Assembly (NCBI RefSeq): GCF_014203795.1
Contig: NZ_JACHJU010000001.1
Span: 1,798,001-1,862,000 of the forward strand
DNA: 64,000 nucleotides
DNA from: Streptosporangium album
GTDB lineage: Bacteria; Actinomycetota; Actinomycetes; Streptosporangiales; Streptosporangiaceae
Direction of reading: 5' to 3'
A program made the position numbers and the translations under genes. The notes below the pieces were generated by a model, which saw only the letters and a list, made by a program, of their open reading frames with translations, did not search any database and had not been told where the DNA came from. Numbering within the stretch: the first letter of the stretch is position 1; each line of letters begins with the position of its first letter. Below, piece after piece: positions 1 through 64,000 of this stretch.

Positions 1-162
1 AAATTCGGCTATTCAAGGATAGAACGGAGTTTCACCCTTGAAAGCGGTTGCATGGACCCGGAAAAAGGGTTCGGCCATTCGCAGGGACGAGAACCTCCCC
101 TTGCGGTGTCCTTGTCGCCGTCAATGTCGCCCACCGGAATGCGGAGACGGGGAACCGTCTGC

Positions 163-168
163 TACCGT
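163..168 (+). promoter_or_regulatory. putative -10 box of the threonine leader
   Basis: TACCGT fits the actinobacterial -10 consensus TANNNT and ends 7 nt before the ATG at 176, so transcription could begin at the start codon itself. No good -35 box is visible. Confidence 0.45.
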
Positions 169-175
169 TCCCGGC

Positions 176-226
176 ATGAAGCGCGCTGCCATGACGACGA
201 CGCCGGAGACCGTCCCGGCGCGCTGA
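176..226 (+). CDS. threonine-rich leader peptide of an attenuator
   Basis: A 16-residue reading frame, MKRAAMTTTPETVPAR, ends just before a strong terminator hairpin and lies upstream of a threonyl-tRNA synthetase gene. Four of the eleven residues from the second Met are Thr (codons at 194, 197, 200 and 209), three of them consecutive ACG. No Shine-Dalgarno is visible, but a -10 box at 163-168 fits leaderless translation from 176. Its likely job is to make the ribosome sense charged tRNA-Thr. Known actinobacterial leader-peptide attenuators work this way for other amino acids; the threonine case here is inferred from sequence. Confidence 0.65.
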   Translation: MKRAAMTTTPETVPAR

Positions 227-253
227 CATCTGATTCTGTCGAAGCCCCGGGGC
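180..253 (+). promoter_or_regulatory. candidate alternative pairings of the threonine attenuator
   Basis: AGCGCGC at 180-186 is complementary to GCGCGCT at 218-224. CCCGG at 214-218 is complementary to CCGGG at 247-251, inside the 5' arm of the terminator. This gives the classical layout of segments 1:2, 2:3 and 3:4: a ribosome stalled on the Thr codons would cover segment 1, free segment 2 to pair with the terminator arm, and let transcription continue into the synthetase gene. The pairings are seen; the switching is inference. Confidence 0.5.
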
Positions 254-270
254 GAGTGCCCCGGGGCTTC
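241..270 (+). terminator. attenuator hairpin upstream of the ThrRS gene
   Basis: A perfect 13-bp stem: GAAGCCCCGGGGC (241-253) pairs with 258-270 around the loop GAGT. There is no U-tract, as is common for actinobacterial terminators. It sits between the leader peptide and the synthetase start at 312. Confidence 0.75.
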
Positions 271-311
271 GCCGTGTGGTCACTCGCCTCACCCTTCACG
301 AGGAGACCACG

Positions 312-1544
312 ATGCACGATCATCGCAAACTCGGCCGCGAGCTGAACCTGTTCGACACCGATCCCCTGATAGGCGCCGGACTGCCGTACTGGCTGCCGGA
401 CGGCGCCGCCGTACGGCACGTCCTGGAGGAGTACATCCGCGACGTCGAGCGCCGGGCCGGTTACCGGCATGTGTACTCGCCCGTGCTGGGCAAGCGGGAG
501 CTGTACGAGATCTCCGGGCACTGGGCCCATTACAGCGACGACATGTATCCCCCGATGGACGTGGGCGGGGAGCAGCTGGTCCTGCGCCCCAGCCTGTGCC
601 CGCACCACGCGCTGATCTTCCGCTCCCGGGCGCACAGCTACCGGGAGCTGCCCCTGCGGGTGGCCGAGCTGGGTGGGATGTACCGCTCGGAGCTGTCCGG
701 GGTGCTGGGCGGTCTGACCCGGGTGCGGGCGATCCAGCTCAACGACGCGCACATCTTCTGCACCCTGGAGCAGGTCGCCGGCGAGACCCGGGCCGCTCTG
801 GAGCTGATCCGCCGGGCCTACGGCGCCCTCGGCATCCATCCGGCCCGCTACCGGCTCTCCCTGCCCGGGCCCGGCGGGAAGTACGTCGCCGATCCGGACA
901 TGTGGCGGCGGGCCGGAGAGCTGCTGACCGAGGTCCTCGACAGCGTGGGAGTGGAGTATGAGGCCGTGGAGGGGGAGGCGGCGTTCTACGGCCCGAAGAT
1001 CGACGTGCAGATCGCCGACGGCGCCGGCCGGGAGGCGACCCTGTCCACCGTCCAGGTCGACTTCCACCAGCCCCGGCAGTTCGACCTGCGCTACACCGGC
1101 CCGGACGGGACCGGGCACCGGCCGGTCATGGTCCACCGCAGCATCATCGGGAGCGTCGAACGCGCCGTCGCCCACCTCATCGAGGTGCACGGCGGCGCCT
1201 TCCCCGCCTGGCTGGCCCCGGTTCAGCTGGTGGCGCTGCCGATCTCCGAAGCCGAGGTGCCCGCGGCCACCGCCCTGGTGCGGCAGTGCGTGGACCGGGG
1301 GCTGCGTGCGGAACTCGCCGGGCCGGAGGGCGGCACCCTGGGCGCCCGGATCCGTGACGCCCGGCTCGTGCCCTACCAGGCGGTCATCGGCTCCAGGGAG
1401 ATGGCCGACGGCCGGGTCGCGCTCCGCCTGCGCGACGGCCGCCGGATCGACCCGCTGCCCGCCGCCGAGGTCCTGGCCCGCGTCCTGGCGCTCACCTCCG
1501 GCCACAGCCTCGACCTGTGGGACGCCGGCGCCTCGCCCGGCTGA
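312..1544 (+). CDS. truncated threonyl-tRNA synthetase (catalytic and anticodon domains only)
   Basis: A 410-residue class II aminoacyl-tRNA synthetase that would attach threonine to tRNA-Thr. The core resembles bacterial ThrRS: motif 2 and the zinc-site Cys96 (SLCPHH), His147 (NDAHIFC) and His275 (VHRSIIGS) are all present, followed by a C-terminal anticodon-binding domain. Full ThrRS is about 640-690 residues; the N-terminal TGS and editing domains are absent, so mischarged Ser-tRNA would not be cleared by this protein. The ATG at 312 is chosen because AGGAG at 301-305 precedes it; the GTG at 276 has no ribosome site. The gene lies directly behind a threonine attenuator, which suggests induction when charged tRNA-Thr runs low. 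It may be a second, stress or resistance, ThrRS; the housekeeping gene is not in this window. Confidence 0.88.
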   Translation: MHDHRKLGRELNLFDTDPLIGAGLPYWLPDGAAVRHVLEEYIRDVERRAGYRHVYSPVLGKRELYEISGHWAHYSDDMYPPMDVGGEQLVLRPSLCPHHALIFRSRAHSYRELPLRVAELGGMYRSELSGVLGGLTRVRAIQLNDAHIFCTLEQVAGETRAALELIRRAYGALGIHPARYRLSLPGPGGKYVADPDMWRRAGELLTEVLDSVGVEYEAVEGEAAFYGPKIDVQIADGAGREATLSTVQVDFHQPRQFDLRYTGPDGTGHRPVMVHRSIIGSVERAVAHLIEVHGGAFPAWLAPVQLVALPISEAEVPAATALVRQCVDRGLRAELAGPEGGTLGARIRDARLVPYQAVIGSREMADGRVALRLRDGRRIDPLPAAEVLARVLALTSGHSLDLWDAGASPG

Positions 1545-1622
1545 GAGACCGCGCGGCGCGGCGACCCGGCATGACGCTCCCGGGGCCCGCCCGTCCGATC
1601 ACGTGGTCGACGGCTGTCCCGT

Positions 1623-4600
1623 TCACTTCAGCGTGGGGACCGACTCCAGGAGGGCGATCAGGCCGCGTTCGTCGAGGGGGTTGACCGGTCTGACCGTCTC
1701 GTTGAGGCGGACGTAGTGGAAGGCGGCGCTCACCTGGCCGAGGGGGACGTCGGCCAGGTGGGACCAGGCCAGGCGGTAGGCGGCGAGCTGGACGGCCGCC
1801 GCCGCCTGAGCCTTCTTCCCCCTGGGGCGCTGGCCGGTCTTCCAGTCGACGACCTCGTAGTGGCCGTCCGAGGTCTCGAACACCGCGTCCATCCGGCCCC
1901 GGACCAGCCGGTCGGCGATCATGGTCTCGAATGGGACCTCGACGTCCAGCGGTTCGCGGCCGGCCCACTCGCTCTCCTCGAAGCGGTCGCGCAGCTCGTC
2001 GAGCTGGGCATCGGTCTCCTCGAAGTCGTCGGACGAGCCGGGCAGCTCGAACTCGTCGAGCAGCCGCTGCTGGCCCCAGCGGGACTCCAGCCAGCGGTGG
2101 AAGGAGGTGCCCCGGCGAGCCAGCGGGGTGGGCTTCTTGGGCACCGGACGGCGGACCTGCCTGGCCAGGGCCTTGGGGTCGGAGGCCAGGGTGACGAGGG
2201 AGGAGACGGTCAGGTGGGTGGGCAGCTCCACCCGGCCGCTGCCACGCCGCCGGTTCATCGCCCGTTCGCGCAGCAGCAGCTCGGTGTCGCGTTCCCACGC
2301 CTTCGCCCGCTCCCTGTCCCAGCCGCGCAGGTCCGCGAGGCCCGGGGCACGTTCGGCCGGCTGCGCGGGAGCCTCGCCTTGGGAGGTGAACAGGAGGACC
2401 GCCTCGTCCCGTCGGGCCGGAGGAAGGCCCGTGCTCTCGTGGAAGGTCGCGCCTGCGGAGAAATCCGCGCTCCCCCCGGACTCCTCATCCTCGGGGGCCT
2501 CCGGGAAGGGGACGTCCTCGTCCTCCGGCGGGACCTCGGGGAAGGGGACGTCGTCCGGCGGCGTCTCGGGAGAAGTCGGGCCGATGGCGGGGGCCGGGCC
2601 GGTTCCGGTGAGAGCGGCGATGGCGGCCTCGACCATGAACGCGCCATCCTGGACGGCCTGGTAACGGAGGCCGTCGGGGATGACGGGCCAGGTGGCCTCG
2701 GCGGGCTCGGCCAGAAGCGGGTTGGTGGCCCCCTGGTCGGCGGCGGGGACCCAGACGGCCGCGTGGCCGCAGGTCTCGCGGATCTCCACCAGGAAGTCGG
2801 AGGGCTCCAGAGGCTTGGTCGCGCTGCCCCAGCGGTAGCCGGAGGCGATCAGGAGGTAATGGGCGCGGGTGACGGCCACATAGGCCAGACGGCGCTCCTC
2901 CAGCAGGTCGCGCTCCCGGCAGCGCTCGTCGAACTCGGCCAGTTCCTCCTTGCCCAGCCCGCTCAGCCGGGGCAGGTCGGAGGCGTCGCCACGGAGCGGG
3001 TAGGGCAGCTTGCGCGGGTTGTCCGTCCACTTGGGACTGGTCGTCGGGCGGGCGGGGAACATGGTGCCGACGGTCAGGGTGCCGGCCTTGGACAGCGCCT
3101 GGGACATGCCGGGGATGACCACGACCGGCCACTCCAGGCCCTTGGAGGCGTGAACGGTCATCAGCTTGACGCTGTTGCTCTCCCCCACCCGACCGGCGTC
3201 CAGACCGTTCTCCTCCTCGTCGGCCGCCTTGAGGAACGCCAGGAACGCACCCAGCGTCGGATCCTCGGAGTCGCCCGCGAACCGGGCGGCGGCGTCCAGG
3301 AAGGCGTCCAGGTCGGCACGGGCGGCGAACGGGCCGATGGCCGTCCCACGCGCCGCCACCTCGATGTCCAGGCCGAGCCTGCGTTCGATCTCAGCGATCA
3401 GGTCGGGGAGCGGCTGGCCGGTGTGGGCGCGCAGGGTCCGCAGCTCCTGCGCCATGGCGAGCAGCCGTACCCGGGCCAGGGGGGAGAACAGCTCCTGCCA
3501 CTCGGGGCGGTCGGGCAGCTCGTCGAGCGCGTCGACCAGGCTGCCGCGCTCCTCGGCCATGTCCGCCACGACCTGGTCCAGCGGGTCGTCCACGGAGGCG
3601 CCGCCCTCCCGGGTCTCGCGGTTCAGCTCGCGCGCCCGCTCGCCCAGCTCCTTCAGATCGGCCGGGCCGATCCGCCATCGGGGCCCGGACAGCAGCCGGA
3701 CCAGCGCGTCGCCCGCGGTCGGGTCGTAGATCGCCCGCAGGGTGGAGACTATGTCGGAGACCTCCGGGACGGCCAGCAGGCCGCCCAGGCCGACCACCTC
3801 GACCGGGATCCCCCGCTCTTCCAGCGCCCGGCGCAGCGCGGGGAACTGCGACCGCTTGCGGGCCAGGATCGCCACGTCGTGCGGCTGCAGGCACTGCGGG
3901 CCGCCCCAGGCGCTCTGTTTGGCCTTCTTCCGCTCGCCCTCGCCCCACGGCATGCCGTCGGGTGCGCTCTCACTGCCCAGCAGGGTGGCGATCGCGCCGG
4001 CTGTCCACACCGCCTCGTCGTCCGCGGTCTCGTGGAAGGCGCACACCACCCGGCCGCGATCGACCCGGTTGCCGCCGGGCACCAGCACGGGCACCTCCCG
4101 CGCCTCCATGCGGAGCGGGAGCTGCACCCGGGCCGCGACGTCGAGCACGGCGTCGCCGTTGCGGAAGCTGACCGACAGGCGGCGGACCGGGGCAGGCTCC
4201 CCCGAGGCGGTTCTGAAGTCGCGGGGGAACCGGGTGAGGTTGCCCGCGGAGGCTCCGCGCCAGCCGTAGATGGACTGGCAGGGGTCTCCCACGGCGGTCA
4301 CCGGATGGCCGCCGCCGAACAGCGAGCGGAGCAGCACCAGCTGGGCGTGGCTGGTGTCCTGGTACTCGTCGAGGAGGACGACGGCGAACCTGCCCCGCTC
4401 GATCTCACCGACCTCGGCGTGCTTGGCGGCGATCCGGGCGGCCAGCGCCATCTGGTCGCCGTGGTCGACGACCTCGCGGCTCCGCTTGAGCCGGTCGTAG
4501 GCCTCGACCAGTGGCAGCAGCTGCTCTCTGGCCCGCTGGGTGGCCAGCGGCCTGCGCTGCGGCAGGGTGGGCGAGCCGGGCAGCGCGGCGTACCGTTCGG

Positions 4601-5168
4601 CCAGCCAGGCGCCGACCTCCCGCACGTCCTGCGGGCCGCGCAGGTGCTCGGCCAGCTCCCCCGCCAGCTCCAGCACCGCCCGGGTGACGGTGGCCGGGCC
4701 CCACTCGACCTGCTCCATGGGCCCGTCGTAGGCGCTGACCACCCGCCCGGCGAGCTGCCAGGAGACGGCGGGGCTGACCAGGCGCATGGTCGGCTCCAGC
4801 GCCTCCCGCAGGGCGTGGTCGGTGACCAGCCTGGAGGCGTAGGCGTGGTAGGTCGAGATGGTCGGCTCGCCCTCCAGCAGCTCGGCGGGGACCTGTTCGG
4901 CCGCGACCAGGCCGTTGAGCCGCTCGCGGACACGGACGGACAGCTCGCCGGCGGCCTTCCTGGTGAAGGTCAGGCCGAGCACCTGCTCCGGGCGGACGAG
5001 GCCGTTGGCCACCAGCCAGACGACCCGTCCGGCCATGGTCTCGCTCTTGCCGGACCCGGCACCGGCGACCACCACCATCGGTTCGAGACCGGCCTCGATC
5101 ACCTCGGCCTGTTCGGGGGTGGGGGGCAGGATGCCCAGCTTGGCGGCGAGCCGGCTCGGACTCAGCAC
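1623..5168 (-). CDS. adnB: AdnB-type ATP-dependent helicase-nuclease subunit
   Basis: A protein of about 1181 residues: an N-terminal UvrD-like superfamily 1 motor and a C-terminal RecB-like nuclease. Walker A is AGAGSGKS near residue 35, Walker B is LLDEYQDTS, and the nuclease core shows VDWKTG near the C-terminus. With its upstream partner it should form AdnAB, which resects double-strand breaks in actinobacteria. No Fe-S cysteine set is seen here, unlike in the partner. The GTG at 5168 is chosen because LSPSRLAAKLG matches the beginning of AdnB proteins; an in-frame start at 5216 is possible. The second-gene position matches mycobacterial adnA-adnB order. Confidence 0.88.
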   Translation of the reverse strand: MLSPSRLAAKLGILPPTPEQAEVIEAGLEPMVVVAGAGSGKSETMAGRVVWLVANGLVRPEQVLGLTFTRKAAGELSVRVRERLNGLVAAEQVPAELLEGEPTISTYHAYASRLVTDHALREALEPTMRLVSPAVSWQLAGRVVSAYDGPMEQVEWGPATVTRAVLELAGELAEHLRGPQDVREVGAWLAERYAALPGSPTLPQRRPLATQRAREQLLPLVEAYDRLKRSREVVDHGDQMALAARIAAKHAEVGEIERGRFAVVLLDEYQDTSHAQLVLLRSLFGGGHPVTAVGDPCQSIYGWRGASAGNLTRFPRDFRTASGEPAPVRRLSVSFRNGDAVLDVAARVQLPLRMEAREVPVLVPGGNRVDRGRVVCAFHETADDEAVWTAGAIATLLGSESAPDGMPWGEGERKKAKQSAWGGPQCLQPHDVAILARKRSQFPALRRALEERGIPVEVVGLGGLLAVPEVSDIVSTLRAIYDPTAGDALVRLLSGPRWRIGPADLKELGERARELNRETREGGASVDDPLDQVVADMAEERGSLVDALDELPDRPEWQELFSPLARVRLLAMAQELRTLRAHTGQPLPDLIAEIERRLGLDIEVAARGTAIGPFAARADLDAFLDAAARFAGDSEDPTLGAFLAFLKAADEEENGLDAGRVGESNSVKLMTVHASKGLEWPVVVIPGMSQALSKAGTLTVGTMFPARPTTSPKWTDNPRKLPYPLRGDASDLPRLSGLGKEELAEFDERCRERDLLEERRLAYVAVTRAHYLLIASGYRWGSATKPLEPSDFLVEIRETCGHAAVWVPAADQGATNPLLAEPAEATWPVIPDGLRYQAVQDGAFMVEAAIAALTGTGPAPAIGPTSPETPPDDVPFPEVPPEDEDVPFPEAPEDEESGGSADFSAGATFHESTGLPPARRDEAVLLFTSQGEAPAQPAERAPGLADLRGWDRERAKAWERDTELLLRERAMNRRRGSGRVELPTHLTVSSLVTLASDPKALARQVRRPVPKKPTPLARRGTSFHRWLESRWGQQRLLDEFELPGSSDDFEETDAQLDELRDRFEESEWAGREPLDVEVPFETMIADRLVRGRMDAVFETSDGHYEVVDWKTGQRPRGKKAQAAAAVQLAAYRLAWSHLADVPLGQVSAAFHYVRLNETVRPVNPLDERGLIALLESVPTLK

Positions 5169-5274
5169 GGGGCGACCCCGCAGGCCGTACGGCCCGGCGC
5201 GGAGCGCGCCGCGCATCCGGACACGGAGCGCGCCGCACGGTCCGGCACAGGGACGCCTCGGCAGGCGGTACGGC

Positions 5275-8200
5275 TCAGCACACCTGATCCCCGTTCTTGC
5301 TGACCGGGCAGCTCGCCCGCACGGCGCAGGTGCGGCAGCCGTCGTTGACCTTGGCCTGGAAGAACGGCCCGGACATGCCGAAGGCCACCGTGTCGACCAT
5401 GTCGCGGGCCCAGCCGGGCTCGGCGTCCTCCGACAGGGCCTGCTGGCTCTGCTCCTTGGCGTCCTTCTTGCCCGCGGCGTCGCCCACCTGGACCAGCGCC
5501 GCGCCGCCGGGCTCGGTCATCCCGTGCCGCTGGAAGGCGCCCAGCAGGGCGGCGAGCTGGTAGACGCCGAGCTGGGGGTGGCGTTCGATCTCGGCGTCCT
5601 TGGGGCCGTTCTTCCCGGTCTTGATGTCGATGATCACGGCTCGGCCCTCGGCGTCGCGCTCGACGCGGTCGACCCGTCCCTTGATCTGCACGCCCTCCGA
5701 CACCATGGCCGTGAACGCCTCCTCCAGGCCGACCAGCTCGCGCGGGTTCTCCCGGTGCCAGCGGACGAACTTGGAGATCATCTGCTCGGCGACCTTGCGC
5801 TGCTTGCGGTTGTACCAGAGACCGCCGAAGTCCAGCTCGTGCCAGATCTCGTCCAGGCGCTTGCCGAGGGTGTCCTCGGCGGGCATGCCGGTCGCGGCGA
5901 GCACGGCCAGCGCGTGGATGACGGTGCCCAGCCCCCGGGCCGCGTCGGTGCCGCTCGCCCCCACGGAGGTCTCCAGCAGCCAGCGCAGGCCGCACTTGGT
6001 GAAGTTCTCCACCGCCGAGGGTGAGACGCGCACGATGTCGTCGGGCCAGTTGAGCGGGCGGTCGTCGGAGATCGGCGTGAGGGCGTACCAGTCGTTGGGG
6101 TGGGCGCCGGGCACTCCGGCGGTGGCGAGCCTGGCCAGGTGCTCGGCGGCGGCCTTGCGGAGCGGCGCGGGCCGGGTCGGGTCGGAGACGGCCGAACGCA
6201 GGTCCGCCACCAGGGCGGACATGCTCAGCCAGCGGGAACGCTCGTCGACGACCGGCTCCCCGGTCGTGCCGGGCACCAGCTCGGTGAGGAACCGGGAGGG
6301 CCGCTCCTCGCTGTCGTCGCCCCCCACGGCGGTGACGATGAGCCTGCTCCTCGCCCTGGTCGCCGCCACGTAGAACAGGCGGCGCTCCTCGGCCAGGAGC
6401 TGGGAGGCCAGCGCCGCCGAGACCGCGGCCGGGTTCTCGTGCTCGGAGCCTCCCGCCCTGGCGACCATGTCGTCGGTGCTCAGGATGGACCCACGCAGCC
6501 GCAGGTCCGGCCAGGCCCCCTCCTGGACCCCGGCGGCGACGACGACGTCCCACTCCAGGCCCTTGGACCGGTGCGCGGTCAGGATCCGCACCGACTCGGT
6601 GTCGGGGGCGCGCTCGGCGAGGGAGTCGCCGGGGATCTCCTGGGCGACCAGGTCGTCGACGAACACCTCGACACCCGCGTGCGGCAGCCGGTCGACGAAC
6701 CTGGCCGCGTGGTCGAACAGCGCCACCACCGCGTCGAGGTCACGGTCGGCCATGGTCCCCCTGACCCCGCCGCCGACGCTCGTCTCGGTCCACTTCGCGG
6801 CCAGCCCGGTCGCCTGCCAGACGGTCCAGAGCACGTCCTCGGCGGTGCCGCCCCGCCGTACGGCCTCGGCGGCGCCGGAGATGAGCCGGGCCAGCCGCTC
6901 GGCGGGCAGTGCCACGTGCGGCTCCACCCGGACCAGCTCCCGCGCGTCCTTCAGCGCCGCGACCAGCAGCTCGCCCGACGAGCGCGGCCCGGAGACGTCA
7001 CGCTCACCGGAGTTGTCGACCATGTCGCGCTCGTCGGGGTGTGTCATCGCCTCGTGCTCGGCGATCCGCAGGGTCCTGCGCAGACGGCGCACACCGATCA
7101 TGTCGGTGCCGCCGAGCGCGCCGGTCAGCAGCTCCTCGGCCATCGCCTCGTCGAGGGTCTCCGGATGGAGCGCGACCTGGATGAGCCTGATCAGCGGGCG
7201 CACGCCCGGCTCCTGGAAGAGCGGCAGCTCGCCCCCGCCCACCACGACCGGCACCCCTGCCGCGACCAGCGCCCGGCGCAGCAACGGCACCTGGCGGGTG
7301 GCCGAACGGACCAGCACCGCCATCCTCGACCAGGGGACCCCGTCCAGCAGGTGCGCCCGGCGCAGCGCGTCGGCCACCACCGCGGCCTCCTGCGTGGCCC
7401 CGTCGGTCACCACCACCCGGACCTCGCCGGGCTCGACGTCCGGCAGGGGGCGCAGGTCCCGGTGGGCGGCGCCGCCCGGGGTCGCGGGCAGGCGGGCCGC
7501 GACGCGGCGGGAGGCCTTCAGCAGCTCCGAACCGCTGCGGCGGCAGACGCGCAGGGCGATGACGGGCGCCTTCTCTCCGTCGGCCCTGGGGAAGCTCTCC
7601 GGGAACCGCATGATCCCGCGCACGTCGGCACCGCGGAAACCGTAGATCGACTGGTCGGGGTCGCCGACGGCGATGAGGTCGCGGCCCTCCCCGGCAAGCT
7701 GCTGGAGCAGGAACTCCTGGGCGGGGTCGGTGTCCTGGTATTCGTCGACGAACACGACGTCATAGGCGGACCGCTCGCGGAGCCGCACCTCGGGATCGGT
7801 GAGCAGCCCACCGGCCGCGCGGATCAGCTCCGCGTAGTCGAGCACCGGCTCCAGGTCCAGGTCGAACCTGGACTGGTAGCGGTCCGCGAACCGGCCGGCG
7901 GCCACCCAGTCGGCGCGGCCGTGCCGGCGGCCCAGCTCGACCAGCTCGTCACCGTCGAGGCCGCGTTCGGCGGCACGGGCCAGGAAGTCACGGAGCTCCT
8001 GGGCGAACCCGCGGGTCTTGAGCGCCTCGTGCATGCCGTCCGGCCACTGCGGGGCGCCGTCCTCCAGCTCGCCGTGGAGCAGGCGGCGGATCTCCAGGAG
8101 CTGCTCGGGCCCCGTCAGCAGGCGGGGCGGCACGCCCCCGGCGAGCACGGCCTCGCGGCGGAGCAGCGCGTAGGCGTAGCTGTGGAAGGTGAGCGCGAGG

Positions 8201-8490
8201 GGCGTCCGGGTGGTGCGGCGCATCCGGCCGGTGATACGTTCGCGCAGCTCCTCGGCCGCCTTGCGGCTGAAGGTGAGGACGAGCACCCGTTCGGGATCCA
8301 CGCCGCGGCGCTCGATCCGGTCCACCACGGTCTCCACGATCGTGGTGGTCTTGCCGGTGCCGGGCCCGGCGAGCACGAGCAGCGGGCCGCTCTCGTGGGC
8401 CACCACCGCCCGCTGATGCTCGTCGAGCACAGGGGCAACAGCTCTCCCCGCATTCTCACGACGCACCAAACGCCAGCTCTGGCCACTCAC
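5275..8490 (-). CDS. adnA: AdnA-type ATP-dependent helicase-nuclease subunit
   Basis: A protein of about 1071 residues with a UvrD-like motor (Walker A AGPGTGKTT near residue 41, Walker B VFVDEYQDTDP) and a C-terminal RecB-like nuclease domain (IIDIKTGKNG). One Cys in NFTKCGLRW plus the C-terminal set CRTCAVRASC give the C...CX2CX5C pattern of AddB-type Fe-S nuclease domains. It lies about 100 nt upstream of adnB on the same strand. The GTG at 8490 (SGQSWRLVR) is preferred; an ATG at 8553 adds 21 residues and has its only SD-like run adjacent to the codon. Confidence 0.87.
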   Translation of the reverse strand: MSGQSWRLVRRENAGRAVAPVLDEHQRAVVAHESGPLLVLAGPGTGKTTTIVETVVDRIERRGVDPERVLVLTFSRKAAEELRERITGRMRRTTRTPLALTFHSYAYALLRREAVLAGGVPPRLLTGPEQLLEIRRLLHGELEDGAPQWPDGMHEALKTRGFAQELRDFLARAAERGLDGDELVELGRRHGRADWVAAGRFADRYQSRFDLDLEPVLDYAELIRAAGGLLTDPEVRLRERSAYDVVFVDEYQDTDPAQEFLLQQLAGEGRDLIAVGDPDQSIYGFRGADVRGIMRFPESFPRADGEKAPVIALRVCRRSGSELLKASRRVAARLPATPGGAAHRDLRPLPDVEPGEVRVVVTDGATQEAAVVADALRRAHLLDGVPWSRMAVLVRSATRQVPLLRRALVAAGVPVVVGGGELPLFQEPGVRPLIRLIQVALHPETLDEAMAEELLTGALGGTDMIGVRRLRRTLRIAEHEAMTHPDERDMVDNSGERDVSGPRSSGELLVAALKDARELVRVEPHVALPAERLARLISGAAEAVRRGGTAEDVLWTVWQATGLAAKWTETSVGGGVRGTMADRDLDAVVALFDHAARFVDRLPHAGVEVFVDDLVAQEIPGDSLAERAPDTESVRILTAHRSKGLEWDVVVAAGVQEGAWPDLRLRGSILSTDDMVARAGGSEHENPAAVSAALASQLLAEERRLFYVAATRARSRLIVTAVGGDDSEERPSRFLTELVPGTTGEPVVDERSRWLSMSALVADLRSAVSDPTRPAPLRKAAAEHLARLATAGVPGAHPNDWYALTPISDDRPLNWPDDIVRVSPSAVENFTKCGLRWLLETSVGASGTDAARGLGTVIHALAVLAATGMPAEDTLGKRLDEIWHELDFGGLWYNRKQRKVAEQMISKFVRWHRENPRELVGLEEAFTAMVSEGVQIKGRVDRVERDAEGRAVIIDIKTGKNGPKDAEIERHPQLGVYQLAALLGAFQRHGMTEPGGAALVQVGDAAGKKDAKEQSQQALSEDAEPGWARDMVDTVAFGMSGPFFQAKVNDGCRTCAVRASCPVSKNGDQVC

Positions 8491-8580
8491 AACTCGCCAT
8501 TCCACCAGATCTCGGGTGATGATCGTGCCGAGTCCGCGAGTGTCGCACGGCATCCCACCGATCCGGCAGGCGGGATGATC

Positions 8581-8611
8581 CGTGGCCTTCGATCATCGAT
8601 CGAAGGCCACG
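8581..8611. repeat. 14-bp perfect inverted repeat upstream of adnA
   Basis: CGTGGCCTTCGATC (8581-8594) and its complement (8598-8611) are separated by 3 nt. It lies about 90 nt upstream of the adnA start. It could be an operator or a transcript-end hairpin. The rest of 8612-8814 shows nothing recognisable. Confidence 0.5.
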
Positions 8612-8814
8612 CCCAGCTCAGGCCGTACGGATGCCATCCGGCGCCGCGGTCACACCCCGGCGAGGGGGATCGCGCAGTGACATACGCCATGCCACGGCCG
8701 CTCCCCGAGGACGTCCGGCCGACGACAGGCGCGTTGGGAGGCCCCGGCGCGGTCCGGCCCGCCCCCATGCCCAGGGCACCTCACGAGGGACCGCGGGTGC
8801 GGGCTTCGGCCGCA

Positions 8815-8849
8815 GTCCGGGCACCGCCTCCGTGAGGCGGTGCCCGGAC
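8815..8849 (-). terminator. terminator of the teichoic acid polymerase gene
   Basis: A perfect 16-bp stem (8815-8830 with 8834-8849, loop CGT) begins 45 nt past the stop codon of the minus-strand gene ending at 8895. Confidence 0.75.
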
Positions 8850-8894
8850 CCCACCGGAAACGCCCTGGGGACGCGTCAGACGATGCTGGACGGC

Positions 8895-11792
8895 TCAGGA
8901 GGTGAAGACGTGGTCGACCAGCCGGGAGGTCGCCTTGCCGTCGTCGCGGGGGGCGTAGAGGAGCCGGAACCGTTCGTAGCGCTCGGCGTGGGCGGCGGCC
9001 CCCTCGTCGATGTTCCGGATCGCCTCGATCACCTCGGCCCCCGTGGTCAGCAGCGGCCCGGGGGCCTCGGTGGTCAGGTCGAGGTAGAGGCCGCGCTTGG
9101 ACGAGTAGCGCTGCAGGTCGTGGGTGAAGAACAGCATGGGACGGCCGGTGGCCGCGAAGTCGAACATGACGGAGGAGTAGTCGGTGATCAGCACGTCAGT
9201 GATCAACAACAGATCCGCCATATCTGGATATGTCGTGACGTCATGGCCGAGGTTCCGCGGCATGTTGGGCGCCGCCTGCATCGAGTGCGCCCTGACCAGG
9301 AACTCGTGGCCGGGGCCGAGCACCCGCTGCGCCTCGGCCAGGTTCAGCCGCAGCGAGGCGTTCTTGCGGTCGTAGTCGCGGAAGGTCGGCGCGTAGAGCA
9401 CCACCTTGGCGTCCTCGGCGATCCCGAGCCTGTGGCGCACCCGGGCGGCCAGTTCGTCCCGGTCGGGGGCCGACAGCACGTCGTTGCGCGGGTAGCCGCT
9501 CTCCAGAACCTCGCCCTGGTAGCCGAACGCCTTGCGCAGGATCGGGGTCGCCCACGGGCTCTGCGAGACCAGCAGGTCCCAGCCGCGCACCTCGACCGCC
9601 TGCCGGTGCCAGGCCGCCGGCTTCGGGTCACGTGACATGTGCGGCAGGTCGTTGCCCAGGCGCTTGAGCGGGCTGCCGTGCCAGGTCTGCACGACCATCT
9701 GGTCTTCGCGCGCCCGGAACCACGGCGGGAGGAAGCCGTTCGTCACCACGTGGCGCGAGCGTGCGAGCACCGCGTAGTGCTCGCGGCTGCCCGCGCGGAC
9801 CACGGTCGGCCGGATGTCGGAGCCGAATCCGAGCTCCGTCGACCCCGGCGGCACGAACGCCCCGTCCTTGACCACCCAGATGTGCTCGCGGTCGTCGCCG
9901 CGCCGTACGCGCTCCTCGTAGATCGCGCGGACGTTGCCCTCGTACTGCCGCCCGTCGTAGGCGACGTAGACGGTCGCGTCATTGAGCTCGCGTGCCCGCT
10001 CGGCCGGGTAGAACGTGCGCCGCAGGGCGAACAGCCCGCCGGCGCCCCTCTCGTCGTCGGGCAGGTCCTCGGCGACGGTGAGCACCGGCACGTCGAACCG
10101 GGTGGAGACCAGGCGGTATTTGCGACCGTCGCGGACCTTCGTCTCCTCGTCCAGCGAGTCGAGGATGGCGTGGTCGACCCGGAGCTGCACGATCTCCCCG
10201 GCGGACTCCCGGACCGCCATGCTCCAGCTCCCGCTGCTCAGCGGGACGGCCTCCCCGAAGCGGGGCATCGCCGCGGGCGCGAACCGCGCCGAGAAACGGT
10301 CGTCGGCACGCTCCACGGCCACGGTGTGGATCAGCCCCGTGCGGTGCCGCAGCGTCAGCTCGGCGGGCCCGGAGCCGGGGTAGGAGCCTTCGAGGGTGAG
10401 CGTGCCGTCCTCGCTCCAGATCGCCGAGGAGACGACCGGGCGGATCCGGTTCGCGGAGACGACCACCCGGTCGCGCCGGTCGCCCAGCACGGTGATCTCC
10501 CGCTCGCCGACGATCGAGCGGCTCTCCGCGGCCTGGCCGAGCATGACGGCGGCCGCGGGGTCGCCCTTGGGCTCGACCCAGAGCCTGCCGCCGTCGCGCT
10601 CCTGGAGCAGGGAGGGTACGGCGAGCGGCACGACGACCTCGGTGCCCCCCTCGACAGGGGTGAAGTCGGCGGACATCCGGTGGCCGTCCAGCCGGGCGTG
10701 CCCCTTGCTCTGCCCCCTGCCGGGCAGGAACACCTTCAGCTCCAGCCGGTCGCCGTCGAGCCGCACCTGCGTCAGCTCGGCCCTGGTGGGCTGCATCACG
10801 ACCTGCAGGGCACGGTCGGAGGTCCAGACCGGACGGACCCACCAGCCACGGCCCAGGTCCAGTCCCCGGGGACGCTCGGTACGGCCGATGGACGGCCCGC
10901 GGAGCAGGCCGGTGGCACGGGCGCCCCGGCTCCAGATCACGATCTCGGCACGCCAGGTGGTGGTGTCCCGCACCACGGCCCGACGGCGCAGCAGCCGCTT
11001 GCCGCCGCGCACGGCGACCCGCACGGCGGAGCGCCAGCGCAGCGCCCACGGGCGCAGCTCCGCGGTGAACCCCGACCAGTCGTAGTTGCAGCCGGCCTCC
11101 TGGGCGCCGTAGGTGGCCTCGGGGTGGAAGACCCTGCGGGTGCGGAGCCGGACCGGCGGCAGCCAGCGGGGGCCGTGCAGCACGACGGCGGCCCGGTTGA
11201 AGCGGGGGCCACGGACCGAGAGCCCCGCCAGGTAGGCGTGGCCGCTGATCCGCAGCCGTCCGCCGGACCAGGAGATGTCCTCGACCTGGGTCATCGGGAT
11301 CAGGTCGGCGGCACGGAGCCGGAACATGGCCTCCGGAAGCTCGTCCTGGAGCGGCAGGTCGGCATACCAGCGCAGCTTCCTGCGGACCCGCCTGGACGGC
11401 TCCGCGGCGGCTGTGGTGATCTTCTGCAGCGCGTCGCCGTCGGCGAGGTCGTCCACCTCACGGTGCTCGACCAGGTGGAAGGCGATCCTGCGGGCCACCG
11501 GCAGGTCGCGCTTGACCCGCGCGTCCACCCCGGCGAGGTAGGGCTGCAGGAGCGTCACGAACTCACGGCGGCGGGTCGCGCCGCGCTTGACCGCCAGGTC
11601 CAGCCGGGTGCCGAGTGGACCGGCCAGGGCATCCGCGTCGAATCGGCGACGCTCGGCCGGTGCCAGCCCCTCGGCCAGCACCGCCGCCATCATCGATTGG
11701 AGCGGTTCCCCCCGGTCACATAGATCTTGAACAGCCCGTAAACGGTCGGTGACGGGGTCGCCGGACCGCGCGGGAGTGACGCCGGTGGCCAT
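8895..11792 (-). CDS. CDP-glycerol glycerophosphotransferase family protein (TagF-like)
   Basis: A 965-residue protein. The C-terminal half matches CDP-glycerol:poly(glycerophosphate) glycerophosphotransferases: VYVAYDGRQYEGN, then VVQTWHGSPLKRLG with the family's conserved HGxxxK, LYAPTFRD, and the late ITDYSSVMFDFA. The N-terminal half of about 600 residues is beta-rich, not recognised, and probably accessory. The expected role is polymerising glycerol phosphate units of a teichoic-acid-like wall polymer at the inner membrane face. The ATG at 11792 is used because further upstream the frame runs through another gene. A 16-bp hairpin follows the stop. Confidence 0.85.
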   Translation of the reverse strand: MATGVTPARSGDPVTDRLRAVQDLCDRGEPLQSMMAAVLAEGLAPAERRRFDADALAGPLGTRLDLAVKRGATRRREFVTLLQPYLAGVDARVKRDLPVARRIAFHLVEHREVDDLADGDALQKITTAAAEPSRRVRRKLRWYADLPLQDELPEAMFRLRAADLIPMTQVEDISWSGGRLRISGHAYLAGLSVRGPRFNRAAVVLHGPRWLPPVRLRTRRVFHPEATYGAQEAGCNYDWSGFTAELRPWALRWRSAVRVAVRGGKRLLRRRAVVRDTTTWRAEIVIWSRGARATGLLRGPSIGRTERPRGLDLGRGWWVRPVWTSDRALQVVMQPTRAELTQVRLDGDRLELKVFLPGRGQSKGHARLDGHRMSADFTPVEGGTEVVVPLAVPSLLQERDGGRLWVEPKGDPAAAVMLGQAAESRSIVGEREITVLGDRRDRVVVSANRIRPVVSSAIWSEDGTLTLEGSYPGSGPAELTLRHRTGLIHTVAVERADDRFSARFAPAAMPRFGEAVPLSSGSWSMAVRESAGEIVQLRVDHAILDSLDEETKVRDGRKYRLVSTRFDVPVLTVAEDLPDDERGAGGLFALRRTFYPAERARELNDATVYVAYDGRQYEGNVRAIYEERVRRGDDREHIWVVKDGAFVPPGSTELGFGSDIRPTVVRAGSREHYAVLARSRHVVTNGFLPPWFRAREDQMVVQTWHGSPLKRLGNDLPHMSRDPKPAAWHRQAVEVRGWDLLVSQSPWATPILRKAFGYQGEVLESGYPRNDVLSAPDRDELAARVRHRLGIAEDAKVVLYAPTFRDYDRKNASLRLNLAEAQRVLGPGHEFLVRAHSMQAAPNMPRNLGHDVTTYPDMADLLLITDVLITDYSSVMFDFAATGRPMLFFTHDLQRYSSKRGLYLDLTTEAPGPLLTTGAEVIEAIRNIDEGAAAHAERYERFRLLYAPRDDGKATSRLVDHVFTS

Positions 11793-11857
11793 GGGGAAGG
11801 CACCGCCTTTCGGACAGAAGCTGTCCCAGGCCATGTTAGTGCGCCGCGCGGAGCCGA

Positions 11858-12178
11858 TTACTCCGTATTCGCTGGCAATCCGTCCCATCGCGCCACACGC
11901 ATATCGGCGCGGGCCCCCCTCAACGGGGTCCGCTCCTCCTGCCATCTGATCATGCATCTGCGCTCGTGGCCGGGTGGCGGGGTCCCGTCCGCGTGCACCA
12001 CACGCCACCAGGGCACGCCGCCGCCCCAGGTGGACATGACCTTGCCGACCTGGCGGGGACCTCCCTCGCCGAGATATTCGGCGATGTCGCCGTAGGACAT
12101 CACCATGCCACGCGGGATGCGCTCGACCAGGTCGAGCACCCTCTCCGCGTACGGGGACGGATGGCCTACCGGCTCCAT
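11858..12178 (-). CDS. alkyltransferase-like protein (ATL)
   Basis: A 106-residue homologue of the DNA-binding domain of O6-alkylguanine-DNA alkyltransferase. Where MGMT has the acceptor motif PCHR, this protein has PWWR, so it lacks the reactive cysteine, as expected for ATL proteins. These bind O6-alkylguanine and flag it for nucleotide excision repair. The helix-turn-helix-like YGDIAEYLG and RQVGKVMS segments are present. Its ATG lies inside the end of the upstream gene (13-nt overlap), implying co-translation. The M. tuberculosis counterpart lies in the same neighbourhood as adnAB. Confidence 0.85.
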   Translation of the reverse strand: MEPVGHPSPYAERVLDLVERIPRGMVMSYGDIAEYLGEGGPRQVGKVMSTWGGGVPWWRVVHADGTPPPGHERRCMIRWQEERTPLRGARADMRVARWDGLPANTE

Positions 12179-12534
12179 ACGGCTGGCCCGGCCGTGAGGA
12201 TCTCGTCGAGTTTTCCGAACTCGTAGGCCGCGGAGCCGTTCAGCTGCTCGACGAGGCCACCGCGGATCGCGTAGGACTCGCCGTCCTCGCCGACCAGGCG
12301 TGCGCCGAGCAGCGCGGACACCCGGGCGAGCTGGGCCACCTGCCAGTCGGATCCGGGCGTGCCGGACAGGCCGCCGTCCCAGACGGCTATGGCATGAAGA
12401 CCATCGCCATGGCGGGCCAGGACCTCGCCCGCCTCCTGCGAACCGCGGAACTCGAATCCCGCCTGCCCCAGCACAGTCGCGAGCTCCGCGAAGGCGAGAG
12501 GCGCCGGGCGCTCCACACGCAACTCGTACCCCAT
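12166..12534 (-). CDS. small conserved hypothetical protein
   Basis: A 122-residue soluble protein starting MGYELRVERPAPL. It has the codon bias of a real gene and overlaps the ATL gene by 13 nt, so the two are probably co-translated. No known domain is recognised; it has no signal peptide, membrane segment or cysteine motif. Its link to DNA repair rests only on the operon. Confidence 0.65.
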   Translation of the reverse strand: MGYELRVERPAPLAFAELATVLGQAGFEFRGSQEAGEVLARHGDGLHAIAVWDGGLSGTPGSDWQVAQLARVSALLGARLVGEDGESYAIRGGLVEQLNGSAAYEFGKLDEILTAGPAVWSR

Positions 12535-12662
12535 GAGGGGCGACCCTAGCGAATATCCGGCGGTCCACAGGCCACCGGGACCGTCATCGGCCTCACCGCG
12601 TCCGAACAGTGTCCAAAACGCGTTCCAATCGCGTTCAAGTCAGCACGTGTCCGCCGCCGGGC

Positions 12663-13892
12663 TCACGGCCACGGTCTCCGGCCTTCCGCGTGCCGCGCCG
12701 GCGCCGGCGCGGTGAGCTCCGGGCGCCGGCTGAGCATCACCACGGCGCCGGTGAACGCGAGCAACCCACCGAGCAGGCCCGCGCCGTACAGCCAGAGCCG
12801 GACCGGATCGGGGCCGGGCCTGGCGGGCTCCTGATGCTGGAGGCCCGGGCCGAAGTGCTCGCCGGTCGGTGCCGGCACCTCCGCCGTACGGCTGATCAGC
12901 TCGCCCGCCCTGGCGAGTGCCGCGCCGGCGTCGACGACGCCGAACCCGATGTGGTCGTCGTATCCGGCGGCGGACGCGGATCTGGCGGTGGAGGTGAGGG
13001 CCTGTGACACCAGGTGCGGCGAGATATTCGGATATTTCGCTTTTATGAGTGCGGCGACCCCCGCCACCAGCGCGGTCGCCGCACTGGTCCCCTCCGAGGC
13101 GCCGTAGTCACCGCCCGGTGTCACCACCGGCACGTCCACACCCGGCGCGGAGACCAGGACCGACAGGTTGTCGCTGCTGAACAGAGCCGGTCTGTCCCCC
13201 GAGTCGACGGCGCCCACCCCGATGACCCCGGAATATCCGGCGGGGAAGTTCCAGAAGGAGGTGGCGTTGTCGAGGGCGTAGTCGGAACTGCCGTCGTTGC
13301 CGACGGCCGCGACCAGCACCACGCCCCGCGACAGCGCGTAGGAGACCGCCTCGCGCTCGGCCCTGTGCGGCCCGTAGGCGCCCAGGGACATGCTGACGAC
13401 CTCGGCCCCGTGGTCGGCGGCGTAGCGGATCGCTCGGGCCAGCGGACTGTCGGCCCCCGTCCGCTGGTCCTCCTCCGGCAGGGTGCTCTGGTCCCCGTTA
13501 CGCCGCAGCAGGACCACGGGCAGCGAGAGGATCCGGGCCTCCGGCGCGGTCCCGAGGAGGCCGCCGCCCCCCTTTCCCGCCCCGGCGATGAGCGAGGCCA
13601 TCGCGGTGCCGTGCCAGGCCTCCGCGGGCCCGTTCTCCGACGTCACCGAGCCCATGCCGGGCCCGGAGACGACCCGGCCGCGCAACTCCGCGACATGGCC
13701 GTCCACCCTGCTGTCCACCAGGGCCACGGTGACGCCCGCTCCCTTGGTGACCTTCCATGCCTGCTCGACGTTCAGCGCCTTCAGCACCCAGTGCTGGTCC
13801 TCGCGCACGTCGGCGGCGCCCGCCGGAGCGGCGACCATGACGGAGAGCGCGACCAGGACACCCGCCGCCCACGGCCGCCGGCGCCTCAGCAC
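12663..13892 (-). CDS. mycosin-like S8 (subtilisin) membrane protease, copy 1
   Basis: A 409-residue secreted, membrane-anchored subtilase. It has an N-terminal signal sequence (about 1-27), the triad Asp60 (LVDSRVDG), His94 (WHGTAMASL) and Ser270 (EGTSAATAL), oxyanion Asn199, and a C-terminal membrane helix followed by a short basic tail. This layout is that of mycosins (MycP) of type VII secretion, but no ESX genes are nearby. The GTG at 13892 is chosen because AGGGG precedes it and because it overlaps the upstream stop as GTGCTGA, exactly as in the second pair. An ATG at 13910 is possible. It pairs with the gene at 13886-14839. Confidence 0.85.
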   Translation of the reverse strand: MLRRRRPWAAGVLVALSVMVAAPAGAADVREDQHWVLKALNVEQAWKVTKGAGVTVALVDSRVDGHVAELRGRVVSGPGMGSVTSENGPAEAWHGTAMASLIAGAGKGGGGLLGTAPEARILSLPVVLLRRNGDQSTLPEEDQRTGADSPLARAIRYAADHGAEVVSMSLGAYGPHRAEREAVSYALSRGVVLVAAVGNDGSSDYALDNATSFWNFPAGYSGVIGVGAVDSGDRPALFSSDNLSVLVSAPGVDVPVVTPGGDYGASEGTSAATALVAGVAALIKAKYPNISPHLVSQALTSTARSASAAGYDDHIGFGVVDAGAALARAGELISRTAEVPAPTGEHFGPGLQHQEPARPGPDPVRLWLYGAGLLGGLLAFTGAVVMLSRRPELTAPAPARHAEGRRPWP

Positions 13893-14839
13893 ACGTTCCC
13901 CTGGGTGCACTGCGGTACGGCGCTCGGCTCGTCTCCCAGAGCCCGGGCGATGCGCCCGGCGACCGCCTGCGCCGTCGGCCAGAGCTCGCTGTGCAGAATC
14001 TCCTCGCGGGGGATCGACTCCCTGGTACGGCCGTCGCTGTAACCGGCCGTGGAGAAGACGACGTAGGGGCCGACCGGGACCCAGCCGTTGCGCTGCCGCT
14101 GGGCGGCGCCGAACAGCTCGGTCGCCGTTCCGGGAAACGCCACGGGCCGCACCCCCACCCGGTCGTCCACGGGGAGCTGGGCGGTCGCGGCGATCCGCGC
14201 CTCCTCGTCCCGGAGCACCGCGATGCCCACGGTGATCACGAACGTGGACGACTGGTCCACGTAGGAGGCCCGCAGCAACGTGCGGCAGCCGTACTGGGCG
14301 AGGACGGAGCCTGTCGGGGCGTCGACGCCGGACCTGCAGGAGACCTCGGGGGCGAGGCCGACCCGCCGGGCGTACTGCTGGGTCCGGCCGAGGCCGATGT
14401 ACTGCAACTCGACGGGGAAGACCAGGTCGGTGGACCAGGTGTGCCAGCGCCCGGCGATGTCGTCCTTGATGTAGCGGGCCTGTTCGGCGGAGGTCAGCGG
14501 CCGTGCGGCGGTCTCACGGAACAGCCCGGCCGCGCCGGCGAGCACGTCGCTCGCCCCGATCGCCAGGATGATGCCCATCAGGGTCAGGAAGATCGCACGG
14601 AACCGGATCCCCTGCTCCAGGGTCGCCAGCTCCACGCGCTCGACCGCCAGGCGGTCACGGCCGGCGGCGGGCCAGGCCCGGACCCGCCGGGTGCCGCCGG
14701 GAACGGGCGTGCGCCGTCCCGGCGCTCCCTTCGAGCGAGGCGGCGTCCGGGAACCGGGCGGCGGCCAGCCGTCACGGGCAGGAGGCGCCGAGGCTTGCGG
14801 GCGCCGTCCAGGCTCCTGCGGCCGCCCGGGCTTCGACAT
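13886..14839 (-). CDS. membrane-anchored protein with conserved cysteines, partner of subtilase copy 1
   Basis: A 317-residue protein: a Pro/Arg-rich cytoplasmic N-terminus of about 75 residues, one membrane helix near 80-105, then an extracytoplasmic domain. The domain is paralogous to the product of 16168-16902: both share FP....Y, RVG(L/I)(A/S)PE, a Cys before GVD, a GCR..LRA(S/T)Y block, VITVG/VVTVG and a late AFPGT, and both end in Cys. No known family is recognised. It is translated with the downstream subtilase through a GTGCTGA overlap. It may be a substrate, inhibitor or positioning subunit of the protease. A -10 box TAGCAT lies 6 nt before the ATG. Confidence 0.75.
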   Translation of the reverse strand: MSKPGRPQEPGRRPQASAPPARDGWPPPGSRTPPRSKGAPGRRTPVPGGTRRVRAWPAAGRDRLAVERVELATLEQGIRFRAIFLTLMGIILAIGASDVLAGAAGLFRETAARPLTSAEQARYIKDDIAGRWHTWSTDLVFPVELQYIGLGRTQQYARRVGLAPEVSCRSGVDAPTGSVLAQYGCRTLLRASYVDQSSTFVITVGIAVLRDEEARIAATAQLPVDDRVGVRPVAFPGTATELFGAAQRQRNGWVPVGPYVVFSTAGYSDGRTRESIPREEILHSELWPTAQAVAGRIARALGDEPSAVPQCTQGNVC

Positions 14840-14845
14840 ACTTCG

Positions 14846-14851
14846 ATGCTA
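14846..14851 (-). promoter_or_regulatory. putative leaderless -10 box
   Basis: TAGCAT (minus strand) ends 6 nt before the ATG at 14839, with no Shine-Dalgarno between. Confidence 0.4.
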
Positions 14852-14935
14852 CGTCGCAGGGCCTCGCCACCCCATCGTCGGAGTGTATTTGTGACGTCGC
14901 GTTCCGTGTGGGGCGGCCCCTCACGCTCCGCCCGG

Positions 14936-16174
14936 TCAGGGGGCCGGGGCCGGAGGCTCGGCCGTGTCATCCGCGGGCCCGCCCGCGGACCGTGCCCGGC
15001 CGGCGAGGACGACGATCACGGTCAGGGACGCGAGCGCGCCGAGTCCGGCGGCCACGGCCACCCCCACGTAAAGGGTGATCTTGCGCCGGTCCCGATGAAT
15101 CACCTGCACCGGATCCGCCCCCCTGCCCAGCGGGCGCGTGGGATCGTGGCCGGCGGGCCCCTGGGCGGTGAGGGTGTGACGGGAGATCCTGGCCGCCTCG
15201 GCGAGGGCCCGGGGAGCGTTGACCACGCCGAAGCCCATACCGGTGTCGTAGCCTCCCACCGGCCGCCGGATCGCCCCGGTGGTGAGCGCCTGCGCGACCA
15301 GCACGGGCGACATATTTGGATATTTCGCTTTAATCAGCGCGGCGACTCCGGAGACGAGTGCGGTCGCCTGCGATGTCCCGCGGCCGACCCAGTACGCGTC
15401 GCCGGGCCCCGCACCGAGGATGTCCACCCCGGGCGCGGCCACCAGGACCGAGGGGTTCCAGTTGGAGAACGACGCTCTGCGCAGCCCGCGGTCCGCCGCG
15501 GCGACCGAGACCACCCCGGGGAAGGCCGCCGGGTAGGAGTAGGGGGCGTAGCCGGTGGAGTCGGGCTTGCCCGCCCCGTCGTTACCCGCCGCCGCGACGA
15601 GCACGACCCCCCGGGAGATCGCATACCGGATCGCCGCCCGCTCCTCCTTGGTCGCCAGCTCCTTGGAGATCGACATATTGATCACGCCCGCGCCCTGGTC
15701 CACGGCGTATCTGATGCCCTGGGCCACCACGTTCTCGAACCGCTCGGCGGTGTTGAACTCCCGGAACCCCGGTTCCTCGTCCTCCAGGATCACCCGGACC
15801 GACAGCACCCGCGCCCTGGGCGCGACGCCGACCACCCCGTCCGCCCTGCCGGGCCCATGCCCGTGCCCGGCGATGAGCGAGGCCATGTAGGTCCCGTGCA
15901 ACCGCAGAGGGGTGACTCCCGGTGGGTTGGCCCCCGCGGTGAAGTCCTTGCCCACGGTCACCGAGCCCGCCAGGTCGCGGTGGCCCGGGTCCACCCCCGA
16001 GTCCAGCACCGCCACCGTCACGCCCCCGCCCTCGGAGATCCGCCAGGCACGGGGCAGGTCGAGGGTCCGCAGCACCTGGCGCTGGCTGCCCCTCACGTCG
16101 TCGGCGTGCGCGGCCGACGCCGGCCCCAACGCGATCAGGGCCAGCACCGCGGCGACGGCGGCCCGTCTCAGCAC
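14936..16174 (-). CDS. mycosin-like S8 (subtilisin) membrane protease, copy 2
   Basis: A 412-residue paralogue of the protease at 12663-13892. It has a signal peptide (about 1-25), the triad Asp58 (VLDSGVDPGH), His93 (RLHGTYMASL) and Ser268 (GRGTSQATAL), Asn198, and a C-terminal membrane helix. The GTG at 16174 is preceded by GAGGAG with 5-nt spacing and overlaps the upstream stop codon as GTGCTGA, the same geometry as copy 1. An in-frame GTG at 16180 overlaps the ribosome site. Both copies carry a run of rare A/T-rich codons for KAKYPN just after the catalytic-serine helix. Confidence 0.86.
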   Translation of the reverse strand: MLRRAAVAAVLALIALGPASAAHADDVRGSQRQVLRTLDLPRAWRISEGGGVTVAVLDSGVDPGHRDLAGSVTVGKDFTAGANPPGVTPLRLHGTYMASLIAGHGHGPGRADGVVGVAPRARVLSVRVILEDEEPGFREFNTAERFENVVAQGIRYAVDQGAGVINMSISKELATKEERAAIRYAISRGVVLVAAAGNDGAGKPDSTGYAPYSYPAAFPGVVSVAAADRGLRRASFSNWNPSVLVAAPGVDILGAGPGDAYWVGRGTSQATALVSGVAALIKAKYPNMSPVLVAQALTTGAIRRPVGGYDTGMGFGVVNAPRALAEAARISRHTLTAQGPAGHDPTRPLGRGADPVQVIHRDRRKITLYVGVAVAAGLGALASLTVIVVLAGRARSAGGPADDTAEPPAPAP

Positions 16175-16902
16175 CGCCACTCCTCGGAGACGCAGTCGGG
16201 ACTCATGGGCGTGGACAGGTCGGCGAGGATCCTGTCGGCGATGTCACCGGCGAACGCGAACATGGTCGGCCGCTGCTCCCCCACCGCCTTACCGGGGCGG
16301 CCGTCGGTCTGGCCGATCGTGGTCATCACCACGTACGGCCCGGCCTGCCGTACCAGACTGCTCTGCCGGCCCGCCGAGGTGAAGCGGTCGGCGACCGTGC
16401 CGGGGAAGGCCAGTGCCTTGAGGCCAGGGGAGGGACGACCTCCCCTGGGCAGCGCCGCCCTGGCCTTGGCCGCGCCCAACTCCCCCGCGAAGGCCGCCAC
16501 ACCGACGGTGACGACGACGCCCTGGAGCGCGTCGATGTAGGTGGCGCGCAGGATGCCCCGGCAGCCGGCCCGCCGCAGCGCCTTCGTCAACGTGCTGTCC
16601 ACCCCTCTGTCACAGCGGGTCTCAGGTGAGATGCCCACGCGATGGGCACTCTCCTCGCCCCCCTGTTCGGCGGCATAGCTGATGGCGTCGGGAAAGATCC
16701 GCCCCGCGGGCCACACCTGCCAGCGCAGGGCCATCTCGTCGTCGGCGGCCTGTTCCAGCTCCGTCTGGCTGGGGCCGCGCGTGAACTCCGCTCCGGCGGT
16801 GCTCGAAGCCACCCACGCCACCACCGCGCAGATCAGCGTCAGTGCGGACGCCATGACCAGCGTCAGCCACGGAGGCCGCCGCCGACCTGGGGCTCCGTTC
16901 AC
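16168..16902 (-). CDS. membrane-anchored protein with conserved cysteines, partner of subtilase copy 2
   Basis: A 244-residue protein with one N-terminal membrane helix (about 14-32) and an extracytoplasmic domain paralogous to the product of 13886-14839: FPDAISY, RVGISPETRC, GCRGILRATY, VVTVGVA and LAFPGT align, and it also ends in Cys. It lacks the long Pro-rich N-terminus of copy 1. The family is not recognised. It is the first gene of the second protease pair. The start is a GTG with -10 box TAAGGT 7 nt upstream. Confidence 0.74.
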   Translation of the reverse strand: MNGAPGRRRPPWLTLVMASALTLICAVVAWVASSTAGAEFTRGPSQTELEQAADDEMALRWQVWPAGRIFPDAISYAAEQGGEESAHRVGISPETRCDRGVDSTLTKALRRAGCRGILRATYIDALQGVVVTVGVAAFAGELGAAKARAALPRGGRPSPGLKALAFPGTVADRFTSAGRQSSLVRQAGPYVVMTTIGQTDGRPGKAVGEQRPTMFAFAGDIADRILADLSTPMSPDCVSEEWRC

Positions 16903-16909
16903 GCCCCTG

Positions 16910-16915
16910 ACCTTA
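16910..16915 (-). promoter_or_regulatory. putative leaderless -10 box
   Basis: TAAGGT (minus strand) ends 7 nt before the GTG at 16902; ATGACA about 15 nt further upstream could be the -35. Confidence 0.42.
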
Positions 16916-17033
16916 ATGCGGTGAGGAGGGTGTCATCTTCCGTTCCGTCTGAATCCGGCACATCGGAGACCGCCTGCCCGCAGAAGATGGCCGCTCTCCC
17001 CTCGATGCTCGGCTGCCGGGCCCGGAATGACAC

Positions 17034-17066
17034 GGCGCCCCGCGGAGCGGTGCTCCGCGGGGCGCC
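17034..17066 (-). terminator. terminator of moeZ
   Basis: A perfect 15-bp stem (17034-17048 with 17052-17066, loop GGT) lies 13 nt past the moeZ stop codon. Confidence 0.78.
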
Positions 17067-17078
17067 GGCCACGGACGA

Positions 17079-18260
17079 TCAGTAGGTCGGCAGGCTGGGG
17101 TCGACCGTCTTGACCCAGCTCAGCACGCCGCCACCCACATGGACCGCGTCGGAGAAGCCGGCGTTCTTGACGATCGCCAGCACCTCCGCCGACCGGGCAC
17201 CGGACTTGCAGTGGAGAACGATGCGCTTGTCCTGCGGGAGCTTCTCCAGCGCGGAGCCGTTGAGGAACTCACCCTTGGGGATGAGCACGGCACCGGGAAT
17301 GGAGACGATCTCATACTCGTTCGGCTCGCGGACGTCGATGACGTAGATGTTCTCGTCGGCGTCCTGCAGGGACTTGAGCTCGGCCGCGGTGATGGTGGAG
17401 CCGGAGGCCGCCTCCTGCGCCTCCTGGGAGACCGCGCCGCAGAACGCCTCGTAGTCCTCCAGGAGCTCGGTGACCGTCGGGTTCTTGCCGCAGAGCACGC
17501 ACTCGGGGTCCTTGCGGACCTTGACCGTGCGGTAGTTCATCTCCAGGGCGTCGTAGATCATCAGACGGCCGACCAGGGGCTCGCCGATGCCGGCGAGGAG
17601 CTTGATGGCCTCGTTGACCTGGATGGAGCCGATGGACGCGCAGAGCACGCCGAGCACGCCGCCCTCGGCGCAGGAGGGGACCATGCCGGGGGGCGGGGGC
17701 TCGGGGTAGAGGCAGCGGTAGCAGGGACCGTGCTCGGCCCAGAACACGCTGGCCTGCCCGTCGAAGCGGTAGATGGAGCCCCAGACGTACGGCTTGCCGA
17801 GGAGGACGGCCGCGTCGTTCACCATGTAGCGGGTGGCGAAGTTGTCGGTGCCGTCCACGATCAGGTCGTACCGGGAGAAGATGTCCATGACGTTGTCGGT
17901 GGTGAGCGCCATGGTGTGGACGACCACGTCGACCAGCGGGTTGATCTCCCTGACACTGTCCGCGGCGCTCTCCGCCTTGAGGCGGCCGACGTCCGACTGG
18001 CCGTGGATGACCTGACGCTGCAGGTTGGACTCGTCGACCACGTCGAAGTCGATGACCCCGAGCGTGCCCACGCCCGCGGCCGCGAGATACAGCAGCGCGG
18101 GGGAGCCCAGGCCGCCGGCGCCCACGCAGAGCACCTTGGCGTTCTTCAGGCGCTTCTGTCCGGCCATGCCCACGTCGGGGATGATCAGGTGGCGCGAGTA
18201 ACGGCGCACCTCGTCGACGGTCAGCTCGGCTGCCGGCTCTACCAGCGGTGGCAACGACAC
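17079..18260 (-). CDS. moeZ: adenylyltransferase/sulfurtransferase MoeZ (MoeB-ThiF domain plus rhodanese)
   Basis: A 393-residue protein. The N-terminal ThiF/E1-like domain adenylates the C-terminal glycine of small sulfur-carrier proteins (Rossmann motif GAGGLGSP, zinc ligands CYRC and CVLC). The C-terminal rhodanese domain carries the persulfide cysteine in HCKSGARS. MoeZ proteins activate MoaD- and ThiS-like carriers for molybdopterin, thiamine and sulfur amino acid synthesis. Start GTG with GGGAG 7 nt upstream. The gene lies downstream of the hydrolase gene on the same strand with a hairpin between. Confidence 0.93.
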   Translation of the reverse strand: MSLPPLVEPAAELTVDEVRRYSRHLIIPDVGMAGQKRLKNAKVLCVGAGGLGSPALLYLAAAGVGTLGVIDFDVVDESNLQRQVIHGQSDVGRLKAESAADSVREINPLVDVVVHTMALTTDNVMDIFSRYDLIVDGTDNFATRYMVNDAAVLLGKPYVWGSIYRFDGQASVFWAEHGPCYRCLYPEPPPPGMVPSCAEGGVLGVLCASIGSIQVNEAIKLLAGIGEPLVGRLMIYDALEMNYRTVKVRKDPECVLCGKNPTVTELLEDYEAFCGAVSQEAQEAASGSTITAAELKSLQDADENIYVIDVREPNEYEIVSIPGAVLIPKGEFLNGSALEKLPQDKRIVLHCKSGARSAEVLAIVKNAGFSDAVHVGGGVLSWVKTVDPSLPTY

Positions 18261-18293
18261 AGTTCTGCTCCCGTTTCAGGGGGTCTTGAGGGG

Positions 18294-18313
18294 GCGTGCT
18301 GAGCACAGCACGC
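18294..18313 (-). terminator. hairpin between the hydrolase gene and moeZ
   Basis: GCGTGCTG (18294-18301) pairs with CAGCACGC (18306-18313), loop of 4 nt. It is placed to end the hydrolase transcript or to shape the moeZ 5' UTR. Confidence 0.45.
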
Positions 18314-18338
18314 ACCATTCACAACCTAACGCGGTGCC

Positions 18339-19247
18339 TCAGTCATTCCCAATCGAGACGGAGGCAGTCTCACCTATCAGGCGCCGGGCCTCCCGGGCCA
18401 CTCTCTCGGGCAGTTCCATCTGCGCCACGTGCCCGGCGTCGGGCAGGAGCACCAGCCGCACATCGGGGAACGTCCGCCCGGCCCGCGCGGCCATGCGCGG
18501 GTTGACGAGCCGGTCGTGGCGGCCGTGGATGACCAGCGTGGGGGCGGTCACCTCGGCCGCCTGCCGCCACAGATTCTCCTCGCCGCGCCGGAAGTACTCG
18601 GCGACGAGACCTCGCGCCGAGCCGACCAGCGCGGCCGCCGCGTACGGCAGGCCGTCCCTGCGGCGCAGCTCTTCGGCCGCCTCACGGAGCCGCTCCGGAT
18701 GGACCCTGCCGAGGTCGGCGTAGCACATGCCGAGCGTGGCGTTGAGCCTGCGCTCGGCGGGCAGGGCACTCAACTGCGTCGCGGCCCACTCCCCCAGCCT
18801 CGGTACCGCCGACAGGGCCACCCGTGCCGGGCCGTACCTGGGGAGCAGGTCGGGCAGGGCCGGTGAGATGAGCGTGAGCGAGCGGACCAGCTCCGGACGG
18901 GTCGCGGCGACCCGTACGGATATCGCACCGCCCATGGAATTGCCGAACAGGTGGACGGGTCCGTCGGCGACCCGCTCGATCAGCGCACCGACGGTTCTGG
19001 AATAGGCGTCGACGGAGTAGTCACCGCCGGGGTCCTCCGGTGAGTGCCCCGCTCCCGGCAGGTCGAGCGCATGGCCGGTGACCACATCGGACAGCTCGCC
19101 CATCAGGTCGGTCCAGTTGGTCGCCGAGCCCGCGAGGCCGTGCACGTAGACGGCGGTCTCCCGAGGCCCGGGCGGGGTCGACCGCACGTGAATCCGCTGC
19201 TCTCCCAGGTCGACCAGCTCACCCGGCCAGTTCGAGATCGGCTCCAT
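18339..19247 (-). CDS. alpha/beta hydrolase
   Basis: A 302-residue alpha/beta hydrolase fold protein: oxyanion segment YVHGLAGSA, nucleophile elbow GNSMGG, an acid in HGRHDRLV and the catalytic His in DAGHVAQ. The substrate is unknown. M. tuberculosis LipV occupies a comparable place beside the adnAB/moeB cluster, which makes an esterase role possible. The ATG at 19247 is chosen because GGGGGG precedes it and the frame upstream runs into AT-rich DNA. Confidence 0.82.
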   Translation of the reverse strand: MEPISNWPGELVDLGEQRIHVRSTPPGPRETAVYVHGLAGSATNWTDLMGELSDVVTGHALDLPGAGHSPEDPGGDYSVDAYSRTVGALIERVADGPVHLFGNSMGGAISVRVAATRPELVRSLTLISPALPDLLPRYGPARVALSAVPRLGEWAATQLSALPAERRLNATLGMCYADLGRVHPERLREAAEELRRRDGLPYAAAALVGSARGLVAEYFRRGEENLWRQAAEVTAPTLVIHGRHDRLVNPRMAARAGRTFPDVRLVLLPDAGHVAQMELPERVAREARRLIGETASVSIGND

Positions 19248-19367
19248 GCCCCCCACGTCCTTCCCTGCTCGCCTCCACTCCGACGATAGCCGCCCGCCGT
19301 CCACCCGCCTACCAAAAGCGACATTAAAGACATATAGCAGCAAAACAATTAATAAGAGTCTTATATT

Positions 19368-19537
19368 GTCGATAAAGAGATAAGCTAAGGGTAAAAGCCG
19401 CCAATCTCCGTTTGTCCCCCAACGTGGGCGGAAATCAAGACTGCGAGGGGTGGACCTTTATGGACCATCCAGGGCATTTTCCAATTACTCCGGAAAATGT
19501 CAGTGAGGGCAACCGATCCTTTCAAGGGGGAAACGCA
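19368..19537 (+). promoter_or_regulatory. conserved 5' leader, unit 1
   Basis: Contains GTCGATAAA (19368-19376), CAATCTCCGTTT, the hairpin CATTTTCC (19475-19482) with GGAAAATG (19492-19499), and AAGGGGG (19524-19530) eight bases before the ATG. The region 19291-19380 upstream is unusually AT-rich for this genome. Confidence 0.6.
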
Positions 19538-19909
19538 ATGCCCATGTTCAAGAGCGTCTTCGCAGGACTCGCCATCAGCACGGCGCTGGCCGGCGGGATC
19601 GTCAGCCTCGGCGCGGCGACCACCATGACCACCGCCAACGCCGCCGTGGCCCAGACCACCATCGGCGCCTTCCAGACCTGCGGCGGCTGCGGCGGCGGCT
19701 GCGGCGGCGGCTGCAACCGTGATCGCCGCTTCGAGCGCAGGCACTTCAGACTGAGGATCTTCACCAACAACCGCAACCACAACGACGTCCGGGGCGACAA
19801 CGACCAGGCGCAGGCCCAGCGCGAGTTCCAGTGGAACCGCAGGAACGAGAACCGCAGGAACGAAAGGGATCAGCAGGGCCCCGCCGCGCCTCCCGCCGGC
19901 GGCCTCTAG
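19538..19909 (+). CDS. small secreted Cys/Gly-rich protein, copy 1
   Basis: A 123-residue protein of unrecognised family. Residues 1 to about 38 are a Sec-type signal peptide ending near ANAAVA. The mature part starts with a C-GG-C-GGG-C-GGG-C cluster, then a basic stretch and RLRIFTNN, VRGDN, QAQ and FQWNR blocks shared by all four copies; the C-terminus (RNERDQQGPAAPPAGGL) is unique to this copy. The pattern suggests an exported protein with disulfides or metal-bound cysteines. The ATG is set by AAGGGGG; an open frame continues upstream but is not needed. Confidence 0.75.
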   Translation: MPMFKSVFAGLAISTALAGGIVSLGAATTMTTANAAVAQTTIGAFQTCGGCGGGCGGGCNRDRRFERRHFRLRIFTNNRNHNDVRGDNDQAQAQREFQWNRRNENRRNERDQQGPAAPPAGGL

Positions 19910-20146
19910 TCGCTCAACCGGGGTCGCGGCGCGGCGCGTGGCCGGGTCATCTGACCACGCGCGGCCGGATCCACGGCCGTGATGAGTTCGGGCCCATGGC
20001 GGAGGGGCCGAGCGCCCGTATTCACCGAGATTGCCGTTACCCACGGAAAGGCAGCGGCCACGGAGAGAAGTCGGGCTCCTCGAAAGAGGCTCGGCAACCC
20101 GGCGCTCAGCCGGTGGTGACACCGGTCGCCCACGGCCTTCCAGGTG

Positions 20147-20178
20147 GGGGCTCCGCGATTTTCGAAACGCGGAGCCCC
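20147..20178 (+). terminator. terminator of unit 1
   Basis: GGGGCTCCGCG (20147-20157) pairs with CGCGGAGCCCC (20168-20178). It lies about 240 nt past the stop codon, at the end of a conserved 3' spacer. Confidence 0.7.
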
Positions 20179-20396
20179 TAATTCACGGAAGTCGCGTTTC
20201 ACCGGAGGAAAATCCACGCCGACCGCCCCATTCACAGGAGACCCCATCCTCTTCGGGGCGTTCTCTTCGGCACGCTCGGCCGGTGTCACACCTCCCCCCA
20301 TGCCCTTTCAGTGCTTTTTCCTTACGGCTTCGAGATCGACAGGCGGCACGGCCACAAGATCGGCTGTCGCCCCCTTTCCCGTGAGGACGATCTCCA

Positions 20397-20566
20397 TTGT
20401 CGATAAAAAGACAGTTGACATTAAAGGCCAACAATCTCCGTTTATCGACCAAGGCGGACGGAAATCAAGAATTCAGGGATGGCCCACTATGGACCGTCCA
20501 GGACATTTTCCGGTCACCCTGGAAAATGTCAGCGCGGGCAACACATCCTTTCAAGGGGGAAACGCA
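20397..20566 (+). promoter_or_regulatory. conserved 5' leader, unit 2
   Basis: Contains TTGTCGATAAA (20397-20407) and AATCTCCGTTTA. The leader hairpin is here a perfect 10 bp: GACATTTTCC (20502-20511) with GGAAAATGTC (20521-20530). AAGGGGG lies eight bases before the ATG. From 20179 to 20396 no gene is seen. Confidence 0.6.
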
Positions 20567-20893
20567 ATGCCCATGTTCAAGAGCGTCTTCGCAGGACTCG
20601 CCATCAGCACGGCGCTGGCCGGCGGAATCGTCAGCCTCGGCGCGGCGACCACCATGACCACCGCCAACGCCGCCGTGGCCCAGACCACCGCCGCCGGCTT
20701 CCAGACCTGTGGCGGCTGCGGCGGCTGCGGCGGCGGCTGCCGCCGCGACCGCCGTCGCGAAAACCACCGTTTCAGGCTGCGGATCTTCACCAACAACGAC
20801 AACCGCAACGACGTCCGGGGCGACAACGACCAGGCACAGGCCGAGCGCCAGTTCCAGTGGAACCGCAGGAACGAGAACGCGAACGACGACTAG
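20567..20893 (+). CDS. small secreted Cys/Gly-rich protein, copy 2
   Basis: A 108-residue paralogue with the same signal peptide. The cysteine cluster is C-GG-C-GG-C-GGG-C, followed by RRDRRRENHRFRLRIF, TNND, VRGDN, QAQAERQFQWNRR, and a short acidic end (ANDD). It is shorter than copies 1 and 4 because it lacks a C-terminal tail. Function unknown. Confidence 0.75.
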   Translation: MPMFKSVFAGLAISTALAGGIVSLGAATTMTTANAAVAQTTAAGFQTCGGCGGCGGGCRRDRRRENHRFRLRIFTNNDNRNDVRGDNDQAQAERQFQWNRRNENANDD

Positions 20894-21114
20894 TCAGAAC
20901 GCGGCACGTGGTCGAGACGTCTGACCACGCGCGACCGATTCACGGTCGCGACGAGCTCCGGCCCAGGGCGGAAGGGCCGAGCGCCCGCGTTCACTGAGAC
21001 CGCCGCCCTCGACATGAAGACGGCGACCGCACAGGGAACGCGGGCACCTCGAAACGGGCTCGAGAATCCGGAACTCAGCCGAGGATGACACTGATCGTCC
21101 ACGGCAATCCGGGT

Positions 21115-21146
21115 GGGGCTCCGCGGCTTTCGAAGCGCGGAGCCCC
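21115..21146 (+). terminator. terminator of unit 2
   Basis: GGGGCTCCGCG (21115-21125) pairs with CGCGGAGCCCC (21136-21146), about 220 nt after the stop. Confidence 0.7.
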
Positions 21147-21257
21147 TACTCCACGGAAAGCGCATTTCGCCACCGAGACACTCGTGCCGGACTGCACGCT
21201 TTTCCTTTATGGGAAGCCTTCTCATTCACCGGGACGACCTCCCTGAAAAACCTCGCC

Positions 21258-21426
21258 ATCGACAAAAATATGACCGAGATTAAAATCTGCCAATCTCTGT
21301 TTATTGTCTGATATGGGAGGAAATAAAGTCTATGAGGGATGGGCCGCTATGGACCATCCAGGACATTTTCCAATCACTCTGGAAAATGCCAGTGCGGGCA
21401 ACACATCCTTTCAAGGGGGAAACACA
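21258..21426 (+). promoter_or_regulatory. conserved 5' leader, unit 3
   Basis: Contains ATCGACAAA (21258-21266), GAGATTAAA, CAATCTCTGTTTATTGTC, and the hairpin CATTTTCC (21364-21371) with GGAAAATG (21381-21388). AAGGGGG precedes the ATG by eight bases. The segment 21147-21257 holds no gene. Confidence 0.6.
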
Positions 21427-21759
21427 ATGCCCATGTTCAAGAGCGTCTTCGCAGGACTCGCCATCAGCACGGCGCTGGCCGGCGGGATCGTCAGCCTTGG
21501 CGCGGCGACCACCATGACCACCGCCAACGCCGCCGTGGCCCAGACCACCGCCGTCGGCTTCCAGACCTGTGGCGGCTGCGGCGGCTGCGGCGGCGGCTGC
21601 CGCGAACGCCGCTTCGACCGGCGCCGCGAGCACTTCAGGCTGCGGATCGCCACCAACAACGACAACCAGAACATCGTCCGGGGCAGGAACGACCAGGCCC
21701 AGGCCGAGCGCCAGTTCCAGTGGGATCGGGAGCGCAGGAACAACAACAACGAGGAGTAG
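21427..21759 (+). CDS. small secreted Cys/Gly-rich protein, copy 3
   Basis: A 110-residue paralogue. Same signal peptide; cysteine cluster C-GG-C-GG-C-GGG-C; basic linker RERRFDRRREHFRLRI; then ATNND, VRGRND, QAQAERQFQWDRERR and an Asn/Glu-rich end. Function unknown. Confidence 0.75.
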   Translation: MPMFKSVFAGLAISTALAGGIVSLGAATTMTTANAAVAQTTAVGFQTCGGCGGCGGGCRERRFDRRREHFRLRIATNNDNQNIVRGRNDQAQAERQFQWDRERRNNNNEE

Positions 21760-21982
21760 TCCGAGCGCGGTGCATGACCGAGACATCTGACCGCGCACGG
21801 CCGGATTCACGGCCGTGATGAGCTCCGGCCCGCGGTGGAAGGGCCGAGCGTCCGTGTTCGCCGTGGTCGCCGTCCTCCGCGGGAGGACGGCGACCACGTA
21901 GGGAACACGGGCACCTCGAAACGGGCCAAAAACTCAGGAAAAAGCCGAGGATGAAATTTATTGTCCACGGCGTTCCGGGCGG

Positions 21983-22012
21983 GGGCTCCGCGGCTTTCGA
22001 AGCGCGGAGCCC
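21983..22012 (+). terminator. terminator of unit 3
   Basis: GGGCTCCGCG (21983-21992) pairs with CGCGGAGCCC (22003-22012). Confidence 0.65.
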
Positions 22013-22217
22013 TCGCTCCATGACAAGCGCATTTCCAGCCGAGGCATTCACGCCGGACGGCGCGCTTCTCCTTTACGGGAAGCCCTCTCCCCTTCCGCGC
22101 CATTCTTTCCGGCATGCCCGGCCGGCGCTCTCTCCCTCCCCGCGCCCTTTCGCCGCGCACTTTCCTGGTGGTCTCCACACCGGCGCGCAACGCGGCCAGC
22201 CGATCGGCAGGCGCCCC

Positions 22218-22285
22218 CTCTCCGACGGGACACCTCACTATGGGCGATCTTCTCTCCGACGGGACACCTCACTAAGGGCGATCCT
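22218..22285. repeat. 34-bp tandem duplication between units 3 and 4
   Basis: The segment beginning CTCTCCGACGGGACACC occurs at 22218-22251 and again at 22252-22285 with three differences. It lies just before the unit 4 promoter region. Confidence 0.7.
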
Positions 22286-22289
22286 CGAT

Positions 22290-22459
22290 GTCGATAAAAA
22301 CCACAACCGAGATTAAAGGTCGCCAATCTCCGTTTATTGTCCGATATGGGAGGAAATCAAGTCTATGAGGGATGGGCCATCACGGACCATCCCGGACATT
22401 TTCCAATCACTCTGGAAAATGCCAGTGGGGGCAACACATCCTTTCAAGGGGGAAACGCA
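22290..22459 (+). promoter_or_regulatory. conserved 5' leader, unit 4
   Basis: Contains GTCGATAAA (22290-22298), GAGATTAAAGG, CAATCTCCGTTTATTGTC, and the hairpin CATTTTCC (22397-22404) with GGAAAATG (22414-22421). AAGGGGG precedes the ATG by eight bases. Confidence 0.6.
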
Positions 22460-22834
22460 ATGCCCACGTTCAAGAGCGTCTTCGCGGGACTCGCGATCAG
22501 CACTGCACTGGCCGGCGGAATCGTCAGCCTCGGCGCGGCGACCACCATGACCACCGCCAACGCGGCCGTGGCCCAGACCACCATCGGCGCCTTCCAGACC
22601 TGCGGCGGCTGCGGCGGCGGCTGCGGCTGGCGGCGCTGCGGCTGTGGCGGCGGCTGCCACCGGCGCTGCGACCGCGACCGCCGTCGCGAGCACATCAGGG
22701 TGCGGGTCATCACCAACAACCGCAACACCAACATCGTCAGGGGCGGCAACAGCCAGGCGCAGACTCAGCGGCAGTTCCAGTGGGACCGTGAGGACGCCGC
22801 CGAGCGTGCCGCGCTCGCCGAAGGCGGTCTCTGA
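22460..22834 (+). CDS. small secreted Cys/Gly-rich protein, copy 4
   Basis: A 124-residue paralogue with the signal peptide of the other copies but an expanded cluster of seven cysteines: C-GG-C-GGG-C-GWRR-C-G-C-GGG-C-HRR-C. The rest follows the family (RRREHIRVRV, TNNRN, VRGGNSQAQTQRQFQWDRE), with a distinct C-terminus rich in Ala and Glu. Variation between copies is concentrated in the cysteine cluster and tail. Function unknown. Confidence 0.75.
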   Translation: MPTFKSVFAGLAISTALAGGIVSLGAATTMTTANAAVAQTTIGAFQTCGGCGGGCGWRRCGCGGGCHRRCDRDRRREHIRVRVITNNRNTNIVRGGNSQAQTQRQFQWDREDAAERAALAEGGL

Positions 22835-23082
22835 CCTTCCAGCCGGGTCGCACCTTGACCTGAGCACGGTAGGTGGTCGAGACGTCCGGCCACACGTGAG
22901 CGGACCACGGTCATGACGAGCTCCGGCCCATAGGCGGAAAAGGGCCGGGCGCCCGTATCCACCGGCAACCACCGCCCTCCACGAGAAGGCGACGGTCCAG
23001 CGGAAAACGCGGGCACCTCGGAACAAGCACACAACCCGCGCCTCAGCCAAGGCGACATCGGTTATCAACCGTATTACGGAGG

Positions 23083-23115
23083 GGGGCTCCACGGCTTTTC
23101 GAAGCGCGGAGCCCC
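23083..23115 (+). terminator. terminator of unit 4
   Basis: GGGGCTCC (23083-23090) pairs with GGAGCCCC (23108-23115); the inner part has one A-C mismatch compared with the other copies. The spacer 22835-23082 holds no gene. Confidence 0.6.
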
Positions 23116-23374
23116 TATTCCATGGCGGACCGACCCCTTCGACCGGCGCTCATGCCGGGCAGCGCGACTTTCTTCTGCGGGGAACGGCCTTCTCCACCGG
23201 CAAAGGCAGGGTGGCCGTCCAGTACCACACCGCCCGGTTCCGGCTCGTGCCCTCCCTCGCCAAGGCTCTCAACGTGCCGACCCCGCCGATCCGCAAACCC
23301 GGATCGGTGTGGATCGAAAGGATGTCGGCGGAGAGCACCGTGTCTGCGGCGGCGAGCTGCGAGTGCAGGTGGTC

Positions 23375-23515
23375 CAGCGTGCGGGGGCCGACGCCCGGCG
23401 CAACGAGAGGGCGCTGCTCGACGCCGCCGCAGCAGTCTTCGTGACCTCAGGCGTCGAAGCGCCGGTGCGCGACATCGCGGCCAGGGCGGGAGTCGGGGTG
23501 GCCACGATCTACCGC
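23375..23515 (+). pseudogene. TetR-family regulator, N-terminal fragment
   Basis: The plus strand encodes the DNA-binding part of a TetR repressor: ADARRNERALLDAAAAVF, then VRDIAARAGVGVATIYR. Homology stops at the Tyr-Arg where a functional protein would go on with HFP; the next bases belong to a transposase fragment on the other strand. No intact start is seen. The sequence 23116-23374 upstream is degenerate, and no gene can be assigned to it. Confidence 0.6.
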
Positions 23516-23827
23516 ATCCGCGTACTTCTTCACCGACGACGCATCGCCGATCCCGAGCTGCTCGGCCAGGTAATCCACCGCCGGCCGCGGCACCGTCAAC
23601 GGATCCTCCAGGAACAGGCCCTTGTACCGAACCGTCCCGATCCGGATCGCCACGCCCAACCGGTGTGAGTCGGCACACGACCGCGCGATCACATCCCGAT
23701 CGAACGCGTCCAGGAAGAAGAACTTCTCCAAGTCCGACAGCGACGGCACCTCGGTGAACGACGCGTAAGCGGCCCTCCGCCCATCACTCAGAAACTCCGC
23801 AGCATGACCGGTGATCGTAGAGACCAC
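23516..23827 (-). pseudogene. Tn3-family transposase, N-terminal fragment (DUF4158 region)
   Basis: About 104 residues matching the start of Tn3-type transposases: AEFLSDGRRAAY, LEKFFFLDAFDRDVIA, RLGVAIRIGTVRYKG, VDYLAEQLGI and VKKYA. It breaks off at the junction with the TetR fragment; the catalytic part is missing. A GTG at 23827 with GGTGGA upstream may be the original start. No terminal inverted repeats were found nearby. The stretch 23828-23927 holds nothing further. Confidence 0.65.
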
Positions 23828-23927
23828 ACGTTTCCACCAGATGATCACCGGTATCGCCCCGATGACCAAAACCTCACCCACCCACAACTACCTCACCACG
23901 GGCCACAGACCATGACCATTCTCAGCG

Positions 23928-24800
23928 CTAACGGCTGTCCGCAGGTTCCTCGACCCCGTTCTCCTCGGTGTCCTGATCACCCACGGACTCGGCCGGCGCC
24001 TTCTCCCGGACCGGCGTCCTTCCGCCGCTCCCTTTCTTGGCCGCCTCGACACTGGCCCGCAGCGCGGCCATCAGATCAGCCGGCGGCCCCTCCTCGAGGG
24101 GAACCTCCGCGGGGACGACCTCCCTGCCCTCGACCTTCGCCTCGATGACCTCCTGGAGTGCCTCCCGGTAGGCGTCCCTGTGCGCGGAGGGGTCGAAATC
24201 CGCGACCATCGTCTCGATCAGCGACTCGGTCAGCCTCGCCTCCTGGAGGAGGACGTCGACGTCCTCCTCCAGGAACGGGAAGTCCGCGACACGCACCTCG
24301 TCCGGCCAGAGCATGGTCTCCAACAGGAACACCCCGTCCCGGACCCGGAGCACCGCGAGCGACTCGCGCTGCCGCAGCGCCACCTTGACGACCGCCACCA
24401 GGCCGGACCGCGCCAGCGCGTCGCGGAGCAGCACGTACGGTTTGATCCCGACGGCGTCCGGCTCCAGGTAGTAGGCCTTGTCGAGCATGATCGGATCGAT
24501 CTGGTCGGCCGGGGTGAACTGAAGCACCTCGATCCTGCGCGAGGTGGACAACGGCAGGTCCTCGAAGTCGTCGTCGGCGAGCACGACCATGTCACCGGTG
24601 GGGAGTTCGTACCCCTTGGCCACGTCGGCGAACGGAACCTCCTCCCCGCACACCTGGCAGACCCGCCGGAACCGGATCCGGCCCGTGTCCTCCCCGTGCA
24701 CGAGATGGAAGGCGACGTCGCGGCGCTCCGTCGCGCTGAACAACCTGACCGGGATGGTGACCAGCCCGAACGAGACCGCGCCTTTCCAGATGCTCCGCAT
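23928..24800 (-). CDS. ku: Ku protein (non-homologous end joining)
   Basis: A 290-residue bacterial Ku. It begins MRSIWKGAVSFGLVTIPV, the family signature, and keeps the Ku core to about residue 255, followed by a Lys/Glu-rich tail. Homodimeric Ku binds double-strand ends and recruits LigD for end joining. No ligD lies in the window. GGGAG 6 nt before the ATG supports the start. Confidence 0.95.
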   Translation of the reverse strand: MRSIWKGAVSFGLVTIPVRLFSATERRDVAFHLVHGEDTGRIRFRRVCQVCGEEVPFADVAKGYELPTGDMVVLADDDFEDLPLSTSRRIEVLQFTPADQIDPIMLDKAYYLEPDAVGIKPYVLLRDALARSGLVAVVKVALRQRESLAVLRVRDGVFLLETMLWPDEVRVADFPFLEEDVDVLLQEARLTESLIETMVADFDPSAHRDAYREALQEVIEAKVEGREVVPAEVPLEEGPPADLMAALRASVEAAKKGSGGRTPVREKAPAESVGDQDTEENGVEEPADSR

Positions 24801-24966
24801 GGCGTCTCCCTACCCTGGAGCTTCCCATTGATTTTCGCACACGGGTTCGGAAGTGTCGCCGGACGGGCACAGGCACTCACCAACGAGCCAGGTACCCGTC
24901 ATGGCAGATCCGATGCCATGCCTTTCTCGGCAGGCGGGTACGGACGCCGTACGCTTGGCGGTGTCC

Positions 24967-24996
24967 AGTGTTCGCAGGAGAAGTGTTCGCAGGAGA
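24967..24996 (+). repeat. 15-bp tandem duplication in a promoter region
   Basis: AGTGTTCGCAGGAGA occurs twice head to tail (24967-24981, 24982-24996), just before the ribosome site of the gene at 25012. GTACGGACGCCGTAC upstream is a palindrome overlapping a TACGCT -10-like box. Confidence 0.7.
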
Positions 24997-25011
24997 ACGG
25001 AGGCGGGGCGG

Positions 25012-25317
25012 ATGCCAGAGATGGAAGTACGCGACGACAGCCCGCACGGCGAAGAGCCCGACGTTCCCTCCGAGGAGATCGGGATCGAGGCGCCGGAGGC
25101 CGACGCGGTCGAGCAGCATCGCCCCGTGCGCGAGGACACCCCCGATCAGCCCGAAGAGATCTCGCCCGAGATGCCGGAGGCCGACGTGGCAGAGCAGCAC
25201 CGCCCCGTGCGCGAGGACGGCCCGGAATGGCCCGACCACATTCCACTCGAGGCCGATCCCGCGGACACCGCCGAGCAGAGCCGCACGGTGGAGACCGACG
25301 AGGACGATTATCGCTGA
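25012..25317 (+). CDS. small acidic repeat protein, function unknown
   Basis: A 101-residue, strongly acidic protein, probably disordered. It holds three degenerate copies of a motif: PEADAVEQHRPVRED, PEADVAEQHRPVRED and PADTAEQSRTVETDE. There are no membrane segments or cysteines. The start at 25012 has GGAGG nine nt upstream. No family recognised. Confidence 0.65.
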   Translation: MPEMEVRDDSPHGEEPDVPSEEIGIEAPEADAVEQHRPVREDTPDQPEEISPEMPEADVAEQHRPVREDGPEWPDHIPLEADPADTAEQSRTVETDEDDYR

Positions 25318-25377
25318 CCCCGGTTACCCGCGCGTAGGATGATTCACGACAACAGGAGCACCCGCGAGGAGAACGCC

Positions 25378-26007
25378 GTGACCGCTACCCCGGACGCCAA
25401 GCCCCGGGGCACCCGGCTGCCCCGGCTGGCCCGTCGCCGCCAGCTGCTCAGCGCGGCGCAGGAAGTCTTCGTGGAGAACGGTTACCACGCGGCGGCGATG
25501 GACGACATCGCCGAGCGGGCCGGGGTGAGCAAGCCGGTGCTCTACCAGCACTTCCCGGGCAAGCAGGAGCTCTACCTCGCCCTGCTCGACCTGCACGTGG
25601 ACGACATGATCGCCCGCTGCCGCGACGCCCTCGCCTCCACCACGGACAACAAACAGCGTGTCCAGGCCGCGATCGGCGCCTTCTTCGACTTCGTCTCCAA
25701 CCAGGGCGAGGCGTTCCGCCTGGTCTTCGAGTCCGACCTGCGCAACGTCGCACCGGTCCGCCAGCGGATCGAGCGCAACCTCCGTGAGAGCGCCGAGATG
25801 ATCAGCCAGGTCATCCAGGAGGACACCGGCTGCTCAAGCGACGAGGCCCGCCTGCTGGGCGTCGGCATGGTCGGCATGGCCGAGGTCAGCGCCCGATACT
25901 GGATAAGCAGCAACGGCTCCATTCCCAAGGACGCCGCCACCCAGCTCATCGCCCGCCTGTCCTGGCGCGGCATCTCGGGCTTCCCTCGCACGACGGCCGA
26001 GCACTGA
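25378..26007 (+). CDS. TetR-family transcriptional regulator, FasR-like
   Basis: A 209-residue TetR regulator. The N-terminal helix-turn-helix reads AAMDDIAERAGVSKPVLYQHFPGK; the rest is a ligand-binding helical domain. The gene is followed by a DUF3107 gene, as M. tuberculosis fasR (Rv3208) is followed by Rv3208A; FasR controls fatty acid synthase genes there. The same role here is inferred from sequence class and neighbour. GTG start with AGGAG upstream; TAGGAT at 25334-25339 is a plausible -10. Confidence 0.83.
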   Translation: MTATPDAKPRGTRLPRLARRRQLLSAAQEVFVENGYHAAAMDDIAERAGVSKPVLYQHFPGKQELYLALLDLHVDDMIARCRDALASTTDNKQRVQAAIGAFFDFVSNQGEAFRLVFESDLRNVAPVRQRIERNLRESAEMISQVIQEDTGCSSDEARLLGVGMVGMAEVSARYWISSNGSIPKDAATQLIARLSWRGISGFPRTTAEH

Positions 26008-26106
26008 CAGATCCGACGCGTCTGTTCGCTTGGCGCGATCAACCGGCGCGCCGCGCGGCCGATGGGGCGACCATGGGACGAGCAGCCCTCGTCGAAAGGG
26101 AGCACG

Positions 26107-26337
26107 ATGGAAATCAAAATCGGTGTGCGTTCCGTGCACCGTGAGCTCGTAGTGGAGACCGACCTCTCGGCCGAGCAGGTCGAGGAGGAGCTCAGCAAGG
26201 CGGTCGCCATGGACCGCGGCATCTTCAGCATCACCGACAACAAGGGCCGCAGGGTCCTCGTCCCCATCTCGTCCCTCGGCTTCATCGAGATCGGCGAGGA
26301 GGAGGCCCGGACCGTCGGTTTCGGCGGCACCCTCTAG
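26107..26337 (+). CDS. DUF3107 family protein (TB9.4-like)
   Basis: A 76-residue protein, MEIKIGVRSVHREL onward, matching DUF3107, a short conserved actinobacterial family of unknown function. GGGAG precedes the ATG. It sits next to a FasR-type regulator and upstream of the conserved ferritin-like and rhlE genes, the usual order in actinobacteria. A terminator follows the stop. Confidence 0.88.
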   Translation: MEIKIGVRSVHRELVVETDLSAEQVEEELSKAVAMDRGIFSITDNKGRRVLVPISSLGFIEIGEEEARTVGFGGTL

Positions 26338-26350
26338 AAAGATCCCGTAC

Positions 26351-26395
26351 GGCCCGCGCCAGGTCGCCGCTCCCCCGTCGGCCGTGGCGCGGGCC
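26351..26395. terminator. terminator between convergent genes
   Basis: GGCCCGCGCCA (26351-26361) pairs with TGGCGCGGGCC (26385-26395), 23-nt loop, directly after the DUF3107 gene. Confidence 0.65.
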
Positions 26396-26518
26396 CGCGG
26401 GACGGCTCAGCCGCCGGAGCACCCGTCTCGCGCACCCAGCCCGCAGCCGTACGGGCGGCGGGCCCGGTGAACGCGATGCCGCCCCAGGCTGATGGCCGGG
26501 CAGTCCGCTCCGCCCCTG

Positions 26519-26650
26519 CGTAACACGGCGCGTGAGCTCCAGGGGTTCGGTCCACATCTCGTCAAGGAACTGCCATAGCGGCGCGAGGCCCTCATGTCTC
26601 GCACGGTACAGCCGTTTGGTGCCTTCACGCTGCTCGATCTGCAGACCCGT
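26519..26650 (-). pseudogene. probable ArsR-family regulator remnant
   Basis: A short minus-strand frame encodes LQIEQREGTKRLYRARHEGL and LWQFLDEMWTEPLELTRR, resembling the wing and C-terminal helix of ArsR-type repressors. The helix-turn-helix part is absent and no start is visible. It lies in the 360-bp gap between DUF3107 and the ferritin-like gene, which otherwise shows only the terminator. Confidence 0.45.
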
Positions 26651-26697
26651 CCCGCCACGTCTCTCGGAGGCGCCGCACGAGACGGCCGGGGCGCGCC

Positions 26698-27348
26698 TCA
26701 GGGCCCCGGGGTCAGCCCCATGGCCGCCATCCGCCTGCCGTGCGCCTCGGTCAGGCGGGCGAACATCCGGGTGACGTCCTCTCCCGCCGCCCCCACCAGC
26801 AGCCTCGCGAGCTCCGGCCGGGCCGCCGCCACGTGCTGGCCCTGACTCAGCGCCTCCCCCACCATCCGCCTGGCCCACAGCGCCAGCCGCCCGCCCTGTG
26901 CGGGGTCTTCCTTGAGGGCCGCGTTCACCCGCTCCACCGCGAACTGCGACCGTCCCTCGTCCTCGAGCACCTCCTCGACGAGCTGCCGCGTCGCGGCGTC
27001 CACGTGAGCGGCCGCCTCGCGGTAGAAGTCAAGAGCGATCCCGGTGCCGATGTACGCCTTGACCAGGGCCTCCAGCCAGTCTCGGGGCGTGGTCTGGGTG
27101 TGCCAGTCGTCCAGCGGGCCGACGAACGGGGCCATCGCCTCCTCCGGATCCACCCCGAGCGAGGAGATCCGGTCGTGGAGCAGCCGGAAATGGGCGTATT
27201 CGGCGGCGGCCAGGTCCCCGAGTGCGGCCCGGTCGCTCAGTGACGGGGCATGCCGGGTGGCATCCTCGGCGAGGCGCAGGAAGGCTGTCAGCTCGGCGTA
27301 GGCAAGGACACCGAGCAGGTCGGCGACGCCGGCAGGGGAATCACTCAT
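26698..27348 (-). CDS. ferritin-like-fold protein
   Basis: A 216-residue, mostly helical protein with glutamates and histidines in ferritin-like spacing (EYAHFRLLHDR; EVLEDEGRSQF). The family is related to MiaE-like di-iron proteins and is conserved next to rhlE in actinobacteria. Its reaction is unknown. TAGGCT lies 6 nt before the ATG. Confidence 0.75.
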   Translation of the reverse strand: MSDSPAGVADLLGVLAYAELTAFLRLAEDATRHAPSLSDRAALGDLAAAEYAHFRLLHDRISSLGVDPEEAMAPFVGPLDDWHTQTTPRDWLEALVKAYIGTGIALDFYREAAAHVDAATRQLVEEVLEDEGRSQFAVERVNAALKEDPAQGGRLALWARRMVGEALSQGQHVAAARPELARLLVGAAGEDVTRMFARLTEAHGRRMAAMGLTPGP

Positions 27349-27354
27349 ACACGC

Positions 27355-27360
27355 AGCCTA
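27355..27360 (-). promoter_or_regulatory. putative leaderless -10 box
   Basis: TAGGCT (minus strand) ends 6 nt before the ATG at 27348. Confidence 0.42.
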
Positions 27361-27450
27361 CGAGCTGGCTCATGTGGGCATCCCCCGAGTTGACTCACCC
27401 GGCAATTGAGCAGGAATATCAAGAAATCGGTTCCGCGTTGTGGTATCGAG

Positions 27451-27648
27451 TACACTGCTCTGAGAAAGTGCGACCGCACTGTGTTAATCCGGGGGATCTG
27501 CTCCCGGACGCCCCCGAAGTCGGCATGACGCCGCAGCGGTCGCTGATGACATGAGAGGGCTGGCCCTTCCGCGAGGACCCGGCACGGGGAAAATTTCTGC
27601 CCGTGGTCCCGGCAGGACTGCCTTCAACGGAGATTTAGGCAGGCCAAG
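27451..27648 (+). promoter_or_regulatory. promoter and long 5' leader of rhlE
   Basis: TACACT at 27451-27456 is a plausible -10, giving a 5' UTR of nearly 190 nt. The leader holds AGTGCG-AC-CGCACT and the hairpin CACGGG (27583-27588) with CCCGTG (27600-27605). It has no in-frame ATG, GTG or TTG back to a stop at 27547. Confidence 0.5.
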
Positions 27649-29634
27649 CTGACGACGTTCCGAGACCTCGGAGTAACACCGGAGATCGCCGATGCCCTTG
27701 AAACCGAGGGCATCATCGCGCCGTTCCCGATTCAGGAGATGGCACTCCCCCTGGCCCTCAACGGCCAGGACATCATCGGCCAAGCGCGCACCGGCACCGG
27801 CAAGACCTACGCCTTCGGCGTGGCGATGCTTCAGCGTGTCGGCAAGCCCCGGAAGAACCGCAAGAAGCCTCGCGGGCTGGTTGTCGTGCCGACCCGCGAG
27901 CTGGCCGTACAGGTCACCGAAGACCTGGTGACGGCCGCCGGCAAGCTCGGCTCGCGGATTCTCACCGTGTACGGCGGGCGCGCCTACGAACCCCAGATCG
28001 AAGCGCTCAAGCAGGGCGTCGACGTGATCGTCGGCACCCCGGGCCGCCTGCTCGACCTGGTCAAGCAGAAGCACCTCGACCTCAGTCAGATCGACATGCT
28101 CGTCCTCGACGAGGCCGACCGCATGCTCGACCTGGGCTTCCTGCCCGACATCGAGCGCATCATCAAGCTCATCCCGGACGAGCGGCAGACGATGCTGTTC
28201 TCGGCGACCCTGCCGGGCGAGATCGTCGCCCTGTCCCGGCGTTACCTCACCCGTCCCACCCATGTGCGGGCCGAGAACAACGATGTCGAGGCCGAGGCGA
28301 CACCGCAGACCACCCAGTTCGTCTGGCGTGTGCACCGGATGGACAAGATCGAGATCGTGGGCCGCCTGCTCCAGTGCGAGGGGCGCGGGCTCACCATGAT
28401 CTTCTGTGAGACCAAGCGCGCCTGCGACATGGTCGTCGAGCAGCTCAAGGAGCGCGGCTTCGCCGCCGCGGCCGTCCACGGAGACCTGGGACAGGGCCAG
28501 CGCGAGCAGGCTCTGCGGGCCTTCCGCAACGGCAAGATCGACGTCCTCGTCGCGACCGACGTCGCGGCGCGCGGCATCGACGTCGACGACGTCACGCACG
28601 TGGTCAACTACGACTGTCCGCAGGACGAGAAGGCCTACGTGCACCGGATCGGCCGCACCGGCCGGGCGGGTAAGACCGGCGTCGCGGTGACCTTCGTGGA
28701 GTGGGAGGACCTCACTCGCTGGAAGGTCATCAACAACGCGTTGTCTCTCGACTTCGCCGAGCCGCTCGAGACCTACTCGACCTCCCCGCACGTCTTCAGC
28801 GATCTGGGCATCCCCGAGGGCACCAAGGGCGTGCTGCCACGCGCCAACCGGTCCCGGGCGGGCCTGGCGGCCGAAGAGGTCGAAGACCTCGGTGAGACCG
28901 GACGCATCCGCTCCCGCGGTCCCCGCAAGGGTCGCGAGGAGGAGCGGGACGAGCGCCGCGAGCGCCCCGCCCGCGCACCGCGCGAGCGCCGCCGCACCCG
29001 CGGAGGCCAGCAGAGTGTGGACGGAGCAGAGACGACCCAGCCGGCGGAGACCGTCCAGCCGGTGGAGACGGTGGCTGAGGCGGCGCCGGCGGAGGAACCC
29101 CGACGCCGTCGCGCCCGCCGTAAAGCCGAGGAGACCCCGCTCGCGACCGAGGGGATCCAGAGCCCGATCGTCGAGCTCGCCGAGGTGGAGGTGGACGTGA
29201 CGTCCCGCAAGGACACCATTGCCGACCAGCCCGCCGAGACCGCGCCCCGCCGGGGCAGGACCCGGAAGGCCGGACTGAACCCCGAGGTGAGCATCACCGA
29301 GAACACCGGGGTCCAGGCGCAGAGGGAGCCCGTGGTGGAGCAGACCGACGCACCGCGCCGCAGGCGCGAGCCGGTGGCAGAGGTCCGGCAGTGGGAGGAC
29401 GAGCCGATGACCGATCGCTGGGACGAAGAGCCCGCGGCCGACCCCGCACCCCGCCCGCAGCCGGAGAAGATCATTCCGCCGAGCCCGTTCTCGGTGATCT
29501 TCCAGTCGCCGGACCTGGCGACGGACGACGACGAGATCGCCCCGTCGGCGGCCTCGGAGCGGGCGCAGAGCCGCCGCCGTCCGCCGAACAGAGGTCAGCA
29601 GCAGCAGCAGCGGGGCGGACGTCGCCCGAGCTAG
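27649..29634 (+). CDS. rhlE: DEAD-box RNA helicase RhlE, apparent CTG start
   Basis: A 661-residue ATP-dependent RNA helicase. The Q motif (PFPIQ, residues 25-29), Walker A (ARTGTGKT, 46-53), VLDEADRML, SAT and HRIGRTGRAGKTG are all present. The core ends near residue 400; a long Arg/Glu-rich disordered tail follows. The first in-frame ATG (27739) would remove the Q motif, and no ATG, GTG or TTG exists upstream, so translation most likely begins at CTG 27649, five nt after AGGCAGG. It corresponds to M. tuberculosis Rv3211. Confidence 0.9.
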   Translation: MTTFRDLGVTPEIADALETEGIIAPFPIQEMALPLALNGQDIIGQARTGTGKTYAFGVAMLQRVGKPRKNRKKPRGLVVVPTRELAVQVTEDLVTAAGKLGSRILTVYGGRAYEPQIEALKQGVDVIVGTPGRLLDLVKQKHLDLSQIDMLVLDEADRMLDLGFLPDIERIIKLIPDERQTMLFSATLPGEIVALSRRYLTRPTHVRAENNDVEAEATPQTTQFVWRVHRMDKIEIVGRLLQCEGRGLTMIFCETKRACDMVVEQLKERGFAAAAVHGDLGQGQREQALRAFRNGKIDVLVATDVAARGIDVDDVTHVVNYDCPQDEKAYVHRIGRTGRAGKTGVAVTFVEWEDLTRWKVINNALSLDFAEPLETYSTSPHVFSDLGIPEGTKGVLPRANRSRAGLAAEEVEDLGETGRIRSRGPRKGREEERDERRERPARAPRERRRTRGGQQSVDGAETTQPAETVQPVETVAEAAPAEEPRRRRARRKAEETPLATEGIQSPIVELAEVEVDVTSRKDTIADQPAETAPRRGRTRKAGLNPEVSITENTGVQAQREPVVEQTDAPRRRREPVAEVRQWEDEPMTDRWDEEPAADPAPRPQPEKIIPPSPFSVIFQSPDLATDDDEIAPSAASERAQSRRRPPNRGQQQQQRGGRRPS

Positions 29635-29645
29635 CCGTGAACAGT

Positions 29646-29682
29646 GGAAGGGGGCGCGACCCATGGGTGGCGCCCCCTTTCC
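29646..29682 (+). terminator. rhlE terminator
   Basis: GGAAGGGGGCGC (29646-29657) pairs with the segment 29670-29682 with one bulged T; an inner ACCCATGGGT extends the stem. Confidence 0.75.
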
Positions 29683-29720
29683 GCGTCATGAGACGCACAG
29701 AGCCATGTCACCAAGAGAGG

Positions 29721-29726
29721 TATCGT
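29721..29726 (+). promoter_or_regulatory. putative leaderless -10 box
   Basis: TATCGT ends 8 nt before the GTG at 29735. Confidence 0.4.
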
Positions 29727-29734
29727 GGGGCCAC

Positions 29735-30607
29735 GTGAGTACGCCGCGATTTCTGACCCTGCCTCCTGGCGTCCGATCCCGTCAGGTCGACACGACGGTG
29801 GGGGCCTTCGCCGTGCTGGAGGCCCTGCCGATCAGTGGCATCGCCGAGCGCTGGCCTGCCCTGCTGGTCCCCGGCCTCACGGGCAGCAAGGAGGACTTCA
29901 TCGCGATCCTGCAGACGCTCGCCCAGTCGGGGCGTCGGGTCATCGCCGTCGACATGCGCGGGCAGTTCGAGACGGACGGCCCCGAAGACGCCGGCGCCTA
30001 CACCTGCGCGGCACTCGGCAACGACATCGACGTCCTCGCGCAGACGATCGGCGGGGGTGAGCCCCTCCATCTGGTCGGGCACTCCTTCGGCGGCCTGGTC
30101 ACCCGGGAGGCGGTCATCGACGGCCTCACCAAGTTCGCCTCCTACACGCTGATGAGCTCGGGTCCCGCCGCGATCGTCGGCGTGCGCGAGCGCGCCGCCC
30201 GGACGATGCTCGCGGAGCTTCCCGAGTTCGGCCTGGACCACATATGGCATGACCGGATGGAGCCGGAGGCCCTGGCCACGGGAGTGCCGGACGACATCAT
30301 CGCGTTCCTGCGCAAGCGGATGTTCGCCAACTCTCCCACGGGCATGATCACGATGACCGGGGAGGTGCTCTCCGCGCCGGACCGGTGCGACGAGCTCACC
30401 CAGGTCGAGGTCCCCACCCTGGTCCTGTACGGCGAGCACGACGACGGCTGGCCGCCGCGGACGCAGTCGGAGATGGCCGACCGGCTGAACGCCGAGTGCG
30501 TGGTGGTTCCCGGTGCCGCCCACTCCCCCGCGGTGGAGGCCCCCGAGACGACCGCCGCGGCGCTCACCCGGTTCTGGAACGCGGCCGAGACGCGGCAACC
30601 GGTCTGA
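29735..30607 (+). CDS. alpha/beta hydrolase
   Basis: A 290-residue alpha/beta hydrolase: VPGLTGSKEDF oxyanion region, nucleophile elbow GHSFGG, YGEHDDG acid loop and a C-terminal AAHSPAVE histidine. Substrate unknown. The GTG at 29735 is preferred because a -10 box lies 8 nt upstream. It is transcribed separately from rhlE, whose terminator lies between. Confidence 0.8.
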   Translation: MSTPRFLTLPPGVRSRQVDTTVGAFAVLEALPISGIAERWPALLVPGLTGSKEDFIAILQTLAQSGRRVIAVDMRGQFETDGPEDAGAYTCAALGNDIDVLAQTIGGGEPLHLVGHSFGGLVTREAVIDGLTKFASYTLMSSGPAAIVGVRERAARTMLAELPEFGLDHIWHDRMEPEALATGVPDDIIAFLRKRMFANSPTGMITMTGEVLSAPDRCDELTQVEVPTLVLYGEHDDGWPPRTQSEMADRLNAECVVVPGAAHSPAVEAPETTAAALTRFWNAAETRQPV

Positions 30608-30647
30608 GACCTTCCGGCGGCCCCGGCGCTCACCGCCGTCCTCGCCG

Positions 30648-31529
30648 TCAGTCGGCGAGGCCGTCCCACGGCCGGCGATCGCCCGAGGCGGCCTGGCCTT
30701 CCGGACAGTGCCTGCGGAAGTCGCACCAGGAGCAGAGCGGGCCTGTCTTGGGCGGAAAATACGCGTCGACCTCTTCGGGGACCCTCGGCGGGGTGCGGTC
30801 CGCGCTTCTGGTGCGTGCCGTGCCGGACCAGGCCCGGTAGCGGTCTTCGGCCTCGGAGGCCTCGGCCGCGATCTCCTCGGCCCGGCTCAGATGACGGGCC
30901 AGGGACTCGTCGGTGTGCTCCCACCCCACGATCGAGCCGGTCGGCAGGTGGTGGAGCTCGACCCGGTGACACGGGCGGTGCAGCACCCGGGAGGAGGCGA
31001 CGGCGTAGACGGCCAGCGCGAGCGAGGAGCGGGCGTCGTCCGCGGTGAGGGCGCGGCGGCCGGTCTTGTAGTCGACCACGACCAGCTCCTCGCCCCGCCG
31101 GTCGAGCCGGTCGACACGGCCGGAGACGGCGATGACGGAGGTCCTGGTGGCCACGGTCCGCTCGACGCCGACGGGCTCGTCGGAGGGGTCGAGGCTCGCG
31201 ACATATCCGGCGGTCATCTCCCGGGCCCTGTCACGCCAGGCCGCCGACTGCTCGGCGTCGCGGAACCCCTCGTTGATCCATCCAGCGGTGACCAGGGTGG
31301 CCGCCGTCACCGGTGTCCGCCGCCCGTAGGGCTCGCGCCACCAGCCGGCCAGGGCGTTGTGCACGCTGGCCCCGACGCTGTTGTGCGCCCAGGGCGGCCC
31401 CTTCTGCGGCGACGGCCGGTCGAGATAGGTGAACCGGTGACGCCGGGGACATTCCAGCCAGGTGTTCAGCCGCGACGGCGTGCAGGAGTAAAGCCGCCGC
31501 GGCATGCCCTCAAGGGGGAGTTGGTCCAC
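30648..31529 (-). CDS. RecB-like PD-(D/E)XK nuclease with Fe-S cysteines
   Basis: A 293-residue, single-domain nuclease of the RecB/AddB C-terminal type. VSGRVDRLDRR and VVDYKTGRRAL form the catalytic core (Asp, Asp and Lys). One Cys in ECPRRHRF and three in CSWCDFRRHC make the AddB-type 4Fe-4S ligand set. It has no helicase domain. Start GTG 6 nt after the stop of the upstream gene, so the two form an operon; a second start at the internal ATG 31505 is possible. Confidence 0.83.
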   Translation of the reverse strand: MDQLPLEGMPRRLYSCTPSRLNTWLECPRRHRFTYLDRPSPQKGPPWAHNSVGASVHNALAGWWREPYGRRTPVTAATLVTAGWINEGFRDAEQSAAWRDRAREMTAGYVASLDPSDEPVGVERTVATRTSVIAVSGRVDRLDRRGEELVVVDYKTGRRALTADDARSSLALAVYAVASSRVLHRPCHRVELHHLPTGSIVGWEHTDESLARHLSRAEEIAAEASEAEDRYRAWSGTARTRSADRTPPRVPEEVDAYFPPKTGPLCSWCDFRRHCPEGQAASGDRRPWDGLAD

Positions 31530-31535
31530 GGAGGA

Positions 31536-32252
31536 CTACTCGTCGAGGAGCTTCAAATTGATCTTGGCCGCCCGTGTCCCGTCGCTCAGCGGAGTCTCGG
31601 TCTTCTCGGTCACCTCGCCGCGGGTCAGCGAACCGGAGAGCCAGGCGTCGAACTGCGGCTCCAGGGCGCCGATGGTGCTCTCCTCACCGTGCGCGGGCAG
31701 CACCCGGGTGCTGTGGCGCAGAGTGAAAAGCCGGCCACCGATCGCGGTGAGCTGGTCGGCCAGCGCGGGGTACTCCCCGCCGACCCTGCCGGGCCCGTCG
31801 GCCTGCAGGGACTTGCCGGTGAAGACCGCGTCGAGGGCCTCGCAGTACAGCGAGACGCCGCCCTGGGAGATGCCGGGGGTGGACATGACCTCCAGCTCGA
31901 CGTCGGCGACGCCGAACATGCCCTCGTCCTCCATATCGATGTCCGGCCAGGTGTCGGGCCAGGTCAGCCGCCACAGCGGCCGGTCCTTGGGGTGGAGGGC
32001 CACCACGGCCTCGTCGCGCGCCGCCACCTCGATGGCCGCGCCCACGTGGTCGGGCAGGCCGTGGGTGCAGATGACGGCCAGCACCTCTCTCTCGCCGACC
32101 TTCTCCAGGATCTTCTCCGCGTCACGCGCGGGATCGATGACGATGACCTCCTCATCGTCACCCACGATCCAGGTGTTGTTCTCGACTTTGTGCTCGGCGC
32201 CGTCGACATCGACGACGCCCTCGGTCACCACTCGTTCGATACGCGCTGTCAC
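31536..32252 (-). CDS. metallo-beta-lactamase-fold protein with degenerate metal site
   Basis: A 238-residue protein with the overall metallo-beta-lactamase fold. The metal site is altered: HxHxDH is His64-Gly-Leu66-Pro-Asp68-His69, the PGH motif is PGI (Ile128), and the bridging Asp of GDT is replaced by Lys147 (GKS); His188 (PAHGE) remains. Three usual ligands are therefore missing, so metal-dependent hydrolysis is doubtful. It is followed by the RecB-like nuclease gene. A -10 box TAAAGT lies 8 nt before the GTG start. Confidence 0.8.
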   Translation of the reverse strand: MTARIERVVTEGVVDVDGAEHKVENNTWIVGDDEEVIVIDPARDAEKILEKVGEREVLAVICTHGLPDHVGAAIEVAARDEAVVALHPKDRPLWRLTWPDTWPDIDMEDEGMFGVADVELEVMSTPGISQGGVSLYCEALDAVFTGKSLQADGPGRVGGEYPALADQLTAIGGRLFTLRHSTRVLPAHGEESTIGALEPQFDAWLSGSLTRGEVTEKTETPLSDGTRAAKINLKLLDE

Positions 32253-32260
32253 GCTTCTGA

Positions 32261-32266
32261 ACTTTA
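32261..32266 (-). promoter_or_regulatory. putative leaderless -10 box
   Basis: TAAAGT (minus strand) ends 8 nt before the GTG at 32252. Confidence 0.4.
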
Positions 32267-32393
32267 CTGCCTTGCTCCGCCCCGCGGCTCGGAGGCGGGT
32301 AACGGATAGCCTTCCTATTCGCCCTATTCGCCCACTTGTTGTCTTCTCATTGCCTGGCGCGGCCCAACTTGCCCGACGCGGCCCGACGGCGTC

Positions 32394-33035
32394 TCAGGCG
32401 TCCTCGCCGCCCAGACGCGGGGAGAACGCGCCGAAGGGCAGGTCGAGGGCCTGGTCCTGGTCCCGCAGGTCACGCAGGGAGAGGTCGGTCAGGGTGATCA
32501 GGTATCCCGCCTCGGCGGGCCAGACGACCACCCACAGCCAGTTGCCCAGCGCCTCACCGACGTAGACCGCCCGGTCGGGAGCGGCGTCGACGCACCACAG
32601 TGCGGCCGGATGCCCCTTGACGTCGATCTTGGCGTGGTACGGGCCCTCGTCGAATCCGGCACCCGGGTCGGTGCCCTCCAGACCGGCGAAGCCCGCCCCC
32701 AGACCCACACCGGGCTCCTCGGCGATGATCAGCATGTCGGCCGGCCCATGGGTCAGCGAGGGGCCGGAGACCGCGACCACGGTGGCTCTGATGCCGCTGC
32801 GTCCGTCACCCGCCTCGGCCAGCCCCGTGACCAGCCACCCCTGGGGCAGGGGCCACGGCAGCCAGACGGGAACGAGGGCGTTGCGACTGATCGCCTCCAC
32901 GGCGGCGGAGGAGGGGTGTCTCGGCGGCTGCAGTGGCAGGACGTCACCGTGCGGGCCACATCGCCAGGCGCTTGACCAAGCGCTCGGCGGACGGAGCGGG
33001 CCGAAACACCGCGGGCAGATAGGCGCGGCTCTCAC
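32394..33035 (-). CDS. conserved actinobacterial protein with N-terminal zinc ribbon (DUF6758-like)
   Basis: A 213-residue protein. CPRC near residue 7 and a CGPHG near 26 suggest a zinc ribbon; the rest is a beta-rich domain with conserved HGPADML and HAKIDVKGHPA stretches. It resembles an actinobacterial family of unknown function, and the family name is tentative. GTG start with AGGTAGG just upstream. Confidence 0.65.
   Translation of the reverse strand: MRAAPICPRCFGPLRPPSAWSSAWRCGPHGDVLPLQPPRHPSSAAVEAISRNALVPVWLPWPLPQGWLVTGLAEAGDGRSGIRATVVAVSGPSLTHGPADMLIIAEEPGVGLGAGFAGLEGTDPGAGFDEGPYHAKIDVKGHPAALWCVDAAPDRAVYVGEALGNWLWVVVWPAEAGYLITLTDLSLRDLRDQDQALDLPFGAFSPRLGGEDA
33000..33034 (-). other. 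N-terminal zinc-ribbon coding part of the DUF6758-like gene
   Basis: This stretch encodes the first residues, including the CPRC zinc-ribbon half, of the protein spanning 32394-33035. It is listed only because it decides the GTG start: starting later would lose the first cysteine pair. Confidence 0.4.
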
Positions 33036-33096
33036 GCCTACCTACGGTGCTTCGTCAACGGCCGGTACGTCAAGAGTGCACCGCGTTATCAGGCCG

Positions 33097-33102
33097 TAAT
33101 CT
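33097..33102 (+). promoter_or_regulatory. putative leaderless -10 box
   Basis: TAATCT ends 7 nt before the ATG at 33110. Confidence 0.45.
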
Positions 33103-33109
33103 TACCGAC

Positions 33110-33529
33110 ATGCGCGTCAATTGTGTGGGGGCGATCATCAGTGACGGCTCCGGCCGGCTGCTCCTCATCCGCCGTGGTCGCCCGCCCGGCAAGGGCCTCT
33201 GGACGGTCCCCGGCGGCCGGGTCGAGCCGGGCGAGTCGGACGCCGACGCGGTGGCCCGCGAGGTGCTGGAGGAGACCGGCCTGACGGTCACGGCGGGCCG
33301 TCTGGCCGGCGCCGTCGAGCGTCCGGGACCGGCCGGCGTCCTCTACGTGATCCGCGACTACCTGGCCGGCGTCTCCGGTGGCACGCTCGCCGCCGGGGAC
33401 GACGCCGCGGATGCCCGGTGGTTCACCGTCGACGAACTCGTACGGCTGCCGCTCTCCCCCGGCCTGCTGGACGCCCTCGTCGAATGGGCGGTCATCGAGC
33501 CGCGGTCAGGGTCGAGCGCCACAGCGTGA
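33110..33529 (+). CDS. NUDIX hydrolase
   Basis: A 139-residue NUDIX-fold pyrophosphohydrolase. The full box GX5EX7REUXEEXGU occurs from Gly36 to Leu58 (GRVEPGESD...REVLEETGL). Substrate class is probably a nucleotide derivative (MutT-like); it cannot be fixed from sequence. The last 38 nt overlap the convergent gene ending at 33492. The ATG at 33110 has a leaderless-type -10. Confidence 0.88.
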   Translation: MRVNCVGAIISDGSGRLLLIRRGRPPGKGLWTVPGGRVEPGESDADAVAREVLEETGLTVTAGRLAGAVERPGPAGVLYVIRDYLAGVSGGTLAAGDDAADARWFTVDELVRLPLSPGLLDALVEWAVIEPRSGSSATA

Positions 33530-36500
33530 GGTGGTCGGCGCTGTAGGTGGTGGACCTGCCCAGGGCCACCACCTGGCCGCCGGAGATCGCGACCGCGCCG
33601 AGCCACTGGGCGCCGTCGCCTCCCTGGGCGGGGGTGTGGGGCTGCCAGGACAGCCCGTCCTCGGAGGTCCATGCCACGCTGTCGCCCTCGCCCGGGCGCC
33701 CCTGCCAGCCGACCGCCACCACGCCCTCCGCGGTCGCGGCCAGGTCCTGTACGGCGGCCGCGCCGTCCGCGGGGAACCAGGAGAACTCCCAGGTCGAGCC
33801 GTTGTCGTCCGACACCGCGCTGAAGGCTCGGAGCCCGTCCCCGGTCTGCGCGGTGCCGGCGGCGACGATGTGCCCGCCGTACAGGACCGCATGCCGTAGT
33901 CCGGCCGACGTCGCCCCCGGTGGCAGGACCGGCTTCCGCGCGCTCCATTCGACCCCGTCGGCCGAGACCCAGACCACGCCGGTCTCCTGTTGCGCGCCGC
34001 CGGTCCCGCCGACGGCCACGTAGCCGGACGAGGTGGCCGAGACGTCGTGCAGCCGCACCCCGGCACCGGCGGGGAGCTTCCGGGCCTTGGTGTAGCGCTT
34101 CAGATCGGACGAGAACCACAGGACGGGGACGGTTCCGGCCGGCCCGCGGTCCTCACCGGCGATGACATAGCCGGACGGGCCCGCGGCGACCGCGTGGGGA
34201 GCGAGGAAGTAGTGCTCGGCGGCCGGGGCGAGCTGGTCCGGGGCCGGCACGTCGCGCCAGGTGGCGCCGTCCTGTGAGGTGACGAGCAGAGGTGAGGTGG
34301 AGGAGGCGTTGAGCATGGTGCTGCCCACGGCCAGCCAGCCCGCCCTGCCCTGCGCGACGTCGCCGAGCGACTGCCTCCACGGACCGCCGAGAATGCGCGC
34401 CGGGCCACCGGCCTTCCAGTTCTCACCGTCCGCGCTGGTCCAGATCCCCGCGTCGCCGGACGCCGCGCCCACGGCGACGAACATGCCTCCCCCCGCGCCC
34501 ACCCTGGCCGTCTCACGGGCGGCTCTGGTGAGGCCGTCGATCCCGTTCAGGGGGACCGGCCGGGCCTGTCCTCCCTTGGGCGCGGTGATGAGAACCAGAC
34601 GGTTGTCCACGTCGGCGGCGCGCTCGTCACCGCCGACGACGAGCGTTCCCCCGTCCGAGACCGCCAGCGCCCGAAGCGAGCCGGGCACCTGCCCGAGATC
34701 GGTCGTCATGCTCCAGTCGTGGCCGTCCTCGCTGGTGTAGACGGAGTAGCGCTCGAAGCCCGACTCGGTGACGGCGGCCACGCCGTCCGGAGAGGAGGCC
34801 AGACGCCTGACACCCGAGCCGTCGGGGGCCAGGCCGCCGATGGTGCCGCACCGGGACCAGTCGTCGCCCTGGGGCGAGCAGTAGACGGCGACGTCGCCCT
34901 TGTCGCTGCGCTGCTGGGTCGGGACGAGCACGAACCCGCCGGCCACCGCCGCCAGTGCGCCCGATTCGGGGCTGACGCCCGCCAGCACCGCGTCGGTCCG
35001 CAGCCAGGTCCTGCCTCCGTCGGCCGAACGCAGGACCACCGAGGAGGACCCGCCCTTGACCGGATCACCCAGCGCGACCACGGCGTCCCCCTTGGCGACC
35101 ACCGCCTTGAGGCCCCGGATCCTGTCCGGCGGATTGATCTCCCCGCTGTTCACCCTTTTCCAGTCCCGCCCGTCGGATGAGATCCACGCGACGGCTCCGG
35201 TGGCGCCGTCCGGGAGCATGGTCGTGCCCACCATCACGAAGCCCGAGGAGGTCCTGGCCAGATCCATGATCTTGTCTCCGGCCGAGAACGCGTCCAGCCC
35301 GCCGGAGTCCACCGCGTTCCAGCTGTAGCCGTCGGCGCTGGTCCACAGACCGTGTCCGGCGCCGAGGGGGTCGTTTCCCGCGGCCGACCAGCGGCCGTCA
35401 CCGCCCGCCACCAGGCCCACGGTGGTCGGTCCCGCCTCGTAGCCCACCGGGCCCGCCACCTTGCCCAGTTGCCAGGTCGCGCCCCCGTCCGGAGAGAACA
35501 GGAACAGCGGCCGGGGGACGGGGCTGGTGGTGTCGCTGCCGACGGCGACCATGGCGGAGCCCGCCGAGGCCACGGCGTTGAGCACCTGGCTCGACCCGTC
35601 TCCGCCGGCGTCGGGCCGTGGGACGAAGTTCGCGTCCCCGGAGCGCACCTCGTCGCCGACCAGCCGGAGGCCGGTGGTGAACGGCCCGCTCACCCACTCC
35701 CACAGCACCAGTCCGCCACCGACCGCGACGGTCAGGACCAGGACCATCAGGAACGGGATCACCAGGCCGCGGCCGCGTCTGCGCCTGGTCGGGCTGGAGC
35801 GGCGCACGGCCGAGGGCGCGGGGGCCGTCCGGTGGTGCCGTCCGCCGTTCGGCCCCCGCCGGCCGGGCGGGCCCTGGGCGACCAGCAGGTCCGGCCGGGT
35901 GGGCCGGCCCTCGGGTGGGCGCCCCACGCGGCGCACCGGCTCGAAGCCGTCCTGAGCAGGTGCGGCCGGCTCGGGCGCCGGTTCCGGCGTGGCGGGAGCC
36001 TGAGGTCCGGCCCGGGTCCCGTCGCCGGGCTCACGCGGCGGTCCGGGGGTGGCAGGGGCATCGGGCCGCCGCTCCTCCCGGGGCTCAGCCGGCTCCCCGG
36101 ACCCACGTGCGTCCCGAGATCCGCCCGGCTCCTCGAACTCAACCGGCTCCCGGGACCCGCGCGGCGGCCCGGAGGCGACGAGCAGATCCGGCCGGTCGGC
36201 CGTCCGCCGGCGCGGCGGGGCGTTACCGTCTCCGGGCTCGGGGGGCCGTCCATGCGCGGGCGGATGGGTGGGCGGGTCGGCGGGAGAAGAAGCGTAGGGC
36301 TGCGTGTGGGAGCGGCGTCGTTCGCCGCCCAGACCTTCGGGACGGGCCTGAGGGGGTTCGCTCCCGTCCGGGGTGGGTGAGGCGAACGGAGGGAGCATCC
36401 ACGGGGAGGCCAGCGGGAGCCCCCGGAGGCCGTCGTCGGAGGGTCCGGGAGGGGCGTGCTGGATCGTGGGAGGCTCCTGGGGCTCGGCTGCGGGTGCAGC

Positions 36501-36635
36501 GTCGCCGCGGACACCGCCGTCGTCCGCCGGCCACTCTCGCGAGCGCGGGTCGTGAGGGCCCGGGGCCACGCTCAGCACCTCCTGTAGGAAGCCCGGTTTG
36601 CGCCCGGGGCCACCACCCCGGATCGTTCCAGTCAT
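33492..36635 (-). CDS. large membrane protein with extracytoplasmic BNR/beta-propeller repeats
   Basis: About 1047 residues. An N-terminal Pro/Arg/Glu-rich, probably disordered cytoplasmic part of about 290 residues, one membrane helix (GLVIPFLMVLVLTVAVGGGL), then some 720 residues of repeats of sialidase/BNR type: S.DG..W motifs such as SPDGGATW, SADGYSW and SEDGLSW recur about every 45-60 residues. The fold is probably one or two beta-propellers outside the cell. No sialidase catalytic residues could be assigned. ATG 36635 is taken; a TTG at 36656 is possible. Confidence 0.75.
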   Translation of the reverse strand: MTGTIRGGGPGRKPGFLQEVLSVAPGPHDPRSREWPADDGGVRGDAAPAAEPQEPPTIQHAPPGPSDDGLRGLPLASPWMLPPFASPTPDGSEPPQARPEGLGGERRRSHTQPYASSPADPPTHPPAHGRPPEPGDGNAPPRRRTADRPDLLVASGPPRGSREPVEFEEPGGSRDARGSGEPAEPREERRPDAPATPGPPREPGDGTRAGPQAPATPEPAPEPAAPAQDGFEPVRRVGRPPEGRPTRPDLLVAQGPPGRRGPNGGRHHRTAPAPSAVRRSSPTRRRRGRGLVIPFLMVLVLTVAVGGGLVLWEWVSGPFTTGLRLVGDEVRSGDANFVPRPDAGGDGSSQVLNAVASAGSAMVAVGSDTTSPVPRPLFLFSPDGGATWQLGKVAGPVGYEAGPTTVGLVAGGDGRWSAAGNDPLGAGHGLWTSADGYSWNAVDSGGLDAFSAGDKIMDLARTSSGFVMVGTTMLPDGATGAVAWISSDGRDWKRVNSGEINPPDRIRGLKAVVAKGDAVVALGDPVKGGSSSVVLRSADGGRTWLRTDAVLAGVSPESGALAAVAGGFVLVPTQQRSDKGDVAVYCSPQGDDWSRCGTIGGLAPDGSGVRRLASSPDGVAAVTESGFERYSVYTSEDGHDWSMTTDLGQVPGSLRALAVSDGGTLVVGGDERAADVDNRLVLITAPKGGQARPVPLNGIDGLTRAARETARVGAGGGMFVAVGAASGDAGIWTSADGENWKAGGPARILGGPWRQSLGDVAQGRAGWLAVGSTMLNASSTSPLLVTSQDGATWRDVPAPDQLAPAAEHYFLAPHAVAAGPSGYVIAGEDRGPAGTVPVLWFSSDLKRYTKARKLPAGAGVRLHDVSATSSGYVAVGGTGGAQQETGVVWVSADGVEWSARKPVLPPGATSAGLRHAVLYGGHIVAAGTAQTGDGLRAFSAVSDDNGSTWEFSWFPADGAAAVQDLAATAEGVVAVGWQGRPGEGDSVAWTSEDGLSWQPHTPAQGGDGAQWLGAVAISGGQVVALGRSTTYSADHLTLWRSTLTAAR

Positions 36636-36821
36636 CTCCGTGACACTCTGCCGCAACCCCCTATGGGAGCGGCAAATCGCACGTGACCCTACTCCTACCC
36701 TGTTCCGTCGAAACGATCACCTCCGGCGGCCGGGCGACCGAAGCCCGGCCATACACAGTCCAGAGCAACACGTCGGAGCTTCGATGACGAGACCTCTCTA
36801 GTCAGATTTATTAATGCCACG

Positions 36822-36855
36822 CCGGAATTATCACTATTTGCCCTCATAATTCCGG
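36822..36855. repeat. AT-rich inverted repeat
   Basis: CCGGAATTAT (36822-36831) and ATAATTCCGG (36846-36855) are perfect complements around 14 nt. It stands out in GC-rich DNA and marks the edge of a gene fragment. The segment 36657-36821 shows no gene. Confidence 0.6.
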
Positions 36856-37066
36856 TACTGCCGGCCAGATCGACGGCCCACTCGCCGCTGGGCCGCTCCT
36901 CTACGGTGTGCTCACCGCGAAGGCGCCGGCGCTGCCCCGGCAGGGGCTGCCCGGCTGGGGCCCGCCGGTGCTCGGCGGGCTGACCTTCACCGCACCGGCC
37001 GGGCTCTGGCCCACCTCGGCGCTGTGGTTCTCCACCGCGATCGGGGTCACGCCGTGGGCGGGGTGA
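36856..37066 (+). pseudogene. orphan C-terminal fragment of an unidentified gene
   Basis: The plus strand has an open frame without a start, containing GPLLYGVLTAKAPALP, LTFTAPAGLWPTSALWF and STAIGVTPWAG before a stop at 37064-37066. It looks like the end of a hydrophobic protein. The fragment begins at the AT-rich inverted repeat. It could also be chance coding potential. Confidence 0.3.
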
Positions 37067-37988
37067 AGGCGGTGGTGCGCCCGAGTCCCGCCGCCCTGCC
37101 CTTGGCCGCCACCACCAGCGCCATCTTCCTGGACGCCTCGTCGATCATCTCGTCGCCGAGCATGACCGCGCCGCGCTTCTCGACCGTCGTGGAGTAGTCG
37201 TACGCGTCGAGGATCAGCTCGGCGTGGTCGTAGTCCTCCTGAGAGGGCGAGAACACCTCGTTGGCGGCCTCCACCTGACTCGGGTGGAGCACCCACTTGC
37301 CGTCGAAGCCGAGCGCCGCGGCCCGCCGGGCCACCCGGCGGTAGCCGTCCAGGTCCTTGATCGCCAGGTACGGGCCGTCGATGGCCTGCAGACCGTGCAT
37401 GCGGGCGGCCATCAGGATGCGCATCAGGATGTAGTGGTAGGCGTCGCCCTCGGTGTAGCCGGGGGGCTGCTCGCCGACCACCAGGGTCCGCATGTTGATC
37501 GAGGCCATGAAGTCGGCGGGACCGAAGACCAGCGCCTCCAGCCGCCGGGACGAGCCGCCGATGGCGTCCACGTTGACCAGGCCCCGGGCGCTCTCGATCT
37601 GGGCCTCGACGCCGATCCTGCCGACCGGGAGGCCGTTGGCCTTCTCGATCTGGGTGAGCAGCGTGTCGAGCCAGATCACCTGGGCCGGGTCCTCCACCTT
37701 GGGCAGCATCAGGCAGTCGAGGAACTCCCCGGCGCCCTCCACGACCTCGATGACGTCCCGGTAGGTCCACTGCGTGCTCAGGTCGTTGACCCGCACGACC
37801 CTCGTCCTGCCCGACCAGTCGCCCTCGCGCAGGGCCGCCACGATGTTCTTGCGCGCCCCCTCCTTGGCGAGCGGGGCGACGGAGTCCTCCAGGTCGAGGA
37901 AGACCTCGTCGGCGGGCAGGCCCTGAGCCTTCTCCAGGAAGCGGGGGTTGCTGCCGGGCACCGCCAGGCACGAACGTCGCGAGCGCAT
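37047..37988 (-). CDS. CitE-like CoA ester lyase (HpcH/HpaI aldolase family)
   Basis: A 313-residue TIM-barrel protein. It starts MRSRRSCLAVPGSNPRF and keeps the metal-binding glutamate and aspartate of citrate lyase beta/malyl-CoA lyase proteins (DLEDSV, IEAQIESA-like VEAQIESARG, FGPADFMASI). The expected chemistry is reversible cleavage of 3-hydroxyacyl- or malyl-type CoA esters. Its length fits malyl-CoA/beta-methylmalyl-CoA lyases, but the exact substrate is not set by sequence. TAGCGT lies 6 nt before the ATG. Confidence 0.85.
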   Translation of the reverse strand: MRSRRSCLAVPGSNPRFLEKAQGLPADEVFLDLEDSVAPLAKEGARKNIVAALREGDWSGRTRVVRVNDLSTQWTYRDVIEVVEGAGEFLDCLMLPKVEDPAQVIWLDTLLTQIEKANGLPVGRIGVEAQIESARGLVNVDAIGGSSRRLEALVFGPADFMASINMRTLVVGEQPPGYTEGDAYHYILMRILMAARMHGLQAIDGPYLAIKDLDGYRRVARRAAALGFDGKWVLHPSQVEAANEVFSPSQEDYDHAELILDAYDYSTTVEKRGAVMLGDEMIDEASRKMALVVAAKGRAAGLGRTTAFTPPTA

Positions 37989-37994
37989 GGGCCC

Positions 37995-38000
37995 ACGCTA
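37995..38000 (-). promoter_or_regulatory. putative leaderless -10 box
   Basis: TAGCGT (minus strand) ends 6 nt before the ATG at 37988. Confidence 0.45.
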
Positions 38001-38147
38001 GCGGCCGCCGCGCCCCGCGTGATGGGCCGGGCCGTTCTATGGCCCCTATACAAAGAGCACGGCCTGTTCTTGGCACCGATCTCGTACGACTCTTGTCTCA
38101 GGCATCCCAACAATAGAGAGTACGCATTGGTAAGGGAGATTTTTACG

Positions 38148-38717
38148 ATGGCAAACGCTTCCTCGGTGGCCCGGCCCGCCGTCCTGTCCGACCTCATCCC
38201 CGGTTCCCGCGTCCGCGACGTCGCGCTCGTCGTCGGCGGCGCCGCCCTGACCGGCCTGGCCGCGCAGCTCACCTTCCCCATGTGGCCCGTCCCGGTCACC
38301 GGCCAGACCTTCGCGGTCGTGCTGGTGGGCGCGGCGCTGGGGATGAACCGCGCGGTGCTGAGCATGGCGCTCTACATGCTCGTCGGCATCGCGGGCGTCC
38401 CGTGGTTCCAGGGCGGCACCTCGGGCTTCGGCGGTGCCACCTTCGGCTACGTCATCGGCTTCATCGCCGCCGCCGCCATCGTCGGCAAGCTCGCCGAGCG
38501 CGGCGGCGACCGCACCGTCCTGCGCACGGTCGGCACGATGGTCCTCGGCAACCTGACGATCTACGCCTTCGGCCTGCCGGTCCTCATGGCCGTCACCGGG
38601 CTGGACCTCGGCAAGGCGCTCGCCGCAGGGGTGATCCCCTTCCTGGCCGGCGACGCCCTCAAGATCGCGGTCGCGGCCGGTCTGCTGCCGGCGGCGTGGA
38701 AGCTCTCCCGCCGCTGA
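38148..38717 (+). CDS. bioY: biotin transporter BioY
   Basis: A 189-residue integral membrane protein with about six helices, the S component of an ECF-type biotin importer. FPMWPVPVTGQTFAV and the GVPWFQGGTSGFGG loop are BioY signatures. No ATPase or T-component gene is adjacent, so it uses a shared module or works alone. AAGGGAG lies upstream of the ATG. It is divergent from the lyase gene. Confidence 0.92.
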   Translation: MANASSVARPAVLSDLIPGSRVRDVALVVGGAALTGLAAQLTFPMWPVPVTGQTFAVVLVGAALGMNRAVLSMALYMLVGIAGVPWFQGGTSGFGGATFGYVIGFIAAAAIVGKLAERGGDRTVLRTVGTMVLGNLTIYAFGLPVLMAVTGLDLGKALAAGVIPFLAGDALKIAVAAGLLPAAWKLSRR

Positions 38718-38770
38718 CCCCTCACGTCACGTACGGCCCGCGCTTTCCGGCCGATCGGAGGCGCAGGCCG

Positions 38771-38776
38771 TACATT
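38771..38776 (+). promoter_or_regulatory. putative leaderless -10 box
   Basis: TACATT ends 6 nt before the ATG at 38783. Confidence 0.45.
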
Positions 38777-38782
38777 CGTCTC

Positions 38783-39148
38783 ATGGGTGTGATCGAAGAG
38801 GGCGCCAAGAAGTCGGGGGTCCTGTGGCTGTCGCTGGACCGGCCCCGGCTGGCCTGGCACGCGTGGCACGACGGGGCGATCTACGTGGTCACCGGCGGCG
38901 GCGAGCAGCCGTTGCCCGGTCTGGCGGAGCGCGGCGAGGTCCAGGTGACGCTGCGGAGCAAGGACAACGGGGGGCGGCTGATCGCCTTCGACGCCACCGT
39001 CGAGGTGGTCGACCAGGCGGAGTCCGCCGACGCGGTGGCCGCGCTGGCCAAGGAGCGGCTCAACGCCGTCGACAGCGCGGGCCTGGTGGAACGCTGGGCC
39101 GCCCGGTCGCAGGTGGTACGGCTCACGCCACGGGAATCGGCTCCATGA
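38783..39148 (+). CDS. small split-barrel (pyridoxamine 5'-phosphate oxidase-like) protein
   Basis: A 121-residue beta-rich protein: GVLWLSLDRPRLAWHAW, DGAIYVVTGGGEQPLPGL and VQVTLRSKDNGGRLIAF fit the flavin/F420-binding split-barrel fold. The assignment is by pattern only. The 3' end overlaps the convergent transporter gene by 26 nt. Confidence 0.6.
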   Translation: MGVIEEGAKKSGVLWLSLDRPRLAWHAWHDGAIYVVTGGGEQPLPGLAERGEVQVTLRSKDNGGRLIAFDATVEVVDQAESADAVAALAKERLNAVDSAGLVERWAARSQVVRLTPRESAP

Positions 39149-40067
39149 CCTCCGCCACGGCGTGCGGCAGGCCCGCCGTGGCCCGCTGGGCCAGGTAGGC
39201 GCCGGACAGGACGACGAGGCCGCCGACGATCTGGAAGGGGCCGAGCCCCTCCCCCACCAGGAGCCAGGCGATCACCGCTCCGGCGATGACCTCCAGCGAG
39301 GCCACCGTGGAGCCGATCGCGGCCGACAGGCGGCGGACCGCGGTGACGCCGAGGATGTAGGCCACGACGGTGGCGATCACGATCATCCAGGCCGCGGCCA
39401 CGAGCGCCGGCAGCGCGTGGCCGCCTTCGGGGGCCACGGTCTCGGTGAACGCCTCCCACGGGATGTCCCAGGGCCGGGAGATCGGGGTGAGCACCACGGC
39501 CGCGCCCAGCAGGCCCCAGGCGATCAGGCCCAGCGGGTCGACGTCTTCGCCGAATCCGTCGCTGAGCAGGAAGTATCCGGCGCAGCAGACCGCGGCTCCG
39601 AAGGCGAGCAGCAGACCCACCGGATCCAGGGCCAGGCCCGACCAGACCTCGACCACGATGCCGAGCCCGAGCACCGCGACCACGGCGCCGGCGAAGGCCG
39701 CGCGCGGCAGCCGTACTCGCCGGACGAACCGCACCCAGAGCACGACCAGCACCGGCGAGGTGAACTCGATCAGCAGGGTGACGCCCACCGGCAGCCGGGT
39801 GATCGCCGCGAAGTACAGCGCCTGCACGCCCGCCACCGCGACCACGGCGTAGGCCAGGAAGAAGGGCAGCCGCGAGCGCGGGATGCGCAGCGCCCGGGGC
39901 CTGACGGCCGCGAGGACGCCGACGAGCAGCAGCCCGGCGCCCGCCATCCGCACCCAGACGGCCTCCAGCGGAGCGAGCCCCGCGACGGCCAGGTATTTGG
40001 CCATCGGACCGGAGAAAGCGAAACACCAGGACGACGCGAACGCGATCAGCAGACCGGCACGCCTCAT
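39123..40067 (-). CDS. EamA/DMT-superfamily transporter
   Basis: A 314-residue membrane protein with ten predicted helices in two EamA repeats. Members export or import small metabolites; the substrate is unknown. AGGGTGG lies before the ATG. No partner gene. Confidence 0.85.
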   Translation of the reverse strand: MRRAGLLIAFASSWCFAFSGPMAKYLAVAGLAPLEAVWVRMAGAGLLLVGVLAAVRPRALRIPRSRLPFFLAYAVVAVAGVQALYFAAITRLPVGVTLLIEFTSPVLVVLWVRFVRRVRLPRAAFAGAVVAVLGLGIVVEVWSGLALDPVGLLLAFGAAVCCAGYFLLSDGFGEDVDPLGLIAWGLLGAAVVLTPISRPWDIPWEAFTETVAPEGGHALPALVAAAWMIVIATVVAYILGVTAVRRLSAAIGSTVASLEVIAGAVIAWLLVGEGLGPFQIVGGLVVLSGAYLAQRATAGLPHAVAEVMEPIPVA

Positions 40068-40186
40068 GAGACACCACCCTGTAATTACCGTTTAAGCATT
40101 TTGATGCTGTCATGACAGGGCAGATCAGGGCAAGAGGGCGTCCGAAATGTGAGAGTGCCTTGAACCGGCGATCCCGTGACGCCGCC

Positions 40187-40192
40187 TACTCT
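40187..40192 (+). promoter_or_regulatory. putative leaderless -10 box
   Basis: TACTCT ends 6 nt before the GTG at 40199. Confidence 0.45.
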
Positions 40193-40198
40193 TCAAGA

Positions 40199-41440
40199 GT
40201 GAAGATCTTCATCGCCCGGCTCGCCGGGACTCCGGTCTTCGACCCGGCCGGTGACCGGATCGGGCGCGTGCGCGACGTCGTGGTGGCCATCGCCGGCACC
40301 GCGCCGCCACGCGTGCACGGGCTGGTCGTCGAGGTCCAGCCGCGGCGCCGGATCTTCCTGCCCATCACCCGGGTCCGGGGCATCGAGATCGGGGCGGTCG
40401 TCTTCAGCGGCCAGATCAACGTGCGCCGGTTCGAGCAGCGGGCGACGGAGAACCTGGCCATCGGCGAGATGCTCGATCTCGTGGTGGAGGTCGACGGCGA
40501 GCGGATGACGGTCCTGGACCTGGCCATGGAGGAGAACGCCCGCGCCGAGTGGATGATCACCAAGGTGGCGGTGACCAAGGGCGGTCCACGTCTGGGACTG
40601 CGGCGGCGCGGGCCGACCAAGATCGTGGACTGGTCCGAGGTCAAGGGCTTCGGCGCGGTGCAGAAGGACCAGGGAGCGGCCAACCTGCTGGTCGCCTTCG
40701 AGACGATGCGCGCCGCCGACCTGGCCAGCGCACTGCACGAACTGCCGGACAAGCGGCGCGCCGAGGTGGCCGCGGCCCTCGACGACGTACGGCTGGCCGA
40801 CGTGCTCGAAGAACTGCCCGAACGCGACCAGATCGGCATCATGAGCCGGCTGTCACCGGGCAGGGCCGCCGACGTGCTGGAGGAGATGAACCCCGACGAC
40901 GCGGCCGACCTGCTCCAGGACCTGCCGGCCGAGCAGGCCGAGGCGCTGATGGCGCTGATGGAGCCGGAGGAGGCCGCGTCGGTGCGGCGGCTGCTGGTCT
41001 ATCCGGAGAACACCGCGGGCGGCATCATGACGAGCGAGCCCGTGGTGCTCCCCCCCAACGCCACGGTCGCCGAGGCCCTGGCGCACATCCGCCAGCGGGA
41101 CGTCACCCCGACGGTGGCCGCGCAGGTCTACGTGGCGCGACAGCCCATCGAGACGCCCACCGGCCGCTACCTCGGCCTCGCCCACTTCCAGCGGCTGCTG
41201 CGCGAGCCGCCGTCCGCCCTGCTCGGCGGCATCATGGACATCTCCATCGACCCGATCAAGCCCGATTTCACCCTGCACCAGGTGACCTACTACCTGGCCA
41301 CCTACAACCTGATGGCGGCCCCCGTGGTGGACGAGGTCGGCCGGCTGGTCGGCGCCGTCACCGTGGACGACGTGCTCGACCACCTCCTCCCCGACGACTG
41401 GCGGGAACAGGACCACGGGGCGGGACCCGGCCATGACTGA
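40199..41440 (+). CDS. MgtE N-terminal/CBS-domain protein with PRC-barrel-like start
   Basis: A 413-residue soluble protein. Residues 1 to about 160 look like PRC-barrel modules (GTPVFDPAGDRIGRVRDV), followed by helical MgtE_N repeats (ALHELPDKRRAEVAAAL, MNPDDAADLLQDLP) and a CBS pair (TAGGIMTSEPVVL; APVVDEVGRLVGAVTV). The MgtE transport domain is absent, so it is probably a Mg2+- or nucleotide-sensing regulator. The stop overlaps the next start (8 nt), linking it to the DUF1003 membrane protein. M. tuberculosis has the same kind of gene in this position (Rv1232c). Confidence 0.83.
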   Translation: MKIFIARLAGTPVFDPAGDRIGRVRDVVVAIAGTAPPRVHGLVVEVQPRRRIFLPITRVRGIEIGAVVFSGQINVRRFEQRATENLAIGEMLDLVVEVDGERMTVLDLAMEENARAEWMITKVAVTKGGPRLGLRRRGPTKIVDWSEVKGFGAVQKDQGAANLLVAFETMRAADLASALHELPDKRRAEVAAALDDVRLADVLEELPERDQIGIMSRLSPGRAADVLEEMNPDDAADLLQDLPAEQAEALMALMEPEEAASVRRLLVYPENTAGGIMTSEPVVLPPNATVAEALAHIRQRDVTPTVAAQVYVARQPIETPTGRYLGLAHFQRLLREPPSALLGGIMDISIDPIKPDFTLHQVTYYLATYNLMAAPVVDEVGRLVGAVTVDDVLDHLLPDDWREQDHGAGPGHD

Positions 41441-41924
41441 ACGGCTCGACCAGCCCAGGCAGCAGGGGCTGCGGCTGCGCCCGCACTACGATCCGGAGGC
41501 CTTCGGGCGGCTGTCGGAACAGATCGCCCGGTTCCTCGGTACGGCCAGGTTCCTGGTCTACATGACCGTCTTCGTGGCGGTCTGGGGTCTGTGGAACGCC
41601 TTCGGCCCGGAGAGCCTGCGCTTCGACCCCTACCCGTTCATCTTCCTCACGCTGATCCTGTCGCTCCAGGCGTCCTACGCCGCGCCGCTGATCCTGCTGG
41701 CCCAGAACCGGCAGGACGACCGGGACCGGATCCAGAACGAGCTCGACCGCGGCGCGGCCGACCGGAACCAGGCCGACGTCGAGTATCTGACCCGGGAGAT
41801 CGCATCCCTGCGCATCGCGCTCGGCGAGGTGGCCACCCGTGACTACATCCGCTCGGAGTTCCAGCGCCTGCAGGAGGATCTCCGGGAGGAGGCATGCCCG
41901 CCCCGTCAGGGGGAGAGCTGTTAG
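41433..41924 (+). CDS. DUF1003 membrane protein
   Basis: A 163-residue protein with two membrane helices (FLVYMTVFVAVWGLWNAF and FIFLTLILSLQASYAAPLIL) followed by a charged helix with QNRQDDRDR, typical of DUF1003. Function unknown. Co-translated with the MgtE_N/CBS gene through an 8-nt overlap, suggesting that the two act together. Confidence 0.87.
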   Translation: MTERLDQPRQQGLRLRPHYDPEAFGRLSEQIARFLGTARFLVYMTVFVAVWGLWNAFGPESLRFDPYPFIFLTLILSLQASYAAPLILLAQNRQDDRDRIQNELDRGAADRNQADVEYLTREIASLRIALGEVATRDYIRSEFQRLQEDLREEACPPRQGESC

Positions 41925-42391
41925 GGCGTCCGCTCGGGGGAGAGCGCGTTCAGCATCGCGGCGCACCGGCGCAGCTCGTCGGTGTCGAGGATGTCCGGGA
42001 ACTGGGCGCGGACACCGCGCAGATAGGTGGGGGTGGCCTCGGCCAGCCGTACGGCGCCGTCGTCGGTGAGGACCGCGAACAGGCCACGCGCGTCGCTGGG
42101 GCAGGCCTCCCGTCCGACCAGGCCCTCACGCTGGAGGCGGTCGACGAGACGGGTCAGGCCGCTGCGCGACAGGAACACCCGGTCGGCGAGGTCGTTCATC
42201 CGCAGCCGCCGGTCAGGCGACTCCGACAGCTGTGTGAGCACGTCGTAGGAGGCCAGCGCCAGGTCGTGCTCGACCAGCAGGTCGGCCTCCAGCGCACGGG
42301 TGATGCGCACCTGGGCCCGCTGGAGCATCCGCCAGACCGCCAGCTCCTCCGAACCGACGGCCTCTCTTGGCTCGCCCGCCATCAGAGTCAC
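41921..42391 (-). CDS. MarR-family transcriptional regulator
   Basis: A 156-residue winged-helix regulator: DVLTQLSESPDRRLRMNDLADRV, SRSGLTRLVDRLQREGLV recognition region and a wing near CPSDARGLFAVLT. The target is unknown. The GTG at 42391 has a -10 box 6 nt upstream. Ends overlap the convergent DUF1003 gene by 4 nt. Confidence 0.86.
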   Translation of the reverse strand: MTLMAGEPREAVGSEELAVWRMLQRAQVRITRALEADLLVEHDLALASYDVLTQLSESPDRRLRMNDLADRVFLSRSGLTRLVDRLQREGLVGREACPSDARGLFAVLTDDGAVRLAEATPTYLRGVRAQFPDILDTDELRRCAAMLNALSPERTP

Positions 42392-42397
42392 GGAGTA

Positions 42398-42403
42398 ACC
42401 TTA
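42398..42403 (-). promoter_or_regulatory. putative leaderless -10 box
   Basis: TAAGGT (minus strand) ends 6 nt before the GTG at 42391. Confidence 0.42.
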
Positions 42404-42658
42404 GAACGTTGCACGCGCATCTACACAGCGAATTGTCCGAATCCTGCTACCACAGCAGGATCCCGGAATTCCTCGCGGGGCCTCGGGGTTCTTACCATGG
42501 GCCCGTGACTCCTCCGCTCTCCTGTGGGAGCGGTTTCTCGCTCAGCCACATGGGCGCTGCGACGGACACGCCCTGCCCGTAGAACGCCTGGACACATAGA
42601 CAAGGAGGGACGGCATCCTCCCGTCGCCTCAAGGGTGACGGCTGTTGCCGACACTTCG

Positions 42659-43801
42659 ATGGCACCTACACCGGAACTGGTGACGGCCGCCCTGGCGACC
42701 GTCAACGACCCTGAGATCCGTCGGCCGATCACCGAGCTCGACATGGTCAAGAGCGTCGACATCTCCCCCGACGGGATGGTCCGCGTCGGGATCTTCCTCA
42801 CGGTGTCGGGCTGCCCCATGAAGGACACCATCACCCGTGACGTCACCGCCGCGGTCTCCAGGATCGACGGAGTCAGTGGCGTCCAGGTCGAGATGGACGT
42901 GATGAGCGCCGAGCAGCGCAAGACGCTGCAGACCAAGCTGCGCGGCGCCAAGGGCCCCGAGAAGGAGATCCCCTTCGCCCAGGCGGGCTCGCTGACCCGC
43001 GTCTTCGCGGTCGCGTCCGGCAAGGGCGGCGTGGGCAAGTCCTCCGTCACCGTCAACCTGGCGGCCACGATGGCCGCGAGCGGCCTCAAGGTCGGCGTCG
43101 TGGACGCCGACATCTACGGCCACAGCATCCCCCGCATGCTCGGCGTCTCCGAACGCCCCACCAAGGTCGAGGACATGATCATGCCGCCGGTGGCGCATGA
43201 CATCAAGGTCATCTCGGTCGGCATGTTCAAGCCGGAGGGCAACACCCCGGTCGTGTGGCGGGGCCCGATGCTGGACCGCGCGCTGCACCAGTTCCTCGCC
43301 GACGTCTACTGGGGCGACCTCGACATCCTGCTGATGGACCTGCCCCCCGGCACCGGCGACATCGCGATCTCGGTGGCGCAGCGGATGCCGTCGGCGGAGA
43401 TCCTCGTGGTGACCACCCCGCAGCAGGCCGCCGCCGAGGTGGCCGAGCGCGCCGGGTCGATCGCCGTGCAGACCCACCAGCAGATCGCGGGCGTCATCGA
43501 GAACATGTCCTGGCTGCCCTGCCCGCACTGCGACGAGCGGATCTCCGTCTTCGGCGAGGGCGGCGGCCAGACCGTGGCCGACGCGCTCACCCGCACCCTC
43601 GGCGCCCGCGTGCCGCTCCTCGGCCAGGTGCCGATCGACACGCGGCTGCGTGAGGGCGGCGACGAGGGCAAGCCCCTCGTGCTCACCGACCCCGACGCCC
43701 CGGCCGCGGCCGAGCTGAGCCGTATCGCCGCCGGGCTGAGCAAGAAGTCGGGCAGCCTCAAGGGCATGCAGCTCGGCATCTCCCCCACCAGGGGCCGCTA
43801 G
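42659..43801 (+). CDS. mrp: Mrp/ApbC-type iron-sulfur cluster carrier ATPase
   Basis: A 380-residue protein. An N-terminal DUF59/MIP18-like domain (VNDPEIRRPITELDMV) precedes a P-loop with the deviant Walker A SGKGGVGKSS, then DLPPGTGD and the cluster-binding CPHC. Mrp proteins carry and hand over Fe-S clusters. The start is uncertain: ATG 42659 fits the conserved N-terminus, but GTG 42635 is in frame too. Same position as Rv1229c in M. tuberculosis. Confidence 0.9.
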   Translation: MAPTPELVTAALATVNDPEIRRPITELDMVKSVDISPDGMVRVGIFLTVSGCPMKDTITRDVTAAVSRIDGVSGVQVEMDVMSAEQRKTLQTKLRGAKGPEKEIPFAQAGSLTRVFAVASGKGGVGKSSVTVNLAATMAASGLKVGVVDADIYGHSIPRMLGVSERPTKVEDMIMPPVAHDIKVISVGMFKPEGNTPVVWRGPMLDRALHQFLADVYWGDLDILLMDLPPGTGDIAISVAQRMPSAEILVVTTPQQAAAEVAERAGSIAVQTHQQIAGVIENMSWLPCPHCDERISVFGEGGGQTVADALTRTLGARVPLLGQVPIDTRLREGGDEGKPLVLTDPDAPAAAELSRIAAGLSKKSGSLKGMQLGISPTRGR

Positions 43802-43825
43802 ACCCTCCCGCCGTTCGGGACAACC

Positions 43826-43864
43826 GACGACAGGCGCCCTCCTGTGCGGAGGGCGCCTGTCGTC
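43826..43864. terminator. bidirectional terminator between mrp and tatB
   Basis: A perfect 17-bp stem (43826-43842 with 43848-43864, loop TGTGC) between convergent genes. Confidence 0.8.
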
Positions 43865-43915
43865 GTACGGTGCCCAAGGCCGCTTCCGCAGCCCTACGAT
43901 GGAGCCTCGCCGGCC

Positions 43916-44287
43916 TCAGGTCGCTTCGGAGTCATACGGCGGGAGCTCGCCGTATCCCAGCTCACCGGCCGCCTCAGCCGCGTAGGAGTCGACATGGGTC
44001 GGAGCGGCGGACGCCGTGGAGGTCGAGGAGCGGTTCCAGTCGTCCTCCAGCTCTCCGGTGAGATGCTTGCGGACGAAGTTCTTCGGGTTGAGGTCGGCCG
44101 GGTCGAAGTCGGCGAACTCTGGACCCAGCCCGGCCTGCAGGTCGCTCTTGGCGTTGTTGGCCATCTGACGGAGGTTGCGCAGCGTCTTGCCCGCCTGAGC
44201 AGCGGCCTGCGGAAGCTTCTCCGGGCCGAAGACGAGCAGGGCGATGACCACCAGCGCCACGATCTCAGGCCAGCCGAGTCCGAACAC
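43916..44287 (-). CDS. tatB: twin-arginine translocase subunit TatB
   Basis: A 123-residue protein: an N-terminal membrane helix (WPEIVALVVIALLVFGPEKLP) followed by the amphipathic helix and a charged tail, as in TatA/B. Its place after htrA in the sigE cluster matches Rv1224 and favours TatB. The GTG start has AGGAG 6 nt upstream. Confidence 0.87.
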   Translation of the reverse strand: MFGLGWPEIVALVVIALLVFGPEKLPQAAAQAGKTLRNLRQMANNAKSDLQAGLGPEFADFDPADLNPKNFVRKHLTGELEDDWNRSSTSTASAAPTHVDSYAAEAAGELGYGELPPYDSEAT

Positions 44288-44392
44288 GGTGATCTCCTAC
44301 CGGGACAACGCTAGGGAAGCTCTCCGGGCACACGCCCGGACAGCTTCCAGACTAATGCCCTCAACCTCAAGCATGCACCTGCGCATCGTCGC

Positions 44393-45913
44393 TCAGGAGG
44401 GCTGGGGTGTGGGCCGCACGGCCGCGGCGCCGACGATCACGGTGGCCGTCTTCTCCTGCCCGCCCCGCTGGAACTTGACCGTCAGCTTCTCACCGGGAGC
44501 CTTGTTCCGGATCAGCGCGATCAGCTCGGTGCTGTCCTGCACCACCGTCCCGTCGATCTCCAGGATGACGTCGCCGGGCTTCAGACCCGCCTTGTCTGCG
44601 GGGCCGTCCGGCTCGACCGGGCGGGTGCCGCCCTTGGCCTCGCTGTCGATGCGGACCCCGGTGCCCCGGTAGGTCTGGTCGAGGGTGACGCCGATCCGTG
44701 ACTTCTTGGCGACACCGTTGGCGACCAGTTCCTCGGCGATCCGGCGCGCGTGGTTCACCGGGATGGCGAAGCCGAGGCCGATGCTGCCGCTCTGCCCGCC
44801 GGCCGACCTGCCGAGCGTGGCGATCGCCGAGTTGACCCCGATGACCTCGCCGCTGGCGTTGACCAGCGGACCTCCGGAGTTTCCGGGGTTGATGGCCGCG
44901 TCGGTCTGGATGGCGCTGAGCCAGGTGGTGTCGGAACTGTTCTCCTCACCTGCCTGGACCGGACGGTTGAGCGAGCTGACGATGCCGGAGGTGACGGTGC
45001 CGACGAGGCCGAGCGGGGAGCCGATGGCGACGACCGGGTCGCCCACGACCACGTTGTCGGAGTTTCCGAGGCTGATCTCCGGGGCGCCGAAGGTCTCGTC
45101 GGGTTTGACCACCGCGAGGTCGGACTCGGGGTCACGGCCGATGATCCGGGCCGAGGTGGACTTGCGGTTGCTGAACTGGATCTGGATCTCACCGCCCGGC
45201 GCGGCGGCGGCGACCACGTGGTTGTTGGTCACCACATAGCCTCCCTTGATCAGGAAGCCGGAGCCGGTGGCCGCGCTGGTGCCGCCGTCGACGGCCAGCG
45301 AGACCACGCTGGGCAGAACCTTGGCCGCCACTCCCGCGATGGAGTCCGGGGGCCGGGAGTTGGAGCCGCTCGGCGCCTTCCCCAGCGTGAAGGACGGATC
45401 GCGGCCCGAGACGTCGGGCCGGGTGAGCAGATAGGTGCCGACACTCCCCAACGTCGAGGCCAGCAGTGCGACCAGCACGGCGAGGATGACCATCGTGCTG
45501 GTACGCGGCGCGGGACGGGGGGAAACGGCCGCGCCCGGGAATCCACCGGGAGGGGGCGCCCAGCCGGCGCCCATGCCGAACGCCTGGGAGGGCGGAGGAG
45601 GCGGACCGACCGGCGGACCGAAGACCGCCGTGTCCTGCCGCACCCTGCCCGACGGATCGCCCCAGCCGCCCTCGCCGGGCCGCCCGATGTCGTCCGGCTG
45701 CCCGGCCTGGCTCCAGCGCCCCTGGCCCGGCGGCTCGCCGAGCTGGCTCCAGCCGTCGTTTCCGGGCTGCTCGCCGGGGGAGGGCGACGCCTCGCCGGCG
45801 GGCAGGAAGTGCGGGCGGGAGGCCGGTGGGGACTGGCCCGCGTCGTCGGTGAAGTCCGACGGCGTACGCCCCTGCGCGTCCTGCGCGTCGTGGGTACGGG
45901 TCTCGTCGGTCAT
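44393..45913 (-). CDS. htrA: HtrA/DegP-type serine protease with PDZ domain
   Basis: A 506-residue protein: a Pro/Gly-rich cytoplasmic N-terminus, one membrane helix (MVILAVLVALLASTLGSVG), a trypsin-like domain with His in TNNHVV, Asp in ESDLAVVK and Ser in NPGNSGGPLV, then a C-terminal PDZ domain. It degrades or refolds damaged proteins outside the membrane. It belongs to the sigE-rseA-htrA-tatB cluster (Rv1223 position) and is probably part of the SigE stress response. Confidence 0.92.
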   Translation of the reverse strand: MTDETRTHDAQDAQGRTPSDFTDDAGQSPPASRPHFLPAGEASPSPGEQPGNDGWSQLGEPPGQGRWSQAGQPDDIGRPGEGGWGDPSGRVRQDTAVFGPPVGPPPPPSQAFGMGAGWAPPPGGFPGAAVSPRPAPRTSTMVILAVLVALLASTLGSVGTYLLTRPDVSGRDPSFTLGKAPSGSNSRPPDSIAGVAAKVLPSVVSLAVDGGTSAATGSGFLIKGGYVVTNNHVVAAAAPGGEIQIQFSNRKSTSARIIGRDPESDLAVVKPDETFGAPEISLGNSDNVVVGDPVVAIGSPLGLVGTVTSGIVSSLNRPVQAGEENSSDTTWLSAIQTDAAINPGNSGGPLVNASGEVIGVNSAIATLGRSAGGQSGSIGLGFAIPVNHARRIAEELVANGVAKKSRIGVTLDQTYRGTGVRIDSEAKGGTRPVEPDGPADKAGLKPGDVILEIDGTVVQDSTELIALIRNKAPGEKLTVKFQRGGQEKTATVIVGAAAVRPTPQPS

Positions 45914-46008
45914 CGAATATTCACCACTCCCTGCCTCATACGAGGCCGCTCACTGGGATGCCCCGGCAATCATCCTCCGAACGGGATACGAGAGGTGTAA
46001 AGCGCGCC

Positions 46009-47037
46009 TTATCCGAAGGGATTGACCCAGGACAGAAGGCGGCTCGCCCCTCGGCCGAGCCGCGCCCACAGGTTGGGCACAGGCTCGTGCGGCAGGATCG
46101 CGACCGCGGCGTCGACCATGTCGGCCGGCGCGTCCGCGAAGACGGTGTAGACATGACCTCCACTCGCCCAGATCATCTCCTGCTCGGCTGAGTCCCGAAT
46201 CCAGATCGTATGCCCGTTACGCCGTTGAGCATGCCAGCCCCGGAGATGCTCTTCATCAAGCACACCAGACTGGACGAAAACCGACATAACCGACAGGCCA
46301 TCCGAATACCCTAGATACAAGTATCCAGGAGAGGTGTCGTGGGCGGCGAACAGTTCGAGGCGGCCGGGCAGCACCTCGGGGAAACGCCAGCCCCGGGCGC
46401 GCAGCCCGGGTAGCTCACCGAGGTCGAACCCGCCGGGATCGGGCACGGAAGCGGAGGCCCTCCGCACCGGGCCAAGGGTCAGATCGACGAAGGCGCCCGC
46501 GTGGACGACCTTGCCCTGGCCGTCGAGGAGCTCCCGGCGGAGCACCGGTCCCCCCGCCGCGTCGAGCCAGTAACGGGCGGCGACCGTGCCGTCCGCGCGC
46601 ACGACGTCCACCAGGCGGGCCCGCCGCCCGCAGGCGCGCCCCTCACCGGCGGTCACGACCCGGTAGTTACGGGCCATCACCGCGAGCATGACCTCGGACG
46701 GGGCCGACATGCCGCCGGCGGGACTGGCGGGATCCACCAGCTGGACCAGGCCCGACGGCTGGGCGCGCACTGCCAGCCCCTCACCGGGGACGTTGCGGAC
46801 CTCCAGCACCGAGGAGACAGCGCCGAAACGGCCCCACGTGGTGACGTACTGCGTGCCGGAGTATCCCCGGGCACGGCTTGCGGCCGCCGCCTCGCGCAGC
46901 AGGTGCAGGCCGGTGTCCTCGCTCTCGGCCTCGTCCGGCGGGGCGGCGTGTGCCGGGCCGGCGTGTGCCGGGCCGCCCATCACCAGCCCCAGCAGCATGA
47001 AAGCGACAAGAAGGACGGTGGCGGGCAGCCGGATCAC
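46009..47037 (-). CDS. RseB/MucB-like sigma-E regulatory protein
   Basis: A 342-residue secreted protein with a signal peptide (about 1-26). The MucB/RseB-like fold binds envelope signals and shields the anti-sigma factor in other bacteria (YSGTQYVTTWGRFGA, DGLSVMSVFVQ segments). Its GTG start overlaps the anti-sigma stop codon (GTGA), so the two are co-translated. M. tuberculosis lacks an obvious counterpart here, so the regulatory role is inferred. Confidence 0.75.
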   Translation of the reverse strand: MIRLPATVLLVAFMLLGLVMGGPAHAGPAHAAPPDEAESEDTGLHLLREAAAASRARGYSGTQYVTTWGRFGAVSSVLEVRNVPGEGLAVRAQPSGLVQLVDPASPAGGMSAPSEVMLAVMARNYRVVTAGEGRACGRRARLVDVVRADGTVAARYWLDAAGGPVLRRELLDGQGKVVHAGAFVDLTLGPVRRASASVPDPGGFDLGELPGLRARGWRFPEVLPGRLELFAAHDTSPGYLYLGYSDGLSVMSVFVQSGVLDEEHLRGWHAQRRNGHTIWIRDSAEQEMIWASGGHVYTVFADAPADMVDAAVAILPHEPVPNLWARLGRGASRLLSWVNPFG

Positions 47038-47561
47038 GGAGTGGGGGAGAAGGTCGGCGTCGCCGGCCCCCCGTAAGGCGCGGTGTTCCTGTGCTGGTTG
47101 GCGAACATGTCGACCGGCGGGACACGCGGGCTGGGGTTGGAACCGCCCGCGACGAACAGGGTGCCGATCGCCACGGCCGCCGAGGCGACGCCTACCGCGA
47201 CGTAGCCCGCCCTTCTGGCCCTGCGGGGTCTTCCGGCGCGGCCGCGGGGCCGGTTGTCCGGTGGCGCCACGCTGTGCATGCCCGGGATCGGCGCCCCGCC
47301 GAACGTGCGTCCGGCCGGAAAGGGGCGCTCACGCGGCGGCAGCGGGCCTCCCGGCTCGGACATCCGCAGCAGCGACATGGTCAGGTCGGCGGGCATCGCG
47401 GGCCCGTCCAGCGATCGCAGCCGGCTCTTCAGAGCCCGCATGGCGTCGACCTCGGACCGGCAGCCGGCGCAGAAGGCCAGATGAGACAGGGCCCGGTCGC
47501 GCTCGTGGTGGTTCAGCTCACCGTCGACCAGTGCGGAAACGCGCTCTCCAAGATGACTCAT
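47034..47561 (-). CDS. rseA: anti-sigma factor with zinc-binding domain (RseA-like)
   Basis: A 175-residue membrane protein. The N-terminal zinc anti-sigma domain has H27, C31 and C34 (HLAFCAGC), a membrane helix follows near 120-140, and the rest is outside. It should bind and silence SigE encoded just upstream. ATG at 47561 is chosen because AAGGAG lies 5 nt before it. Confidence 0.88.
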   Translation of the reverse strand: MSHLGERVSALVDGELNHHERDRALSHLAFCAGCRSEVDAMRALKSRLRSLDGPAMPADLTMSLLRMSEPGGPLPPRERPFPAGRTFGGAPIPGMHSVAPPDNRPRGRAGRPRRARRAGYVAVGVASAAVAIGTLFVAGGSNPSPRVPPVDMFANQHRNTAPYGGPATPTFSPTP

Positions 47562-47613
47562 GCCCACTCCTTGCCAAGCGGCTCGTCGTGACATTCGTCA
47601 TGACTGTGGTTTC

Positions 47614-48246
47614 TCATGCGAGTCCCTCCCCGCGGGTGATGGTCGGGGGGAGTTGGTCGCCACGTGGCGCCCGGTGCTCCAGCGCCTCACGCAACTGGGC
47701 CCGGCCGCGGTGGATGCGGCTGCGGACCGTGCCGAGCTTCACGCCCAATGTGGCGGCGATCTCCTCGTAGGACAGTCCCTCGATGTCGCACAGCACGACG
47801 GCCGCGCGGAACTCCGGCGCGAGCGCGTCGAGCGCCGCCTGGATGTCCGGCTCCAGATGGGCGTCGTCGTACACCTGGGCGGGAGAGGGCTCGCGTCCGC
47901 GCAGCCGCTCGGCGGCGTCGTCGGCGAGTCCCTCGAACCTGATGCGCTGCTTGCGCCGCGCCATGTCGAGGAACAGGTTGGTGGTGATGCGATGCAGCCA
48001 GCCTTCGAAGGTGCCCGGCGTGTAGTTCGACAGGGACCTGAAGACCCGGACGAAGACCTCCTGCGTGAGATCCTCGGCGTCGTGAACGTTGCCGGTCAGC
48101 CGGTAGGCCAGCCGGTATACGCGCGCCGAGTGATTCCTGACAACCTCCTCCCAGGTGGGAGGCGTCCAGTCAGGCATGGGAGTTCCTATCTGGTGGTCGG
48201 ACTCCTCCACCAGCACCCCTCTCTCCGGGACCACCGCTATCGCCAT
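47614..48246 (-). CDS. sigE: ECF RNA polymerase sigma factor SigE
   Basis: A 210-residue ECF sigma factor. Region 2 ([29 protein letters not shown] is the core, cited here by its middle: [10 protein letters not shown]) and region 4 ([19 protein letters not shown], cited by [10 protein letters not shown]) are intact. Very close to the SigE class controlling envelope stress in actinobacteria. Followed by rseA and an RseB-like gene and divergent from an O-methyltransferase, as at Rv1220c-Rv1222. The start is uncertain: ATG 48246, GTG 48279 or ATG 48177. Confidence 0.9.
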
Positions 48247-48417
48247 AGTGCCTGGTTTCGTCCCTTCGTGCGCACTCACTGTCTTCAGGACCGGCAAAGG
48301 CCGCTTAAACCGTGCAACGCACCGGGCGCGACATGAGTTCCCGATCGGGCCTGCCTCCCTTAGGCTGCGACCCAGTGCCTATATGACTGTGTACGGAGAA
48401 AGCGGGAGGAGAGGCCG

Positions 48418-49068
48418 ATGGCAGAGACGCCGACAAGTCCGTTGGAGGCCACTCTGGCCTATGCCGAGGAATTCCACACGGAGGACGAGATTCTGCTCAC
48501 CGCGCGTCAGCGCGGCGCGGAGGTGGGAGCGCCCCCGATCCTGCCCGGCGGTGGCGCCGCCCTCTGTTTCCTCGCCACGGCCGTCAATGCCCGTGCGGTC
48601 GTGGAGATCGGCACCGGCTGCGGAGTGTCAGGGCTGTGGCTGCTACGCGGCATGCGCCAGGACGGCACGCTGACCAGCGTGGACGTGGAGCCGGAGCACC
48701 AGCGCCTGGCACGGCAGAGCTTCGCCCAGGCCGGTTTCTCCGGTGGCCGGATCAGGCTGATCACCGGCCGTGCCCTGGACGTTCTGCCCCGCCTGTCCGA
48801 CGGTGGTTACGACCTGGTCTTCTGTGGCGGGACCAAGCAGGAGTACGGCGACTATCTGGCCGAGGCCGTCCGCCTGCTCCGCCCCGGCGGCATCGTGGTC
48901 TTCGACAACGCCCTGTGGAACAACAGGGTCGCCGACCCCGCGCAGCGCGACCCGGACACCGTCGCCGTGCGGGAGCTGGGCAAGCTGGTCCGTTCCGACG
49001 AACGGCTCCGGCCGCTGATGATGCCCCTGGGCGACGGCATCCTGGCCGCCGTCAAACTCACCGACTAG
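48418..49068 (+). CDS. O-methyltransferase
   Basis: A 216-residue SAM-dependent methyltransferase: EIGTGCGVSGLWLL binds SAM, and the catechol O-methyltransferase-like core continues with DVEPEHQRLA and VFDNALWN. The substrate is unknown. Divergent from sigE, matching Rv1220c. GGGAGGAG precedes the ATG. Its TAG stop lies at the edge of an IS630 element: bases TA come from the target site and G is the first base of the element. Confidence 0.88.
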   Translation: MAETPTSPLEATLAYAEEFHTEDEILLTARQRGAEVGAPPILPGGGAALCFLATAVNARAVVEIGTGCGVSGLWLLRGMRQDGTLTSVDVEPEHQRLARQSFAQAGFSGGRIRLITGRALDVLPRLSDGGYDLVFCGGTKQEYGDYLAEAVRLLRPGGIVVFDNALWNNRVADPAQRDPDTVAVRELGKLVRSDERLRPLMMPLGDGILAAVKLTD

Positions 49069-49138
49069 TGCTGCGTTCCTGAATGGAGTCAAAGATCCCT
49101 GCTGACCTGGGGTGATGATGGTCTCAGGGGGGATTGTC

Positions 49139-50271
49139 ATGCCGAAACTGCTGCATGCGCGTCCACCGATGGACGCCGAAGAGAAACGACAGATCTGCAA
49201 GCTGGCCGGGGCCCGTCATGCCCCGGCCGACTGGATCATGAGAGCGCAGATCATCGTGTTCAGCTGGCAGGGGCTGCGCACCAGCGCCATTGCCGCCAAG
49301 CTGGGCTGTCACATGCAGACCGTACGCGAGCGGATCGAGCGCTTCAACGCCGAAGGCCTGGCCGGCCTGGGCGACCGACCCGGGGCAGGCCGCAAACCAC
49401 GCATCACCGAGCTCGAACGCGGACAGCTCATCGCGCTAGCGCGCTCGACTCCGCCCGGACGGCTGGTCCGCGACGAGGCCGGGGACCTGGCCGCGGCCGA
49501 TGAGGGCGGCCCGCCGCAGTGGACGCTGGACAGCCTGACCGCCGCCGCCCGCGCGCAGGGCATCGTCATCGCGCGCAGCCAGGTCCGCCGGATCCTGCTC
49601 AAAGAGAAGGTCCGCTGGCGCCATCCCCGCTCTTGGACCACCTCGACCGATCCGGACTTCGCCCCAAAAGGGCCGAGGTCATCGGCTGCTACACCGACCC
49701 GCCGCCCGGTACCACGGTCATCTGCGCCGACGAGCTGGGACCGGTGACCCCGCGCACCTTCCCGCCCGCGCCCGGCTGGTCGGTCGACGGACACCGGATT
49801 AAAGCGCCGCTGACCTACTCCCGCGGCACCGACAAGAGCTGGGTATACGGCGGCCTGCGCATCCGCGATGGCATCGAGCTCACCTTCTGCGCGCCCTCAC
49901 GCGACAGCGACGGCTGGATCGGGCTGCTTCAGCAGATCGCCAGGGCCAACCGACGCGGCCCGATCGTGGTCATCACCGACAACCTGTCCAGCCATTCCAG
50001 CTGGAAGGTCCGCCAGTGGTTGCTGCGGCATCCACGTATTCGCCAGGTGTTCATCCCGGTCAAGGCCTGCTGGCTGAACCTGGCCGAGGGTTGGTGGCGG
50101 CTGCTGCGCCGGGCCGCGTTCGCCGGGCAGACCTTCGCCGACGCCACCGAGATCGCCCACGCGGTCACCCTCGCTACCGCCCAGCTCAACGCCCACGCCC
50201 ATCCCTGGATCTGGGGACGACCGCCCCCGCAGCCCCGAGCCCTGCGCCGCAAGTTCGTCTATTTGCTATGA
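49139..50271 (+). CDS. IS630-family transposase, read by -1 frameshift
   Basis: The first frame (49139 to 49747) gives an N-terminal helix-turn-helix domain, MPKLLHARPP onward. The catalytic part lies in the -1 frame up to 50271 with the DDE residues in CADELGP, VITDNLSSH and NLAEGWW. The two join at CCCAAAA (49663-49669), giving an unbroken IS630-type protein (FAPK then RAEVIGCYTD). ATG 49139 has GGGGGG upstream. The element appears intact and possibly active. Confidence 0.9.
49663..49669 (+). other. -1 ribosomal frameshift (slippery) site
   Basis: CCCAAAA in the frame C CCA AAA fits the X XXY YYZ heptamer; slipping by -1 joins the two transposase frames. Confidence 0.7.
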
Positions 50272-51760
50272 GGAACGAAGCACTAGACAGCCAGTCGAGC
50301 AGCAGGCGCACGCCGTAGCCGGTGGCGCCCTTGCTGAAGACGCCCTCGTCCACGGTGCTGCGGCCGACCCCGGCGATGTCCAGGTGGGCCCACGGCCGCT
50401 TGCCGGTGAACTCGCGCAGGAACAGCGCCGCGGTGATGGAGCCCGCGCCGTAGGTCGACCCGGTCTCGATGTTGGCCAGGTCGGCCACGGTGGACTCGAG
50501 CGCCGGCACGTAGTCGTCGATCAACGGCATCCGCCAGAGCCGCTCACCGGTGCTCTCCCCCGCCTCGGCCAGCTCCGCGGCCAGGTCGTCGTCGGAGGCG
50601 AAGACGGCGCCGAGGTGCTTGCTCAGGGCGATGCTGATCGCTCCGGTCAGCGTGGCGATGTCGACCATGACGTCCGGGTCGAGCTCGGCGTCGGCGTAGG
50701 CCAGCGCGTCGGCCATCACCAGGCGGCCTTCGGCGTCGGTGTTGAGGACCTCGACGGTCCGCCCGCCGTACTGTGTGATCACGTCGGAGGGGCGCTGGGC
50801 CGTACCGGAGAAGGAGTTCTCCGCGGCGGCGATCAGACCGGTGACCCGGACCCGCACGCCGAGCGAGGCCAGCGCGCCGAGGACCGCGATGACGACCGCG
50901 CCGCCGGCCATGTCGGTCTTCATGAACTTCATGCCCTCGGTCGGCTTGAGGGACAGACCACCGGTGTCGTAGGTGATGCCCTTACCGACCAGGACGACGT
51001 GCCCGGTCGCGCCCTCGGGCTCGTAGGAGAGCTGGATCAGGCGCGGCGGGTGCGGCGAGCCCTGGCCGACGGCCAGGATGCCGCCGAACCTTCCGGACCG
51101 CAGCTCCTCCTCGTCCCACACCCTCGTGGTGACACCCTGCTCGGCGGCGCGCTCGGCGAGCCAGGCGGGGGTCTTCACCGAGGAGGGCGTGTTGGCCAGG
51201 TCCCTGGCCAAGGTGACGGCCCCGGCGACCACCTCGCCCTTGGCGACCTCGGCCTCGGCACCGTCGCCGACGAACTCGATCACCGCCGCCGGCGTGGACT
51301 TCGGCTCGCCGATCCGGAACGTGTAGGTGGCCAGCAGCGCGCCCTCCACGAACGCGGCGACCGGCCCCTCGGGCAGCACGACCCTGATCGCGTCCTTGCC
51401 CTTGCCCCGCCTGGCCACGGCCGCGCCGGCCTTGCGCAGGGCCGTGGCCGAGCCGTCTCCGACCCCGTAGAGCAGCACCCTGCCCACGGCGTCGCCGTTC
51501 GCGACGGGAACCTCGACGATCTCTCCGGCCTCGCCCTTGGCCTCGTAGTGGGCCAGCAGCGCGGCGGCGGGCAGCGGCAGGTCGATCTCGGGGGCGAGGT
51601 CCGCCCCGAAGGGGACCGCGAGCAGGTGGGCGTCCGGGGCTGCGGGTGAGCCCGCGGCCCCTCCACCGCCCGGCCCGTCGACGGCTCCCGGGGGCGTCAC
51701 GGCGGACAGGCCCTGCCCGTAGGCCGCGCGAGGCAGCAGCAGATAAGGAGATATAGGCAT
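50186..51760 (-). CDS. pepA: leucyl aminopeptidase (PepA, M17) with IS-encoded C-terminal extension
   Basis: A 524-residue M17 leucine aminopeptidase. Metal and catalytic motifs are intact: KGITYDTGGLSLKP, MKTDMAGGA and NTDAEGRLVMAD. Removing the IS630 element restores a natural end LLDWLSSR and stop; with the insertion, the last Arg is replaced by 31 residues (ASFLIANRRT...DGRGR) read antisense through the element to 50186. The peptidase core is complete, so activity may survive, though the C-terminus of PepA lies near hexamer contacts. ATG 51760 has GGAG upstream. Confidence 0.9.
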   Translation of the reverse strand: MPISPYLLLPRAAYGQGLSAVTPPGAVDGPGGGGAAGSPAAPDAHLLAVPFGADLAPEIDLPLPAAALLAHYEAKGEAGEIVEVPVANGDAVGRVLLYGVGDGSATALRKAGAAVARRGKGKDAIRVVLPEGPVAAFVEGALLATYTFRIGEPKSTPAAVIEFVGDGAEAEVAKGEVVAGAVTLARDLANTPSSVKTPAWLAERAAEQGVTTRVWDEEELRSGRFGGILAVGQGSPHPPRLIQLSYEPEGATGHVVLVGKGITYDTGGLSLKPTEGMKFMKTDMAGGAVVIAVLGALASLGVRVRVTGLIAAAENSFSGTAQRPSDVITQYGGRTVEVLNTDAEGRLVMADALAYADAELDPDVMVDIATLTGAISIALSKHLGAVFASDDDLAAELAEAGESTGERLWRMPLIDDYVPALESTVADLANIETGSTYGAGSITAALFLREFTGKRPWAHLDIAGVGRSTVDEGVFSKGATGYGVRLLLDWLSSASFLIANRRTCGAGLGAAGAVVPRSRDGRGR

Positions 51761-51935
51761 GTGAACTCCAGTCATCGTTCGGGGAGAACACCGCGGCCCT
51801 GGCGCGAGCCGCCGTCAGGCGGTCCGGCGGCCAGGGCCGTGTTCATCGGTCGCGGTCGCGGCAGCCGCAACAGGTGTCGTGATCCTCAACACGATCAGAC
51901 AGGGCCCGGCTCCACCGCTGGATCTCAGATCAGGA

Positions 51936-52103
51936 TCAGACGACGACCTTCTTCAATTCCTCGCCAAGGGCGCTTGCCTCGTCCGCCGAGAGCTCGACGA
52001 CGAGCCGGCCGCCACCCTCCAAGGGAACCCGCATGACGATTCCCCTGCCTTCTTTGACGACCTCCAGCGGACCATCACCGGTCCTCGGCTTCATAGCCGC
52101 CAT
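51936..52103 (-). CDS. DUF3117 family small protein
   Basis: A 55-residue protein, MAAMKPRTGDGPLEVVKEGR onward, matching DUF3117, a conserved actinobacterial family of unknown function (Rv1211). GGAAGGGATAC upstream of the ATG gives a ribosome site. It lies near tag as in mycobacteria. Confidence 0.88.
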   Translation of the reverse strand: MAAMKPRTGDGPLEVVKEGRGIVMRVPLEGGGRLVVELSADEASALGEELKKVVV

Positions 52104-52256
52104 GCGTGTATCCCTTCCTGCTTCGGGCTCCGGATCTCCGACTGACCCGAGGGTGGCCGACGCATTCACGTCTTCTGTGATGTCCTATTATCCCGTCTCC
52201 GCGCTCGGAATGGGAACGATCAGCCCCAGCATCGACTCATCGGGCAATCAAGACCG

Positions 52257-53075
52257 TTGTCCGAGACCCTTCAGACGACCAAACTTGTCCTCGTGAACGC
52301 CCGTGCCGCTCTCTTCGATCTGTATGGAGACCATCTGCGGTCTCGAGGCGGTCGCGCGTCCGTAGCCGCCCTGGTCCGCCTGCTCGCGCCGTTGGACATC
52401 GCCGCTCCCGCGGTCCGCACCGCCGTCTCGCGGATGGTGCGGCAGGGCTGGCTGGCCCCCGCCCGACTCCCCCGGGGCCCGGGATACGAGGTCACCCCCA
52501 AGTGCGTACGCCGTCTCGACGAGACGGCTCTGAGAATTTACCGAGTTGGGACGATCACCTGGACGGGCCGATGGCATGTGCTCGTGGTCGAGCCGGTGCG
52601 TGAGCGGTCCCGGCGGGAACGGCTCAGGGCCGACCTCGCCTTCCTCGGATACGCCCCCCTGTCGGAGACGACCTGGATAGGTCCGCGGGCCTCCCCCGAG
52701 CTCGGCGGACTCCTGGCCGGCGAGGGCATCCACGCCGACCGGTTCGACGCGGTGCTCGACGGCGACCCCCAGGCCCTGGCCGCCCGGACCTGGGACCTGG
52801 ACGGCATCGGCTCGGCGTACGAGGACTGGCTGGCCCGGGCGGTCGACCTGATCGGCGGGCTGCCCCGTGACGCCGCCGCCGACCGGGTGTTCGCCGTCCG
52901 GAGCAGGTTGCTGCACGGCTGGCGCAACTTCCTGTTCCGCGACCCGGGGCTCCCCGCCGAGCTGCTGCCGCCGGGCTGGCCGGGGGAGAAGGCCAGAGCC
53001 TACTTCGAGCAGGAGGCCGCCCGCCTGCTCCCCGCCGCCGCCGCGTTCGTCGACCGCCACCTCGCCGAGCCGTAG
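52257..53075 (+). CDS. PaaX-family transcriptional regulator
   Basis: A 272-residue repressor. The N-terminal winged helix (NARAALFDLYGDHL, AVRTAVSRMVRQGWL) and the central PaaX domain (YRVGTITWTGRWHVLVVE) are typical. PaaX proteins sense phenylacetyl-CoA and repress phenylacetate catabolism; the enoyl-CoA hydratase gene downstream supports this. The start is uncertain: TTG 52257 or GTG 52293. Confidence 0.85.
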   Translation: MSETLQTTKLVLVNARAALFDLYGDHLRSRGGRASVAALVRLLAPLDIAAPAVRTAVSRMVRQGWLAPARLPRGPGYEVTPKCVRRLDETALRIYRVGTITWTGRWHVLVVEPVRERSRRERLRADLAFLGYAPLSETTWIGPRASPELGGLLAGEGIHADRFDAVLDGDPQALAARTWDLDGIGSAYEDWLARAVDLIGGLPRDAAADRVFAVRSRLLHGWRNFLFRDPGLPAELLPPGWPGEKARAYFEQEAARLLPAAAAFVDRHLAEP

Positions 53076-53094
53076 AAATCCGGCCGTGAAGCCC

Positions 53095-53100
53095 TACCGT
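53095..53100 (+). promoter_or_regulatory. putative leaderless -10 box
   Basis: TACCGT, identical to the box of the threonine leader, ends 6 nt before the GTG at 53107. Confidence 0.38.
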
Positions 53101-53106
53101 GGAACC

Positions 53107-53148
53107 GTGGTGGAGCCGGGCTGTGAGACCCCGCCGGGACCGCCGTGA
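53107..53148 (+). CDS. possible leaderless upstream mini-ORF
   Basis: Thirteen codons (MVEPGCETPPGPP) begin 6 nt after a TACCGT box. The stop TGA overlaps a GTG as GTGA in the frame of the enoyl-CoA hydratase. It could set translation of the downstream gene; coding is not proven. Confidence 0.3.
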   Translation: MVEPGCETPPGPP

Positions 53149-53174
53149 ACCGAGCCGCAGAAGGAGCCCTTCCG

Positions 53175-53957
53175 TTGAACGACGTTCTCTACTCCGTCGA
53201 CGACGCCGTCGCCACCGTCGTCCTGAACCGGCCCGAGGCGATGAACTCGCTGACGGTGCGGATGAAGGTCGACCTGCTTGAGGCGCTGACCAGGGCCTCG
53301 CAGGCCCACGACGTACGGGCGGTGCTGCTGACCGGGTCGGGCCGGGCGTTCTGCGCGGGCCAGGACCTGAACGAGCACGCCGCGGCCCTGGAGGCGGGCC
53401 GCGGGCTGGACGACACCGTACGCACGCACTACAACCCGATCATCCGCACGATCACCGAGATGGGGAAACCGGTCGTCGCGGCGGTGAACGGCGTCGCGGC
53501 GGGTGCGGGCGCCTCCCTGGCGTTCGCCTGTGACCTGCGGATCGCCGCCGACAGGGCGAAGTTCGCGATGGCCTTCACCGGCATCGGCCTGGCCCCCGAC
53601 TCCGGTGCGTCCTGGACGCTCCAGCGCCTGGTCGGCCCGGCCCGCGCGGCCGAGCTCCTGCTGCTCGGCGAGCCCCTCGGCGCGGCCCGCGCGCTGGAGC
53701 TCGGAATCGTCTCCGCGGTCGTCCCTGCCGACGAGCTGGACGTCGCGGCCCGCGCGCTGGCCGTACGGCTGGCGCAGGGGCCCACGAGCGCCTACGCGGC
53801 CACCAAGCGCGCTCTGGAGGCCGCCGCGAGCAGTTCCCTGGCCGACGCCCTGGCTCTGGAGGCCGACCTTCAGGACGCCTGCGCCAAGACCGCCGACCAC
53901 CTGAACGCCACCCGCGCCTTCCTCGGCAAGCAGCGCCCCGTCTTCGAGGGCCGGTAG
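53175..53957 (+). CDS. enoyl-CoA hydratase/isomerase (crotonase family)
   Basis: A 260-residue crotonase-fold protein. CoA-binding SGRAFCAGQDLNEH and the oxyanion segment NGVAAGAGASLAFACDLRI (cited in part) are clear; an Asp in LAPDSGASW sits where PaaG-type isomerases have their acid. Next to a PaaX regulator, this suggests a PaaG-like step of phenylacetate degradation. TTG 53175 is chosen for AAGGAG 8 nt upstream; GTG 53145 is possible. Confidence 0.85.
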   Translation: MNDVLYSVDDAVATVVLNRPEAMNSLTVRMKVDLLEALTRASQAHDVRAVLLTGSGRAFCAGQDLNEHAAALEAGRGLDDTVRTHYNPIIRTITEMGKPVVAAVNGVAAGAGASLAFACDLRIAADRAKFAMAFTGIGLAPDSGASWTLQRLVGPARAAELLLLGEPLGAARALELGIVSAVVPADELDVAARALAVRLAQGPTSAYAATKRALEAAASSSLADALALEADLQDACAKTADHLNATRAFLGKQRPVFEGR

Positions 53958-53960
53958 GTC

Positions 53961-54530
53961 CTAGCGCTCCGCCGGGCCGACTGCGGAACGCACCCAGCAG
54001 TCGTTCAGGTGGTCGTTGACCAGGCCGATGGCCTGCATCAGCGCGTAGGCGGTGGTGGGGCCGACGAACCGGAAGCCGTGCGACCGGAGCTCTTTGGCGA
54101 GTGCCCGGGAGCCGGAGGTCTGGGCGGGCACGTCCGACAGGGTCTTCGGGACGGGAGAGGCCGGGTCGGCGTGGCGCCAGACGAGGTCGGAGAGGTCCAC
54201 GTCGAGGGCGGCCCGGGCGTTGGCGACGGCGGCCTCGATCTTGGCCCGGTTGCGGACGATGCCCGCGTCGGCCAGCAGGCGGTCCACGTCCGCCTGGTCG
54301 AACGCCGCGACGGCCGGGATCGAGAACCCGGCGAAGGCGGCCCGGAAGTTCTCCCGCTTGCGCAGGATCGTGATCCAGGACAGGCCGGACTGGAAGGCCT
54401 CCAGGGTGAGCCGCTCGAACACGCGGTCGTCGCCCTCGACCCTGCGGCCCCACTCCTCGTCGTGGTAGGCGACGTAGTCGGGGGCAGAGCTCACCCAGCC
54501 GCAGCGGATCGGCTGCGCGGCCTCGCTCAT
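53961..54530 (-). CDS. tag: DNA-3-methyladenine glycosylase I
   Basis: A 189-residue Tag glycosylase that removes 3-methyladenine from DNA. CGW near the N-terminus, YHDEEWG, GLSWITILRKR and the late HLNDCW with zinc-site residues match the family. Its start overlaps the stop of the upstream DivIVA-like gene (4 nt), so the two are co-translated. M. tuberculosis tagA (Rv1210) has the same neighbours. Confidence 0.93.
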   Translation of the reverse strand: MSEAAQPIRCGWVSSAPDYVAYHDEEWGRRVEGDDRVFERLTLEAFQSGLSWITILRKRENFRAAFAGFSIPAVAAFDQADVDRLLADAGIVRNRAKIEAAVANARAALDVDLSDLVWRHADPASPVPKTLSDVPAQTSGSRALAKELRSHGFRFVGPTTAYALMQAIGLVNDHLNDCWVRSAVGPAER

Positions 54531-55033
54531 CGGGTCTGCTCCGTGTCCGATACGGCCGGCTGGTCGCTCTGCGGCCCGTCCTCGCCGTGACCGTTGCCTG
54601 CGGCGAGGGACGCGGGCGACGCCTCGGACAGCTCGGGGAGCTCCGCCGGCATTTCGGGCTCGTGTTCGGTGCGCGGGCCGCTCAGGGGGCCCGCGTGAAT
54701 CTCGTGACGGGCCTGGAGCCTACTGGCCAGCAGCTCCGACACCCGCTGCTCCAGGACCGCGATCCTGGTGTCCCGCTCACTCAGCGCGTTCATCACCCGG
54801 TTCAGCGTCTCGTCCACGTTGTGCGTGTGATAGCCGACAAGGCTCACCGGGAGGTGCAGCGTCATGAAGTCGGCGGCGCCGAGCTGCCCGGACTCGGGCA
54901 GGTTCAGCGGGGGAACGTCGGGGGCGAACTCCTTCAGTTCGCCGCCCCAGCCCATGGCGACGACCACCACACCTGCGAGGATGGCCACGGCAGCGAGAAC
55001 GAGTACGACCAGCACATACGAATCGTGCCACAA
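54527..55033 (-). CDS. DivIVA-domain membrane protein
   Basis: A 168-residue protein. One N-terminal membrane helix (VLVVLVLAAVAILAGVVVV), a segment with GYHTHNVDETLNRVMNAL like the DivIVA-type curvature-binding domain, a short coiled coil, and an acidic tail. The role is probably at the pole or septum. The start is unclear: TTG 55033 next to GGGGAG, or the GTG at 55015. Confidence 0.72.
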   Translation of the reverse strand: MWHDSYVLVVLVLAAVAILAGVVVVAMGWGGELKEFAPDVPPLNLPESGQLGAADFMTLHLPVSLVGYHTHNVDETLNRVMNALSERDTRIAVLEQRVSELLASRLQARHEIHAGPLSGPRTEHEPEMPAELPELSEASPASLAAGNGHGEDGPQSDQPAVSDTEQTR

Positions 55034-55044
55034 CTCCCCTGATC

Positions 55045-55050
55045 TAGGAT
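55045..55050 (+). promoter_or_regulatory. putative leaderless -10 box
   Basis: TAGGAT ends 6 nt before the ATG at 55057; the divergent gene at 55033 starts only 23 nt away. Confidence 0.45.
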
Positions 55051-55056
55051 CGCACC

Positions 55057-55356
55057 ATGGCAGCTCTCGTGGTGATCGGCCCCGACGATCCCGGGGAACC
55101 CGGCTGGGCGGAGGCCCGCTCGATCGCCGAGGTCGAGGACCTCGTCCGTGCCGGGCGCACCGTCGCGGTCACGCCCGCCGCGCTCGCCGGGGACGGCGAG
55201 GAGGCCGCGGAGCTCGCCGCGGCCTCCGTCTGCGCCTGGGCCGGCGCCCGGGTCTTCCGCACCGGCCGCCCCGATCAGGTACGGCTGGCGGTCGAGATGA
55301 CCGAGTCCCTGGCCGGGCGGCGGCCGCCCGCGCTAACCCGCCGTGGCCTCGCCTAG
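55057..55356 (+). CDS. small protein resembling the C-terminal part of dihydropteroate synthase
   Basis: A 99-residue protein. The second half (SVCAWAGARVFRTGRPDQV...LAVEMTESLAG) resembles the last barrel segment of dihydropteroate synthases; the pterin- and sulfonamide-binding parts are missing. It starts directly after a -10 box and has no recognised partner. It may be a free-standing relic with a new function. It overlaps the convergent LOG gene by 24 nt. Confidence 0.6.
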   Translation: MAALVVIGPDDPGEPGWAEARSIAEVEDLVRAGRTVAVTPAALAGDGEEAAELAAASVCAWAGARVFRTGRPDQVRLAVEMTESLAGRRPPALTRRGLA

Positions 55357-55920
55357 CTCCTCGGCACTGGGCACCATGTGCGGGGTCGTCTTCTCCAGGC
55401 GCCGGAACGCGTCCTCGACCGTGCTGGTCCAGGAGATCGCGTCGAAGACGTTCGGCCGGGTGAAACCGGCCTCGTGCATGTTCTCGACCAGGGTCTGCAG
55501 CGGCGTGTAGACACCCCACGGATCCAGGATCACCAGCGGCTTGTCATGCAGGCCGAGCGTGCGCGCCGTCCAGATCTCGAACAGCTCCTCCAGCGTCCCG
55601 ATGCCACCGGGCAGGACCAGGAAGGCGTCGGAGCGGGCGTCCATGAGGCCCTTGCGCTCACGCATGTCGGCGGCGACCACCAGCTCGTCGGAATCGGTGT
55701 CGGCGACCTCGATGTCCACCAGGGCCTGCGGGATCACCCCGATGGTCCGCCCGCCGCCCGCGCGTGTCGCCCGGGCCACCGCACCCATGCAGGAGACCTT
55801 GGCCCCGCCGCTGACCAGCGTGTGTCCGCGCCTTGCCAGCTCGGTGCCGACCTCCTCGGCCAGCGTCAGATACTTCTGGTCGATCTTCTGACTCGATGCC
55901 AGGAATACACATATGAACAC
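55333..55920 (-). CDS. LOG-family protein (TIGR00730), copy 1
   Basis: A 195-residue Rossmann-fold protein of the LOG family. Conserved SGGAKVSCMGAVA, MRERKGLM and PGGIGTLEE motifs; the last two bind the nucleotide in cytokinin riboside 5'-monophosphate phosphoribohydrolases. GTG 55920 is chosen because TAGGGT lies 6 nt upstream; that box includes the stop codon of the LOG gene before it. Confidence 0.85.
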   Translation of the reverse strand: MFICVFLASSQKIDQKYLTLAEEVGTELARRGHTLVSGGAKVSCMGAVARATRAGGGRTIGVIPQALVDIEVADTDSDELVVAADMRERKGLMDARSDAFLVLPGGIGTLEELFEIWTARTLGLHDKPLVILDPWGVYTPLQTLVENMHEAGFTRPNVFDAISWTSTVEDAFRRLEKTTPHMVPSAEELGEATAG

Positions 55921-55926
55921 GGGCAA

Positions 55927-55932
55927 ACCCTA
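55927..55932 (-). promoter_or_regulatory. -10 box containing the upstream stop codon
   Basis: TAGGGT (minus strand) ends 6 nt before the GTG at 55920. Its first three bases (55932-55930) are the TAG stop of the upstream LOG gene. Confidence 0.45.
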
Positions 55933-56724
55933 TTGCGCGCCAATCACCGTGTCGCGGACCGCCTGCTGCTCCCCCCTGATCCGTTCCACCCGGTCCCGGT
56001 CGGCGTCGGTGATGATGCGCACGGCCTCGTCCACGTCGTCGGTGACATGGATGAGGTTCAGGTCCGTCGGAGAGATCTTGCCGCCGGCCACGAGGGTGCT
56101 CCGGATCCAGTCGAGCAGCCCTCCCCAGAACTCCGTCCCCAGCAGCACGACGGGGAAGGAGGTGACCTTGCGGGTCTGGACCAGGGTCAACGCCTCGAAC
56201 AGCTCGTCCATCGTGCCGAAGCCGCCCGGCAGCGCGACGAACCCGCAGGCGTACTTCACGAACATGGTCTTGCGGACGAAGAAGTAGCGGAACTCGATGC
56301 CGAGATCCACGTACTCGTTCATGTGCTGCTCGAAGGGGAGCTCGATGCCCAGGCCGACGGAGACCCCACCCGCCTCACGTGCCCCCCTGTTGGCCGCCTC
56401 CATGCAGCCGGGTCCGCCACCGGTGATCACGGCGTAGCCCGCTTCGGAGAGTTTCCGGCCAAGCTGAATGCCCATCTCATATTCGGGCGCGCCCTCGGGT
56501 GTCCGCGCGGATCCGAAAACGGTCACCGCCTCGGGCAGTTCGGCGAGCTGGCCGAAGCCCTCCACGAACTCCGCCTGGATGCGCATCACCCGCCACGGGT
56601 CCATGTGCAGCCAGTCGGCGGGGCCCCTGCGATCGAGGAGTCGCTGGTCATGGGTGGATTCGGAGACGAGGTCGCCGCGGACCACGGCGCCTCCCTGACG
56701 GCGTTCCGGACGTGTCTTCTTCAT
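55930..56724 (-). CDS. LOG-family protein (TIGR00730), copy 2
   Basis: A 264-residue LOG-type protein, longer than copy 1. GGGPGCMEAANRGA, GIELPFEQ and PGGFGTMDE motifs are present. Proteins of this class release free nucleobases from 5'-monophosphates, or have unknown nucleotide substrates. ATG 56724 has TAGCGT 7 nt upstream. Comparable to Rv1205 in the dapE region of M. tuberculosis. Confidence 0.86.
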   Translation of the reverse strand: MKKTRPERRQGGAVVRGDLVSESTHDQRLLDRRGPADWLHMDPWRVMRIQAEFVEGFGQLAELPEAVTVFGSARTPEGAPEYEMGIQLGRKLSEAGYAVITGGGPGCMEAANRGAREAGGVSVGLGIELPFEQHMNEYVDLGIEFRYFFVRKTMFVKYACGFVALPGGFGTMDELFEALTLVQTRKVTSFPVVLLGTEFWGGLLDWIRSTLVAGGKISPTDLNLIHVTDDVDEAVRIITDADRDRVERIRGEQQAVRDTVIGAQ

Positions 56725-56731
56725 GCCGGTC

Positions 56732-56737
56732 ACGCTA
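56732..56737 (-). promoter_or_regulatory. putative leaderless -10 box
   Basis: TAGCGT (minus strand) ends 7 nt before the ATG at 56724. Confidence 0.45.
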
Positions 56738-56833
56738 GCGCCGTCTTTGGAAAAATCTTGGAAAATCTCCCGCAAAACACGGAACCGGATTTCGAGGAGG
56801 CTGCGTCTAACTGCCGAGGGTGCTGCTCGGGAC

Positions 56834-56881
56834 TGAAAGTGGCTTTCCCCGCCAAATGGCCGGCGAGGAAAGCCACTTTCA
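56834..56881 (-). terminator. dapE terminator
   Basis: A perfect 15-bp stem, TGAAAGTGGCTTTCC (56834-56848) with 56867-56881, 18-nt loop, 35 nt past the dapE stop. Confidence 0.75.
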
Positions 56882-56915
56882 TTTGCGTCCCCATCCTTCG
56901 GGACGTCGTCCCAGG

Positions 56916-57977
56916 TCAGCCCAGCCAGTCCAGCATTCCGCGCTCGCAGTCGGCGATCTTCTCCAGTGACACATACTCCCCCCGCTGATGGGCGAGGTTG
57001 GGGTCACCGGGACCGTAGTTCACGGCCGGAACCCCAAGGCTGGAAAACAGCGACACATCGGTCCAGCCGAGCTTCGCCCTGGGCGTGCCGCCGACGGCCT
57101 CGAGGAAGGCCGCCGCCACCGGATGGGTCAGCCCGGGCCGGGCCGCGGCGGCCCCGTCGGTGAAGCGGACCTCGAACCCGTCGAACACCTCGCTCACGTG
57201 CGCCTGGGCGGCCTCCAGCGACAGGTCGGGGGCGAAGCGGTAGTTGACGGTCACCACGCACTCGTCGGGGATCACATTGCCCGCCACGCCGCCGGTGATC
57301 GCCACCGCGTTCAGCCCCTCGTGATACTCCAGGCCGTCCACCACGGGCTGCCTGGCCTGGTAGGCGTTGAGGATCGCGAGCACCGGCTGGGCGGCGTGGA
57401 CGGCGTTGATCCCGAGCCAGGACCTGGCGCTGTGCGCGCGCCTGCCCCGGGTGGTGATCTCGGCGCGGAGCGTGCCCTGGCAGCCGCCTTCGATGACGCC
57501 GCCGGTGGGCTCCATGAGCACCGCGAAGTCACCGGCGAGCAACGCGGGGTGCCTGCGGCTGAGCCGGAGCAGGCCGTTCCGCTCGACCTCGATCTCCTCG
57601 CAGTCGTAGAAGACGTAGGTCACGTCCCGGCTCGGCGCGCGGAGCGCGGCGGCCAGCTTCAGCGCGACCGCCACGCCCGCCTTCATGTCCGAGGTGCCGC
57701 AGCCGTACAGCAGGCCGTCCTCGACCCGGCTGGGCAGGTTGCCGGCCACCGGGACGGTGTCGATGTGACCGGCGATCACCACGCGCTCACCGCGTCCGAG
57801 CTCGGTGCGGGCGACGATCGCCTCACCGTCGCGGTGCACGCTCAGATGCGCCAGAGGCCGCAACGCCTCCTCCACCGCGTCGGCCAGGGCCTTCTCACCG
57901 CCGCTGACCGACTCGACGTCCACGATCCGCGCGGTGAGCGCCCCGACGTCCTGTGTGAGATCCAGACGCGTACTCAT
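56916..57977 (-). CDS. dapE: succinyl-diaminopimelate desuccinylase
   Basis: A 353-residue M20 metallohydrolase that removes succinate from N-succinyl-LL-diaminopimelate in lysine and peptidoglycan synthesis. [21 protein letters not shown], a metal-binding Glu pair ([11 protein letters not shown]) and a late C-terminal His are all visible. ATG 57977 has TAGGGT 7 nt upstream. dapC lies 1.7 kb away, so the pathway is partly grouped here. Confidence 0.92.
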
Positions 57978-57984
57978 GCCCGTG

Positions 57985-57990
57985 ACCCTA
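57985..57990 (-). promoter_or_regulatory. putative leaderless -10 box
   Basis: TAGGGT (minus strand) ends 7 nt before the ATG at 57977. Confidence 0.48.
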
Positions 57991-58158
57991 TCCCCGGCCG
58001 CGGGCCGCACCCGCTCCGTCCCGCCTCTTGGGCGTCCGTACGTCGACCGCGGAATCGGGGCGGCCCCGGCTCGCGGGACGACAGCCAGGTGAGGCCGGCG
58101 GCTCCGCTTCACGATTCCTCCGAGAATCCCGGACGGTCCCAGCCCTGCCCAGGACCGG

Positions 58159-58164
58159 TAGGTT
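58159..58164 (+). promoter_or_regulatory. putative leaderless -10 box
   Basis: TAGGTT ends 7 nt before the GTG at 58172. Confidence 0.45.
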
Positions 58165-58171
58165 CTTCAGC

Positions 58172-58999
58172 GTGCGACGGCGTTTCTCCAAAGGGACCAT
58201 CGCGATCCTCGTGATCGTGACCGTGCTCGCGGTAGCCATCACCGTGGGTGTCTTCACCCTGCTCAACCGGGTCACGCCGTTCACGGGGACAGCGGAGGGC
58301 TGCAAGATCACCATCCCGACGGATACCCTGGAGCTGGAGATCGAGCAGGCCCAGGTGGCCTCGGCCATCGCGGCGGTGGCCGCCCGCAGGAAGCTGCCCG
58401 AGCGGGCCGTCGTGATCGCCTACGCCACCGGCATCCAGGAGTCCAAGCTGCTCAACCTGCCCTTCGGCGACCGTGACTCGGTCGGGGTTTTCCAGCAGCG
58501 GCCCTCCCAGGGGTGGGGCACTCCCGAGCAGCTGATCGATCCGGCCTACGCCGCGGGGAAGTTCTTCTCCGCACTGGTGAAGGTGAAGCACTACCGGAAG
58601 CTGCCGCTCCACGAGGCGGCCCAGCGGGTGCAGCGCTCAGCCGACGGATCGGCCTACGCCCAGCACGAGGACGAGGCGAAGACCCTGGCCGCGGCCTTCA
58701 CCGGGCGGGTGCCCAAGGCCGTGCACTGCTGGTTCCCGGCGCCTACCGGCAAGACGCCCCTGCCCGCCTCGACCGCCGAGGCCAGGCATGAGCTGGCCCG
58801 CGCGCTCGGCTCCGGGACCACGCTCAACGTCACCTCCCAGAAGCAGGGCTGGCTGATGTCATACTGGTCGGTCACCCACGCCCGGGAGTTCGGGCTGCGC
58901 CGGGTCCGCTACGGCGGCCAAGCCTGGACCTCGGCGGACGGCGAGAACGGATGGCAGGCCGACCCTCAGGCCTCGGCGAACCGCGTCGAGATCTCCTAG
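58172..58999 (+). CDS. membrane-anchored lysozyme-like-fold protein
   Basis: A 275-residue protein with one N-terminal membrane helix (about 9-31) and an extracytoplasmic domain. ATGIQESKL, FGDRDSVGVFQQRPSQGW and DPAYAAGKFF resemble the transglycosylase/lysozyme fold with its catalytic Glu. The last third is unrecognised. It may act on the cell wall. It overlaps the convergent DUF4178 gene by 4 nt. Confidence 0.68.
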   Translation: MRRRFSKGTIAILVIVTVLAVAITVGVFTLLNRVTPFTGTAEGCKITIPTDTLELEIEQAQVASAIAAVAARRKLPERAVVIAYATGIQESKLLNLPFGDRDSVGVFQQRPSQGWGTPEQLIDPAYAAGKFFSALVKVKHYRKLPLHEAAQRVQRSADGSAYAQHEDEAKTLAAAFTGRVPKAVHCWFPAPTGKTPLPASTAEARHELARALGSGTTLNVTSQKQGWLMSYWSVTHAREFGLRRVRYGGQAWTSADGENGWQADPQASANRVEIS

Positions 59000-59664
59000 C
59001 CCTTCTTCTCGATCCTGATGGAGCCCGGGGGCAGCGGCTGGGCGTAGGAGGAGCTCCAGGGCTGGCCCTGGAGTCGCTCGAAGGAGAGCAGACGGCCGTC
59101 TGCGGCCCGGTAGTCGGCGAAGTCGAGCAGGCCCCGCTCGGGCATCGAGGTGACGCCCTCCCCGCGGAAGGCCGCCGTGCCGCGATCCACCGGGAAGAAC
59201 TCGACCCCTTCGACGCTCAGCGTGGTCTTGGCCGGGATCATGCCCTGCGCGGGCACCGGCGTCCAGAGGAGCACCTCGAGGTGGGACGGATCGCCGGGAT
59301 TCAGACCCTCGCGCGCCTCGATCGACAGCCACTGGTAGCGGCGGGTGCCGTCGTCGAGGAGGTACTCCGTCCAGTGGTTGCCCTGCCACGACAGGTACAT
59401 GGCCCCCAGGACGCGGGTCCGCACGCCCTGGCAGTCGATCGTGTCGCCCACCTTGATCGTGCGAGGGTCGGGGTAGTCGATGCCGACATGGCCCGTGCTC
59501 GGTTGAGGCGGCTGCGCCACCTCGGCCGGGTGGAGGGGGATATCGCCGGGCCGTTCGGGCTCACGCTGCTTCCTGTCCTGGCGCGTGGTCGCGTAGAACG
59601 CGCCAAGCAGCAGGACGAGGGTCACTACGCCCAGTCCGAGTATCGCGGCGACCGCAGGGGTCAT
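58996..59664 (-). CDS. DUF4178 membrane-anchored protein
   Basis: A 222-residue protein with an N-terminal membrane helix (1-24) and a beta-rich DUF4178-type domain (TIKVGDTIDCQGVRTRVLG; WTEYLLDDGTRRYQWLS). Function unknown. ATG 59664; the box TAAGAT 8 nt upstream includes the stop codon of dapC. Confidence 0.75.
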   Translation of the reverse strand: MTPAVAAILGLGVVTLVLLLGAFYATTRQDRKQREPERPGDIPLHPAEVAQPPQPSTGHVGIDYPDPRTIKVGDTIDCQGVRTRVLGAMYLSWQGNHWTEYLLDDGTRRYQWLSIEAREGLNPGDPSHLEVLLWTPVPAQGMIPAKTTLSVEGVEFFPVDRGTAAFRGEGVTSMPERGLLDFADYRAADGRLLSFERLQGQPWSSSYAQPLPPGSIRIEKKG

Positions 59665-59672
59665 GGCGCGCG

Positions 59673-59678
59673 ATCTTA
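59673..59678 (-). promoter_or_regulatory. -10 box containing the dapC stop codon
   Basis: TAAGAT (minus strand) ends 8 nt before the ATG at 59664; its TAA (59678-59676) is the stop codon of dapC. Confidence 0.42.
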
Positions 59679-60755
59679 CTGGAGGCGGCGGACCGCCGCA
59701 CTGATGCGTTCGTCGCTCGCGGTCATGGCGATCCGGATATATGCCCCACCGGCTTTTCCGTAGAACTCGCCCGGCGCGACCAGAATGCCCCGGCGGGCCA
59801 GCCCCTGCACCTGCGTCCAGCAGTCCGTGCCGTCGGTGGCCCACAGGTACAGGCCCGCGGTGGAGTGCTCGATCTCCCAGCCGGCCGCCTCCAGGGCGGG
59901 GCGCAGCGCGGCCCTGCGGGCGGCGTAACGGGCGCGTTGCTCCTCGGCGTGCTCGTCGTCGTCGAGGGCCACGGCCATCGCCGCCTGGACGGGCGCCGGC
60001 ATGATCATGCCCGCGTGCTTACGGATCTCCAGCAGCCGCTGGATCAGCACCGGGTCGCCCGCGACGAACCCGGCCCGGTAACCCGCGAGGTTGGAGCGCT
60101 TGGACAGCGAGTGCACGGCGAGCAGGCCCTCGTGCGAACCGTCGCACACGTCCGGGTGCAGGATCGAGACCGGCTGCTCCTCCCAGCCCAGCTCGATGTA
60201 GCACTCGTCGGAGGCCACGACCGCGCCGTGCTCGCGCGCCCACGAGACGACCTTGCGCAGGTGCTCGGCGGGCAGGACCTTGCCGGTCGGGTTGGACGGG
60301 GAGTTCACCCAGACCAGCGGCACCTGCTCGGGCCCGAGCGCCAGCAGCCCGTCCGCGGGGTACGGCTGGGCGCCCGCGAGACGGGCTCCGATGTCGTAGG
60401 TGGGGTAGGCGAGCTCGGGGAAGATCACCCGCTGTCCGGAGCCGACGCCGAGGAGCGTCGGCAGCCAGGCCACGAACTCCTTGGAGCCGATCAGCGGCAG
60501 CACGTTCGCCTGGTCCAGCTCCACCCTGTGCCTGCGCCGCAGCCACCCCGCCGCCGCGACACGGAGGCGCTCGGTGCCGTAGGTGAGCGGGTAGCCGGGA
60601 CTGTCGGAGGCGTCCGCCAGCGCCTGCCGCACGATGGGCGGCACCGGGTCGACGGGGGTGCCGACGGAGAGGTCGACGATCCCGTCGGGATGCGACTGGG
60701 CCAACTCCTTGTGCGGTGTGAGCCGATCCCATGGAAAGTCCGGCAGGCCGATCAC
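59676..60755 (-). CDS. dapC: succinyldiaminopimelate aminotransferase
   Basis: A 359-residue class I/II PLP-dependent aminotransferase. NSPSNPTGK, SDECYIELGW and the PLP lysine in SLSKRSNLAGYR are present. It corresponds to actinobacterial DapC (Rv1178), which makes N-succinyl-LL-diaminopimelate, and fits with dapE nearby. The GTG start has GGGGAGA upstream. It follows the ferredoxin gene on the same strand, as in mycobacteria. Confidence 0.9.
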   Translation of the reverse strand: MIGLPDFPWDRLTPHKELAQSHPDGIVDLSVGTPVDPVPPIVRQALADASDSPGYPLTYGTERLRVAAAGWLRRRHRVELDQANVLPLIGSKEFVAWLPTLLGVGSGQRVIFPELAYPTYDIGARLAGAQPYPADGLLALGPEQVPLVWVNSPSNPTGKVLPAEHLRKVVSWAREHGAVVASDECYIELGWEEQPVSILHPDVCDGSHEGLLAVHSLSKRSNLAGYRAGFVAGDPVLIQRLLEIRKHAGMIMPAPVQAAMAVALDDDEHAEEQRARYAARRAALRPALEAAGWEIEHSTAGLYLWATDGTDCWTQVQGLARRGILVAPGEFYGKAGGAYIRIAMTASDERISAAVRRLQ

Positions 60756-60829
60756 AGCTCTCCCCGCTGGGCAGGTCCCCACCCGGATCGAGAGGGGAAG
60801 ACGACTTCTGGGTGAATCCGCGTCGGGCA

Positions 60830-60854
60830 GGGGCGGCTGACTGCGCTCCGCCCC
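60830..60854 (-). terminator. hairpin between ferredoxin and dapC genes
   Basis: GGGGCGG (60830-60836) pairs with CCGCCCC (60848-60854). A weak, partial terminator or spacer structure. Confidence 0.4.
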
Positions 60855-60870
60855 CGCCCGGCGTGCGGTC

Positions 60871-61197
60871 CTAGTGGCTCTCGGCCTGCGGAGGCAGGGC
60901 CGAGACGACCGGGTGGTCCTTGTGGATCTTGCCGACCTTGGAGGCGCCGCCGGGCGACCCCAGGTCCTCGAAGAACTCCACATTGGCCTTGTAGAAGTCC
61001 TTCCACTGCTCGGGAAGGTCATCTTCGTAGAAGATCGCTTCAACGGGGCAGACAGGTTCGCACGCACCGCAGTCCACGCACTCGTCGGGGTGGATGTAGA
61101 GCATGCGCTCGCCCTCGTAGATGCAATCGACAGGGCACTCCTCGATGCACGCCTTGTCCAGGACGTCCACGCAAGGCTGCGCGATGACGTAGGTCAC
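60871..61197 (-). CDS. fdxA: seven- or eight-iron ferredoxin
   Basis: A 108-residue ferredoxin of the bacterial 7Fe type. Cysteines at 9, 17, 21 and 25, and at 40, 43, 46 and 50, form the two cluster sites (CIEECPVDC and CVDCGACEPVCP). It is an electron carrier in the cytoplasm. The GTG start has AAGGAG 6 nt upstream. It is next to dapC, as in M. tuberculosis (FdxC, Rv1177). Confidence 0.92.
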   Translation of the reverse strand: MTYVIAQPCVDVLDKACIEECPVDCIYEGERMLYIHPDECVDCGACEPVCPVEAIFYEDDLPEQWKDFYKANVEFFEDLGSPGGASKVGKIHKDHPVVSALPPQAESH

Positions 61198-61307
61198 CTC
61201 GGGCTCCTTCTTCTTTACGCACCTAGGGCACGACTTCGACCGCGGGTTGCTACGCCCTAGTATTGCCGTGCCCGCCAAATGTCTGAAACGGGAGGGGGCA
61301 AAAGACG

Positions 61308-61526
61308 GTGACCCCAGGCCTCGGTGCTCGCCTCAATGTCACCATAACCCCTTCTGACGTGGGCAAAAGAGTAACCACACGACGACGGGTCCCCGAAGGG
61401 TTCCGCGACGCCGTGGGCGAGCTCGAATTCTGGCGGGACGGCCTGCTCGGCGTGCGCAAGCGCGACGGCACCCTGGTCGAGATCCCCCAGGACACGCTCG
61501 TGGCCGCGAAGGTCGTCCGGGGCTGA
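61308..61526 (+). CDS. small conserved actinobacterial protein
   Basis: A 72-residue protein: LNVTITPSDVGKRVTTRRRV and GVRKRDGTLVEIPQDTLVAA. It resembles a short beta-domain found ahead of some actinobacterial acetyltransferases, but no acetyltransferase domain follows. Function unknown. The GTG start has GGAGGGGG upstream. It is divergent from the ferredoxin gene. Confidence 0.65.
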   Translation: MTPGLGARLNVTITPSDVGKRVTTRRRVPEGFRDAVGELEFWRDGLLGVRKRDGTLVEIPQDTLVAAKVVRG

Positions 61527-61619
61527 CGGCGGCACACGCCACCGCCCTGGCGTAAGCCGTTCACCAAGAAAGGCCGCGCCTCCTCGACCCGTCTAATCGT
61601 CACCTAGAGTATTGAACTC

Positions 61620-62669
61620 GTGACCGTACGCATCAGTGCCGCCGCCACCGTGATTCTCACCGCCACGATCGCCGGATGTGGCGCACCGGCTACCGAGAAC
61701 AGACAACTTCCGCCGGTCAAGCCCGGGGCCGCCTCCCTGCAGGAGGGGTTCTCGACGATGGAACGCCTCGTCGAGGCGGCCCGCAAGGAGGGCACGCTCA
61801 CCGTGATCGCGCTGCCGCGCGACTGGGTGAACTACGGCGAGATCATCGACACTTTCTCCGAGGAATACGGGATCAAGGTCGAGCAGCTCGAACCGGACGC
61901 GAGCAGCCGGCAGGAGATCGAGTCCGCGGCCCGGCTCAAGCCCGACGTGTTCGATCTGAGCCTTGAGGTCGCGGTGGCCAACGCCGCCTCCTTCGCCCCG
62001 TACAAGGTGCAGAACTGGCAGGACATCCCCGACAACCTCAAGGACTACCCCGGGCGCTGGTACGCCGGGTACGGGGGCTACATGTCCATCGGCTACGACC
62101 CGCGCAAGGTCGCGGCCCCGACCTCCTACGGCGACCTGCTCAAGCCCGGCTACAGCGTCTCGCTGCCCGGCGACCCGCGGCAGACCGCCGCGGCCTTCAA
62201 CGGCGTGATGGCGGCCTCGTTCAGCGGCGGCAAGGCCGAGGCGAAGCGGGGCGTGGAGTTCTTCGACCGCCTGAAGAAGGCGGGCAACCTCGCGGCGTCG
62301 GAGCAGTCGGCCTCGGTCGTCCTCGACTGGGACTACCAGAACGCCGAGCGGACGGGCTGGAAGGTCGCCATCCCGGGCAGGACCGTGCTGAGTTCCTACT
62401 ACGTCCAGGCCATCAACAAGAACGCGCCGCACCCCGCCGCCGCCCGGCTGTGGCAGGAGTTCCTGTTCTCCGACAAGGGCCAGAACCTGTTCCTCAAGGG
62501 CCACGCCCGCCCGGCCCGGATGGAGGCCCTCCAGATGCGCAGCACGCTGGACAAGGAACTCGCCGCCAAGCTGCCCGTCACGGACGCGAGGCCGGTGATG
62601 CTGACCATCCCGGAGACCGACGCCGCCAAGGCGTACCTCCAACGGGAATGGAACAAGAAGGTCGGATAG
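61620..62669 (+). CDS. extracellular solute-binding lipoprotein of an ABC transporter
   Basis: A 349-residue periplasmic-binding-type protein. The signal peptide ends in a lipobox with Cys20 (ATIAGC), anchoring it to the membrane. The fold is that of spermidine/putrescine or iron-binding proteins (class 1/6-like). No permease or ATPase gene is adjacent, and the substrate is unknown. TAGAGT lies 9 nt before the GTG start. Confidence 0.82.
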   Translation: MTVRISAAATVILTATIAGCGAPATENRQLPPVKPGAASLQEGFSTMERLVEAARKEGTLTVIALPRDWVNYGEIIDTFSEEYGIKVEQLEPDASSRQEIESAARLKPDVFDLSLEVAVANAASFAPYKVQNWQDIPDNLKDYPGRWYAGYGGYMSIGYDPRKVAAPTSYGDLLKPGYSVSLPGDPRQTAAAFNGVMAASFSGGKAEAKRGVEFFDRLKKAGNLAASEQSASVVLDWDYQNAERTGWKVAIPGRTVLSSYYVQAINKNAPHPAAARLWQEFLFSDKGQNLFLKGHARPARMEALQMRSTLDKELAAKLPVTDARPVMLTIPETDAAKAYLQREWNKKVG

Positions 62670-62774
62670 AACTGAGGCTGCTGGGACTGATATGTCACGA
62701 CATGTCGGAGGCTCTAAAGTGTCTGGAGAGCACCGATAAGAGGCCGTGGCGTCTCAGAATGTGAGCTGATCGTC

Positions 62775-63551
62775 ATGCGATACGACGCCCCCGGCGTGAC
62801 GAGGTGGAACGCTCGCGCCTATGACAGCGGCTTCGGATACGTTTCGGCGCACGGAGCCCCCCTGGTGGACCTGCTCGACCCCCAGCCAGGGGAGCGCGTC
62901 GTGGACCTCGGCTGCGGCACCGGTGTGCTGACCGCCGAGATCACCTCCAGGGGAGCCCGCGTCCTGGGAATCGACGGGTCCCCCGCCATGATCGAGAAAG
63001 CCCTGGCACACCATCCGGGACTGGACTTCATCGTCGGAGACGGCCATGACTTCACGGTCGCCCAGCCGTACGACGCGGTCTTCTCCAACGCGGCCCTGCA
63101 CTGGATGGGCCGCGAGCCGGACGCGGTGATAGCCAGTGTGCGTGAGGCGCTGACACCCGGCGGACGGTTCGTGGCCGAGATGGGTGGCTCGGGCAACTGC
63201 GCCGCGCTCACGGCGGCGCTGTCCACCGCGTGGCGGGAACACGGGCTACGCGAGCCTGATCTGCCGTGGTACTTCCCAACTCCAGCCGAATATGCCACGC
63301 GGCTGGAGAAAGGCGGGTTCGTCGTCCGGCTGCTGGAATACTTCGACCGGCCGACTCCCCTTGACGAATGCCCCAACGGAGCGGCGGACTGGGTGAGGCT
63401 GTTCGCCGGATCACTCCTCCGGGAAGTGCCCTCAGACCTGGTCGAACCCCTGCTGAGACGGGTGAACGAACTGGCCGCGCCCGCACTGCGCCGGGAGACC
63501 GGATGGATGGCCGACTACGTGCGGCTCCGGTTCGCGGCCGTACGCCGCTGA
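62775..63551 (+). CDS. class I SAM-dependent methyltransferase
   Basis: A 258-residue methyltransferase: VVDLGCGTGVLTAEI binds SAM, GIDGSPAMIEKA and FSNAALHWMG follow, as in trans-aconitate 2-methyltransferase-like proteins. The substrate is unknown. ATG start without a strong ribosome site. The 105-bp gap before it holds nothing recognised. Confidence 0.85.
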   Translation: MRYDAPGVTRWNARAYDSGFGYVSAHGAPLVDLLDPQPGERVVDLGCGTGVLTAEITSRGARVLGIDGSPAMIEKALAHHPGLDFIVGDGHDFTVAQPYDAVFSNAALHWMGREPDAVIASVREALTPGGRFVAEMGGSGNCAALTAALSTAWREHGLREPDLPWYFPTPAEYATRLEKGGFVVRLLEYFDRPTPLDECPNGAADWVRLFAGSLLREVPSDLVEPLLRRVNELAAPALRRETGWMADYVRLRFAAVRR

Positions 63552-63584
63552 ACAGACCCGATGCGCCGGGGCGATTTGCCAGAC

Positions 63585-63590
63585 TAGGGT
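63585..63590 (+). promoter_or_regulatory. putative leaderless -10 box
   Basis: TAGGGT ends 7 nt before the ATG at 63598. Confidence 0.42.
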
Positions 63591-63597
63591 CTGTTCC

Positions 63598-63642
63598 ATG
63601 AGTCTCGTTCCCCGGCGACGTGGAGTGACTCGGGCGGCTTGA
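63598..63642 (+). CDS. possible Arg-rich leaderless leader peptide
   Basis: Fourteen codons, MSLVPRRRGVTRAA, begin 7 nt after a TAGGGT box and stop 20 nt before the next gene. Three consecutive Arg codons (CGG CGA CGT) and one later give it the look of a leader peptide; no clear terminator hairpin is seen behind it. Confidence 0.35.
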   Translation: MSLVPRRRGVTRAA

Positions 63643-63662
63643 GGGGCTGGTGAAGGGAACGG

Positions 63663-64000
63663 ATGAACTTCTGTCTGAGTGACCTCGTGCCGCCGCTGCG
63701 CTGGAGCGACGCGGCCACGATCCCACTCCTGCGCGACCGGCCCGGCCTTCCGGACGCCTGGTGGCGCAGCCTGCCGATGGCCCGGCTGCTCATCGTGCTG
63801 AGCCCGGAGGATCTGGCCGAGATCCTCGCCCGGATCGCCATGGAACACTGGCCGGCCGCCGCCGTGGGTGACGTGCTCCCCGCCCTGTACGTCCTGGACC
63901 CCGACGAGGCCGACGAACCCTGCACGGCCATCGCCCTCGACCGCACCGGCTCCTGGGCCGGCCTGCTCTCCCTCACCGGTCACGAGCTGCGTGATCAGCC
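63663..64000 (+). CDS. hypothetical protein, partial (runs off the window)
   Basis: The first 112 codons of an open frame starting MNFCLSDLVPPLRWSDA, with AAGGGAACGG before the ATG. Leu/Ala-rich and probably soluble; no family recognised. The 3' end lies outside the window. Confidence 0.6.
   Translation, partial: MNFCLSDLVPPLRWSDAATIPLLRDRPGLPDAWWRSLPMARLLIVLSPEDLAEILARIAMEHWPAAAVGDVLPALYVLDPDEADEPCTAIALDRTGSWAGLLSLTGHELRDQ

Follow-up and report, generated by a model that had tools for sequence, protein, structure and literature searches.

What kind of product is exported by a tandem gene array in which the control region and the export signal are held constant and the exported part is not? 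Within the analysed window (the whole 64,000-nt stretch of the chromosome of the soil bacterium Streptosporangium), four tandem units were identified on the forward strand, each composed of a promoter-like element, a leader, an ORF of the secreted type and a terminator-like hairpin. The CDSs were located at 19538..19909 (copy 1; 123 aa, with a signal peptide and a Cys/Gly/Arg/Asn-rich mature part), 20567..20893 (copy 2; 108 aa), 21427..21759 (copy 3; 110 aa) and 22460..22834 (copy 4; 124 aa), and were shown to encode 4, 4, 4 and 7 cysteines, respectively, in agreement with the four to seven counted by the first-pass annotation. All four start codons (19538, 20567, 21427 and 22460) are found in the context AAGGGGGAAAC(A/G)CA-ATG. 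The four-unit array of secreted Cys/Gly-rich proteins proposed by that annotation is real, as judged from the ORFs, from a 300-nt direct repeat that corresponds to the units in the output of a repeat finder (copies 80, 85 and 90% identical to the reference one; spacing between units of 1029, 860 and 1033) and from relatives in 16/16 congeneric genomes, far above chance. Clear family matches in its own genome are confined to these four copies, the fifth-best match having an E-value of 0.04.

The array is enclosed by conserved borders, as defined by Pfam assignments and synteny. The left border (17079..19343, reverse strand) encompasses a moeZ-like ThiF/rhodanese protein (17079-18260) and an alpha/beta hydrolase (18339-19343), while the right border (23928..26007) encompasses Ku (23928-24800, reverse strand) and a TetR regulator (25339-26007, forward strand). 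This address, from moeZ/hydrolase to Ku/TetR, is kept in Streptosporangium, Nonomuraea, Microtetraspora, Planotetraspora and Microbispora, and the family occurs in part of the Streptosporangiaceae, in most cases at this single location.

The family had been described as unrecognised, and this was borne out by the libraries searched: no relative of the array proteins was detected in Pfam, NCBIfam or the PDB sequences, and a full-text literature search returned no title on the family or its leader among the top-ranked matches listed. Matches to DUF6587 (E=1.1 and 0.69), DUF2967 (E=0.046), MAP_0585 (E=0.0025; 17.9 of 170 bits) and the Polycomb EED insertion (E=0.004; 17.6 of 27 bits) were all below cut-off, fit shared composition and were rejected.

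Comparison of the copies revealed 93-99% identity in the signal-coding DNA and 59-77% in the DNA encoding the mature part. The pattern of constant export signal and regulation with a variable mature end held, and could be extended. Among the conserved blocks listed previously, TNN, VRG and QAQ....FQW are present in all four copies, while RLRI is found in copies 1-3 only and is represented by RVRV in copy 4; the tails do differ, except that GGL ends both copy 1 and copy 4. The VRG/QAQ/FQW core proved to be confined to close relatives, with a different mature part in other genera, and was dropped as the defining feature of the family, whose members elsewhere share the leader and the signal peptide. 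The mature parts are hypervariable, of low complexity and rich in Gly, Asn, Arg, His and Trp (G 16.4, N 12.3, R 11.9, H 7.3 and W 4.1% across the family). Their Cys number is mostly even (even in 55, odd in 10 and zero in 14 of 79 representatives), a parity that points to disulfides. Copy 4, with its seven cysteines, departs from this pattern. The structure prediction proposed by the first-pass annotation was run with AlphaFold and gave a mean pLDDT of 45.1 and a pTM of 0.14, values that, with 14 related sequences, could reflect either disorder or a shallow alignment.

Upstream of the genes, a constant element was identified, AAAA-N13-GTTT-N16-GGAAAY, which resembles sporulation-type SigB-family promoters. 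Its GTTT-N16-GGAAAT part, of putative promoter function, lies at 19410..19435 in copy 1, with AAAA 13 nt before GTTT; the corresponding positions are 20440..20465 (copy 2), 21299..21324 (copy 3) and 22332..22357 (copy 4), all on the forward strand. AAAA also precedes the element of copy 3, while AAAG takes its place in copies 2 and 4, which fall outside the strict pattern. The exact pattern occurs at 36 sites in the 16 genus genomes, 36/36 of which are located by coordinates at family-type leaders, and its reversed control at none. Promoters of the SigB family (SigF/H/N type) are described as a GTTT -35 and a GGG(A/T)A(A/T)-like -10 separated by 12-14 nt between hexamers (14-16 after GTTT), GTTT being the more conserved part in Streptomyces coelicolor (PMC8346170). 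The spacing after GTTT is 15-16 nt in 152/166 cases here, while the -10-like GGAAAY carries A rather than the G of the consensus at its third base. This deviation and the AAAG of copies 2 and 4 count against the regulon reading proposed below. A plain sigma-70 scan added little at the array, and two SigBFG factors above cut-off are encoded by the genome. SigF/H/N-type control of the units may be inferred from this resemblance.

The element runs into a leader RNA of ~110 nt with two covarying hairpins. The leaders are located on the forward strand at 19430..19540 (copy 1, through the ATG; 128.2 bits with leader model R1), 20460..20569 (copy 2; 115.1 bits), 21319..21429 (copy 3; 122.4 bits) and 22352..22462 (copy 4; 126.6 bits), and these are the only four R1 sites in the genome. 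In copy 1, the leader begins with GGAAAT, six bases that it shares with the promoter-like element, and the hairpins lie at about 19448-19470 and 19473-19501. Across the genus, 44 leader sites were found in 16/16 genomes, 42 of them on family genes, and 42 of the 44 protein sites coincide with leader sites. Of the leader sites examined, 186/187 end on ATG and 184/187 lead to a signal-peptide ORF, signal peptides being called by a crude rule.

At its other end, each unit is followed by a hairpin of the type GGGGCTCC..GGAGCCC, located on the forward strand at 20147..20178, 21115..21146, 21982..22012 and 23083..23115 for copies 1 to 4, respectively. The first-pass annotation had assigned each copy its own promoter, leader and terminator; all are present as elements, although the hairpins lack a U-run and none of the four was listed by a T-run terminator scan. 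The 3' untranslated stretches (four copies and four of the closest relative) reach a mean column identity of 74%, with a high degree of pairing predicted but double changes in only 13/73 pairs and an unfavourable covariation term.

The reading that we prefer, at a probability slightly short of even, is a private developmental regulon of secreted, disulfide-bonded, disordered exoskeletal or matrix proteins, which would work in the manner of chaplins or rodlins. It draws on features computed here, namely the array, its synteny, the leader covariation, the pairing of leader and promoter element with this family alone in the genus, the low complexity and the Cys parity. Each gene would be expressed during development from its own sporulation-type (SigB-family-like) promoter and would carry a dedicated two-hairpin leader RNA, which closes with what looks like a strong ribosome-binding site and may stabilise the mRNA or control translation. 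With a Sec-type signal peptide and a terminator added, each unit may represent an export cassette that stands alone and gives high output. The payload, predicted to be a short, disordered, low-complexity chain usually with an even number of cysteines, would be secreted and disulfide-bonded, and would probably be deposited in the outer sheath or the matrix around aerial hyphae, spores or sporangia. Because selection would act on bulk composition and not on sequence, the payload would drift rapidly and the parts of the cassette would remain constant. The combination of a constant control region, leader and export signal with a nearly free exported part is suggestive of fast-changing outer coat or matrix material, and a structural or surface role is favoured for the array products. 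If correct, this reading would name candidate lineage-specific coat or matrix proteins for a large group of antibiotic-producing actinomycetes, and would provide for study a new leader RNA family as well as a naturally occurring set of protein cassettes that are short, self-contained, of low complexity and quick to evolve.

A related proposal, to which we give a clearly lower and rather doubtful standing, defines the regulon by its cassette and not by its product: a promoter element, leader and signal peptide with no other use in the genome, kept at one ancestral address, inside which almost any sequence of low complexity that is disulfide-bonded and forms condensates or fibres could evolve. 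Such a regulon would be a bacterial counterpart of the gene clusters for silk, byssus or eggshell, which likewise evolve fast, and its products would be the principal lineage-specific material in the sheaths of sporangia and spores.

Chaplins (PF03777, ChpA-C), the exoskeletal amyloid proteins of Streptomyces, are comparable with the array in being small, secreted and multi-copy in aerial actinomycetes, the chaplin-like features found in the array being predicted secretion and multiple copies; developmental control would also be common to both. Chaplins carry Cys pairs, as do array members. Unlike chaplins, the array mature parts are hydrophilic and of low complexity, without a conserved domain, and no PF03777 match was obtained for the four window proteins (hmmscan, E<=10) or for 10 diverse members (E<=1). 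Chaplin domains are encoded elsewhere in the genus (4-8 PF03777 matches per genome, 16/16), with six matches in the present genome, all in a 592-aa open frame at G000:C1:3067455-3068570 and none at the array; a second coat family would thus not be strictly needed, which counts against the preferred regulon reading. NepA is a spore-wall protein. Spore proteins of the NepA/SspA type in Streptomyces (SigN/SigF) have SigB-family promoters and are likened to the array by the putative promoter type of the latter, with GTGT-N16-GGTTAC reported for sspA and nepA given as a putative SigN target (PMC4282423). The rodlins RdlA and RdlB are, like the proposed array products, secreted sheath proteins of aerial hyphae, described as obvious only in streptomycetes (PMC4255298), and no rodlin model was matched in the Pfam/NCBIfam scans of the array proteins.

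The mature end varying behind a constant signal would also be expected of secreted antimicrobial or signalling peptides, Trp/Arg/Gly-rich and diversifying as in defence-peptide families. Such peptides would be cationic on average, as is the family (R 11.9 and K 2.3 against D 6.2 and E 3.2%), and Trp/Arg/Cys clusters such as GWGWRRCGWGWG occur in Nonomuraea members. Nevertheless, the address is fixed, many members elsewhere are HNRN-repeat or Asn/Trp-rich and not of the usual antimicrobial type, and no immunity or dedicated export gene was recognised among the ten neighbours covered by the family scan (seven with Pfam matches; the stretches between copies were listed for ORFs only), making this reading unlikely.

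Metal binding, suggested by the first-pass annotation and considered here as extracellular binding of Cu, Zn or Ni through Cys and His clusters, is somewhat less likely again. It is consistent with CGGCGGGC and His-rich stretches, with more than 12% His in 33/173 members and with four or more Cys in 40/173. As a common function it was found to be unsupported, since 14 representatives are Cys-free and the strongly even Cys numbers point to disulfides instead; in addition, the control region looks sigma-type, and a metal regulator or transporter is absent among the seven Pfam-assigned neighbours of the ten scanned.

The upstream hairpins might alternatively represent DNA operators for a repressor, as the second comes close to a perfect palindrome in several copies (inverted repeats I5, I7 and I8) and a low fold-energy z is also obtained for the antisense strand (-2.03, compared with a mean of -2.49 for the leader strand; 90/113 non-redundant leaders). 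This we consider improbable, as pairing is kept while the sequence varies and G-U cells exceed A-C cells (unfitted alignment, 19 against 10; fitted alignment, 231 against 113). The leader RNA is structured, with compensatory base changes in its hairpins. In an unfitted alignment of 14 sequences, the covariation score was 0.216 compared with 0.172 +/- 0.013 in shuffles, 0/500 of which reached it, while the structure-fitted alignment of 150 sites gave 0.423 compared with 0.199 +/- 0.006, and 394 double-change cells compared with 122.7. Any double change was seen in 19 pairs compared with 17.0 in shuffles (32/500 reached 19). RNAalifold alone predicted 15 pairs on the fitted alignment, each of which also belongs to the 19 of the model, and only a 4-pair mini-hairpin at the ribosome-binding site on a plain, unfitted MAFFT alignment of 50 leaders. 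The strongest covariation numbers are thus those of the structure-fitted alignment, because the two hairpins emerge only with a hand-set structure on the seed alignment or on the model-fitted alignment. Conserved covarying hairpins directly upstream of a ribosome-binding site are likewise seen in the cis-regulatory 5' leaders of Rfam. No Rfam family reached its gathering score at five loci, the three matches with E<=1 in the window region were far below theirs and off the leader, and no terminator or aptamer-like core was recognised in the leader.

Modified RiPP precursors (radical-SAM or similar, acting on Cys repeats) are very improbable, the matches of copies 1 and 4 to TIGR04117 (Cys-Xaa-Xaa-Xaa radical SAM target) being weak and rejected (E=0.03; 14.4 bits, cut-off 50), the signal peptide being Sec-type, some members lacking Cys and a modifying enzyme being absent among the seven Pfam-assigned of ten neighbours scanned, the other three having no Pfam match.

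The leader was confined to the array family in the samples searched. For three genomes, from two genera (G062; G103 and G126), a protein match was obtained without a leader match, which speaks against the regulon reading. Conversely, matches to the leader model were obtained in 14/68 genera of the family sample; for four of these (g12, g31, g39 and g68) the protein search gave no match, and the model may be used as a finder of family arrays.

The array occupies ~19.4–23.1 kb of the window, itself part of a 9.02 Mb genome, and consists of four tandem units with a start-to-start spacing of 0.86–1.03 kb. Each unit was shown to follow the same order, i.e. a GTTT-N16-GGAAAT element (19410, 20440, 21299 and 22332), a ~110-nt leader, a AAGGGGGAAAC RBS, an ORF of 108–124 codons, a 3' stretch and a closing hairpin (GGGGCTCC..GGAGCCC). 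At the N-terminus of the ORFs, basic residues lead into a hydrophobic core that closes with an AxA-type motif (MPMFKSVFAGLAISTALAGGIVSLGAATTMTTANA); the mature parts that follow are CGG-rich and Arg/Asn-rich. The 3' stretches (19910–23125; ~230–290 nt per unit, stop codon through terminator-like hairpin) are conserved among the copies and the closest relative, and are predicted to form a string of hairpins, with weak covariation across eight sequences.

Among copies 1–3, the signal-coding DNA exhibits 98–99% identity, compared with 62–77% for the mature part. Because this exceeds the 92–96% identity to the counterparts in the closest relative (locus L080), the signal-coding DNA of these copies appears to have been homogenised within the genome. 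Copy 4 carries no such sign (signal 93–95% identical to its paralogues, 96% to its counterpart). For the copy-1 leader, identity is 99% with the L080 counterpart and 80–81% with the paralogues. A 34-nt tandem duplication (22218–22285; 94% identical) lies immediately upstream of the copy-4 control region.

Approximately 150 nt upstream of the start codon can be aligned across genera; beyond this, only parts are kept, and the window copies are 39–54% identical. Two hairpins were set by hand on 14 leaders, and the resulting model (R1) yielded 156 matches over 52 loci (E≤1). In the best 150 matches, 87.6% of cells pair (73.3% in shuffles), with 394 double-change cells (122.7) and a covariation score of 0.423 (0.199); double changes occur in 19 of 19 pairs, although shuffles already reach 17.0. 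The structure was used in fitting this alignment. Checks with less bias agree in direction: a plain alignment of the 14 leaders gave a covariation of 0.216 versus 0.172 (0 of 500 shuffles as high), the mean fold-energy z was –2.49 (90 of 113 non-redundant leaders folded; antisense strand –2.03), and G-U outnumbered A-C in hairpin pairs (19 versus 10). Counting against the structure, RNAalifold missed both hairpins on 50 plain-aligned leaders. A conserved CCUUU, adjoining the AAGGGGG RBS, could sequester the latter; since it is nearly invariant, this pairing is no evidence in itself.

In its own genome, R1 finds precisely the four copies (150 of 1185 first-look candidates scored). Across 16 genus genomes, 44 leader sites were identified (E≤0.01), 42 of which coincide by coordinates with the protein sites of a copy-2 search, which itself returned 44 sites, with members in all 16 genomes (E≤0.001). 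The two leader sites lacking a protein match, from apparent S. amethystogenes, precede degenerate ORFs, and the two protein sites lacking a leader match are second copies in apparent S. sandarakinum and S. pseudovulgare. Among 187 leader sites (150 of the 156 R1 locus matches plus 37 of 38 from a second set, a few counted twice, as L118 and L193 derive from contigs of identical length, 126,923, and are apparently a single record), an ATG closes the model match in 186, and 184 satisfy a crude signal-peptide rule; the exceptions to the latter are the two degenerate ORFs and locus L107 (ATG one base further on). The leader was found in 40 of 150 family genomes (14 of 68 genera), 89 of 249 order genomes (13 of 57 genera) and 9 of 394 class genomes, and all listed genomes with a match belong to the window's own genus or family; these searches used stricter filters and scored 25, 15 and 9 candidates per genome, respectively, and weak outside members may have been missed. 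A protein search with a relative as query gave matches in 33 of the family genomes, spread over 12 of the 68 genera, with at most 11 per genome. The leader search reached proteins missed by the protein search, e.g. the GGGYGGHHGGHGGYG protein of genome G045, while three genomes (G062, G103 and G126) gave weak protein matches and no leader match. On these sequence comparisons, the leader and the family genes may represent a private regulon.

On either strand of the window, GTTT-N15..17-GGAAAT has no occurrence other than the four array sites. At 166 non-redundant leader-anchored sites, GTTT precedes GGAAAT by 16 nt in 131 and by 15 nt in 21. Conservation of the spacer is weak, and an A-rich block lies upstream of GTTT. 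Searching the 16 genomes for the pattern AAAA-N12..14-GTTT-N15..17-GGAAAY, whose last six bases are the first six of the leader model, gave 36 sites, every one at a leader start by coordinates; the reversed control gave none. Thus, 36 of the 44 genus leaders carry the exact pattern, including window copies 1 and 3; in copies 2 and 4, the first block reads AAAG. In S. coelicolor, SigB-homologue promoters are described as having an almost invariant G at –10 positions 1–3 and A at position 5, with GTTT more conserved in SigF, SigH and SigN promoters (PMC8346170), and the sspA promoter is given as GTGT-N16-GGTTAC (PMC4282423). Two SigBFG factors scored above cut-off among 22 matches in the own genome. 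We infer that the candidate element may be a sporulation-type promoter.

The array also keeps mostly to a single chromosomal address. Probing with the window neighbours detected one or more of moeZ, hydrolase, Ku and TetR at 32 of 33 loci (L107 had none). A border gene was found on both sides at 42 of 57 loci, and all counted leader sites lie between the borders in all 42; the other 15 show one border or none within the stretch examined, several being cut by contig ends. Of these 15, L188–L190 show the left border alone within the stretch taken, and L107, L178, L181, L185, L186 and L191 seem to be copies at other genomic positions. Three genus loci (L079, L081 and L095) retain TetR, with Ku not seen. 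The first set of loci was picked for large arrays, which biases copy number and not address. Two subtilase genes (Peptidase_S8; 12663–13910 and 14936–16180) lie within 12663–16902 on the reverse strand, each adjoining a gene without a Pfam match (13886–14839 and 16168–16902), and in other genomes relatives of these genes lie next to the array with their order unchanged.

Across genera, the common part of the proteins is the signal peptide, and mature parts are genus-dependent. Microtetraspora members carry HNRNHNRQHQ repeats and NGGNGG tails, and those of Nonomuraea carry GWGWRRCGWGWG-HHRHH with V.V.N.N; Planotetraspora has short forms with FQDEDFTNF, and Sphaerimonospora has WNNNNWWNN. In L084 (7340–7726) and the corresponding second copy in L089 (apparent S. 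sandarakinum and S. pseudovulgare), the signal peptide is kept and the leader match is absent. In L095 (apparent S. amethystogenes; 5247–5360, 5950–6003 and 6966–7079), degenerate ORFs that begin MPKFKGV and continue into unrelated or tail sequence follow two full-length leaders, whereas the gene behind a third leader, which is shortened, is intact; these are signs of recombination and birth-and-death within the array.

The 173 distinct family proteins (median 117 aa) have mature parts composed of G 16.4, N 12.3, R 11.9, H 7.3, D 6.2, Q 5.4 and W 4.1%. Searches of Pfam, NCBIfam and PDB sequences with family members gave no known-family match. The predicted structure reached a mean pLDDT of 45, which may reflect either the lack of a fold or too shallow an alignment. 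Among 79 representatives (<60% identity), 55 have an even, non-zero Cys count, 10 an odd count and 14 no Cys (P=1e-8, a value weakened by shared descent), while Trp (35/38 even/odd) and His (41/34) are balanced and Gln (16/43) and Lys (13/41) tilt to odd. This parity is more consistent with disulfides than with shared metal sites.

The constant parts of the cassette are those for expression and export, and the product varies freely within a composition. This pattern would be expected of a bulk material, structural or matrix, that is produced abundantly during a single life stage. In Streptomyces, this role falls to chaplins and rodlins. For the array, a sheath or matrix family specific to the lineage is favoured over antimicrobial, metal-binding and RiPP readings, with a roughly even chance of being correct. 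Rodlins are reported as obvious in streptomycetes only (PMC4255298). Tested for membership of the chaplin family, the array proteins did not belong to it, and the genus Streptosporangium has its own set of chaplin domains, separate from the array. Elsewhere in the own genome, one 592-aa open frame beyond the window (G000:C1:3067455-3068570) contains six ChpA-C (chaplin) matches. Such matches number 4–8 per genome in all 16 genus genomes, mostly within one long frame, apparently a multi-domain chaplin that replaces the many short chaplins of Streptomyces.
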